Part shown: positions 1 to 37,834 of the stretch, piece after piece
Position numbering within the stretch: position 1 is the first letter of the stretch
How the letters are laid out: every line of letters starts with the position of its first letter
Source: a virus
DNA: 37,834 nucleotides
Virus record (IMG/VR): IMGVR_UViG_3300025151_000117
Location: 1-37,834 of that record
Direction: 5' to 3' (one strand)
Position numbers and translations under genes: made by a program
The notes under the pieces: model-generated
Database searches by the model: none
What the model was told of the DNA's origin: nothing
The model's input: only the letters and a program-made list of their open reading frames with translations

Positions 1-219
1 GGTGTAGGGTCTTGGGACTCTACACCTTTCCCTAACTATATTGCTTGTGAATCTTGTGATGGCGATGGCGAACAAGAAGTTGTACTAACTGAGTTCGTGG
101 TGGTCGAAACCTATGTGATAAAAGCAAGGACAATAATGGAGGCACAAGATATGGTTGACAATGACAACTTCAAATATGGTGTTGAAGATTATACAAATGA
201 CATTCAACCCTTTTGCTGA
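1..219 (+). CDS. hypothetical protein with a CxxC knuckle, 3' part of a gene spanning the contig ends
   Basis: The frame is open from base 1 and encodes 72 residues to a TGA. It contains a YIACESCDGDGEQEV segment, a single CxxC followed by GDGE. Small phage proteins with C-E-x-C-D-G-x-G segments are common, but their role is unknown. The start appears to be the ATG at 37805, because the ten codons from there to the window end (MSDPIHISEV) join in phase to this frame. The whole protein would have 82 residues. No membrane segment or enzyme motif is visible. It belongs to the rightward early unit. Confidence 0.7.
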   Translation, partial: GVGSWDSTPFPNYIACESCDGDGEQEVVLTEFVVVETYVIKARTIMEAQDMVDNDNFKYGVEDYTNDIQPFC

Positions 220-220
220 T

Positions 221-301
221 GTGAATAAAGAGAACATATTTATCTTACTTGTTATCTTGTTCTTGATTATCAGTTACTACTTTATGTTGTTCGATAATTA
301 A
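221..301 (+). CDS. 26-residue single-pass membrane peptide (GTG start)
   Basis: A short frame starts at GTG directly behind the TGA of the preceding gene and stops at TAA just before the nuclease gene. It encodes a short polar N-terminus (MNKEN) and then about 18 very hydrophobic residues (IFILLVILFLIISYYFML), which would form one transmembrane helix. There is no clear ribosome binding site, so translation would rely on coupling to the upstream stop. Similar tiny membrane peptides are common in phage early regions, but the function is unknown and the frame could be spurious. Confidence 0.4.
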   Translation: MNKENIFILLVILFLIISYYFMLFDN

Positions 302-342
302 GACAGTTGACAACCCCTTTTCAATGTGTCATAGAAAGTCCT

Positions 343-1095
343 ATGGCACATTTTTATGACTGTAAAAACAAAAAACAACCTCAATTAATTGAGAACATCA
401 AGACATCAGCACAAGCCAAGAAAGTTGGCGCTCATGTTTTTCCAAGTATCACAACCATTATAGGCCAAACTATTAAACACCCATTTCTGGATCGCATCTG
501 GAAGCCCAAAAAATTGGTAGAGTTTGCACGAATGGAGGAGTACCAAGACCTAGAATACCAAGACCTAGAACAGTTATGTTATGGGTTCGTGGAAAGCCCA
601 AGTGGAGAACGAGTGACAAGTGCTGAGTTTGGTACTGCAGTACATGCAAGTGCTGAGAAGCTATTGAACCAGCACAAGTTCGGTGGACAAGTGCTTGATA
701 GTGAGTACGATGAGTATGCCCAACCATTCTTAGATTGGGTCATTGCACAAGACCATTATATTGTAGGCACAGAAGTACCCATTGCTGACGGAACAATCAA
801 GACTTGTGGTACTATTGATGTTATACTCAAAGATAAGGAGACCGGGGAGATTTTCATTTGTGACTTCAAGTGCAGAAAGTCAAAGCAGTTTTATGACAAA
901 GACTTGTGGCAGATGGCCATCGAATGTGAAATGCTAAGAAGAAGAGGTTTAGATTATTTACCTAAATGTGTATCAATTTGTATTGACATCAACAAGAAGG
1001 TACATCATCACAAGTTATGGTCAGAGAGTGAACAGTTGAAAGCAATACAAATAGTAAAGCACATCTCGAAACTCTATTGGCTACTAAACATGTAA
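343..1095 (+). CDS. PD-(D/E)XK superfamily nuclease (RecB/Cas4-like exonuclease)
   Basis: The 250-residue protein carries the ordered motifs of the RecB/Cas4-like PD-(D/E)XK fold: FGTAVHASAE (the conserved His motif), then CGTIDVIL with the acidic Asp, IFICDFKCRK with the D-x-K pair, and WQMAIECEM with the following Gln motif. I chose the ATG at 343; a TTG at 307 would add 12 residues. Family members degrade or trim DNA ends. With the ERF annealing protein about 2 kb downstream in the same unit, a nuclease plus single-strand annealing recombination pair is a reasonable inference. The gene carries an in-frame 15-bp tandem duplication (541-570). The family call is firm; the exact substrate is not. 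Confidence 0.8.
   Translation: MAHFYDCKNKKQPQLIENIKTSAQAKKVGAHVFPSITTIIGQTIKHPFLDRIWKPKKLVEFARMEEYQDLEYQDLEQLCYGFVESPSGERVTSAEFGTAVHASAEKLLNQHKFGGQVLDSEYDEYAQPFLDWVIAQDHYIVGTEVPIADGTIKTCGTIDVILKDKETGEIFICDFKCRKSKQFYDKDLWQMAIECEMLRRRGLDYLPKCVSICIDINKKVHHHKLWSESEQLKAIQIVKHISKLYWLLNM
541..570 (+). repeat. perfect 15-bp tandem duplication in the nuclease gene
   Basis: TACCAAGACCTAGAA occurs twice back to back (541-555 and 556-570). It adds YQDLEYQDLE to the nuclease N-terminal half without breaking the frame. The copies are identical, which suggests a recent slippage event. Confidence 0.9.
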
Positions 1096-1116
1096 CTTAA
1101 ACCAAACTAAAACAAT

Positions 1117-2187
1117 ATGAATCATGATAATAATACCCAAAAAATTACACACATCTCACTCTGTAGTGGCTATGAAGGAATCGGAATCGGACTTAGAAAA
1201 GTTCTTCCAAATGTGCGAGAAATCGCTCATGTGGAGATCGAAACCTTCGCAATATGGAACTTGGCAGACAAGATGGAAAAGGGGGAGCTACATCAAGCAC
1301 CTATTTGGACTGACTTGCGAACCTTCCCATTCGAGTGCTTTCGTGGAAAAGTGGACATCATCAGTGGAGGATTCCCATGCCAACCATTCAGTGTTGCAGG
1401 CCATCAAAGAGGTGTTGACGACCCAAGACACTTGTTCCCACACATCGCAGAAGGAATCAGATTGTGTAAACCTAGAATTGTTTTCCTCGAAAATGTTGAA
1501 GGAATCCTCAGAGCAAGAACCCACGAAGGAGAACCAGTGGTCAAATATGTCGGAAGAACATTGGAAGAAATGGGTTACACAACAGAGGTCGGAATATTCT
1601 CAGCGAGTGAAGTTGGCTTGCCGCATCAGCGAAAACGAGTCTTCTTCCTTGGTATATCCAACTCCACGATTGAGCGATGGGGAGGGAGGAACAGTAGAGG
1701 CGAAGCTAGGGAGCAAGAGCTTTTACAGAGAGAACAAGAAGGGCGAGAAGTGGAGTGTCAAACTCAAGGATGCAGTGGAGAGCATGCACAATTGGTCAAC
1801 ACCAAGGGCGAATGCAGTGGACTCAACGAGACCCAATCGGAAGGGTGGCATACCACTAGCACAACAAGCCAAGGAATCCACCCATACGAGTTGGGCAACA
1901 CCAACTGCGAGAGACTTCAAAGACTCACCGAACGACAAAACGGGGAGGGACATGACCCTTGGCAAACAAGTAAATGGATGGTCACCAAATCTCCAAGCAG
2001 ACCCAACGAACAACAGTATAAATGGGAAGCCCCACGAGTCATTACAAAAGGGGTATCTGAATCCAAGTTGGGTGGAACAGATGATGGGTTTGCCAATAGG
2101 GTGGACAGACTCAGGCTACTTGGAAACGGAGTAGTACCTAACACTGCCGCAAAAGCATTTGTAACACTATCAAATAGAATACTATGA
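1117..2187 (+). CDS. dcm: DNA (cytosine-5-)-methyltransferase
   Basis: The 356-residue protein has the C5-methyltransferase motifs in order: the SAM-binding motif I LCSGYEGIGIGLRK (about 15-28), motif IV GGFPCQPFS with catalytic Cys88, motif VI ENV (125-127), motif VIII LPHQRKRVFFLG (about 168-179), and at the C-terminus motif X LLGNGVVPNTA. It would transfer methyl groups from SAM to cytosine in phage DNA, probably protecting against host restriction. Residues of about 180-325, the target recognition region, are rich in polar residues and unusually GC-rich in DNA for this genome. They overlap a long alternate-frame ORF. The stop overlaps the next start as ATGA. Upstream is A-rich with no clear Shine-Dalgarno. 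Confidence 0.9.
   Translation: MNHDNNTQKITHISLCSGYEGIGIGLRKVLPNVREIAHVEIETFAIWNLADKMEKGELHQAPIWTDLRTFPFECFRGKVDIISGGFPCQPFSVAGHQRGVDDPRHLFPHIAEGIRLCKPRIVFLENVEGILRARTHEGEPVVKYVGRTLEEMGYTTEVGIFSASEVGLPHQRKRVFFLGISNSTIERWGGRNSRGEAREQELLQREQEGREVECQTQGCSGEHAQLVNTKGECSGLNETQSEGWHTTSTTSQGIHPYELGNTNCERLQRLTERQNGEGHDPWQTSKWMVTKSPSRPNEQQYKWEAPRVITKGVSESKLGGTDDGFANRVDRLRLLGNGVVPNTAAKAFVTLSNRIL
1493..2134 (+). CDS. alternate-frame ORF overlapping the cytosine methyltransferase gene
   Basis: A second frame stays open from 1124 to 2134 inside the methyltransferase gene. Its later part looks like protein rather than shadow: repeated W/Y-x-TP motifs (VYPTPRLSDGEGG, NWSTPRANA, SWATPTARDFKDS) and an ending LNPSWVEQMMGLPIGWTD. 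I recall closely similar motifs in phage hypothetical proteins associated with Dcm genes. ATG at 1493 is one possible start near the point where the resemblance begins; the true start, if translated, is unknown. GC content is about 50% in the stretch I counted (1681-1740), which fits a dual coding constraint. No function can be assigned. Confidence 0.35.
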   Translation: MLKESSEQEPTKENQWSNMSEEHWKKWVTQQRSEYSQRVKLACRISENESSSLVYPTPRLSDGEGGTVEAKLGSKSFYRENKKGEKWSVKLKDAVESMHNWSTPRANAVDSTRPNRKGGIPLAQQAKESTHTSWATPTARDFKDSPNDKTGRDMTLGKQVNGWSPNLQADPTNNSINGKPHESLQKGYLNPSWVEQMMGLPIGWTDSGYLETE

Positions 2188-2411
2188 GCATGTACACACA
2201 AGCAGAGAAAGACTTTCTCATTTCAGAACTCAAAGGTAGGCGATATCATTGGCTAAGAAATGTAGAGATGTATAGAACTGATTTAGAAATTAATCCACAT
2301 AACTTAGAATACTCAGAGACACATATCAGTAATCTAAAAGATGGATTGAAAAAATGTGAAGATAACCTCAATGCAGTCGACAAACTTTTACAAAAACTAA
2401 CTATTGAATAA
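2184..2411 (+). CDS. small coiled-coil hypothetical protein (75 aa)
   Basis: The start overlaps the methyltransferase stop as ATGA, so translation is probably coupled. The protein is charged and mostly helical by composition, with a C-terminal stretch (HISNLKDGLKKCEDNLNAVDKLLQKL) whose leucine spacing fits a coiled coil. Membrane segments and enzyme motifs are absent. The 58-residue protein at the end of this operon (6704) has a similar build. Function unknown. Confidence 0.65.
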   Translation: MSMYTQAEKDFLISELKGRRYHWLRNVEMYRTDLEINPHNLEYSETHISNLKDGLKKCEDNLNAVDKLLQKLTIE

Positions 2412-2664
2412 ATATGAAATCAAATACAAACATGCCGACATGCCCAAAGAATATGTGGGCAAGGCTATTAAATGGGCGAGGGACGAGAAGCAAGCGATTA
2501 GTTTCTTGTGTACTAGCAAACCTACTCAACAAGGCTATTGTACTACAAAAAAAGGTGCTAGGCTTCGTATCTTATCTACGGAATGTATATACCCGCAAAC
2601 AAAATCAAAAAGTTCAGAGATGAACACATGCCAAGAGTCTGCCCAATTCTCCTTAGAGAATTAG
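2404..2664 (+). CDS. small hypothetical protein (86 aa, TTG start)
   Basis: The frame begins at a TTG overlapping the end of the previous gene. It encodes NKYEIKYKHADMPKEYVGKAI followed by WARDEKQAISFLC, which reads like a compact phage protein. I kept the TTG start because the residues before the first internal Met look part of the domain. A different frame with an ATG at 2414 is also open but reads as an unlikely protein. The last 27 residues overlap the next gene and may be dispensable. No function is recognised. Confidence 0.5.
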   Translation: MNKYEIKYKHADMPKEYVGKAIKWARDEKQAISFLCTSKPTQQGYCTTKKGARLRILSTECIYPQTKSKSSEMNTCQESAQFSLEN

Positions 2665-3089
2665 ACAACCCTTGTGTTGACCACGATCATCGCCATGGAG
2701 AAATTCGTGGTGTGATTGATGGCAATGCTAACAATCTTATTGGTGTCATTGAACGAAAGTATTATTCTTTCTGTAGTGGCGACCCAAAAGAATTACCTAA
2801 TGTGCTTAGGCGCATCGCAGAATATTTAGAGAAACCAAAGAGTGGATACCTACATCCCGTTGGCCTCAACCAATTGATAGCTAAGTTCAAAGGTAAGAAC
2901 AAACAAGAACAAGAAAATATGATACAGTCTCTATCTTTTTTAAGCAAAGATGAAATAAATACTTGCAAAAATTTAAAGGAAAGAGTAAAAGCATATCGCA
3001 CATTACTTAAATTATTTTATGAAACAAAAACTACTACAAATACAGAGCGAGTTGAATGCTCCAAAAACTCAATTCAACAAGTTCGGTAA
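2583..3089 (+). CDS. recombination endonuclease VII-like (His-Me finger) protein
   Basis: The N-terminal third contains RVCPILLRELDNPCVDHDHRHG followed by EIRGVIDGNANNLIG. This matches the endonuclease VII pattern CPI..., VDHDH, G.[VI]RG, N...G. The HDH residues (34-36) would form the catalytic metal site. Of the zinc cysteines in T4 endonuclease VII, only part can be seen (Cys20, Cys31), so the zinc-binding site may be lost. The C-terminal half is helical and charged. The family resolves branched or mismatched DNA, which fits the neighbouring annealing protein. The last 71 bases overlap the ERF gene. Confidence 0.65.
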   Translation: MYIPANKIKKFRDEHMPRVCPILLRELDNPCVDHDHRHGEIRGVIDGNANNLIGVIERKYYSFCSGDPKELPNVLRRIAEYLEKPKSGYLHPVGLNQLIAKFKGKNKQEQENMIQSLSFLSKDEINTCKNLKERVKAYRTLLKLFYETKTTTNTERVECSKNSIQQVR

Positions 3090-3468
3090 TTACTACTACC
3101 GAAACCACGAGGATCAATGCAATGCATTGAAACCTTTACTAAAACAATATAACTGTACACTAATAGTATCCGATGAGGTACATGAATTAGGTGGTGTATT
3201 ATTCTGTGAGGCTACTGCCGCACTGTATTGTACTGATACTAATAAACTTATCGGTGCATCTAAAGCCCAAGCTGGTATTGACCCAAAGAAAAAAGGTATG
3301 GATATCTCGATGACATTCGGTGCTGCCTCAAGTTATGCTCGCAAGTATGCTTGTAATGCACTCTTTCTTTGTGACGATAACAAGGATGCTGATGCTACTC
3401 ACAAGTTTGATGAGAAGCCATCGACTAAGAAATCTCCTGACGAAACAGAGGAAGACGAATGGATTTAG
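3019..3468 (+). CDS. erf: ERF-family single-strand DNA annealing protein
   Basis: This 149-residue protein matches the ERF core: FNKFGNYYYRNHEDQCNALKP near the N-terminus and MTFGAASSYARKYACNALF followed by CDDNKDAD near residue 110. ERF proteins bind single-stranded DNA and anneal complementary strands during phage recombination and genome circularisation. The tail after the core is acidic and ends EEDEWI, which resembles the acidic C-terminal tips used to recruit partners. With the PD-(D/E)XK nuclease and endonuclease VII-like protein it forms a recombination module. The start at 3019 places the family N-terminus correctly. Confidence 0.85.
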   Translation: MKQKLLQIQSELNAPKTQFNKFGNYYYRNHEDQCNALKPLLKQYNCTLIVSDEVHELGGVLFCEATAALYCTDTNKLIGASKAQAGIDPKKKGMDISMTFGAASSYARKYACNALFLCDDNKDADATHKFDEKPSTKKSPDETEEDEWI

Positions 3469-3647
3469 CAAGAGCATGTGAACCACTTATCAAGCCCAAG
3501 GAGGCTTGTGAAATACTAGGAGTCAACATGAACTCCTTGAGAAACTATGTGAAAGCAAGAAAGTTTCCTACATATCAGCTATCTAAAAGATGTTTTCGTT
3601 TTAGAAAGTCAGAGATAGAAGATTTTATTAACAATAATATTAAATAA
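3459..3647 (+). CDS. excisionase/MerR-type helix-turn-helix DNA-binding protein
   Basis: The 62-residue protein is a single winged-helix unit: IKPKEACEILGVNMNSLRNY (helix-turn-helix), then the wing KRCFRFRKSEIEDFINNN. This is the layout of the small excisionase-family HTH domain. There is no integrase in the window, so a role in excision is unlikely. A transcription regulator or a DNA-architecture factor is more plausible. The start lies within the ERF gene (10-base overlap). Confidence 0.75.
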   Translation: MDLARACEPLIKPKEACEILGVNMNSLRNYVKARKFPTYQLSKRCFRFRKSEIEDFINNNIK

Positions 3648-3649
3648 CT

Positions 3650-3871
3650 ATGGAAAAAGAATACGATAATACTAATGGTGGGGCATTATTCCCCAATGAT
3701 AAGAAGCAAAAAGAAACTCACCCCGACTACAGAGGTAACATCAATGTAGATGGTAAAGAGTTTTGGATTAAAGGTTGGAAGAAGACTGCAAAGACGGGCA
3801 TGAAGTTCTTGTCTTTGTCTGTCACTGCCAAGGAAGAGCAACAGAATAGAACAGAGGAAGACCCATTCTAA
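3650..3871 (+). CDS. small phage protein, DUF736-like, possible nucleic-acid binding
   Basis: The 73 residues include NGGALFPNDKKQKETHPDYRG and NINVDGKEFWIKGWKKTAKTG, followed by KFLSLSVTAKE. This pattern is frequent in phage recombination/replication modules: a GALF segment, HPDYxG, a beta-rich core, and a polar acidic tail. It suggests a small OB-like or DUF736-type beta protein. Its position between the ERF and Nmad1 genes fits a single-stranded DNA-binding role, but that is inference. It ends in a TAATG overlap with the next gene. Confidence 0.6.
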   Translation: MEKEYDNTNGGALFPNDKKQKETHPDYRGNINVDGKEFWIKGWKKTAKTGMKFLSLSVTAKEEQQNRTEEDPF

Positions 3872-4260
3872 TGCAACCTTGCCGCTCCAATGTGACGAAC
3901 CAAGATGACATTGCTTACTATGATAAGGAATGGTATGATGAGTTCCGTCAACAAGTAGTAAACAAACTACTAGATGTTACTGCTCAGAAGAACAATGACT
4001 ATACAACGGGCGAGAGTGCTACAAATCCTTTCGCCAACTTTGATAGGTCAGAAGACTTCGGTGTGCAACCTCTTACTGGTCTGTGCATTAGGATGCAAGA
4101 CAAGTTCCAAAGAGCGATGACATTTGCAAAAGATGGTAAACTAAAAGTTACGGAAGGAAATGACCAAGTTGAAGATATATTTCTTGACCTTATGGGTTAT
4201 TCCCTTCTTGCTTTAGGGATGCTTGAAAGAGACAAGCAGATCGAAAAGCATACATTTTAA
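3871..4260 (+). CDS. Nmad1-type (DUF1599-like) nucleotide-modification-associated protein
   Basis: The 129-residue protein has the family pattern KNNDYTTGESATNPFANF, then GVQPLTGLCIRMQDKFQRA, then QVEDIFLDLMGYSLLALGML. The family belongs to an all-alpha fold resembling MazG-like NTP pyrophosphohydrolases, with acidic and Asn residues that may bind metal and nucleotide. It is found with nucleotide or DNA modification genes. Here two DNA methyltransferases share the operon. The start overlaps the previous stop by one base; a strong terminator follows the stop after 14 bases. Confidence 0.7.
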   Translation: MQPCRSNVTNQDDIAYYDKEWYDEFRQQVVNKLLDVTAQKNNDYTTGESATNPFANFDRSEDFGVQPLTGLCIRMQDKFQRAMTFAKDGKLKVTEGNDQVEDIFLDLMGYSLLALGMLERDKQIEKHTF

Positions 4261-4274
4261 CCATTATCTACATT

Positions 4275-4314
4275 AGCTAGGCTCGTTTGATGTGAGCGAG
4301 CCTAGCTTTTTTTT
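4275..4314 (+). terminator. strong rho-independent terminator inside the rightward operon
   Basis: AGCTAGGCTCG (4275-4285) pairs perfectly with CGAGCCTAGCT (4297-4307) around an 11-base loop, with a run of eight T ending at 4314. The 11-bp GC-rich stem plus T tract is canonical. It lies after the recombination block and before the helicase block, so it would reduce or condition expression of 4323-6880 unless there is antitermination or an unseen promoter. Confidence 0.9.
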
Positions 4315-4322
4315 AACACTAA

Positions 4323-4499
4323 ATGAAAGAACAAACCATGACACAATTTAAGGAAGCACTCGAAGTAGCAATAAACACACAACAAGAACTAACATTAAGA
4401 AGCCAACCTGAAGCGAACCGAATCCTTATAAAAAGTCTAGGCCAAATATTAAACACACTAAAAGAAAACTTAAAACAACTAGATGGAAATACCCCATAA
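4323..4499 (+). CDS. small charged helical protein (58 aa)
   Basis: This frame starts nine bases after the terminator T tract and overlaps the helicase start by 17 bases. It encodes 58 residues (starts MKEQTMTQFKEALEVAINTQ, ends KENLKQLDGNTP), largely helical with heptad-like leucines in the second half. There is no membrane segment and no known motif. Two in-frame ATGs (4323, 4338) are possible starts. It could be a small helicase-associated factor by position, but nothing in the sequence shows this. Confidence 0.55.
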   Translation: MKEQTMTQFKEALEVAINTQQELTLRSQPEANRILIKSLGQILNTLKENLKQLDGNTP

Positions 4500-5769
4500 C
4501 AGATATGCCGAAGAGTCTGTACTCGCAAGGTGTATCAATCACACAGAAGAGAATCCATTTGATTTAGCTAGTAAATTTTTATCTGCCGCAGACTTCTACA
4601 TTGAAGAACACCAAGAGATTTGGACTGCGATGGAATCACTAGTTGATTCAAATACACCAATAGACTTTGTTACAGTTGGAGATAAAACAAAAAGCAACGA
4701 TGAGTTGTTCGCAACTGTATTGAATTTAAACACCACCCAAACCACAAGCATCTCATTCAGAGAACATATACTTATTGTTCTTGAACAATCAAAGCTCAGA
4801 ACACTGAGGCTTGAGTACATGAAGGGGATTGAAAGGGTTGAGTCCAATGAAAGTTCTGATACAATCATTGATGATGTAAACAAGGAGCTTGATAGATTCA
4901 AGCCAACCAATGAAGATTCATCACACATTGAGAACTCATTGGAAGCAATCAAGGAAGAGTACGAACAAATGGCAAGTGGCTTGTACAAGCACGAGTATAT
5001 TAAGACACATCTAACCCACCTTGATAACAAGATTAAGTTAGAATTAGGGTGTGTATTTACTATTGCCGCACCTACTAGTGTCGGTAAATCTGCACTGAGT
5101 TTGAATATCGCACTCAGATGTGCATCAAAGGACAACTTTCCCACCCTCATATTCAGCCTTGAGATGCCTCAGAAACAGATTTCAAAGAGGATGATAGGGT
5201 CTCTATCCAAAGTGGACTTAGCACGAATAGAAGAGGGTGTAGCGAGCCAAGCAGACCGGGATAAAGTCAACGAATCTATAGACAAACTGAAGTCAATACC
5301 TCTGCACACTGTACATAGTGTCAAGAATGTAGCATCTATTGCATCTGATGTAAGGAGATACAAGAGAGAGAAAGGTATCAAGCTAGTTGTCATAGATTAT
5401 TTACAACTCATACCATTTGACAGTAACAGAATGGGTAAGGCTGATGGTATTGCTATGATATCTCAGAAGATAAAACAGATAGCACTAGAAAATGATGTGG
5501 CTATAATACTACTTTCACAACTAAATCGTGAAGGCGCACGATCCGACAAGCCCGACCTATATCACTTGAAGGATAGTGGTTCTATCGAGAACGATGCTGA
5601 CATCGTATTGATAATGAACTGCAAAGAGAATGACCCTGAACTAGCTAAGTGTACTGATAAGTTTGGGCCATACATGCACATCAACTATCTCATCGCCAAG
5701 AACAGAGAAGGAGAGAGAGGTGTGCGAGATTACTTTAAATTTTATTATAAGCAAGGGAGGTTCTTCTAA
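4483..5769 (+). CDS. dnaB: replicative DNA helicase, DnaB family
   Basis: The 428-residue protein has the DnaB N-terminal start (PHNRYAEESVLARCI, 5-19), then a linker, then the RecA-like motor. In the motor, AAPTSVGKS (195-203) is Walker A, FSLEMP follows as motif H1a, LVVIDYLQL (301-309) is Walker B, and SQLNREG plus ENDADIVLI are later motifs. It would unwind DNA at the replication fork as a hexamer. The length is slightly below bacterial DnaB (about 470). No primase, loader or DNA polymerase is visible in the window, so it probably joins the host replisome. The stop overlaps the next start as TAATG. Confidence 0.92.
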   Translation: MEIPHNRYAEESVLARCINHTEENPFDLASKFLSAADFYIEEHQEIWTAMESLVDSNTPIDFVTVGDKTKSNDELFATVLNLNTTQTTSISFREHILIVLEQSKLRTLRLEYMKGIERVESNESSDTIIDDVNKELDRFKPTNEDSSHIENSLEAIKEEYEQMASGLYKHEYIKTHLTHLDNKIKLELGCVFTIAAPTSVGKSALSLNIALRCASKDNFPTLIFSLEMPQKQISKRMIGSLSKVDLARIEEGVASQADRDKVNESIDKLKSIPLHTVHSVKNVASIASDVRRYKREKGIKLVVIDYLQLIPFDSNRMGKADGIAMISQKIKQIALENDVAIILLSQLNREGARSDKPDLYHLKDSGSIENDADIVLIMNCKENDPELAKCTDKFGPYMHINYLIAKNREGERGVRDYFKFYYKQGRFF

Positions 5770-6272
5770 TGGAGTTTCCAAATAAAAAATACAAAACTAT
5801 TTATGCTGACCCACCTTGGCTAGAGGTAGGTGGCGGCAAGATTAAGCGAGGTGCTGATAAACACTATAACTTAATGAAGACCAAAGACATATGCGAACTA
5901 CCCGTATCTACAATAGCTGATGATAACTGTTGGTTGTTTATGTGGGTAACTAATAACTTTCTCAAAGATGGCATAGAAGTTATGGAAGCATGGGGATTTA
6001 GATATGTTACCAACTTTGTATGGGTCAAAGAAAGATTTGGGCTTGGTTATTATTTTAGAGGACAACACGAGCTTTGTTTGTTTGGAGTAAAGGGAAACCT
6101 AAAACCAATCAAAAGAAATGTTCGCTCTGTTTTATGGGCAGAGAAAACTAAGCATAGTCGTAAACCCAAAGAAGCTAGGGAACTTATCAAAGATATGGCT
6201 CACTCTCCTATGATAGAACTATTTGCTAGAGAGAGGTTTGAGGGTTGGGACTCTTGGGGTAACGAGATATAA
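5769..6272 (+). CDS. MT-A70 family adenine-specific DNA methyltransferase
   Basis: The 167-residue protein begins with KTIYADPPWLEVGGGKIKRG, whose DPPW tetrapeptide is the catalytic motif of MT-A70 N6-adenine methyltransferases. It continues with CWLFMWVTNNFL, WGFRYVTNFVWVKE, GYYFRGQHELCLFGVKG and the C-terminal IELFARERFEGWDSWGNE typical of the family. It would methylate adenine in phage DNA with SAM, acting beside the C5-cytosine enzyme as anti-restriction or regulatory modification. It is translationally coupled to dnaB by a TAATG overlap. Confidence 0.9.
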   Translation: MEFPNKKYKTIYADPPWLEVGGGKIKRGADKHYNLMKTKDICELPVSTIADDNCWLFMWVTNNFLKDGIEVMEAWGFRYVTNFVWVKERFGLGYYFRGQHELCLFGVKGNLKPIKRNVRSVLWAEKTKHSRKPKEARELIKDMAHSPMIELFARERFEGWDSWGNEI

Positions 6273-6275
6273 TTT

Positions 6276-6707
6276 ATGACAACAGGTAAACACACATACA
6301 TTGAGCGCCAAGATTGCACTGATTCAGGTGAAGTCTTGTTTGAGAATTATTGCGAGACAAAAGGTATTAAGTATCATAGAGTTGGCTTTGATTCTCACCT
6401 ACATCCAGTAGCAAACTTTTGGAAAGTACACCCAACCATTAGGTCATTGCCTGACTATCTCGTTGAGATAGATGATGACCTAGCTTGGTGTCAAGTGAAG
6501 GGTAGCAACAATCTAAAGCTACATGACTTCGTAGAGTACAGTAACTTTGATAATTTATTTTCACATCAATGTGATTTTTATGTTGTCTTTTGCTTCAAAG
6601 ATAGTAAGCCTATATTTAGAACAATGAAAGACATCGCTAACTCCATTGTTGGTAGAGAAATCAAACAATGGCATGATGGTGTTAAATATATATCAGTACC
6701 ACTATGA
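6276..6707 (+). CDS. putative PD-(D/E)XK-like endonuclease with Q in the active-site motif
   Basis: The 143-residue protein has an arrangement like small phage resolvase-type nucleases: GEVLFENYCETKGI near the N-terminus, SLPDYLVEI with PD at 59-60, then LAWCQVKGSNN with QVK at 73-75, where the classical motif would be (D/E)xK. A Gln in place of the acid occurs in some active variants, so activity cannot be ruled in or out. VVFCFKDSKPIF follows as a beta strand. It sits behind the two DNA-processing enzymes and overlaps the next gene by ATGA. Confidence 0.5.
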   Translation: MTTGKHTYIERQDCTDSGEVLFENYCETKGIKYHRVGFDSHLHPVANFWKVHPTIRSLPDYLVEIDDDLAWCQVKGSNNLKLHDFVEYSNFDNLFSHQCDFYVVFCFKDSKPIFRTMKDIANSIVGREIKQWHDGVKYISVPL

Positions 6708-6880
6708 CAGCAGAAGAACTCAGAGCAAACACAACCGAAAGGTTGAACACTCGAATCAATATGATTCGTGAAGAATCAAGAACGATATCACATCGTATAG
6801 CCATTCTTGAAGAGCGCCGCAAGGAGCTACAAGAAGAGAAGAAACATTTTAAGTCATTACTAGTCGAGCTTGATAAGTAA
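6704..6880 (+). CDS. small coiled-coil protein (58 aa), last gene of the rightward unit
   Basis: An ATGA overlap couples this frame to the preceding gene. It encodes 58 residues, almost all helical and highly charged (RIAILEERRKELQEEKKHF, then KSLLVELDK), fitting a coiled coil of about 40 residues. Family and function are unknown. A terminator follows about 90 bases downstream. Confidence 0.6.
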   Translation: MTAEELRANTTERLNTRINMIREESRTISHRIAILEERRKELQEEKKHFKSLLVELDK

Positions 6881-6967
6881 TGTATAATTTATGTTTGAGG
6901 TAAGTGGTAACAGTAATGCCCACAAGGTTAAATTCATATTGGCCTAGTTAAATCCTCGAATGTGTGT

Positions 6968-7000
6968 GCCTCACTTGTTTGTACAGCAAGTGGGGCTTTT
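6968..7000 (+). terminator. rho-independent terminator at the convergent junction
   Basis: GCCTCACTTG (6968-6977) pairs with CAAGTGGGGC (6987-6996) with one G-T pair around a 9-base loop, followed by TTTT. The T tract overlaps the last codon of the leftward 1841-residue gene, so the hairpin sits between convergent units. The leftward direction lacks a T run, although the same hairpin could slow leftward polymerase. Confidence 0.8.
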
Positions 7001-10000
7001 ATATACCCAAGGTTTCTCTAGTGATATTGATTGGCTTGCGACCTTCTATTGGTAGACCAAACAGATTGTAGTTCTGTTGGAATGGGTCAGGTAATCCAAA
7101 GAGTTCACCCTCTTGTCTCATTCTTTTTCTCATGAACTTTCTCTGTCTATCTTGTTTGAACTTTCTCATCTCTGGTACTATGTAGTGCATAGTATCATAC
7201 AGTGGTAATGTAGTCATGAATCTTGATTCAATAACTCTCTCGCTCAAGCTACCATCTTTCTCCATGATATCAAAGAATCTATTGAATGCATCAACTGTAG
7301 TTGATATTGGTGCTGGCATGAAGAAGTCAACCATAGCATCTCCATATCCTTCGATCTGTCCTTTGTATAAGAAGTACTTATTGATACCAAGCATACGAAC
7401 ACCTGAGTTAAACATGTAGTCTGTTACATATCCAAGTCTTCCTGATATAACATCTTTGACTAAATCAATAGGCATACCCATTAGCAAGAAGTAGTACATT
7501 AATTTAACCAATGCACCCATACCTTCTTTGAATAATTCAAAGTCACCATTTCGTACACCACTAGCAATCTTATTAAATGATAAGTTTCTAGCAGTATTTA
7601 ATTGTACAATCATGAATGACTTCATGGTATACAACATACGAGCATTTGGGTTTTGCTTCGCAACCAAAGGCATACGAAGTTCAGTCAAAGGTTGATTGAT
7701 AAATAGTTTTTGTACTAATGTTGCTCCGATTAACTCATTCTCTGCTTGACCTCTTTGTTCCGCAGGAGTTTTCATTGCTCGCCAAAATCTACCATTCTCT
7801 CCCGGATTTGTTATCTCATCACTAAGAAGCAAGTTAATCTCTGATTGTATCTTCTTATACTTCTTATTGTTTTCGTATTGTTTCTTGAGTGTACCATCAC
7901 CATTGAATGCTTTGGCAGCCTTTCTGTATCTGTTGTAGTTAGCATCCATTGTGGTGTTCTTCATTATCTTATCTAATGCTTTGAACCCAGTGGCAGTAAG
8001 ACCATAGCTAATAATAGATGCTAGTCCTTTGTCTTTGCTTTGGAAACTTTCTTCAACTAACTTATCGTTGTCTAAAAATTCTTGTACCTTGTATCTCTTA
8101 TCACCAATCATTGATTTAAGGGTGTCTAAGAATCCATTATCATACATGATAAATGGTAAATCATATAGCTGAGATAGTGTTGATGTAAACTCTACCAATA
8201 AATTAAAGTAACTGTATTGTCTAAGGCCAACTAATAGTGGAGCTTCCCTAGCAGTTCTATCCATCAATGCATTGTAGATTTGTGGGAATGTACTATATAG
8301 TTTCTCTTGGTCTACTTCGTTTTGGAATCTAGGGTCATTGGTCAATGCTTGTATTACACGACCTATTGTAGAATTAGGATTGTATTGTACTCTTACATTA
8401 CCACCTTCATTACTTATAGTTGGTTGTGATACACCAGTAAACTTAGCAGTTTCAATGGTTGTAACCATTTCGGTAATGTATCTACCTAATGCTTCCGAAG
8501 GACTTATGTAGAGGTCTACTTCACTATCATCTATCAACTCCTTAACACGAGTTTTAAATGGACTAGGCTTGCCCCTTCCTTGGAATCTTTGGTTGATAAT
8601 TTTTTGTATAAATATTTCTTCCTCAAATGAGTTTGGTTGCAGTGGTGGTATTGGTTTTGGCGCTTCCTTATCTTCAATAAACTGTACTCTCTCTTCGCCA
8701 AACCTAGCTTGTCTTTGTTTAAATACTCTGTTGGCTAGTTTTCTGTTGTTAGTAGAGAACACTTGCTTGCCATCAACTATGATATTATATACAGTACCTT
8801 TTTTCTCTCTTCGTCTTTTGTTCTCAGCAGCAATAGCACTCTTAATATCTTTTACTTGTATGCCATACATCTTAGCAAAGCCCTCTAGTCCTTTCTTGCC
8901 ATCAACAAATCTAGGGAAGAAGTTTTTTGTAAACTCCATCTTGAGTCCTGCTCTTGTAGCTTCAGTATGTAATCCATCAAGCATTGAGCGAACTGCCAAG
9001 TAATCATTTAGAATACCATACTTTCTTAGTAATGAATCTCTTTCTGCAAATAACTCTTGTGCCTCTTGTTCTGAATACCTAGATTTTTCTTGATCCATTC
9101 TAGGACTGAAAGATATAAGTGCGGCAAGTCTGCGATACTCTCGTACATTCTTTTTCTTAACTTTATTAAGAGCCTTAGCCATATTCATACCCACTTGTTG
9201 GTACTGTAATATCTTAAAGTTTCTATCTCTTATGAATGTATTAAATGCTTTGGCTAACTCAGGGTGTATGTTCTCTAGCAACTGACCTACTGGTACTAAG
9301 AAACTTTCTATGTAACCAACTTCTTTGTTAGAGCCTTCTTGTTCTGCTGTCTTCTCTGCATCTTCAATAGCTTCTGCTGGTGATGCAACGGGGTCTCCAA
9401 TCACATCATTTACATTTAAGTAAAGCTCACCAGTGACAGGAGATATTCTCTCTTGAACTTGGTCTATTAGTTTTTGATTTACAGGTCTAGCCTTAGGGTC
9501 TAGCTCCTTCATCAATGCCGCTGAATCAAGAAGTAGTTGTGCTAGTGTTGGGTCAGCTAATACTTCTTTGCCAAATATATTTGCTATATATGATTGGACA
9601 TCTCTGATAAATAATTTAGCAGTTCTGAAAACTTCTCCTTCTCTAAAGATACCATCTGTATCTTGCTTAATATCTAAATTACTTTTAGTGTTCTTCTCTT
9701 GTTCGGAGGTCATACCATAGAAGAACTCTTCCATAACTGCACGAGTTAATTCATAACCTCTCATCAAATGCCTAGGTGATTTAAATTTATAATCTTTACC
9801 ACCATATGCTTCGTCTAATACTTTTCTTTGTTTATTAGTAAGCCTCTTAGACATTGACTCCATCTTAGACTTGTATCCCTCAGTGCCATATCTATTCTCT
9901 AATGCTACTCTAGTCATAGCATGAAGTAACTCATGCCTCATTAGTCTGTCGGCTCTAGCAGATGTAGTTCTTCTGTCTCCATCTAGTAATGTGTCTAAGT

Positions 10001-12524
10001 TAATTACAATCATGTGTTCATCAGGACTGTAAAAACCCATAGCATTTTCTCTGCCTTTTCTTGGTCTGTATTCTACTCTTAACTTTTGACCCCTCTTAGT
10101 TTTAAGTAGCTTGTTTTCTGTTATGTTTCTAAACTTTTTCTCAAGGTAGCTTATAAGACCTGAATGTTCTAGCTCTCTTATTGGGTCTGGTTCAGGAGTT
10201 GGGTCTAACTCCAAGTCTGTTTTGAGAGGTTGCTTTCTTCTAAAGCCAACATCGCTTTCGTATGTTTTGCCATCTTCACTTAAAAATACACCAGCCTTTG
10301 ACTTAGCATAACCATCATCTAAATCCAAATACATTAGTGCATCGTTTCTATTGTAAGGAGGGCTACCTGTGTCGTAGTTGCCTTTAAATACTATTCTCTT
10401 GGCTTTATCATCAGCATAATTTAGCACTAACTCTTTTACTTTTTTGCCAAATTTAAAAAATTCTGTTTTGTTTCCTTTGTCTTTGTCTAACTCTATTGTA
10501 ATAGTGCTATCATCTTCTGTTATCTTTAGAGGTATACCCTTGAAATTTTGTTGAACCTGAGTGTTAAGATCATCTTCAGTAAATGGATTGTCATCAGTCT
10601 CAGTCTCTACCTCTTCTTCTGTCTCTGTTTCTTCCTCTGTCTCTACCTCTTCTTCAGTCTCTACCTCTTCCTCTTGCTGAGTATCTGTATCTACCTTTGT
10701 TTCACTATCTGCTACAAGTGTATAACCTGCATCAGAAGAATATAAATTCTTGTATGACTTCTTGAACTCAGCCTCAGCTTCCTCTCTTGAGTCAGCTTCT
10801 ACTGTACCATACACTTGCTCCCCGGTTTGCTTCGAGAAATACTTAAAGGTGTATGTTTTCTTTGCCTTAGTGTCACCCTTGATTGGTGTTCTCTTGTCTT
10901 CTTTAGTTTCTTCCTTTCGGCTTCTTCTGTATTGCTCAACAAGCAATGCCTGTAAGTCAAGGTTAGCGGCATCTATCTCTGCTTGGTTATCAGAACCTTG
11001 TTCTATCTTCTTTTGTAGACCAAGTATATTATCTGTTACTTCTGAGTCTGTAAGTTCGCCAACTGTTTTATCTACTGTAGATAATTTAAAGTCTTTAGCT
11101 TTGGGGTTTCTTGAATAAAAAGCACCAAGCCCATCTAGTGTAAATGATTGTTCAGGGTCAGAACTATTTGGGTCTTTGTATGTAATAGTTTGTTTGCCAT
11201 CAGGGTCAGTAGTATATCCCGTCATCTCAACGATAGTGGTGTTACCATCTCTGTCGAACACCTCTATCATAGTTGGTTCACCCTCTTGATTACTATCAAA
11301 ATCTTCTATTGTTTTACTAAAATCAAGATTAGGTGTTGATGAATCAATAGCTATCTGTACATCTTTACCTTCTTTCTGTAGGAGTTTCTTCTCTTCGTCA
11401 GTCAATGTAATATCTTGACCTAGTGTAGTTCTAGTAGTGTCACCTGCTACAGAACCTATAGCACCAGTTAGTCCACCTACTGTGAACTCCATGATTCTTC
11501 GACCAAGGGCTTCTCCTGTAATAAATTCTCTGTCACTATCATAGAGATTCTTGGCAATTAAATCTAGTACCATACCATCTCCGATAGATTCTTGTGTTCC
11601 TTCTAATGCACCTCTACCTAGTGCATTTTTTGCAGCAACACTGAATGCAGTCTTGGCAGCTTTCTCAGAAACTTTACCACCTCTAGCTAATGTACCAAGA
11701 GTTTTGTTTATAAAGCTAGGCATACCTGCTACATACTTGAATACAGTAGCATCTAAAGCACCTGCAATACCACCATGAATCATTGAACCAGTTGTAACCA
11801 TGTCTCTTTCGTCTTGATTCATTTCAAGCAATGACTTCTTCATGGTTCTTTCTGCATCAGCAACAAACTCATCTGCTCTGTTCATGAATGCAGTATAGTA
11901 AACTGCACCTGTACCTGCCGCACCACCTAATAATGGGTTACCTGTAGCTAGTGTTGTAGCACCACCAACAGTAAAACCAGCAGTACCATATCCAGCAAAC
12001 TGACCAAGACCTCTAGCCACTTGACTAGCAATAAGACCTAATCCACTTTTACCAAAGTTAGGATCAACATCCAACATCTTAGGTAATCTTTCATCGAAGA
12101 ATCTACCCATATCTTGGGCATGAAGTAATGCTCTTTCTTGTTCTGCGAGCTTCTCTTCGTTTCTCTTTACATAATCTTCGTATGGCGCTCTGTATATCTT
12201 TCTGCCTCGCTCTGTTCTATCAGGTTGTGCATAGTATTCTTCTTCGCTCATTGTTTCTCTAGCAATGAGGTCACCAAATGTTCTAGCACTTTGCTCGTAT
12301 GTCTTACCAAATGTTTCAGAGAATCCAAGGAGTCCTTGTTTAAATAACTCAACGAATGCATTGCCTCGTCTTACTGACTCATCAAATCTATACTGATACT
12401 GTGGATGTTTATCTAATACTTTGTACACCAAAGTATTGTCATCCATATTAGCATAAGTCTCAGGGTCTTTTCTTCGTACCCTTGCTGCAAAAGACTCTAT
12501 AGTTTCTGGAGTGGGTCTCGCCAT
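6999..12524 (-). CDS. giant internal virion/ejection protein with an HExxH metallopeptidase-like motif
   Basis: At 1841 residues this is the largest gene and the last of the late unit. The N-terminal part has Gly/Ala-rich hydrophobic stretches (about 160-210, GLGQFAGYGTAGFTVGGATT and following; a second near 340-360), as in proteins that cross or sit in membranes during DNA ejection. An acidic Glu/Thr/Val repeat lies at about 612-645. RLMRHELLHAMTR places an HExxH zinc-peptidase motif at 864-868, followed about 60 residues later by VMEEFFYGM. A hydrophobic segment, LMYYFLLMGMPIDLV, lies near the C-terminus. Size and position match the large internal proteins of short-tailed phages, which are injected ahead of the DNA; some carry enzyme domains. 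A role as peptidase is inferred from the motif alone. Confidence 0.7.
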   Translation of the reverse strand: MARPTPETIESFAARVRRKDPETYANMDDNTLVYKVLDKHPQYQYRFDESVRRGNAFVELFKQGLLGFSETFGKTYEQSARTFGDLIARETMSEEEYYAQPDRTERGRKIYRAPYEDYVKRNEEKLAEQERALLHAQDMGRFFDERLPKMLDVDPNFGKSGLGLIASQVARGLGQFAGYGTAGFTVGGATTLATGNPLLGGAAGTGAVYYTAFMNRADEFVADAERTMKKSLLEMNQDERDMVTTGSMIHGGIAGALDATVFKYVAGMPSFINKTLGTLARGGKVSEKAAKTAFSVAAKNALGRGALEGTQESIGDGMVLDLIAKNLYDSDREFITGEALGRRIMEFTVGGLTGAIGSVAGDTTRTTLGQDITLTDEEKKLLQKEGKDVQIAIDSSTPNLDFSKTIEDFDSNQEGEPTMIEVFDRDGNTTIVEMTGYTTDPDGKQTITYKDPNSSDPEQSFTLDGLGAFYSRNPKAKDFKLSTVDKTVGELTDSEVTDNILGLQKKIEQGSDNQAEIDAANLDLQALLVEQYRRSRKEETKEDKRTPIKGDTKAKKTYTFKYFSKQTGEQVYGTVEADSREEAEAEFKKSYKNLYSSDAGYTLVADSETKVDTDTQQEEEVETEEEVETEEETETEEEVETETDDNPFTEDDLNTQVQQNFKGIPLKITEDDSTITIELDKDKGNKTEFFKFGKKVKELVLNYADDKAKRIVFKGNYDTGSPPYNRNDALMYLDLDDGYAKSKAGVFLSEDGKTYESDVGFRRKQPLKTDLELDPTPEPDPIRELEHSGLISYLEKKFRNITENKLLKTKRGQKLRVEYRPRKGRENAMGFYSPDEHMIVINLDTLLDGDRRTTSARADRLMRHELLHAMTRVALENRYGTEGYKSKMESMSKRLTNKQRKVLDEAYGGKDYKFKSPRHLMRGYELTRAVMEEFFYGMTSEQEKNTKSNLDIKQDTDGIFREGEVFRTAKLFIRDVQSYIANIFGKEVLADPTLAQLLLDSAALMKELDPKARPVNQKLIDQVQERISPVTGELYLNVNDVIGDPVASPAEAIEDAEKTAEQEGSNKEVGYIESFLVPVGQLLENIHPELAKAFNTFIRDRNFKILQYQQVGMNMAKALNKVKKKNVREYRRLAALISFSPRMDQEKSRYSEQEAQELFAERDSLLRKYGILNDYLAVRSMLDGLHTEATRAGLKMEFTKNFFPRFVDGKKGLEGFAKMYGIQVKDIKSAIAAENKRRREKKGTVYNIIVDGKQVFSTNNRKLANRVFKQRQARFGEERVQFIEDKEAPKPIPPLQPNSFEEEIFIQKIINQRFQGRGKPSPFKTRVKELIDDSEVDLYISPSEALGRYITEMVTTIETAKFTGVSQPTISNEGGNVRVQYNPNSTIGRVIQALTNDPRFQNEVDQEKLYSTFPQIYNALMDRTAREAPLLVGLRQYSYFNLLVEFTSTLSQLYDLPFIMYDNGFLDTLKSMIGDKRYKVQEFLDNDKLVEESFQSKDKGLASIISYGLTATGFKALDKIMKNTTMDANYNRYRKAAKAFNGDGTLKKQYENNKKYKKIQSEINLLLSDEITNPGENGRFWRAMKTPAEQRGQAENELIGATLVQKLFINQPLTELRMPLVAKQNPNARMLYTMKSFMIVQLNTARNLSFNKIASGVRNGDFELFKEGMGALVKLMYYFLLMGMPIDLVKDVISGRLGYVTDYMFNSGVRMLGINKYFLYKGQIEGYGDAMVDFFMPAPISTTVDAFNRFFDIMEKDGSLSERVIESRFMTTLPLYDTMHYIVPEMRKFKQDRQRKFMRKRMRQEGELFGLPDPFQQNYNLFGLPIEGRKPINITRETLGI
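10590..10677 (-). repeat. imperfect short tandem repeats encoding an acidic EEVETEE linker
   Basis: The leftward frame repeats GAAGAGGTAGAGAC-like units that encode EEEVETEEEVETEEETETEE. The array forms a low-complexity acidic linker between the N-terminal part and the peptidase-like part of the 1841-residue protein. Copy number is likely to vary among relatives. Confidence 0.75.
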
Positions 12525-12525
12525 T

Positions 12526-13248
12526 TTAGAACATCGAGCTATCGAATATTGGATTTATTCCTAAATCTTGTGCAGAGGAATCAGGTATTTCTTCTGGTCT
12601 TAAAGGTCTTATAGTTCTTGGTTTTGCCAATGCGCTAACTGTATCATCCCCACTTGGCATCAATTCATTATCCATGTAAAGTCCTTCAGGGTCACCAAGT
12701 ATCATGGTTGCAATAGCTTCTCCTCCTTCAAACTGATTAAAGAATGGACTATCTGGAGTCATGATATATTCTTCTCCATCAAACTTTCTTACTAATACTT
12801 TCTTGCCATCTCTATTTTGGAACTCCATATCATCACTTTCAGCAATGATATCTAAAACTGAAGCATATGTATTGTAAGATGGTCTCTTAGGTTCTTTCTT
12901 TTCTTTGAGTAAATCACCAAATAATACTTGTCCAACAACAGTAGTGTAAGCCTCTTCTCCTAGACCTTCTCTCATATCTTTAACGAATGCTTTACCTGCT
13001 TCATCTGTGTAGGCTTCTCCTAAAACAGTCATAGCTATCTCTGGATTGTTTTCTAGTTTCTGCATGAAGGCATTGTCTAACTTCTTAGCTTGTCGCTTCT
13101 TCTGAAATGATTGTATACCACTTGATAACTGTTCACCAAGTTGCATCATTGCTTGAGCTTCTATAGCCGCGGCATTGGTTAAGCCTTGTGCATATCCACT
13201 ATAATCTAATAACCTTGGGTCTACTCTACTGCCTGCTTGAAATGCCAT
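12526..13248 (-). CDS. putative internal virion protein (240 aa)
   Basis: The gene lies one base from the giant ejection protein start. The N-terminus (MAFQAGSRVDPRLLDYSGYA) and the Ala/Gln/Met-rich helix after it (NAAAIEAQAMMQLGEQLSSG) resemble the small internal proteins encoded next to large ejection proteins in marine podoviruses. The middle is helical and charged; the last 40 residues are Pro-rich and end DSSMF. It has no enzyme motif. The role in DNA ejection is inferred from neighbourhood and composition. Confidence 0.5.
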   Translation of the reverse strand: MAFQAGSRVDPRLLDYSGYAQGLTNAAAIEAQAMMQLGEQLSSGIQSFQKKRQAKKLDNAFMQKLENNPEIAMTVLGEAYTDEAGKAFVKDMREGLGEEAYTTVVGQVLFGDLLKEKKEPKRPSYNTYASVLDIIAESDDMEFQNRDGKKVLVRKFDGEEYIMTPDSPFFNQFEGGEAIATMILGDPEGLYMDNELMPSGDDTVSALAKPRTIRPLRPEEIPDSSAQDLGINPIFDSSMF

Positions 13249-13254
13249 AATAAA

Positions 13255-14766
13255 TTAAAAAAGAAACTCTGCTATACCTCCACCAATTGGGCCACCAAGC
13301 ACATTACCCATCAGACCCATTATGCCTGAGTTATTGGTTGCATTAGCTTGTGCTTGTGCGCCTAATAAACTCGCATCTTGTGACCTTTGTTGCATAGCCA
13401 TATTAATTCCCATGTTGGGGTCAAATAATTGTGGCCCTTGTTGTTGACCTGCTAAATTGTATGCTTGACTATATGCTTGTGTTCCCAATGAACCTGATAA
13501 AGATGGTCTACCAAATAAGAATGCAGTAGGGTCACCACCTGTAGCTCTAAACTGATTGAATGCTTGCCCTAATGCACCTTGTTGTGCTTGACCTAATTGT
13601 GAGCCTAATCGTCTTGCACCCAAGCCCATCTGCCTACCTTGCATACCTGCTGATAGACCTGCTTGAGTTCCTTGCATAGCTTGACTTCCTGCTTGCATAC
13701 CTTGTTGACCAGCTTGTAGTCCCAAACCAGCCATTTGCATTGCTTGTCCTCTACGACCTTGTCGCATAGCTTCAGCGCCTTGTTGCATACCGAACCCTAA
13801 CTGACCTGCATTCATAGCATCTCTAGCTCTTTGAGACCTTTGACTTGCTATCATTCCTTGTTGGTCAGCAGCAAGTCCACCTGCGGTTCGTGCCTCTGAT
13901 CTTAATGCAGACCTAGAAGATTCACGACCAAGTAATTCTTGTGCTAGTGTACCAGCATCTCCTACACGACCACGAGAAGCACCTGCCATTCTTGCAGCTT
14001 GCTCTGCTTCCCTTGCTCTCTCTGGCGATAACCTACCCTCTGACTCTTCATATAAAGTCTCTGCTTGTTTTTGTTGTAATGCTTGTAACTTAGTTAATCG
14101 TGGGTCATCTACACTTGCTTCTGAAGCTAATCGTTGTGCTTCATCTGCTGATAACTGAGATAGCATATCAACCCTTGGGTCAAGGTTCTCAACATTTGCA
14201 CCTAGTTTATCTGCTTCAGCTTGAAAATCTTTTTGTAAACTTTTAAATTCTTCTCTATCTTGCCTAAATCCTGCGACATCTTCATCGAATGCAGTCTCTG
14301 CACGAGCAGTAAAATCTTCTATATCTCCTACTGCACCCATGACACCTGCTCTATCTTCAGCAAATGTGTCAGCCAATGCTCTTGTTGCTTGAGCGGCTTC
14401 AAATGCTTCTGGGTCAGCGGCTCTAACTGCATCTGTATACTGACTACCAAACTGTTCAAGTTGAGCCATCTCTCTTTGCTTTTGCTTGGTATCTTCTTCG
14501 CCTGCAATGTCAGCAGCTCTGCTTTGTAGTTCAAGTAAACCTGCTTGACCATCAATGCCAAATAAAGCAGCTTCTTGGTCGGCTAACTCTAAACCAGTGT
14601 ATTTTGGTCTATACATCGCCTCAGCTTCAAGCAATCTTTGTTGTAGTGCTGGGTCAGTAACACCTTGGTAGTTACTAAATCCTTCACCAAACAAATATTC
14701 ACCCATTGCTTTCCCCGGATCAATAGGGTCTGGCTGATTGATTGTTGTTTTTCCTTTTCCTCCCAT
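13255..14766 (-). CDS. putative internal virion/ejection protein, Ala/Gln/Gly/Met-rich (503 aa)
   Basis: The protein starts MGGKGKTTINQPDPIDPGKA and continues with a long helical, coiled-coil-prone body rich in Ala, Glu and Gln. A Gly/Gln/Met-rich stretch follows (about 330-400, GMQQGAEAMRQGRRGQAMQM and similar), and the C-terminus ends in Gly/Ile-rich hydrophobic residues (MGLMGNVLGGPIGGGIAEFL). This composition is typical of ejection proteins that form a channel through the cell envelope. It overlaps the upstream gene by one base (TAATG). The assignment rests on composition and position, not on a recognised domain. Confidence 0.55.
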   Translation of the reverse strand: MGGKGKTTINQPDPIDPGKAMGEYLFGEGFSNYQGVTDPALQQRLLEAEAMYRPKYTGLELADQEAALFGIDGQAGLLELQSRAADIAGEEDTKQKQREMAQLEQFGSQYTDAVRAADPEAFEAAQATRALADTFAEDRAGVMGAVGDIEDFTARAETAFDEDVAGFRQDREEFKSLQKDFQAEADKLGANVENLDPRVDMLSQLSADEAQRLASEASVDDPRLTKLQALQQKQAETLYEESEGRLSPERAREAEQAARMAGASRGRVGDAGTLAQELLGRESSRSALRSEARTAGGLAADQQGMIASQRSQRARDAMNAGQLGFGMQQGAEAMRQGRRGQAMQMAGLGLQAGQQGMQAGSQAMQGTQAGLSAGMQGRQMGLGARRLGSQLGQAQQGALGQAFNQFRATGGDPTAFLFGRPSLSGSLGTQAYSQAYNLAGQQQGPQLFDPNMGINMAMQQRSQDASLLGAQAQANATNNSGIMGLMGNVLGGPIGGGIAEFLF

Positions 14767-15230
14767 TATGCTTTAAGTAACTTGTTAAAATATTTGGTTG
14801 ATAAATCTACTTTTGTAGGAACTCCATGTCTATGTCTTATTCCTATGAGTTTCTTTATTAATACATCTGGTTCTTTTGCTAATAAATCTAATGTCAATTG
14901 CTTTAATACTTTTCTGTTTTCTGCAAATAAAAAAGCTAAGAATATCGTATCTCCATCTTTTCTATCTTCTTCCCATCCACGAATAAATTCCCAACCATCG
15001 TCATAATTACAATTGTACCACATGTGTACACCCACAACTTCATCACCATCATACATTACTGATATCGTCTTTTTCATAATATGGTAAGTAACCATTGTTG
15101 TGATGACATCTTCACCCCAATCATCGAACACTTTACCATTTTCCTTCCTTATACAATATCCCACAATCTTTTTTACTTCCTTAGGAGTTCCATTTATTTC
15201 CAACCATTTTCTTGTGTAATTAGCTAACAT
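14766..15230 (-). CDS. small protein resembling T7 gp13-type/acetyltransferase-fold internal protein
   Basis: The 154-residue protein has alternating strands and helices: VGYCIRKENGKVFDDWGEDV, MVTYHIMKKTISVMYDGDEV, VGVHMWYNC, then a C-terminal KKLIGIRHRHGVP. Order and size recall the small GNAT-fold-like internal virion protein of T7-type phages, which also sits beside the ejection proteins. The usual acetyl-CoA-binding Q/RxxGxG/A loop is not evident, so catalysis is doubtful. Placement is right after the fibre genes and before the ejection genes. Confidence 0.4.
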   Translation of the reverse strand: MLANYTRKWLEINGTPKEVKKIVGYCIRKENGKVFDDWGEDVITTMVTYHIMKKTISVMYDGDEVVGVHMWYNCNYDDGWEFIRGWEEDRKDGDTIFLAFLFAENRKVLKQLTLDLLAKEPDVLIKKLIGIRHRHGVPTKVDLSTKYFNKLLKA

Positions 15231-15231
15231 A

Positions 15232-16080
15232 CTAAAATTTAATATTCGCAGCTACACAACAACAAGCACTAACTGCATAAATCTCATATGTAATAGCTTG
15301 TGTTGTAGTTAGGTAATCTACACCAACAGCCCCATTGTTTGTGTTAGTTGATCCATTGCTTTGGGTATCTAATTGTGGTATACTTCCTCGAACAGTACCA
15401 CTACCTCCACTACTAGGTTCTCCATGCATAGCACAAAATGTTGCGCCGGGAGTAAAGCAAGGGTCACTAGAAGTAAAGTTTGGATTTGCCGCAGTTGGTC
15501 CTCTGGAGATAACATTTCTATTTGAACCACTAGTAAAGTTAGAAACATTATCTACTTGCCATACTTGTACAGGACAAGTTCCTCTTAGGTCAGACGAAGT
15601 ATTTAAGTCCATGTTTATGGTTACAGAACTCTCATTACCTAAGTTAATCCCAAATACTATAGCCCTTTGACCATCACCATCTCGTCTAGCTCCTGAAGAA
15701 CCCATTTGTGCAGTAGTCTTACCAGATACACTTACAGTAGGGGTAAAGTGAGCATAAGCAGTTTGTTGACCAGCAAACATAATTACTAATCTAGTGTTAG
15801 GGCCAAGTTCTGTAGCATCTGTAGATATAGCATTGGGAAAAACATTAGACCTAGCAGCATTACTTACTGCAAAATCTTGTATTTTAGTAAGTCTTGGATT
15901 ACCAGTTGAATAATAATTTTTTATTTTGTTTCTACCACTAGCTGCTATATCAGCATTAACACTAGTATCATCAACATTACTGCCACCTCTGTAGTATTCA
16001 GACAATTTGTGAGGGCCACTACCACCAAACTGTGAAGCAATCTCACTTAATTTAATTTTTCCACTAGCTTGTAATGGCAT
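15232..16080 (-). CDS. virion structural protein, tail-fibre type (282 aa)
   Basis: The N-terminus (MPLQASGKIKLSEIASQFGG, then LSEYYRGGSNV) carries the IKLSEIA...LSEYYRGG motif found in many phage fibre or virion proteins. A degenerate second copy follows at IAASGRNKIKNYYSTGN. The rest is Ser/Thr/Asn/Gly-rich beta structure, with Cys residues near the end (SACCCVAANIKF). It could be an accessory fibre or cap protein on the tail. The gene is tightly packed between the S74 fibre gene and the gp13-like gene. Confidence 0.6.
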   Translation of the reverse strand: MPLQASGKIKLSEIASQFGGSGPHKLSEYYRGGSNVDDTSVNADIAASGRNKIKNYYSTGNPRLTKIQDFAVSNAARSNVFPNAISTDATELGPNTRLVIMFAGQQTAYAHFTPTVSVSGKTTAQMGSSGARRDGDGQRAIVFGINLGNESSVTINMDLNTSSDLRGTCPVQVWQVDNVSNFTSGSNRNVISRGPTAANPNFTSSDPCFTPGATFCAMHGEPSSGGSGTVRGSIPQLDTQSNGSTNTNNGAVGVDYLTTTQAITYEIYAVSACCCVAANIKF

Positions 16081-16082
16081 AG

Positions 16083-17708
16083 TTACTTAACCTTAGCTTC
16101 AAGCTCTTGTACTTTTGCACTAAGCTCTTTGATTGATTCTATTAGTAATGGTACAATCTTAGTGTACTCAACTTTTAAATATCCTTTTTCAGTTTCCTTT
16201 ACTGCACTTGGTATAATCTCTTGTACTTCTTGTGCAATAACACCGACATCGCTACCAGAATACTTAGACTTATCATTCCAAATAAATGTATTACCACTAA
16301 GTTTGTTTACTTTAGATGTAGCATCTTGGATAGGGAAGATATTATCCTTCAACCTTTTATCAGAGGCTAACGATGCTACCACATCTCCATCTGCTGATAT
16401 ATCTCCTTCTGCATAAATATCATTTTTAGACCTAATTCCTGCTGAAGCACTATTATCTGCATCTTTTGATACATCTTGACCTACTTGAAATCTTAGTGAT
16501 CCACCACTATATATATTAACCTCAGCACCATTTTTACTAGCATTTAAGCTCAAGTTACCGAAATCACTATCTCCACCTATAGTGGGACTAGCACCTGAGT
16601 TATCACTATCATTAAATGTAATTATTGGCGCACTTCCTTGAATGGTAACATTATCTTGGATTGTAGGAATCTTAGAAGCATTTGTTAAGTGAATACCTCC
16701 AGTTACTTGTAGGTCTCCAGAAACTTTAGCTCCTGCAGAAAGAGTACCAGATGAATCCTTACCAGCATCGTGAGCTACACGAAATCTTTCGTGGTATTGA
16801 TTTGAGCCTGAATCAAAATCAGCTGCTTCATTATTAGTAGTCTTTAAAGTAATATTATCTACGGCAGTGCTTATGATATCACTATATGCTTTTAGTACCC
16901 TAGTCTCTATAGTATTTACACTTGAATTTCCAGTTATAAATGAATTAGGTGAGCCAAAATCATCTTGGTCAAAAACAATATTGGGTTCATCACCTATTAG
17001 TCTAAGATGGTCAGCTATAACTTGGTCATCAACATACACATCACCAGTAACATATAAACCACCTGTTACCTTTGCTCCTGCAGCATCATTGCCACCTTGG
17101 TCTTTGGCTACATCGGCTGCTACTGTCAATCCATCTGTACCATTATGTTTTAAAATAACTTCATCGTCAGCATCAATAGTAATATCTGCACCAGTTTTTT
17201 CTGCTAATATTGATAAATTACCATCTTGTGAGTTTCCATTTATTTCTGGTGAAGATCCACTATTACCAGTATCATCTAATATAATCCTTGGCGCAGTACC
17301 ACTTAAAGTCATAGTAGCAGTGCTATCACCAATAAAGTCAGTTTTTGCTATAGTTACTGCATCGCTGTTAATATTATTTGTAGAAATTTTACCTGCGAGA
17401 AGCCCAGTACCAGTATCATTACACTTAATAATTTGGTCAGTTCCTAACACTAAATCATTTGGAGCTGCTGCACTATTGGTTGCATTACAAAGAATAGTCC
17501 TAGCATCAAGGTGCTTAAATTTAGTAAATGGTACTCCATTAGTTCCATCGCCATCTTTAAGTTGTAACTTATTATTAACAACATTAAGTGTAAGGTCATC
17601 AGTTACAGCAGTTAATGGAACTGCTTGATTGACTGCATTGTTCAAATCAGCAGCAGTAACCTGCTCACCTGTTTGAAATGTTTTACCTGTTGTAAATGTA
17701 TTGCTCAT
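16083..17708 (-). CDS. tail fibre with C-terminal S74 intramolecular chaperone-peptidase domain
   Basis: The 541-residue protein begins FTTGKTFQTGEQVTAADLNN, a common fibre N-terminus, followed by repetitive beta-rich segments with Asn, Asp, Ser and Thr. The C-terminal 93 residues form a peptidase S74 domain: SDKRLKDNI from Ser449, GVIAQEVQEIIPSAV, YLKVEYTKIVPLLIESIKEL, then a helical end. S74 domains drive trimerisation of the fibre and then cut themselves off just before the Ser. Here that would be between Ala448 and Ser449. The domain call is firm; the receptor is unknown. The start overlaps the upstream stop by TAATG. Confidence 0.85.
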   Translation of the reverse strand: MSNTFTTGKTFQTGEQVTAADLNNAVNQAVPLTAVTDDLTLNVVNNKLQLKDGDGTNGVPFTKFKHLDARTILCNATNSAAAPNDLVLGTDQIIKCNDTGTGLLAGKISTNNINSDAVTIAKTDFIGDSTATMTLSGTAPRIILDDTGNSGSSPEINGNSQDGNLSILAEKTGADITIDADDEVILKHNGTDGLTVAADVAKDQGGNDAAGAKVTGGLYVTGDVYVDDQVIADHLRLIGDEPNIVFDQDDFGSPNSFITGNSSVNTIETRVLKAYSDIISTAVDNITLKTTNNEAADFDSGSNQYHERFRVAHDAGKDSSGTLSAGAKVSGDLQVTGGIHLTNASKIPTIQDNVTIQGSAPIITFNDSDNSGASPTIGGDSDFGNLSLNASKNGAEVNIYSGGSLRFQVGQDVSKDADNSASAGIRSKNDIYAEGDISADGDVVASLASDKRLKDNIFPIQDATSKVNKLSGNTFIWNDKSKYSGSDVGVIAQEVQEIIPSAVKETEKGYLKVEYTKIVPLLIESIKELSAKVQELEAKVK

Positions 17709-20422
17709 TATTCTGCTTTATTTGTTGATCTAAATGTTTGTGCTGCCGATAGCTTGATAGCCCTTATGCTTGGTTTACCCAATTTGTTTGTAATTATAAA
17801 TTGACCACCATAAGCTCGTTTATTACCTATTCTACCACGAATGGCAATATCTTCACTTGCTGGTAGTGTAGCACCACTATTATAACTTTGTAAAGTTCCT
17901 AGTGTAGTATTAGTATCTAGGTTTTCTGTACTAAAATCTACTTGATAATTTGTAGGGCCAAATATAGGAGAGTCGGATTGTATTTCAAATGAATTATATT
18001 TCTTTCGGTCAATATCATTAAATGTATACATTCTGGTTTTCATCTCACCATCTATTAATATAGAATCAGGCACTGTGCTACCAATTGTTGTAATGACTGT
18101 ATCAAATCCATTCTTAGCATTAGTAGAAAACTCAGCTTCGTTACCTGCAATAAGGTGAACACCACCATCATTGTTAATTGAATAAAGTCCTCTTCTTTCT
18201 CCTTTACCTGCGATAACTAAATTACTGTACTCAAATATAGGATTAGTATTGATTTGGTCTATTGATTCCCATGCCTTAGTTAAGAAGTTGTATACTAATA
18301 AAGCATTGTTGGTGTCAGCATCATCAGCACCGGGAGAGGAATCAAGTGGTACTGCTAAATAATATCTATTATCAAAATAAGCTCCGACTGATTTAGATGC
18401 TAGTCTTTTGTTTATTCTGTCCATTGTGGTTTGTATTGATTCAGACAGAGGTGTTTGACTACCACGAAGATTGTATTCATCTAAGAACTCTAATGAGTAC
18501 ACACCATTATCTGATAAGAAGAATACATTTTTACCAACTTGTACTATAGATTTTCTAGCTAATGCACCAATCTCATTAGTTAATATTTGAGATGATGCAG
18601 TTGATGGATCAGTTGTACCTGATACCCTATGTATAGTATTCTTATTAAATATTAATATAGAGTCTTCTGTAAATGATACAACCCCTACAGTAAAATCTGT
18701 ACTACCCGCATTAAATCTAAATGATGCAAATATTTTATCATAAGTATTGTTGTCTAATATGTCTGATACTATAAGCTCATCGTAAACATTTCTAGAGGCA
18801 TTGTTATTTTCAGGGTCATACTGATATGGTACTATCAATCTTCTTTGATGTAAAATACCAAACTCAGGTGCAGGCATATGTATATATCCAAGGCTTATTG
18901 AAACCTTCTTAGAGAATACAGGTTGTGCCAAATAACTTTCAGCCTCTGTTATATGAGTAGTGGTTTTGTCTGGTTGTATAAAAAACTCAAAACCTGCGGC
19001 TAGTTTTACAGTACCACCAGTAGCAGCACCAGTATTGTTAGTTATGTAAATAGCAAAACTATTTGAATTTATTACCTCAGCAACATAACGATCTCCATTT
19101 ACATTGGCAACAGACATACTTGCTACAATTATGGGGTCACCTACAGAGAATCCATGATTATTTGCAGTAATTACTACTCTATATAAAGAACCATATTCTT
19201 CATTTCCATGAGAGTTATCTCCTATCGCAGCAGTTGCATTTATAGTGTCACCCTCTTCAACTACCTTACCTACAGTAAACTTAGAGCCAATCCTTATTCC
19301 TGATACATTCGTATCATGTAATTCTCCTAAGCATTCTATCGTATCACCAACCTCGTAGTTGTCAGTATTTTTATGAACCACACCTCTGTTTTCAACAATA
19401 GCAAACTCACCTACACTGCAACCTAGCTCAATTGGTTGACTGTATTGACCACTAGGCACAGGTGTAAACTGTGGGTTTTCTCTTACTGTACCACTACCTG
19501 TTGTAGATTTATTTGCCACAAATATTGTACCTACAGTATTACTAGCAGCACCTATTGTACTAAAATCACTAGTACCTACTGTTTGAATCTTATATGTTCT
19601 ACCTGCAACTATTGCAGTAGCGGCTACATCTGCTGTTGTATCAGCATCAACCTTATTGATTGATAGGTCGCACTCTAATGCAGTTTCTCCTTTTACGAAT
19701 AATATTACTTTGTTAAATGCTTGTAAGACTTCTATAGGTTTATTTATATCTGAACCTGTTTGATATGGTATTTCATATGTGGTTGTAGTTAAACTTTGAC
19801 CACTTGTAAATGTACTAGTTTTTATTGCTATCAATTTTGTATTAGAAGCTAATAGTATATAACTTTCATTGTCAGCAGAGTTTGGATCAGAGAATGTACC
19901 TGAACCAAAAATACTAGCAATAGCACCATCTACCAACACTGGAAATACTACAGTACAAGTTGAATCAGTACCATTGGTAAATCCAGTACCTGTTACAACT
20001 AATGTATCATTTGCTCCCTTTTCATAAATGTGTACACCATTAACACCACTAAGGCTGCAATTAGAAATATTAATATATCCATTATTTGGAAAGTTTGCAT
20101 ATGTTGCACTACCACCACCAGAAAAATTACTAATTGTAATTGTTGTTGTGTTTGTTACTGTAATGCTTGTAGTTGTATCATTACCCAAATAAAATGGTAA
20201 AGTTAAAGCATTTACACCTGCGGATAATGGAGATGACTTTACATCAGCACCTATGCGAACAGACCACTCTCCATTTCTGTCGCATCTACCATTCTTAGAA
20301 ACTTCTAAAACACCTTGAGGTAATTGGTCAGGTCTAAGTCTATTATTAAATCCAACAAACCCTGCATCTATATCCTCAAGAGTTCTATCGTCCCTTGCTC
20401 CATATTTATCATACCTAGACAT
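17708..20422 (-). CDS. tail nozzle/tail tubular protein B-like structural protein (904 aa)
   Basis: The N-terminus (ERTLEDIDAGFVGFNNRLRP by type, here DRTLEDIDAGFVGFNNRLRP) and the C-terminal half are typical of nozzle or 'stabilisation' proteins of short tails: LARKSIVQVGKNVFFLSDNG, VYSLEFLDEYN, SVGAYFDNRYYLAVPL, ALLVYNFLTKAWESIDQI. The latter repeats resemble beta-propeller blades. The middle (about 130-470) is an insertion rich in Thr, Ser, Gly and Asn. It would form the distal part of the short tail through which DNA passes. The start follows the stop of a 23-residue frame without a gap. Confidence 0.65.
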   Translation of the reverse strand: MSRYDKYGARDDRTLEDIDAGFVGFNNRLRPDQLPQGVLEVSKNGRCDRNGEWSVRIGADVKSSPLSAGVNALTLPFYLGNDTTTSITVTNTTTITISNFSGGGSATYANFPNNGYINISNCSLSGVNGVHIYEKGANDTLVVTGTGFTNGTDSTCTVVFPVLVDGAIASIFGSGTFSDPNSADNESYILLASNTKLIAIKTSTFTSGQSLTTTTYEIPYQTGSDINKPIEVLQAFNKVILFVKGETALECDLSINKVDADTTADVAATAIVAGRTYKIQTVGTSDFSTIGAASNTVGTIFVANKSTTGSGTVRENPQFTPVPSGQYSQPIELGCSVGEFAIVENRGVVHKNTDNYEVGDTIECLGELHDTNVSGIRIGSKFTVGKVVEEGDTINATAAIGDNSHGNEEYGSLYRVVITANNHGFSVGDPIIVASMSVANVNGDRYVAEVINSNSFAIYITNNTGAATGGTVKLAAGFEFFIQPDKTTTHITEAESYLAQPVFSKKVSISLGYIHMPAPEFGILHQRRLIVPYQYDPENNNASRNVYDELIVSDILDNNTYDKIFASFRFNAGSTDFTVGVVSFTEDSILIFNKNTIHRVSGTTDPSTASSQILTNEIGALARKSIVQVGKNVFFLSDNGVYSLEFLDEYNLRGSQTPLSESIQTTMDRINKRLASKSVGAYFDNRYYLAVPLDSSPGADDADTNNALLVYNFLTKAWESIDQINTNPIFEYSNLVIAGKGERRGLYSINNDGGVHLIAGNEAEFSTNAKNGFDTVITTIGSTVPDSILIDGEMKTRMYTFNDIDRKKYNSFEIQSDSPIFGPTNYQVDFSTENLDTNTTLGTLQSYNSGATLPASEDIAIRGRIGNKRAYGGQFIITNKLGKPSIRAIKLSAAQTFRSTNKAE

Positions 20423-20494
20423 TTATTCGTACCAACCTTCTTGGTTGTATTCACTCCCCAAATCCTCAAGCCAATCTGTTATAAATCTAAACAT
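20423..20494 (-). CDS. 23-residue acidic mini-protein
   Basis: An ATG one base after the stop of the 78-residue basic protein opens a frame of 23 residues (starts MFRFITDWLEDLGS, ends EGWYE). Its TAA abuts the ATG of the nozzle gene. The exact fit between two genes, and the acidic/aromatic composition with two Trp, suggest a real mini-gene rather than a gap. There is no strong ribosome binding site and no known family. Confidence 0.4.
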   Translation of the reverse strand: MFRFITDWLEDLGSEYNQEGWYE

Positions 20495-20495
20495 A

Positions 20496-20732
20496 TTAGC
20501 ATTTCCATCTACGAAGGGCTAATGCTTTTCTTGTAGGTCTTCCTTTTGAATCCTTCATTGGCCCTTTTACTCCTGACATTCTAGCACAAAAGGATTTCTT
20601 TCTAGCTTTCTTTTTACCAGTAGGCTTAGACTCAGTGACTGGTGGCTTTAGATTAGCACCAGTCTTTCTTTTGAAGTAAGCTCTACCTGCGGCAGTTAGT
20701 CCACCTTTCTTTGACTTATGTTCTTTTCTCAT
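20496..20732 (-). CDS. small basic phage protein, DUF6321-like (78 aa)
   Basis: The sequence GGLTAAGRAYFKRKTGANLK, then PPVTESKPTGKKKARKKSFC, then ARMSGVKG and a C-terminal LRRWKC fits the DUF6321 pattern seen in many aquatic phages. It is very rich in Lys and Arg, so nucleic-acid binding or packaging with DNA is plausible but unproven. The start is preceded by a strong Shine-Dalgarno (AAAGGAGGAAAGC before ATG) and overlaps the upstream gene by four bases. Confidence 0.65.
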   Translation of the reverse strand: MRKEHKSKKGGLTAAGRAYFKRKTGANLKPPVTESKPTGKKKARKKSFCARMSGVKGPMKDSKGRPTRKALALRRWKC

Positions 20733-20968
20733 GCTTTCCTCCTTTTATGTGAGTAAGGGATTCTCTTACTACTTGTTTTGGTTCTTTTAAATTTTGCTTT
20801 CTCTGATGAAGACATCTCTGATTGAGTCTTTGGAGTTTTAGAACTAACTCTCTTCGAGGGTCTGCAAGCGGGATATGCTCTACTGCTACCTTTAGCCGAC
20901 TTTCTTCCACAAGGCTTCCCGGTTTTTACATCTACCCACTTCTCTTGATGCCATCTCCTAAGACTCAT
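20729..20968 (-). CDS. small basic phage protein, DUF5872-like (79 aa)
   Basis: The segment WHQEKWVDVKTGKPCGRKSA, then KGSSRAYPACRPSKRVSSKT, then SEMSSSEKAKFKRTKTSSKR is the DUF5872-type pattern common in marine phages and giant viruses. It has few acidic residues, and the two Cys (in KPCGR and PACRP) could bind a metal. Function unknown. It overlaps both neighbours by four bases (ATGA), so the row of small genes is translationally coupled. Confidence 0.65.
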   Translation of the reverse strand: MSLRRWHQEKWVDVKTGKPCGRKSAKGSSRAYPACRPSKRVSSKTPKTQSEMSSSEKAKFKRTKTSSKRIPYSHKRRKA

Positions 20969-21129
20969 ACCTTCTTTCTTTTATAACCACTAGCAGTTCG
21001 CTTCTTGCCATCTGGCCCTTTGACCTGACCTTTGCAGACTCTTACTGCATAACTGTTGGCATAAGCAGATGGATATACATCATACTTTCTTTTAGCGGCT
21101 GCTTTACCTCTAGCACATAACTTACCCAT
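20965..21129 (-). CDS. small basic phage protein, DUF5872-like (54 aa)
   Basis: This short frame encodes 54 residues: MGKLCARGKAAAKRKYDVYP, then SAYANSYAVRVCKGQVKGPD, then a KKR-rich tail ending KRKKV. The KLCxxGKAAAKRKxxVYPSAYAN pattern is well known among marine phage small proteins. Its start overlaps the stop of the 36-residue gene (TAATG) and its stop overlaps the next start (ATGA). Strongly basic; DNA or RNA binding is a guess. Confidence 0.65.
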   Translation of the reverse strand: MGKLCARGKAAAKRKYDVYPSAYANSYAVRVCKGQVKGPDGKKRTASGYKRKKV

Positions 21130-21239
21130 TAGACTTTCTTTCTTTTAAGAGCTTTGAAGTCAGCACCAGTAATTTTATTTCTTGGTGCGGCTACCCTAGC
21201 TAGTTTCTTTTGTTTAGCACTATATTTACTGAAAGGCAT
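21129..21239 (-). CDS. 36-residue basic protein
   Basis: The frame encodes 36 residues, beginning MPFSKYSAKQKKLARVAAPR and ending ALKRKKV, with a MPFSK...KQKKLAR opening that recalls short basic phage proteins. TAATG overlaps join it to both the 27-residue gene before it and the 54-residue gene after it. It ends in the same KRKKV as the next protein. Confidence 0.55.
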   Translation of the reverse strand: MPFSKYSAKQKKLARVAAPRNKITGADFKALKRKKV

Positions 21240-21322
21240 TAGTATTTTCCTTTCATTACTCTGCGACCCTTGCTTGAGCCACCCTTCTTTTCTCCACAAC
21301 TTCCTTTACCTTTATGTGCCAT
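21239..21322 (-). CDS. 27-residue basic protein
   Basis: An ATG one base after the stop of the PEP-CTERM gene opens a 27-residue frame rich in Lys and Gly (begins MAHKGKGSCGEKKGGSSKGR). The upstream gene's last codons contain AGAGGAG, a good ribosome binding site nine to ten bases before the ATG. Its TAA overlaps the next ATG. Similar MAHKGKG...-type mini-proteins occur in marine phages. Confidence 0.55.
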   Translation of the reverse strand: MAHKGKGSCGEKKGGSSKGRRVMKGKY

Positions 21323-21323
21323 A

Positions 21324-21605
21324 TTATTTTCTCCTCTTTATCATTGTTAATAATAATAATGAAAACCCTAAGACTAATCCATAAAAGGATGGCTCAGGTA
21401 CATTATTGTAATCTACTGAAAGTCTATAATCTACTTCACTCCAATTGTATTCTTTACCTTCGTAAAGTAATCCATCAAACTCACTATATGCCCATTCTGG
21501 TATCGATGGAACATAAAAGTATTTATAACTGGTTGATGTAATACTATCACCCCAACCATAGTCGGAGTCATTGTTAATATCTAGTTCTGAAAATTCGTGG
21601 CTCAT
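21324..21605 (-). CDS. PEP-CTERM-tailed phage envelope protein (93 aa)
   Basis: The last 25 residues form a complete PEP-CTERM sorting signal: V69-P-E-P72, then the hydrophobic segment YGLVLGFSLLLLTMI (about 75-89), then K90-R-R-K93 at the very end. In bacteria this signal is cut by an exosortase in the inner membrane and the protein is passed on to the cell surface. Residues 1-68 are acidic and aromatic (several Tyr, Trp, Asp, Glu) with no known domain. No Sec signal peptide is visible at the chosen start, which is unusual for the class. The start overlaps the upstream membrane-protein gene by ATGA. The gene therefore belongs to a holin/envelope cassette. A phage gene with this tail implies a host that has exosortase. 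Confidence 0.75.
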   Translation of the reverse strand: MSHEFSELDINNDSDYGWGDSITSTSYKYFYVPSIPEWAYSEFDGLLYEGKEYNWSEVDYRLSVDYNNVPEPSFYGLVLGFSLLLLTMIKRRK

Positions 21606-21766
21606 TTTTTAAATAGGGTTGTGAATATTGATGCGAAACTCATAAAGAATTTCTTTATGAAATTGTCCTTTGGTAAGAACATCATTATAATAGATATTAT
21701 ACCAATGTAGGCAAATGCCATAGCCATTAAATCATCTTTGTAATTAGTTAAAATAAATTCTATCAT
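21602..21766 (-). CDS. 54-residue membrane protein, coupled to the PEP-CTERM gene
   Basis: The frame starts in an ATGA overlap with the 264-residue gene and ends in an ATGA overlap with the PEP-CTERM gene. It encodes 54 residues: a polar start (MIEFILTNYKDD), one clear membrane helix (LMAMAFAYIGIISIIMMFL), a short PKDNFIKK turn, and an amphipathic end (FFMSFASIFTTLFKK). Such proteins may be pinholin-like or act as membrane partners. Function is inferred only from position and topology. A run of six A before the TGA could allow -1 slippage into the next frame. Confidence 0.6.
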   Translation of the reverse strand: MIEFILTNYKDDLMAMAFAYIGIISIIMMFLPKDNFIKKFFMSFASIFTTLFKK

Positions 21767-22557
21767 TGTACTGGTGATACTTGTCTTATACTTGAGTGAG
21801 GTTTAATATCGTCACCCATTTGTTCAAATGGTGTTTCTACTATGGGTATAGCATCAGATTTAGCTTCAGATTGCCCTGTATCGCCTTTTGATTCTTCTTG
21901 TGGCTCATCATTAGACTTGACTTCCTTAGGCTCTTCAGTAGGCTCTGAGGATGGATTACTTTCTTTTGATTGTTGCTTTTCTGTTTCTGATCCTTTCGAT
22001 TGTTCAGTATTGGAGGGCTGAGAGGTTTGAGAGGATTTTTCGGAAGACTCATTTTGTGAAGAAGCAGAGGGTTCTTGTGTGGTGTCCGAAGGCGAGGGAG
22101 CTGGTTCAGAAGTCTGTTGTGATTCGGAAGCCTCTGCGACAAAAGTCTGAGCCTCAGCAATCTTCTCAGAAATAACTTGCTGACCCCAATCGTTCAAAGA
22201 AGCGAAGTCCACAAAGTTATCAATAAACATTGGGACTTCAAATCTTTCTTCTATGACATCTTGTGCAACTTCTGCTACAAATATTTCTGTTCTATCTTTG
22301 GCAATATCCACTTGAGTTACTGCCGCAGTAGATACTGCAACTGTACCAGCAGCCCCAAGTTGTGATACTTGAGTTACTACAGGTAAGTCCTTAATTCTAT
22401 CTATAAGAGATTTCTTAAGCGCTTTAGCACCTTCACTAGCAGACTCTTGAGCTTGTTGTATATGCTCGCTAATGTCTTCATTAGGCGATTCACCAAGCAC
22501 TTGGCTGATTGAATCCCGAAGAGTTTGCAGTTCTTTTCTTGCTTGTTTTTTGTCCAT
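21763..22557 (-). CDS. membrane-associated protein with a long Ser/Glu/Gln/Pro-rich tail (264 aa)
   Basis: The N-terminal 60 residues are a charged helix (MDKKQARKELQTLRDSISQV onward). A mildly hydrophobic Ala/Val/Thr stretch follows at about 61-82 (VTQVSQLGAAGTVAVSTAAV), and an acidic domain extends to about 140 (VAEVAQDVIEERFEVPMFID). Residues of about 143-240 are low-complexity, dominated by Ser, Glu, Gln, Pro and Lys, like flexible stalks that span a periplasm or wall. It lies between two holin-like genes and the membrane/PEP-CTERM pair, so an envelope or lysis role (for example a spacer protein) is possible. No family was recognised. Confidence 0.55.
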   Translation of the reverse strand: MDKKQARKELQTLRDSISQVLGESPNEDISEHIQQAQESASEGAKALKKSLIDRIKDLPVVTQVSQLGAAGTVAVSTAAVTQVDIAKDRTEIFVAEVAQDVIEERFEVPMFIDNFVDFASLNDWGQQVISEKIAEAQTFVAEASESQQTSEPAPSPSDTTQEPSASSQNESSEKSSQTSQPSNTEQSKGSETEKQQSKESNPSSEPTEEPKEVKSNDEPQEESKGDTGQSEAKSDAIPIVETPFEQMGDDIKPHSSIRQVSPVQ

Positions 22558-22582
22558 TTACAAATATAACATTCGTTCATAA

Positions 22583-22990
22583 TTATTTACTTACTGCTGC
22601 TGATCCAAAGTAAAAGCTGATGATACTAATAACAGCAGTCTTAATCTCTGGTAAAATTATATATCCATGTAGTGTTTGGTATGTTGTACCTTTAACAAAC
22701 CCAAACCATTTACTATATTCACTAGCAACTGTTACACCCTCTTCGCTATGAGCTAAGATGAATGGTGCAATAATTACACCAAATAAAACAGTTAATACTA
22801 TGATTCTTCTAGTCCAAGCACCAAAGGCATCTACCCTAGCTGCTGCTTTATCAGCACTTTCGTCTGATGCTTTTTGTTTTTTAATTAAGCCTTGAGTAAC
22901 TGCTGCTTGATTTTGTACTAATGTGCCAATAAGTTTGAACAAGAAACCACTTGCTCCACCTCCTAGCATTGCTAATAATTCTGTACTCAT
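22583..22990 (-). CDS. holin-like membrane protein (3TM type, 135 aa)
   Basis: Features: an N-terminal Gly/Ala/Leu-rich hydrophobic segment (LLAMLGGGASGFLFKLIGTL), a charged helix (IKKQKASDESADKAAARVDA), a membrane helix (RRIIVLTVLFGVIIAPFILA), a loop, and a final hydrophobic segment (AVISIISFYFGSAAVSK). The order resembles the 3-TM holins described for gene transfer agents and marine phages. It would make inner-membrane lesions that release the lysozyme. Its start overlaps the next holin-like gene by ATGA. Confidence 0.65.
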   Translation of the reverse strand: MSTELLAMLGGGASGFLFKLIGTLVQNQAAVTQGLIKKQKASDESADKAAARVDAFGAWTRRIIVLTVLFGVIIAPFILAHSEEGVTVASEYSKWFGFVKGTTYQTLHGYIILPEIKTAVISIISFYFGSAAVSK

Positions 22991-23157
22991 TTGTCTCCCC
23001 TTCTAAATATATGCCACCAAGCAATAGACAGTGATGCTACTGCTGCTGACAAATGCATTATAATTTGTGCTTCTGTTCCGAAGTCATCCATAGCTACAGT
23101 AACTTGAGTTACTCCTACTATGCTCCAAATTTTAAGATGACTAATGAGTGCTTCCAT
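22987..23157 (-). CDS. second small holin-like membrane protein (56 aa)
   Basis: I place the start at the ATG at 23157, preceded by GGGAGAAGAATAAT, rather than at an earlier in-frame codon inside the neighbouring gene. The 56 residues hold two hydrophobic helices (LISHLKIWSIVGVTQVTVAM and IIMHLSAAVASLSIAWWHIF) with a short acidic loop (DDFGTE) and a basic end (RRGDK). This is class II holin-like topology. The pair with the 135-residue protein may be holin and antiholin; which is which cannot be told. Confidence 0.6.
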   Translation of the reverse strand: MEALISHLKIWSIVGVTQVTVAMDDFGTEAQIIMHLSAAVASLSIAWWHIFRRGDK

Positions 23158-23158
23158 A

Positions 23159-23422
23159 TTATTCTTCTCCCGTCGGGAATGTAACAGTCGTTGTAATCGC
23201 TGACTCTTCATCCTCTGTTAGTTCGTATCCATTTACTAAAAGTGCATATTTGCTATCAGCAGTCACTTGTGGGTAAGTGTGATAACGAGTTCCACTACCT
23301 ACTCTGTGGTAAGCATAGCCTCGTCTAGCACCCTCAGTGTCTGCTCTTGCAATTGCATCAGCCTCTTCTTCGTATACTAAATAGTTGGGTACATAAACCT
23401 CTTCTTCTGTTTCTTCGCTCAT
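23159..23422 (-). CDS. small protein following the large tail protein (87 aa), possible assembly factor
   Basis: The protein has an acidic start (MSEETEEEVYVPNYLVYEEE) and a middle GYAYHRVGSGTRYHTYP followed by DSKYALLVNGYELTEDEESA. This HRVGSGTRYxxxP...YALxVxxYELTEEE pattern occurs in small proteins encoded just behind tail fibre or tail tip genes of marine phages. It may be a fibre assembly or capping protein, but this is by position. It starts two bases after the 1054-residue gene. Confidence 0.5.
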   Translation of the reverse strand: MSEETEEEVYVPNYLVYEEEADAIARADTEGARRGYAYHRVGSGTRYHTYPQVTADSKYALLVNGYELTEDEESAITTTVTFPTGEE

Positions 23423-23424
23423 TG

Positions 23425-26400
23425 TTATAAAATATTAATTGGTTGTGCTAATTCTTTTTCTATTATATCAAAGTCACTGCTTAAATCTGATTCATATATC
23501 ACTAATGATTCAATGCAGGTAAAGGTTGTAGATGTGTTGGGAAATCTACCGATGTGTTTAATAGAGTCTGCATCTTCTGTTCTGCTAATATCTGTTTTAA
23601 GATTTGTTCCATTAATCCTTACTATACCATCAGCACCTCCATTGACTCCACTAAATCCAGAAACTATATTATCTGATAAAACTGCACTTGTTGATAAAGC
23701 TCCCGATGCATCTGAATCACTAGGTGAATAGCTAAGGCTACCACCAGATGCTGAATTTAAAAGAAGAGTTGGCGCTGAATTAGTGGCACTGTCTGCAAAC
23801 ACTCTAAAGTAAAATGCTCCATTGTGAACTGTAGTAGCAAAGAATGTATAGGGTTCATCTTGTAGGGCTGAAGTAATTGTTAGCTGACTAAATGATGGAT
23901 TTCTATCAAATCCCATTGCTGGTGTTCTATTTTCTAATCTTACTTGTCCACCTTCTACCACTATATGTGGTTGATTAGCAGCAACACTTTTAGAAGCAGT
24001 ATTACCATTACCACTTTGGTCAAACCATGCTTGTACTAAACCATCACGAGATATCCTAGATATTCTAAAATCAGACAATGTTGCTGTTTTACTAGAGCCA
24101 CCAGCATCTATGTTTATGCTCATAAAATTACCATTAGATGGTGCTTTTAGTTTAAATGTATTAAATCCATTTTTAATATTCTGTGCAGTAGCACCAGAGC
24201 CAGTTGCACTTTGCCTTAGTTGTGCAGTATCAAACAATCCATTTGGGTCATTTGCATTAAAGCTTACTCTGTAAAAATTATTAGTAGCACTTGATGGGGA
24301 TTGGTGTGCAAATTTAAAATTACATACATTCTCTCCAGTTGCAGTTATAGTAAATCCATCTTTACTATTAGCTGAAAATGTCGTTGATCCATTTGTTACA
24401 CTATTTTGCCACTCTGTATTTGTAGTATCGTCCCACTCATATTCATCATTGTATAAATTATAATAATTATTTATGTTGGACTCAATTAAAAATCTATTGG
24501 AAGCTTGGTCTGAATTGTAAAATACTAACTCATTTATATTTGCTCTTAATCCTAATGTAGATGGTGTACTATCGGTTCTACCCCCAACTCCAATAAAACT
24601 TTTATCTTCAGTTATAGAACCCATAGTATTGCTAGTAAGAGTTAATGCAGGCGCAGCATTAACATTTCCATTTACAGTTGTGCTATCTCTATCTACGGAC
24701 AGTAATCTTTTACGACTCCCAATAACCTCATCTGCGGCAGCATTTGTGTTACCCCCAGAAGAATAAATAAATACTTGTGGCTTTTCAGAGGAATTTAACC
24801 CAACAGTAAAACCTTCATCAGCGGCACTCCTTGATGTTATGATACCACCTAATGCTGTCTGACCTTGAGCTTCACCGATAACTGTAGCTAAAAAGGAATC
24901 TGTAGAGTCTCCTAGTTTGGAATCTGTTTCTAAATATATTGGACTACTTCCATCTGCTGCTGCATCAAATTTAATGCCATCAAGTAATGATCCATTTTCT
25001 GCAAACTTTGGTTGAATACTAGCAGTCTCCTGAACTGCATTATTTGCCACTGCTTGGTCGTACCAAGTGTGGACAGTAGCTCCATGTTTGATTATTTCAA
25101 ATTTAAGATTTGTAAATGATATGCTCGTAGTACCACTAGTAACTTCTGTTTGTAGGAATACAATAGACCTTATTAAATTAGTACCATTTCCAGTTACATC
25201 AATAGAAAAGTCTCCATTGTCGCCATGATTAAATCTTAATTTATTACCTTGAATTGTACCAACTCCAGTAAGAGATATAGAACCAAAATCGTGACTACCT
25301 CCACCATTTACATAATTTGTAAATTTTAAAAAGAATCCATTACCACTACCTGTACTTGTTGTGTAATCAACTGTACCAGATATTCTAAATGTGGTAATAG
25401 CTCCATCTCTAGCAGATATATTAGATGGTAGTACATAGTTATATCTAGCATTATCAGAATTAACTGTTCCAGTAGTTGCTGACAAAGAATTAGATGTTGC
25501 TGTTAATGTAGTCCATTGCCTGAACTCAGAAGCAATAGTATCGGGATATATAACAGTGCTAAACCTATCATCTAGTGTTTCATTTAAAAATCCATTAAGG
25601 TCAGCAACAGATGTGCTTCCATCAGGGGTAGCAGTTATTGGTGAGTTTACACTTACCTTGTTTTCTGAATCAAATCCTACGACTACCTCTTTATCGTCTG
25701 AGCTTCTACGAATACGGACTACACTATTATTGTTTTCAATAATTTTTATATTACGAAACTCTGATGTCACTGTGCCAGAATTATGATTATTAGAGAGTGC
25801 TTGTAAATCTACAAAATTTCCACTACTACCACTATTATAACCAGCATCTATAAAAAAAGGAGTAAATGTTGTAGATGTAGTTTCAACACTAGTTTCATCT
25901 GTACCAGCAGTTGCATCAGATATATCTACAGCTGCTTGACCATCTCCATCTACACCTTGAGAAGTTACCCTAAATTCTCCACTTACTGTGTATTGTTTAT
26001 TATCAGAAAGTCCTTTTATTCTTAATCCACCAGAAAATCCACCAACAGTAGAAGCTGTTGCTGTAACTGTAATAGTTCCTCCACTATGTGTTGCATCTGC
26101 AGAATCTCTAACACCATCGCCAAATTTAAATATAGTGAATCCATTTCCTATATCTGCTGGACTTGAACTTGTAGGTATAGTAGCTGGAAAGTTTTCTGTA
26201 CCATTTACAACTGTAGTAGGTATTCCATAACCAGCTCTTACTTTACGAAGACTATAAGCACCTGCAGAAGTTGCTACATCTGCTGGTAGTTTATGTTCTA
26301 GTTTACCATTTACCCAATCTTCTAATGCGCCATCAGAAATTTGATTGGCTGAAAAATTTTCTTCATCATCTAATCCAGTTGAGGTATCGTGAGGTGATCT

Positions 26401-26589
26401 ACGAACTCTAACTACAGGGCCATTCATTGCTCCAATGTCTCGCAACGAGTAAGCTACTGAAGCACCACCAAATTTACGACCTACACCCAAATCAGTGTAA
26501 GCATCAGCATAGCCATGCTTTACATCCCAAGCACCACCTAGATTACCTTTGAGAAGGTTCTCTGCTCCACCTAGTATTTCCGAAGACAT
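23425..26589 (-). CDS. large tail/adhesion protein with duplicated beta-sandwich units (1054 aa)
   Basis: The protein repeats a unit of about 450 residues. Each copy begins with a V-V-R-[VI]-R-R-S pattern (VVRVRRSPHDTSTG near 57; VVRIRRSSDDKEVV near 290) and later has an aromatic W[YF]DQ segment followed by QP (TVHTWYDQAVANNAVQETAS; LVQAWFDQSGNGNTASKSVA). These are typical of LamG/concanavalin-like sandwiches in phage adhesins. The rest is Ser/Thr/Asn-rich beta structure. It probably decorates the short tail and binds the host surface. The start abuts the previous gene (TAATG). Confidence 0.6.
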   Translation of the reverse strand: MSSEILGGAENLLKGNLGGAWDVKHGYADAYTDLGVGRKFGGASVAYSLRDIGAMNGPVVRVRRSPHDTSTGLDDEENFSANQISDGALEDWVNGKLEHKLPADVATSAGAYSLRKVRAGYGIPTTVVNGTENFPATIPTSSSPADIGNGFTIFKFGDGVRDSADATHSGGTITVTATASTVGGFSGGLRIKGLSDNKQYTVSGEFRVTSQGVDGDGQAAVDISDATAGTDETSVETTSTTFTPFFIDAGYNSGSSGNFVDLQALSNNHNSGTVTSEFRNIKIIENNNSVVRIRRSSDDKEVVVGFDSENKVSVNSPITATPDGSTSVADLNGFLNETLDDRFSTVIYPDTIASEFRQWTTLTATSNSLSATTGTVNSDNARYNYVLPSNISARDGAITTFRISGTVDYTTSTGSGNGFFLKFTNYVNGGGSHDFGSISLTGVGTIQGNKLRFNHGDNGDFSIDVTGNGTNLIRSIVFLQTEVTSGTTSISFTNLKFEIIKHGATVHTWYDQAVANNAVQETASIQPKFAENGSLLDGIKFDAAADGSSPIYLETDSKLGDSTDSFLATVIGEAQGQTALGGIITSRSAADEGFTVGLNSSEKPQVFIYSSGGNTNAAADEVIGSRKRLLSVDRDSTTVNGNVNAAPALTLTSNTMGSITEDKSFIGVGGRTDSTPSTLGLRANINELVFYNSDQASNRFLIESNINNYYNLYNDEYEWDDTTNTEWQNSVTNGSTTFSANSKDGFTITATGENVCNFKFAHQSPSSATNNFYRVSFNANDPNGLFDTAQLRQSATGSGATAQNIKNGFNTFKLKAPSNGNFMSINIDAGGSSKTATLSDFRISRISRDGLVQAWFDQSGNGNTASKSVAANQPHIVVEGGQVRLENRTPAMGFDRNPSFSQLTITSALQDEPYTFFATTVHNGAFYFRVFADSATNSAPTLLLNSASGGSLSYSPSDSDASGALSTSAVLSDNIVSGFSGVNGGADGIVRINGTNLKTDISRTEDADSIKHIGRFPNTSTTFTCIESLVIYESDLSSDFDIIEKELAQPINIL

Positions 26590-26930
26590 TATTGAGTAAA
26601 TTCTGAGGCATGAACTTTTCCAGATACACCAGTTACTCTAATAAACTTAGCTTTCTCTGCTGTTTCTTTCGCCCAAGTATATGAGCGACCAGCAAACAAG
26701 CGATGGCCAAGTGTAGCAGTAGGAGCAGTACCATCATAGGTTACTCTTACATCTGCATCTTGAACATCAAGTACGATATATCTTGTTAGTTCATCAAAGG
26801 AAGTGGAAGTATTCCCTGTGAGACTTGCACTTGTGAGTAATGTTACTGCTGAGTCTGCAACAGTTAAAACTCTGTCTCCTATTGTTCCATTAGGAACAGG
26901 GTATAAATTGACTACATTTGAATTAGGCAT
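26589..26930 (-). CDS. small structural protein (113 aa), head-tail region
   Basis: The protein is beta-rich and neutral: VVNLYPVPNGTIGDRVLTVA, then YIVLDVQDADVRVTYDGTAP, TATLGHRLFAGRSYTWA and AKFIRVTGVSGKVHASEFTQ. The 'VRVTYDGTAPTATLGHRL' type of segment is common in small virion proteins that may decorate the head or neck. It lies between the tail adaptor and the tail adhesin genes. Exact role unknown. Confidence 0.5.
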   Translation of the reverse strand: MPNSNVVNLYPVPNGTIGDRVLTVADSAVTLLTSASLTGNTSTSFDELTRYIVLDVQDADVRVTYDGTAPTATLGHRLFAGRSYTWAKETAEKAKFIRVTGVSGKVHASEFTQ

Positions 26931-26936
26931 AATATT

Positions 26937-27950
26937 TTATCTTGTTGATCTGTTTACATAAGTTGAAAACTTATGATTTAAAGAGTTGTTATTGTTTATT
27001 ATATCAATGCGCTCAAGCTCTGTTGCAAGGAACATTTCTGCCTTTTGTTCTTCAAAGGCTGCTTTGTCATGCTGACCATCCATTCTTAGGAAGTCGGCAT
27101 ATACTGCATGAGCAGTATAATTAAAAAATTCGCTTGGTATATCTTGGTTTGCAGAACCAGTAAGGTTATCTATTACTTTTCCTTGGTCATTTAGGATTGG
27201 TTTTTTATAAGTAACATATGCCTCATTGTCGGTAAAATTACCATTGAGTACATTAGCACCAATTGAATCAACATAGAAATCAAACTCAGTAGATGAATTG
27301 TTAAAGAAAGATTTATTTTTATGAACACGAATAAAATCTTGAATATCAGTTTTTAATCTTCTGGTATCAGTAGATGTAAAGTTATCAAATGTTTCTTCGT
27401 ATGGTATTACTTGTTTTTCATTTAACCTAAGAACAGTTACATTTGAAAGAAAATTCCATTGTTTTACTGAAGCAGGTGAATCATATTCAGTTACACTACC
27501 ATCAGCATTTACATCAACTTGTTCTGCAAAAGTGCCACCTGAAGAAGATGTAACAATATTTGTTACTGGGTCTAGTGTCCAAGTTAAACCACCAAATCTC
27601 CATTTACCTGAACTAGCAGGAAAAAAACAAGTAGATGATAGTGAAGATTCAAATCTATTAATAGGAATATAAAAGTTTTTATACTTGCCTGTTGAACCTA
27701 TTTGAAACTTTCCATACTTTTTATAAGGGCCATCATATACTCCTGTTCCGTCTACCTCAAAATCACTTATTGATCTTTTTTCCCCTACGACTACATATCT
27801 ATCCCACATTGGGCTAAGGTTGTAAGCCATAGTCAATCTACGATTACTTAAGTCAACCAAGTTTTGTATTTCTTCTGTAGTAAAATCATTTACCCCAGCA
27901 AGAGCCTTGATGGTATTAAATAAATCTAAATTTTTTCTAAGTGTCATCAT
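26937..27950 (-). CDS. head-tail adaptor / tail tubular protein A-like (337 aa)
   Basis: The helical N-terminus (LFNTIKALAGVNDFTTEEIQ, then LVDLSNRRLTMAYNLSPMW) and the C-terminus (DIPSEFFNYTAHAVYADFLR, then MDGQHDKAAFEEQKAEMFLA) match the adaptor proteins that join the portal to the tail in short-tailed phages. The beta-rich middle (about 60-250) is an insertion. It should form a ring under the portal. The start lies in an ATGA overlap with the 102-residue gene. Confidence 0.65.
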   Translation of the reverse strand: MMTLRKNLDLFNTIKALAGVNDFTTEEIQNLVDLSNRRLTMAYNLSPMWDRYVVVGEKRSISDFEVDGTGVYDGPYKKYGKFQIGSTGKYKNFYIPINRFESSLSSTCFFPASSGKWRFGGLTWTLDPVTNIVTSSSGGTFAEQVDVNADGSVTEYDSPASVKQWNFLSNVTVLRLNEKQVIPYEETFDNFTSTDTRRLKTDIQDFIRVHKNKSFFNNSSTEFDFYVDSIGANVLNGNFTDNEAYVTYKKPILNDQGKVIDNLTGSANQDIPSEFFNYTAHAVYADFLRMDGQHDKAAFEEQKAEMFLATELERIDIINNNNSLNHKFSTYVNRSTR

Positions 27951-28255
27951 GCCTTATTGGGTGATAAGTCTGAATGTTTTTTGTTGAAGTATTGTAAAAA
28001 TTCTTTGGACAAAACCACATCTGTACCATACTTATCAACTAGTCTAAAGTATTCTCTAGCTGGTATAGTTGCTACACATTTACCAAGTGTAGGATGAGTC
28101 TTTCCCTTTAGTTCACTAGCTTCTTTACGAGCTATGTCTGTGCGATGAGCTTCGCTCATTTTTTCTTGAAGAACTGCATTATTGATATGATCAGCCAATG
28201 CTTGGCAATGTTTCTTTTCGTCAATTGGTTTATCTTTATAGTGTAATATATTCAT
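27947..28255 (-). CDS. hypothetical protein after the capsid block (102 aa)
   Basis: I place the start at the ATG at 28255 (MNILHYKDKPIDEKKHCQAL) because an earlier in-frame ATG at 28288 lies inside a terminator hairpin. No clear Shine-Dalgarno is present. The protein is charged and helical, with SEAHRTDIARKEASELKGKT in the middle and YFNKKHSDLSPNKA at the end. Small proteins of this kind are frequent between capsid and adaptor genes in marine podoviruses. Function unknown. Confidence 0.55.
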   Translation of the reverse strand: MNILHYKDKPIDEKKHCQALADHINNAVLQEKMSEAHRTDIARKEASELKGKTHPTLGKCVATIPAREYFRLVDKYGTDVVLSKEFLQYFNKKHSDLSPNKA

Positions 28256-28258
28256 AGT

Positions 28259-28290
28259 AAAAAAGGGTGGCAGGTAACTGCCTACCACCC
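28259..28290 (-). terminator. rho-independent terminator after the capsid block
   Basis: Read leftward, GGGTGGTAGG (28290-28281) pairs with CCTGCCACCC (28274-28265) except for one mismatch, around a 6-base loop, followed by six T (28264-28259). It closes the scaffold-capsid-28305 gene block and would lower transcription of the tail genes relative to the head genes. Confidence 0.85.
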
Positions 28291-28304
28291 TATTGAATTA
28301 ATTG

Positions 28305-28784
28305 TTAGCTTGTAAGCCCTGAACCTGCAGTTGGATAGTAAGCTACTAAGAGTTTGAATTTACCCTTTGTTGCATTACCGAATCCATTGCCTGTACCATT
28401 AGATGATACATTGAACTGAGAAACAAGGTGAGATGTAGAAGTTGCACCATTTAATAGTACACCTGTGTTTACATAACCTTGATTGTTTGTGTCTCCAGTA
28501 AAGCAATTTACTGCTGCTACAAATCCATCAACATCGTCATCTCCACAAGAGATTGTTGCATTAGAGATAGCTGAACCAGTAGATACTGATGCAGTTACTA
28601 ACTCTTTAACTTCAATGCTTGCTTTAGCGATAACACCTGCAAGTGCAGACCCAGATGGGAACTGAACTGCTGTTGATTGAGCGCCTGTTGAAGTTGATAG
28701 TTCGCTTGCATCAAACTCTACTTCGTGAGTATAGCCTTGTGCAAGGGTTTCTAGGTTTCCGATTTTATTTAATACTAATGCCAT
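28305..28784 (-). CDS. putative capsid-associated (decoration-type) protein (159 aa)
   Basis: Encoded 20 bases after the major capsid gene and just before a terminator, with a strong ribosome binding site (AATAGGAGG), as expected for an abundant virion protein. The sequence is Ser/Thr/Gly/Asn-rich and beta-like (YTHEVEFDASELSTSTGAQS; FKLLVAYYPTAG). Lambda-type decoration proteins are of similar size, but no family motif is recognisable, so the role is inferred from position and expression signals. Confidence 0.5.
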   Translation of the reverse strand: MALVLNKIGNLETLAQGYTHEVEFDASELSTSTGAQSTAVQFPSGSALAGVIAKASIEVKELVTASVSTGSAISNATISCGDDDVDGFVAAVNCFTGDTNNQGYVNTGVLLNGATSTSHLVSQFNVSSNGTGNGFGNATKGKFKLLVAYYPTAGSGLTS

Positions 28785-28804
28785 GTTATTATCCTCCTAT
28801 TCTA

Positions 28805-29833
28805 TTAAGCAGTTATTTTACCATGAGCTGCTGGAGCATATACACCAAGTGTTAATGCACAGTCAACGAAACCTCTTTCTCCACCACCCATGTTAGGTAG
28901 ACGAGAAGAACCCATAGGAATCAATTCGTGAATACCATAATAGTCAGGATTGATTAAGTAACCACGAGCATGAGAAGCATTAGCTCCTGTAACTGTATCA
29001 GGGTTAGTTTCTGGGTTCATGTTTACGATAGAAACAATACCAAAGTCTGATTGATATACTTCAACAGATAATTTGATAGTTGAATCAGAACCATTGTAGT
29101 TCACTGAGCGAACACCTGCATTAGTTCCGTCTGATACATCAGCACCGAAGCGAGCATAATCTGCGATAGCTTTACGAAGACTTGTGTCAGCGATAAGTGT
29201 AAGATTATTAGCTTCACCATTTGCACGATAGATTGAGCGAATGATTGTGTTGAATGCAGACTCAGTTAATGTAGCGCCACCAGCTGCTATTGAAGCTGAA
29301 GGTGTGCGATAGTCGGCAGGAACTGGGTTTGTTGATTGAGCGCCATTTTTGATGAACTCTCCAAGACCTCTCATCTTGTAAGGAACAGCACCTGTTTCAG
29401 CTTGCTGATCGTTGTCGGATAATAGAGTTGCCTCAACATCTCGTTTTAGTTCACGAATAGCTTTAGCTTCTGCTTGAGCTACTTTAGCTGGGCCAACTGA
29501 ATCAACTGCTTCCTGTAAGTCAGAAACTAAGAAGTCTCTACGGAATTTTTGAATATAGTTGCCAAGTCTTGCACGAGATGCGAATTGGTCTGTGAATGTT
29601 GTAACATCAGCACCTTCACTAATACCAGTGGTAACAGGAGATGATAATGAATCGACAGTCCACTCAACAAATGTAGAAGATGCCTTCTGTTTGTTGGCAG
29701 ACGAAAGAGCTGGTGTTTCTTCAGGAGCAAGGATAGTTAAGACATCAGTCAAATCCTCACGATTAGAAACAGCAGACCCTTGTCCAGTTGTAGCACTAGG
29801 TGCTGCTGGATTGAATGTATCTGAGATTGCCAT
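28805..29833 (-). CDS. major capsid protein, SU10/DUF5309-like HK97 fold
   Basis: The 342-residue protein starts with a short Ala/Pro/Ser-rich arm, then SNREDLTDVLTILAPEETPA, FVEWTVDSLSSPVTTGISEG, GNYIQKFRRDFLVSDLQEAV and KAIRELKRDVEATLLSDNDQ. It ends with GYLINPDYYGIHELIPMGSS. The DLTDVLTILAPEETP opening and the FVEWTVD...GxxxN.xQxF pattern match the SU10-like major capsid protein family (DUF5309), an HK97-fold protein. The scaffold gene lies directly upstream. Family assignment is strong. Confidence 0.85.
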   Translation of the reverse strand: MAISDTFNPAAPSATTGQGSAVSNREDLTDVLTILAPEETPALSSANKQKASSTFVEWTVDSLSSPVTTGISEGADVTTFTDQFASRARLGNYIQKFRRDFLVSDLQEAVDSVGPAKVAQAEAKAIRELKRDVEATLLSDNDQQAETGAVPYKMRGLGEFIKNGAQSTNPVPADYRTPSASIAAGGATLTESAFNTIIRSIYRANGEANNLTLIADTSLRKAIADYARFGADVSDGTNAGVRSVNYNGSDSTIKLSVEVYQSDFGIVSIVNMNPETNPDTVTGANASHARGYLINPDYYGIHELIPMGSSRLPNMGGGERGFVDCALTLGVYAPAAHGKITA

Positions 29834-29855
29834 TTTATTTTACTTTCTATTTAAT

Positions 29856-30953
29856 TTACTTTGTGAGTTGTTTTGTACGAAGTTTGATGAAATCATCTCT
29901 AGTTCCCGAAGATTTAAAACGACTGTTCAGGTCAGCCAAGGCTTTTTTATTTTTGTTAGTACGACCCGATGCTGGTGCTGCGGTAGCTCCTGTCTTCGGA
30001 GGATTTAAGTTTACATTCTTTTTAGGAGTGTCAGATACTAGCTTTCTTCCATAAATACTATTAGCTGCATGAGCAATAATATATGGGAGTTGTGCTGCGA
30101 TATCAGGGTCAACATTATCTTGCAATTCAATGAATCGTTTATCATTTATCATTGCCTCATAATGTGATCGAGTATCGTTATCTTCACCACTTAGCCAAGA
30201 TAATTCTTCTTTGGCTCTTGTACTGAATGCTTCTTTGAGTTGCTTTCCATTTTCAGTAGCTTGTATCTTACCAAGTTGGTCTGGCAAATAAGTATCTCTA
30301 GCTTTTCTAGCTTGCAATAAACTCTTGCGAACTTGTGCTTTTGTAACTTCTTTACCTTCTACTTCAGTAACTACATCTTCAGCCGAATATCCGTCTGCCT
30401 CAAATAATGTATCCTCAGCCCAAGAAATAATTTCATTAATCTCTTCTGACTTTTTTTGAATACCTTCTAATGATTTGATATTTGAGTAAGGGTTATTCGC
30501 AACCTTTGGTTTTGAGTTAAGTATATCATTCTTTTGTTTACTTAGCTCGCCCTCTAGTTTAGCTAACTTTTCTTCTGCTTGCTTTCGTCTAGCAGTCAAC
30601 TCGCCAAAACGAGCAACAGCTTTACTTCCAAGTTTTTCGGAAAGTTCCCTCAAATCCTGCTCAGACATATCATCTAAGTTGTACTGTGAAAGAACATCGT
30701 CAGTATTAGTTTCTTCTGTAGTTTCTTCAGATTCTTCGTGTACTTCTTGAGTTTCCTCTTGTACCTCAGCAACTGGTTCTTCTACTTCTGTTTCCTCTAC
30801 TGGTTCTAAAACCTCTTCCGTTGACTCCTCTTGAGGAGCTTCTGGTTGAAGTTGCCCTAATCTCCTAGCTGCTAATTGAGCTGGAGTAATGTTTTGTCCC
30901 GCTTGATTTTCTTTTAGTGCCTCAGCGACTGCACCTTTGATTTCATCTGTCAT
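29856..30953 (-). CDS. capsid assembly scaffolding protein
   Basis: The 365 residues follow the usual scaffold plan. An acidic disordered first third (Glu/Val/Thr repeats such as EESTEEVLEPVEETEVEEPV) is followed by a long charged coiled coil (ELTARRKQAEEKLAKLEGEL). The C-terminus is basic (NLNPPKTGATAAPASGRTNK and then KALADLNSRFKSSG), as needed to dock on capsid subunits. It is encoded just before the major capsid gene. An extended -10 promoter lies about 43 bases ahead of its start, in the gap after the 73-residue gene. Confidence 0.75.
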   Translation of the reverse strand: MTDEIKGAVAEALKENQAGQNITPAQLAARRLGQLQPEAPQEESTEEVLEPVEETEVEEPVAEVQEETQEVHEESEETTEETNTDDVLSQYNLDDMSEQDLRELSEKLGSKAVARFGELTARRKQAEEKLAKLEGELSKQKNDILNSKPKVANNPYSNIKSLEGIQKKSEEINEIISWAEDTLFEADGYSAEDVVTEVEGKEVTKAQVRKSLLQARKARDTYLPDQLGKIQATENGKQLKEAFSTRAKEELSWLSGEDNDTRSHYEAMINDKRFIELQDNVDPDIAAQLPYIIAHAANSIYGRKLVSDTPKKNVNLNPPKTGATAAPASGRTNKNKKALADLNSRFKSSGTRDDFIKLRTKQLTK

Positions 30954-30995
30954 ATTTATCCACTTTCTTTGCGCCTAAGCGATTGCGATAAATTC

Positions 30996-31004
30996 ATTAT
31001 AACA
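30996..31004 (-). promoter_or_regulatory. extended -10 promoter for scaffold-capsid transcription
   Basis: Read leftward, TGTTATAAT gives a perfect TATAAT -10 (31001-30996) with the extended TGn element. No convincing -35 exists, which extended -10 promoters can do without. Transcription would start near 30989, about 36 bases before the scaffold ATG. The position between the portal block and the capsid block fits a booster for capsid proteins. Confidence 0.6.
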
Positions 31005-31006
31005 TA

Positions 31007-31228
31007 CTACCCAAATCGTCTTTTGATATCTTCGTGATTTGCTATCTGTAGTATGTGGTCATATGCAAGAATCATCCCACTAATTTGATGTAAGTCATCA
31101 TAGTTTGCTTTGTGAAGTTCCGATATAGCCTCTTCTCTAAGCTGATGTATGTTGTTAATAAAGACTGCGAAAGTCTCGTGGTGTTGTAGTGTTTGGATTG
31201 ATTCTTCTAGTGAAATATTAATCTTCAT
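31007..31228 (-). CDS. small helical protein (73 aa), podovirus head-module type
   Basis: The 73 residues (MKINISLEESIQTLQHHETF, then AVFINNIHQLREEAISELHK, ending IKRRFG) are helical and charged. Small proteins with this pattern (helix, then HQLREEAIxxLH, then SGxILxYD) recur between portal and scaffold genes of T7-type and marine podoviruses, where they are of unknown function. It overlaps the lysozyme-like gene by 11 bases. Confidence 0.6.
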   Translation of the reverse strand: MKINISLEESIQTLQHHETFAVFINNIHQLREEAISELHKANYDDLHQISGMILAYDHILQIANHEDIKRRFG

Positions 31229-31877
31229 AATTTATTACAGGATACTCTCTATATTCAGTTCCTTTACGAAGTGGTCTATTAATTTTAAGAACTTCTGGCT
31301 CTTTATCACCAGTGTAATTGTATTTTAATATCGTACCCCCATCTTTTGCTTTTTCAAACTGATAACTTTTGAACAATGGTTCTCCATTCTTTTTAGCCCA
31401 TTCATTATAGTTTCTAGCTCTTCTGTTGGCATGACCTCCGTAAATATACTTCTTACCATCTCTTTTATCTCTACCTGTAACAATGTCAAGAGTTTCCATA
31501 AATGCACCTTGTGCATCACCTTCTATGAGTTTTGTTTTAAAATTTTTAAATAAACTCTTTGAGTTCCAATATGTATCAGATGCCGCAAACTGTAGTTCTC
31601 TTGGTAATGAGTTCCAATTCTTTTCACCAATTTGTTTTTTTATTTCACGAATGTGGTCACCTGTCATCAAGACTGCTTGGTCTCTAAATGGTAGCTTTTT
31701 ATATTTTTCTTCTATGTACTTAATACCATATGGATGTGTTGTAGTATTATCTTCTAAACTACCATGAGTTTCTGTGCCTTCATTGAAAGCTAGATATCTA
31801 TCTACAAATATATCCTCGTACGACCTATCGTCAGTTTTTGGCTGACTACCCAACATCATTGTTGCTAGTTCAATCAT
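31218..31877 (-). CDS. lysozyme-like peptidoglycan hydrolase encoded among the head genes
   Basis: The pattern DRYLAFNEGTETHGSLEDNT, then THPYGIKYIEE, later ELQFAASDTYWNSKSLFKNF, KTKLIEGDAQGAFMETLDIV, and GGHANRRARNYNEWAKK fits a lysozyme-like fold: a catalytic Glu in NEG (about Glu33), a YGI strand, a D-x-x-W/YWN segment, GD..GA, and a terminal 'NRR...N' motif as in T4/P22-type and GH108 hydrolases. It could be the endolysin or a virion-associated muramidase. The position between portal and scaffold favours the latter; no other obvious endolysin is seen in the window. Confidence 0.6.
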   Translation of the reverse strand: MIELATMMLGSQPKTDDRSYEDIFVDRYLAFNEGTETHGSLEDNTTTHPYGIKYIEEKYKKLPFRDQAVLMTGDHIREIKKQIGEKNWNSLPRELQFAASDTYWNSKSLFKNFKTKLIEGDAQGAFMETLDIVTGRDKRDGKKYIYGGHANRRARNYNEWAKKNGEPLFKSYQFEKAKDGGTILKYNYTGDKEPEVLKINRPLRKGTEYREYPVINYED

Positions 31878-33958
31878 AGTGTTTGAGTTTGGATTCCACC
31901 CATTTGGGCAGGTTCTGTACCTATTCTACCAATCTGAGCATTCTGTGCTTGTTGCATTTGGAATGTATATTGACCTGCATACTTCTGCATTCTTGCTGCG
32001 AATGCTTGGTCTGCCGCCAATCTTTGTTGTACATCAGGTTGTGATGTATATTGCTCAATTACATTCATAGCTATCTGCGCTCCATTAGGTCTTGCAGGCA
32101 TTTCAATACCAGCAAATATCTTAGCTAAGTCATCTGTTACTTGCTTGATTACTTGGTCTTGTGCTGCTTCTACTGGTTGTAATATTTGGTCAGCTAACAC
32201 TGGGTCTACTGAGTTTGCGATTACTGTAAGTAAATTATCTACATTGATGCGACCATTCCTATCGAGTTGAGTTAATGCTTGTATCTGAGCTAATTTCTTT
32301 TCTTGTGTTTCAGGATCAGTATTAAGAACATCGTAGGAAATGGTAACATCAAAGTTTTCATTTGGATCACCTTTACCGAAATTTTGTGGGTCTGGAGAAC
32401 CTGTTACTCTAAAGAATATACTATCAGGGCCAAACCTTTGGAAACACTTGTATGCAAGTTTAATAACTTCTGAACTGTGTTTTAAAAATTTATTTACTAA
32501 GAACTGTAGCTTGAGCTGACTCATTGCTGATTCATCAAGACCCATAAGTCTGTCTGCTTGTTGTAGCAATGTTTGTTCTATCTCCACAGAACCAGTCGGT
32601 GGTGGTGGAGTAGGGCCAAACTCAAGGTCTCCCTTTCGTCTGTATGGAATATATCTTCCCGGCCCATAGTCAGTAGGAGCTTGTCCTACAGGATGCAAGA
32701 TTGGTGGAACTGTCGCTAAACTATTTCTGTCAATCCTAGAATCTCTCTCCACCTTGACTTGATTCTGAATGCCCCTTAATAAATCAGGAACAGTCATTGT
32801 ATCATATAGTCTTTTGGAATCCTCCGAATACTTTGTAACTACGATAGGATAATCTTCATATCCATTAAGTAATTCATGTATTGCAAATGCTGGAGCATTC
32901 TCATTACCACTGAACTGTTTATGGAATACTGTATAGTAAATCCCTTCTGAACCATCCTCTGGGTCAATTAATCTTTGGTATCCATAAACAAGCTCTATTA
33001 ATTCTTCGGCTTCGTATCCGTAATCTTGTATTAGATTTGATCGTCTACCTTCTTGTTGTTTCTCAATATCGAGAACATCAACTCCTCTGTAGTTTTCAAT
33101 CATTTCTTGAACGAAGTCTGCATCCCAACCATCTGTAGTAACTTTTAGTTCTAGCTCTTGTGGGGTGTAGAAGTTTCTCCAAAAACAATATGGTGCTTTC
33201 TGTGGGTCAGTCACATATGGTGGAAAGAAAAAGTCAAAGTCAGGTGCAAGTGTTTTGATTTCAGGTGCATTGACTGCTCGTCTTACGATTGGCAGTGTGG
33301 CTTTACCATCTCTTCTTAGTTCCTTGATTGCTTGCTTTGCTCGCTTTTCTGTTACTCCCTCAAATGTTTGTTGAAGCATAAATATTAAATCTTGCTCATT
33401 GCCTCCTACCTCAATTGCTTTTGCAACCTCTGGCTCTACTAATGCAATCTGAGCTAAATCTAACTCTTGTAAAAATTTTCTATCTTCTCTTTGCCAACCA
33501 ACATGTGTGACTAAGATTCCTCGTTCTAATAAATAGTTACATCCTAGTTCCATTTCTTCGGTAAACCTAGTAATATAACCAGAACTAATCATCCACTTCA
33601 AAAACCCTGAGACAATCTTTGCTCTAGGTAAATCAGAAACCTCAACGGGGAATGCTGATACATTCGCTCTGTTGAGCGAAGACATCATCATTGCTACTAT
33701 TCTCTGTATCCTTTCATCAATGACATGGGACTCAATATCAGATGCACCTTCCCAAGGGAAAGCATCTGCTCCATGTTTTCTAAGGTCACGACTTTTGCCA
33801 TTCCAATAGTTTCGTCTACTATCATAGGAGTCACGACATAAATCAAAGTATGGTTCTAGTTCATTTACAGTTTGCTCGTAAGCATGTCGTAGATGATCTA
33901 CATTGGGTTCTTTGGATATATATGTTAGCGACTTTGAGATTTCTTCTGTATCTGCCAT
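31874..33958 (-). CDS. portal protein, P22-like
   Basis: At 694 residues it has the size and plan of P22-type portals: a helical N-terminus with NYWNGKSRDLRKHGADAFPW and EGASDIESHVIDERIQRIVA, MSSLNRANVSAFPVEVSDLP, a wing region, LLRGIQNQVKVERDSRIDRN, LEFGPTPPPPTGSVEIEQTL, and a Gln-rich C-terminal helix (AFAARMQKYAGQYTFQMQQA). The dodecameric ring at the capsid vertex would feed DNA during packaging. The start follows the 125-residue gene by 23 bases; the end overlaps the lysozyme-like gene by ATGA. Confidence 0.85.
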   Translation of the reverse strand: MADTEEISKSLTYISKEPNVDHLRHAYEQTVNELEPYFDLCRDSYDSRRNYWNGKSRDLRKHGADAFPWEGASDIESHVIDERIQRIVAMMMSSLNRANVSAFPVEVSDLPRAKIVSGFLKWMISSGYITRFTEEMELGCNYLLERGILVTHVGWQREDRKFLQELDLAQIALVEPEVAKAIEVGGNEQDLIFMLQQTFEGVTEKRAKQAIKELRRDGKATLPIVRRAVNAPEIKTLAPDFDFFFPPYVTDPQKAPYCFWRNFYTPQELELKVTTDGWDADFVQEMIENYRGVDVLDIEKQQEGRRSNLIQDYGYEAEELIELVYGYQRLIDPEDGSEGIYYTVFHKQFSGNENAPAFAIHELLNGYEDYPIVVTKYSEDSKRLYDTMTVPDLLRGIQNQVKVERDSRIDRNSLATVPPILHPVGQAPTDYGPGRYIPYRRKGDLEFGPTPPPPTGSVEIEQTLLQQADRLMGLDESAMSQLKLQFLVNKFLKHSSEVIKLAYKCFQRFGPDSIFFRVTGSPDPQNFGKGDPNENFDVTISYDVLNTDPETQEKKLAQIQALTQLDRNGRINVDNLLTVIANSVDPVLADQILQPVEAAQDQVIKQVTDDLAKIFAGIEMPARPNGAQIAMNVIEQYTSQPDVQQRLAADQAFAARMQKYAGQYTFQMQQAQNAQIGRIGTEPAQMGGIQTQTL

Positions 33959-33981
33959 ATCTTATTATTGTATCATTTGAT

Positions 33982-34359
33982 TCAAACTATTTGCGGGGGA
34001 ATCATTTCATAATGGTCATCCTCCAACTCTTCTACATGAATAAATGCTCCTCTTCTTACATGTCTCATATGTTTTGGTGGTATCCTTACAGGTACACAAC
34101 CATTCTTTTCTTTAATGTGAACGAAACAAAATCTAGGATTTGGGGCTAGGTTTCTTACTCTACCACGATATACTCTAGCTTTTTTAATAGCTAATGGTAT
34201 ATTGTCGTCTAATAAGTCTTGACCTACCTCGTCAATCCAAGTGTTTCTACCTTTTCCTGATATAGATTCTTCTGTAAGAACATTGAATGCTATGTCACTA
34301 GCTTGCTCAAAAGGAATTTCATATTCCTTTGCTATTTCTGATAATCTTTTTTTTGCCAC
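33982..34359 (-). CDS. small protein between terminase and portal genes (125 aa, GTG start)
   Basis: The start is a GTG overlapping the terminase stop (TAGTG) behind an AAAGGGGGA ribosome binding site. The N-terminus (KRLSEIAKEYEIPFEQASDI) resembles the small helical domain at the N-terminus of initiation factor IF2, followed by ISGKGRNTWIDEVGQDLLDD. The C-terminal half is beta-like and basic, with CVPVRIPPKHMRHVRRGAFI. Similar proteins recur beside terminase genes of marine phages. It may bind nucleic acid, but no function is known. Confidence 0.55.
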   Translation of the reverse strand: MAKKRLSEIAKEYEIPFEQASDIAFNVLTEESISGKGRNTWIDEVGQDLLDDNIPLAIKKARVYRGRVRNLAPNPRFCFVHIKEKNGCVPVRIPPKHMRHVRRGAFIHVEELEDDHYEMIPPQIV

Positions 34360-36017
34360 TAATATCCCCCTTTGTGTTGCATTGTTGTATTTAATGTTCG
34401 TTTTTTTACATGGTCTGGCCCTTCGCCTCCATTCATCATTCGTAGGTATCTTATTACATCAAAAAAATCCTTTAGTGCCTCGTCTGCTTTTCCATTACTT
34501 CCGTAGTTTATTAGTGAATCAATTAGGTTACCACAGTCTTCATGTATATAACATTGAGGTCTATTAGCTTCATCAATAGGAATATTAGGATTATAGTTAA
34601 ACCATTCGTCTAGGGCATTAATACCCATCTCCTCTATTCTACCATCACTAGCAAGAAAGTTCATTCCATAATCATCGAATGCTCTATACAAGTCATCGTT
34701 GTTCTCATTTTCTTTTGCAAAGAATCTTGAGTCACCTATTCTTTCAAAAATATTTATACCCAAGTCTTCTTCTACTTCTTTGAACAACTCTACATACCCC
34801 TCAACATTTAGTCCTATCTTTTTTGCCGCTGGGCCATACCTCCACTTTGGGTCACCAAAGATTGCCCACTCTCCATATCTATTCCTATCAGGGAACTCTT
34901 GTCTGATAAATACATTCTTATCTTCATCTACACCTGCCCATATAGCAGTATAGTTTCTAGCACCTGCTGGGTCTACTACCATATAACAAGTATACTTATT
35001 CTTCTCAGATATATCTGGGAACTTCATGCCATACTTGTTTTCTTTATCTCCCAAAACATTTACCTCTGTATTGAACAATGGTAATAATGTAGTCATTGAC
35101 TTGACTGGCACACCATATGCTCTAACTAGTATCTCTTCTTCTGATGCAGTCTTTAGGTCTTTTGCTATTCGTTCATATCCCCCAAATGGATTCTCGTCTG
35201 AATGTAAATAAACTATGGATGCATCTCTCTCGCTACTATACTGCTTCACAGGTAATGACTTATTATTTAACAACTCAGCTTCTCTTGTTTCTAGTGTTTC
35301 TGCTCCTTTTAGATATTCTGATATAAATGGTGTGTAGCCATCAATCGGTGTGAATCCTATAAGTAGCTTAGAGTTTCTTGTTGCTAATCTAAATCTAAGA
35401 GTGTTTACCAAGGTAGCATCACCCAAGTATTCATCTAACCATGCCCCAAGGTTTATGGCCTTAGGGTTCTTGAACCCAAATTCAAAACCCTCCAAGATGG
35501 TCTGATTGTTACTAAACTGTGTATAAGTCTTGAAGTCTACTCTAGTCTTGGTATCAGGAAAGATAAAGCTACTACCTGTAAACCCATTCTGCATAGAGAA
35601 GTTTATATACCCCTCAATACTTTTGGTCTTCTTCTTAAACTCCTTGGGCATCATCTCCCATACCGCAGCTTGTTGTACCTTTACAGATGTATCAGCATTT
35701 TGCGAAAAGCAAACAATATGTCCATTGTTATTCTCCATGACTGACTGCATCATTATCTTTGCACAACCTGTAGTCTTACCACTTCTGTTACCCCCTAGTG
35801 TTAAACACTCATCAAATTCACCCAACCCATCCCGGATTCTATTCCAACCATTGAGATCAAACCCATATCTGATTGGGTCATCTATTGATGCTTCTATCCT
35901 ACCCTCGTGGGCTTTGTGCAAATCAACCAACAGATTTGGGTCTTTCTCACCTAAGAGAACTATCTCCTCATCACTTGGGGGCTTGAGGATAGGGTGGTTA
36001 GTAAATCGTATCTCCAT
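34359..36017 (-). CDS. terL: terminase large subunit (packaging ATPase-nuclease)
   Basis: The 552-residue protein has Walker A GGNRSGKTT (75-83), a Walker B-like LDEY (194-197), a coupling motif in the following strand (LLIGFTP, about 218-224), and the nuclease start MVVDPAGARNYTAIWAG with Asp349. These are the two domains of phage large terminases. The protein would drive DNA into the head through the portal and cut concatemers. It overlaps the 82-residue gene by 20 bases. Confidence 0.92.
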   Translation of the reverse strand: MEIRFTNHPILKPPSDEEIVLLGEKDPNLLVDLHKAHEGRIEASIDDPIRYGFDLNGWNRIRDGLGEFDECLTLGGNRSGKTTGCAKIMMQSVMENNNGHIVCFSQNADTSVKVQQAAVWEMMPKEFKKKTKSIEGYINFSMQNGFTGSSFIFPDTKTRVDFKTYTQFSNNQTILEGFEFGFKNPKAINLGAWLDEYLGDATLVNTLRFRLATRNSKLLIGFTPIDGYTPFISEYLKGAETLETREAELLNNKSLPVKQYSSERDASIVYLHSDENPFGGYERIAKDLKTASEEEILVRAYGVPVKSMTTLLPLFNTEVNVLGDKENKYGMKFPDISEKNKYTCYMVVDPAGARNYTAIWAGVDEDKNVFIRQEFPDRNRYGEWAIFGDPKWRYGPAAKKIGLNVEGYVELFKEVEEDLGINIFERIGDSRFFAKENENNDDLYRAFDDYGMNFLASDGRIEEMGINALDEWFNYNPNIPIDEANRPQCYIHEDCGNLIDSLINYGSNGKADEALKDFFDVIRYLRMMNGGEGPDHVKKRTLNTTMQHKGGY

Positions 36018-36246
36018 CCTCTTCTTCTTCTATTTCTTCCTCAGCCCAAATGATATCAAGGATATCTTCCTTACCCTCCATATCATCTTTGGTTTCTTTC
36101 AATAACATTCTACCTACCTTATGATTACTATAATCATAGAATAAATCACCATCATCATCCATGACTATAAACATATAATTACTAAAGTGTTCGCCCAAAT
36201 TACCACGAACCCTATCAAACAACTCATCGTAATCTTCAGTTATCAT
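35998..36246 (-). CDS. small acidic protein between the terminase genes (82 aa)
   Basis: The protein has a beta-like middle (NYMFIVMDDDGDLFYDYSNH, then KVGRMLLKETKDDMEG) and a strongly acidic end (EEEIEEEEDGDTIY). Proteins with this D-x-D-G-D-L-[FY]-Y-[DY] pattern are found between terminase subunit genes in marine podoviruses. The acidic tail could interact with a packaging component, but no function is known. It overlaps both neighbours, by 11 bases upstream and 20 downstream. Confidence 0.6.
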   Translation of the reverse strand: MITEDYDELFDRVRGNLGEHFSNYMFIVMDDDGDLFYDYSNHKVGRMLLKETKDDMEGKEDILDIIWAEEEIEEEEDGDTIY

Positions 36247-36778
36247 CTACATCTATTACCTCACCCTTGATTTTCTTTAACCTAGCTTTTGCGGCACTTA
36301 ATGTATCCTCGTAATCTTGTTGAGTATACACCTTTCTGTCCTCAGTTATCTGTGTAGCCTCACCCCTAGCAGTTAATGCTTCCCTACCTGCATTAGCCTT
36401 AGCTATACTAAGCTCTTTCAAATCCCTAAATGTAACATCTAGCTCGCCTCTTTCCATCTTACCACGAACCTCTTCTACTAAATCCTCCTCTAAGCTACTT
36501 AGTTGTAGATAGTTTTTGGCGGCTATCTGCCCTGCCATCTCCTTGAACTTACCGAAATAGTCTGCATAGTCTACCAATACACTGACTACACTGTTACGAT
36601 CATACTTGTACTTCCTTATAATCCTTGTCTGAGTATTACCTGTAGCAAACAAATACAATATATTGGCCACCTTCTCTGGATTGTAGGTACTAATACTCTT
36701 GGTGTGAAGTCCTATCTTCTTCTCAGACACCTCACTTATGGCTTCCCTTATTTGTTTTATAAGCTCTTCCTTCTCCAT
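36236..36778 (-). CDS. terS: probable terminase small subunit
   Basis: The 180-residue protein has an N-terminal helical part with LYLFATGNTQTRIIRKYKYD and RNSVVSVLVDYADYFG, which reads as a helix-turn-helix. A helical oligomerisation region follows (QIAAKNYLQLSSLEEDLVEE; LKELSIAKANAGREAL), then an acidic end (VIDVDDN). Size, HTH and position as first late gene, one gene before terL, fit a small terminase that recognises the packaging site. The ATG sits 8 bases after a -10 box, without a Shine-Dalgarno, so the mRNA may be leaderless. Confidence 0.7.
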   Translation of the reverse strand: MEKEELIKQIREAISEVSEKKIGLHTKSISTYNPEKVANILYLFATGNTQTRIIRKYKYDRNSVVSVLVDYADYFGKFKEMAGQIAAKNYLQLSSLEEDLVEEVRGKMERGELDVTFRDLKELSIAKANAGREALTARGEATQITEDRKVYTQQDYEDTLSAAKARLKKIKGEVIDVDDN

Positions 36779-36786
36779 TGTGAATA

Positions 36787-36815
36787 ATTATTTACACTTT
36801 TTACTTGACAGTCAA
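36787..36815 (-). promoter_or_regulatory. leftward (late/terminase) promoter
   Basis: Read leftward, TTGACT (36815-36810) is followed after 17 bases by AATAAT (36792-36787), each one base off the sigma70 consensus. Transcription should start close to 36780, within a few bases of the terS ATG at 36778. Its -35 box overlaps the -35 of the rightward promoter by one base. Confidence 0.7.
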
Positions 36816-36834
36816 GATAATATTAATGTATACT
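36805..36834 (+). promoter_or_regulatory. rightward (early) promoter
   Basis: TTGACA (36805-36810) is a perfect -35 and TATACT (36829-36834) is one base off the -10 consensus, with an 18-base spacer. Transcription should start around 36841 and run through a leader of about 480 bases towards the gene at 37322. The -35 is one half of the palindrome TTGACAGTCAA, shared with the divergent leftward promoter. Confidence 0.75.
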
Positions 36835-36848
36835 TCATTCAGTGTACA
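36827..36848. promoter_or_regulatory. inverted repeat over the -10/start of the rightward promoter (candidate operator)
   Basis: TGTATAC (36827-36833) and GTGTACA (36842-36848) are inverted copies with one mismatch, spaced by 8 bases. They cover the -10 box and the probable start point. A related inverted pair, GTGTAC...GTATACAC, lies at 36909-36926. A repressor or activator site is plausible; the excisionase-type HTH protein (3459-3647) is one candidate to bind here. Confidence 0.45.
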
Positions 36849-37158
36849 TAATGATGCTCCTATTCATAAGTATTTGGTAGTCGGTAGCTACTCTCTTACC
36901 AAAAGAGAGTGTACTTAAGTATACACCATAATAGTTATACGAAGCCCTTTGAGCTTTATATTTTTTTAAGGGCGAGTTTATGATATATACAGACACCACC
37001 GGGATGCCCTCCACCCCCTCCACCACCATTATTAACTTTGCAGTAACTTTTCTTAGGGTTTTCTCGTGGACTTTTCTCCATACTATATGAATGCAGACTT
37101 TTTTCTCATTAACCCAAATGTATCTTGGTCGGCTACCCAGAATTTTGAGGTCAGTCAT
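36835..37158 (-). CDS. weak leftward ORF in the control region (107 aa)
   Basis: A frame of 107 residues is open leftward across most of the control region, which is longer than expected by chance in AT-rich non-coding DNA. However, it has no Shine-Dalgarno, no recognisable motif, and it ends exactly beside the -10 box of the opposite promoter. It would be antisense to the whole early leader. The protein is basic with many Val, Ile and Lys. A competing 41-residue leftward frame (36956-37081) overlaps it. I keep it only as a possibility. Confidence 0.25.
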   Translation of the reverse strand: MTDLKILGSRPRYIWVNEKKVCIHIVWRKVHEKTLRKVTAKLIMVVEGVEGIPVVSVYIINSPLKKYKAQRASYNYYGVYLSTLSFGKRVATDYQILMNRSIIMYTE

Positions 37159-37161
37159 GTC

Positions 37162-37195
37162 GGAGGGATTGCCGCAAAAAATCCTTCCAGTTTTT
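37162..37195 (+). terminator. terminator-like hairpin in the early leader
   Basis: GGAGGGATT (37162-37170) pairs with AATCCTTCC (37180-37188), with one G-T pair and a 9-base loop. AG and then TTTTT (37191-37195) follow. Transcripts from the promoter at 36805 would meet it after about 350 bases, well before the first gene. It could act as an attenuator or end a non-coding RNA. Confidence 0.55.
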
Positions 37196-37321
37196 ACCGA
37201 TAAGTTCTCTCCTATTTAGGGGGTATCTTTTGGGGCGCATTTAGGGGTTGACAAAAAGGCCAACTCTGTTAGGGATCGAAGTGTCCTTAACTTAATGAGG
37301 ATATAACTTAACTAAAAATAT

Positions 37322-37627
37322 ATGAAAAACACACTCAAAAAACTTAAAGCAAGGTTGTTAAGACCTTTAAAAAGATATATAGACTATCGCATAGACATAG
37401 TTTTAGATAATTACGAGCAAGCACAATCAGACTTGGAGTCTAAGGTTGATAACTGTGTAAGCCTCGATTGGTTCTCAGAAGAGATTGAAGAGACTAATGC
37501 ATTCCAAATGCTGAGGTGCGAAGTCGAAGACCTTAGAGAAGAAATTAAGGAAATAACTAAACAAAAAGAAGATTTAGCCTACCAATTAAAGGGGGCAAAC
37601 TTTTGGCTGAAGGAGAATTTGAAATGA
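37322..37627 (+). CDS. first rightward gene: coiled-coil protein (101 aa)
   Basis: The N-terminus is very basic (MKNTLKKLKARLLRPLKRYI). The C-terminal half is a strong coiled coil (LRCEVEDLREEIKEITKQKE and after). The mix suggests a small early protein that could bind nucleic acid or the membrane through its basic helix. No family was recognised. The ATG lacks a close Shine-Dalgarno. The stop overlaps the next start by ATGA. Confidence 0.65.
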   Translation: MKNTLKKLKARLLRPLKRYIDYRIDIVLDNYEQAQSDLESKVDNCVSLDWFSEEIEETNAFQMLRCEVEDLREEIKEITKQKEDLAYQLKGANFWLKENLK

Positions 37628-37812
37628 GTGATTATTTTACACGAAGAGACGAGATGCACGACTATATCCTTGATAATGGTATAGCCACAGAGAGCGAGAT
37701 TGCCCTTGTGACTGCAATCAATGGTTATAGTTGTGAATCCTTAGATAGTATCATTAAAGTTCAAACAAGTATGGACTATGAACAAAATATAGAAGCCGAC
37801 ATTTATGAGTGA
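37624..37812 (+). CDS. small conserved-type phage early protein (62 aa)
   Basis: The start is the ATG at 37624, which has a good AGGAG eight bases upstream and overlaps the previous stop. An earlier in-frame TTG at 37603 is less likely. The sequence SDYFTRRDEMHDYILDNGIA, then TESEIALVTAINGYSCESLD follows a pattern (RRDEMHDYxxDNGIATExEIxLVTxINGY) that I recognise from small early proteins of marine phages. Function unknown. It overlaps the next gene, which runs into the window end. Confidence 0.7.
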   Translation: MSDYFTRRDEMHDYILDNGIATESEIALVTAINGYSCESLDSIIKVQTSMDYEQNIEADIYE

Positions 37813-37834
37813 CCCAATACATATATCAGAAGTT
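37805..37834 (+). CDS. 5' part of the gene that continues at base 1
   Basis: The ATG at 37805 overlaps the stop of the preceding gene and gives exactly ten codons (MSDPIHISEV) to the last base of the window. The first codon of the window then continues the frame (GVGSWDSTPFPNY and on to the stop at 219). The joined protein has 82 residues. See the 1-219 entry for content. Confidence 0.65.
   Translation, partial: MSDPIHISEV

Follow-up and report, generated by a model that had tools for sequence, protein, structure and literature searches.

A conserved PEP-CTERM-like membrane protein with an exchangeable tail in a lineage of marine phages

The PEP gene and its neighbours

The window, that is, the whole stretch of DNA analysed here (37,834 nt), is an IMG/VR virus record carrying tailed-phage genes for a terminase, a major head protein, a tail fibre, a DnaB-type helicase, and methyltransferases. 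Among annotated phages, Phage C75C1 is the nearest to it (70% in the portal, 65% in the head protein). GC and AT skew flip sign near 7 kb, at the meeting point of the plus-strand replication genes and the minus-strand structural genes. On the minus strand, an ORF of 1841 aa (6999-12524) has no match in Pfam or PHROGs, and no endolysin was recognised among the scanned ORFs of the window.

The gene considered here, hereafter the PEP gene, is absent from Phage C75C1. It occupies positions 21324..21605 on the minus strand (read from 21605 to 21324), a strand left unstated in the original prediction; the plus strand is stop-rich here, and its translation is a PEP-CTERM-like membrane protein of 93 aa. 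The N-terminal domain (residues 1-68, 21402..21605, minus strand) is acidic and aromatic, with a mean net charge of -11.5 across the family. Its length varies from 55 to 84 residues among relatives of this short family, most of which begin with MSHE. The C-terminal part, all encoded on the minus strand, also reads as predicted: a VPEP motif (residues 69-72, 21390..21401), a predicted transmembrane helix (residues 73-89, 21339..21389), and a basic KRRK cluster at the exact C-terminus (residues 90-93, 21327..21338). Residues 69-93 thus display the tripartite layout of a PEP motif, a transmembrane helix, and a basic cluster. In the AF2 model of the short protein (pLDDT 59), the only confident part is a helix spanning residues 72-92.

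The absence of an N-terminal signal peptide, which the original prediction had flagged as odd, proved to be a real departure, since 97% of bacterial PEP-CTERM proteins carry one (PMC1569441). By hydropathy, none was found in the window protein or in the short family (45 distinct relatives): ahead of the motif, no 15-residue stretch in the whole family has a mean above 1.06, compared with an average of 2.5 on the Kyte-Doolittle scale for the best 15 residues of the helix. An in-frame signal peptide upstream of the ORF was ruled out by nearby upstream stops and the lack of any hydrophobic stretch. There is also no lipobox, as no cysteine lies near the N-terminus.

The PEP gene is the last of a cassette whose order, p135-p264-p54-PEP, is conserved across relatives, and a PEP-type gene follows p54 in every contig that has p54 and enough downstream sequence. 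All members lie on the minus strand. The product of p54 (21602..21766) is a 54-aa protein with a single transmembrane segment by hydropathy; its stop overlaps the PEP start as ATGA, and this junction, TTTAAAAAATGAGCC, is kept in most relatives. A frameshift fusion of p54 with PEP, which could have supplied an N-terminal membrane segment, was rejected in view of the ATGA overlap and of the K-rich, predicted cytoplasmic end of p54; it is also contradicted by relative L041, in which two other genes lie between p54 and PEP. The p264 gene (21763..22557), always present in the cassette, encodes an acidic protein that has a stretch of weak hydrophobicity (peak hydropathy 1.23) and a low-complexity C-terminal half rich in Ser, Glu, Gln, and Pro, whose length varies between relatives. 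That p264 might span the periplasm is only a guess. Neither p264 nor p54 has a family match in PHROGs or Pfam. The p135 gene (22583..22990) encodes a membrane protein of phrog_38283, common to Verrucomicrobia phage P8625 and Phage C75C1. It is preceded by a gene for a 56-aa small membrane protein (22987..23157), whose start was set at an internal Met of a 74-aa ORF; P8625 likewise has a small transmembrane gene before p135. Hydropathy and this position suggest a holin-like function for the 56-aa protein. Just after the PEP gene, on its downstream side, lies a series of tiny ORFs rich in Lys, Arg, and Gly (27-79 aa; 20496-21322, minus strand), which recurs in relatives and in Phage C75C1. Some relatives have an extra 135-aa ORF (MNAKEYAQKRVDDKLLGYKIR...) between p264 and p54 (L011:8740-9147, L042:9436-9843), which looks like a possible degenerate metalloprotease.

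Conservation and exchange of the tail

Two scans of IMG/VR yielded 42 contigs with the PEP gene, and a third scan, via the neighbouring p135, added 16 more with divergent forms. Together these relatives comprise 45 distinct proteins on about 58 virus contigs and represent a group of marine phages known only from uncultured material. The motif [VI]PE is kept in all 45 and [VI]PEP in 42 of them, while the net charge of the tail is +2 to +4 in 41. Codons for the motif differ synonymously: the first Pro is encoded by CCA in 29 proteins, CCT in 12, and CCG in 4, and the Glu by GAA in 26 and GAG in 19. Pairwise dN/dS of the gene is 0.04-0.22, which, with the synonymous variation at a constant motif, indicates purifying selection on the protein, motif included. 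The PEP ORF is a genuine gene, and the motif is among its conserved parts. The expectation that related phages would hold the same gene in the same place, with its motif, helix, and basic end, is supported. That the likeness arose by chance, in an ORF that is random or does not code, might have been suggested by the failure of the window protein to reach curated profile cut-offs, but it is hardly credible for a gene found in the same position on about 58 contigs with such dN/dS values and an invariant motif; conservation refutes it. Three relatives (L034:4151-4519, L037:2204-2551, L041:10001-10381) run 17-30 residues beyond the basic cluster; these extensions are amphipathic-looking, K-rich, and sometimes carry a CxxC pair, and they do not form a canonical PEP-CTERM end.

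The tail also moves between proteins. The window protein and its relative from contig L007 are 96% identical up to and including VPEP, after which their helices are unrelated (SFYGLVLGFSLLLLTMIKRRK versus ADAGFVGAVLVGIFVAFCYFKNKKGK). Moreover, in 34 contigs the PEP slot is occupied by an unrelated protein of about 205 aa, which starts like a signal peptide, continues with a beta domain, and closes with IPE[P/L/M/V/S], a helix, and K/R residues. Profile comparison of the short and long families aligns the tail alone (31 columns, probability 91), and in three contigs (L086, L205, L206) the long domain ends in the short family's A-type tail. On these comparisons, the tail (motif, helix, and basic end) is a swappable module that this slot pairs with either of two unrelated N-terminal domains. 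The AF2 model of the long protein (mean pLDDT 67, pTM 0.59) has beta-sandwich domains as fold neighbours, including the subtilase jelly roll, collagenase and pre-peptidase domains, and a calpain C2-like domain. With Z at most 8.8 and Foldseek E values no better than 4e-3, these matches are read only as pointing to a beta domain of extracytoplasmic type, and to nothing narrower. Among host proteins, a search of 132 genomes for homologues of the long domain gave one weak match (E 0.003).

Likeness to PEP-CTERM signals and the probable hosts

PEP-CTERM/exosortase (EpsH) sorting is described by the profiles TIGR02595 and PF07589, with PF09721 (Haft 2006, PMC1569441). Against the curated models, the window protein falls short of both cut-offs (8.1 versus 16 bits for TIGR02595; 14.6 versus 20.7 bits for PF07589), but two of its relatives score higher: L044 exceeds both cut-offs (21.4 and 21.8, respectively) and L040 that of TIGR02595 (17.5). 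The profile check thus succeeded for these two relatives and failed for the protein on which the prediction was based. A profile built from the PEP-CTERM tails, picked by Pfam, of one Opitutae MAG only gave 11.0 bits for the window protein and 33.7 for its best relative; the margin for the window protein is thin, as 2,824 other phage ORFs reached at most 9.3 bits and 1,800 shuffled tails at most 9.7. A wider profile raised the window protein to 25.9 bits, a value that is partly circular given that this profile includes tails found by likeness to L044, and under it neither the B-type tails nor those of the long slot proteins stood out from the controls. Weak matches to BppU-like_C and to full-length floc_PepA were below cut-off and were set aside.

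From these scores, tails of the short family appear to range from host-like to drifted. The claim that the tail is a PEP-CTERM signal therefore stands in part: the tripartite layout is there and two relatives pass, but strict PEP-CTERM identity is not kept throughout, many relatives having B-type or extended tails and the slot protein having IPEL or IPEM. Since the window protein has the tripartite tail but lacks a signal peptide and stays under the cut-offs, we call it PEP-CTERM-like rather than file it as a member. It shares with PEP-CTERM proteins the C-terminal PEP motif, transmembrane helix, and basic cluster, a tail that moves between unrelated domains, some relatives over curated cut-offs, and a resemblance to Opitutae tails. 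It differs in being encoded by phages and known here from sequence, in belonging to a short family devoid of signal peptides, and in the drift of many of its tails. In the accessible part of the literature on phages or viruses together with PEP-CTERM or exosortases, no description of a phage-encoded PEP-CTERM substrate was found, an absence that is only suggestive.

Several observations bear on the hosts. The p135 family is common to phages of the window's kind and to Verrucomicrobia phage P8625 (PMC4642752). Two contigs of an Opitutae MAG (G003) are relevant: one (L048) resembles P8625, and the other is of the window's own kind (portal 67%, terminase 64%). The window methyltransferase gene (1117-2187, plus strand) has 74% DNA identity to another stretch of this MAG, and a protein relative of the methyltransferase is carried by L048; this likeness suggests that phages infecting related hosts exchange genes. 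The same MAG encodes two exosortases, and 14 of its tails exceed the PEP-CTERM cut-off. Exosortase genes occur in 93 of the 132 genomes of its order, and the L044 tail matches 65 of these 132, with 42-72% identity among the matches listed. In the order to which a Rhodobacteraceae MAG belongs, the same tail had no match among 121 genomes, an empty set that had no positive control of its own. In that Rhodobacteraceae MAG (G002), the contig of a relative has p135 with no cassette after it, and no exosortase was found; nor was one found in a Rickettsiales MAG (G001), whose contig stops right after p135. The PEP gene was not found on genome contigs, no convincing CRISPR spacer turned up when window positions 1-19900 were compared at DNA level with 384 genomes of the class, and no phage-encoded exosortase was present in ten records. 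The hosts are likely marine Opitutae (Verrucomicrobia), in which exosortases and PEP-CTERM proteins abound. The evidence is indirect and amounts to support rather than proof, because a MAG may include viral contigs that were binned wrongly. The predicted link to an exosortase-bearing host is accordingly supported at the level of the probable host group only.

Possible roles of the PEP protein

In the accepted model, a PEP-CTERM protein crosses the inner membrane through Sec and is held there by its C-terminal helix, and the exosortase then takes off the tail and sends the protein outward, often together with exopolysaccharide (PMC1569441, PMC12188702). We tentatively propose, at a little under even probability, that the phage protein is an envelope protein with an Opitutae-like signal of PEP-CTERM type that the host exosortase handles as a substrate. 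It would probably be made late in infection, with its tail inserted in the inner membrane so that the motif is periplasmic and the basic end inside. Exosortase would then cleave at the tail, and the acidic domain would be passed to the outer layer or to exopolysaccharide, while the cassette as a whole would act on the envelope late in infection. A late envelope role is favoured because the gene neighbours others for small membrane proteins on the strand that carries the structural genes. The long slot protein starts like a signal peptide, so that its motif should face the periplasm, and by analogy the motif of the short protein would do so too. Insertion with the N-terminus out has a precedent in filamentous phages: the Pf3 and M13 coat proteins insert through YidC, and Pf3 has a translocated N-tail devoid of a signal peptide (PMC9360617). 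Like these coats, the PEP protein is a small phage membrane protein; unlike Pf3, it has a longer and very acidic N-domain, it does not come from a filamentous phage, and its insertion route is deduced.

Because the short protein has no Sec signal, two topologies can be envisaged, and the main rival is N-in tail anchoring. The protein may be a plain inner-membrane anchor, perhaps belonging to an envelope or lysis module, with exosortase uninvolved today and [VI]PE either acquired once from host PEP-CTERM genes or serving as a helix-start motif. We regard this as a serious possibility, if somewhat less than an even one. The missing signal peptide, the window protein's scores under the curated cut-offs, and the drifted tails of many relatives (B-type, IPEL/IPEM, or extended as in L034, L037, and L041) all speak for it and against a substrate; in addition, a transmembrane helix this near the C-terminus suits tail anchoring. 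The failure to find the PEP gene on genome contigs, a convincing spacer, or a phage-encoded exosortase also counts against a substrate. Yet an anchor does not need [VI]PE, which is invariant in the short family and also retained by the unrelated long proteins of the slot, part of the family has host-like tails, and an N-in topology would put the basic end outside, against the positive-inside rule. The protein could instead be a decoy, a short pseudo-substrate that binds exosortase and blocks the sorting of host surface proteins while itself going undelivered. This is unlikely: its small size, strong conservation, and host-like motif would suit an inhibitor, as would the relaxed third motif residue of the long slot family (IPEL, IPEM, IPES), which could hinder cleavage, but the cargo seems to matter, given that the acidic and aromatic N-domain is conserved and that the slot can also house a separate beta domain of 205 aa.

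The conserved sorting-type tail suggests, short of proof, that the phages use or block the host exosortase pathway. For an exosortase substrate, help in lysis or release is slightly ahead of superinfection exclusion as a possible gain to the phage, the data not separating the two, and blocked surface decoration may be a further one. The cassette resembles phage lysis cassettes with holin and spanin genes in that late-region genes for small membrane proteins stand beside a holin-like one; it differs from them in that the PEP protein lacks a lipobox and that p135, p264, and p54 match no spanin or holin family (PHROGs, Pfam), the likeness being positional only.

The broader proposition is that a marine phage lineage, which probably infects Verrucomicrobia, makes substrates or pseudo-substrates of exosortase whose swappable tail is borne by two unrelated domains; we consider it evenly balanced. 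If true, it would be a first example of viral entry into, or blockage of, exosortase/PEP-CTERM surface sorting, and the short form would be a PEP-CTERM protein working in the absence of a Sec signal peptide. As tails have been exchanged between two unrelated domains in one slot, what exosortase recognises could be tested with few constructs, and the family would offer a natural probe of the motif, the helix, and the need for a signal peptide. It would also give marine Verrucomicrobia phages a route by which to change the envelope of their hosts.
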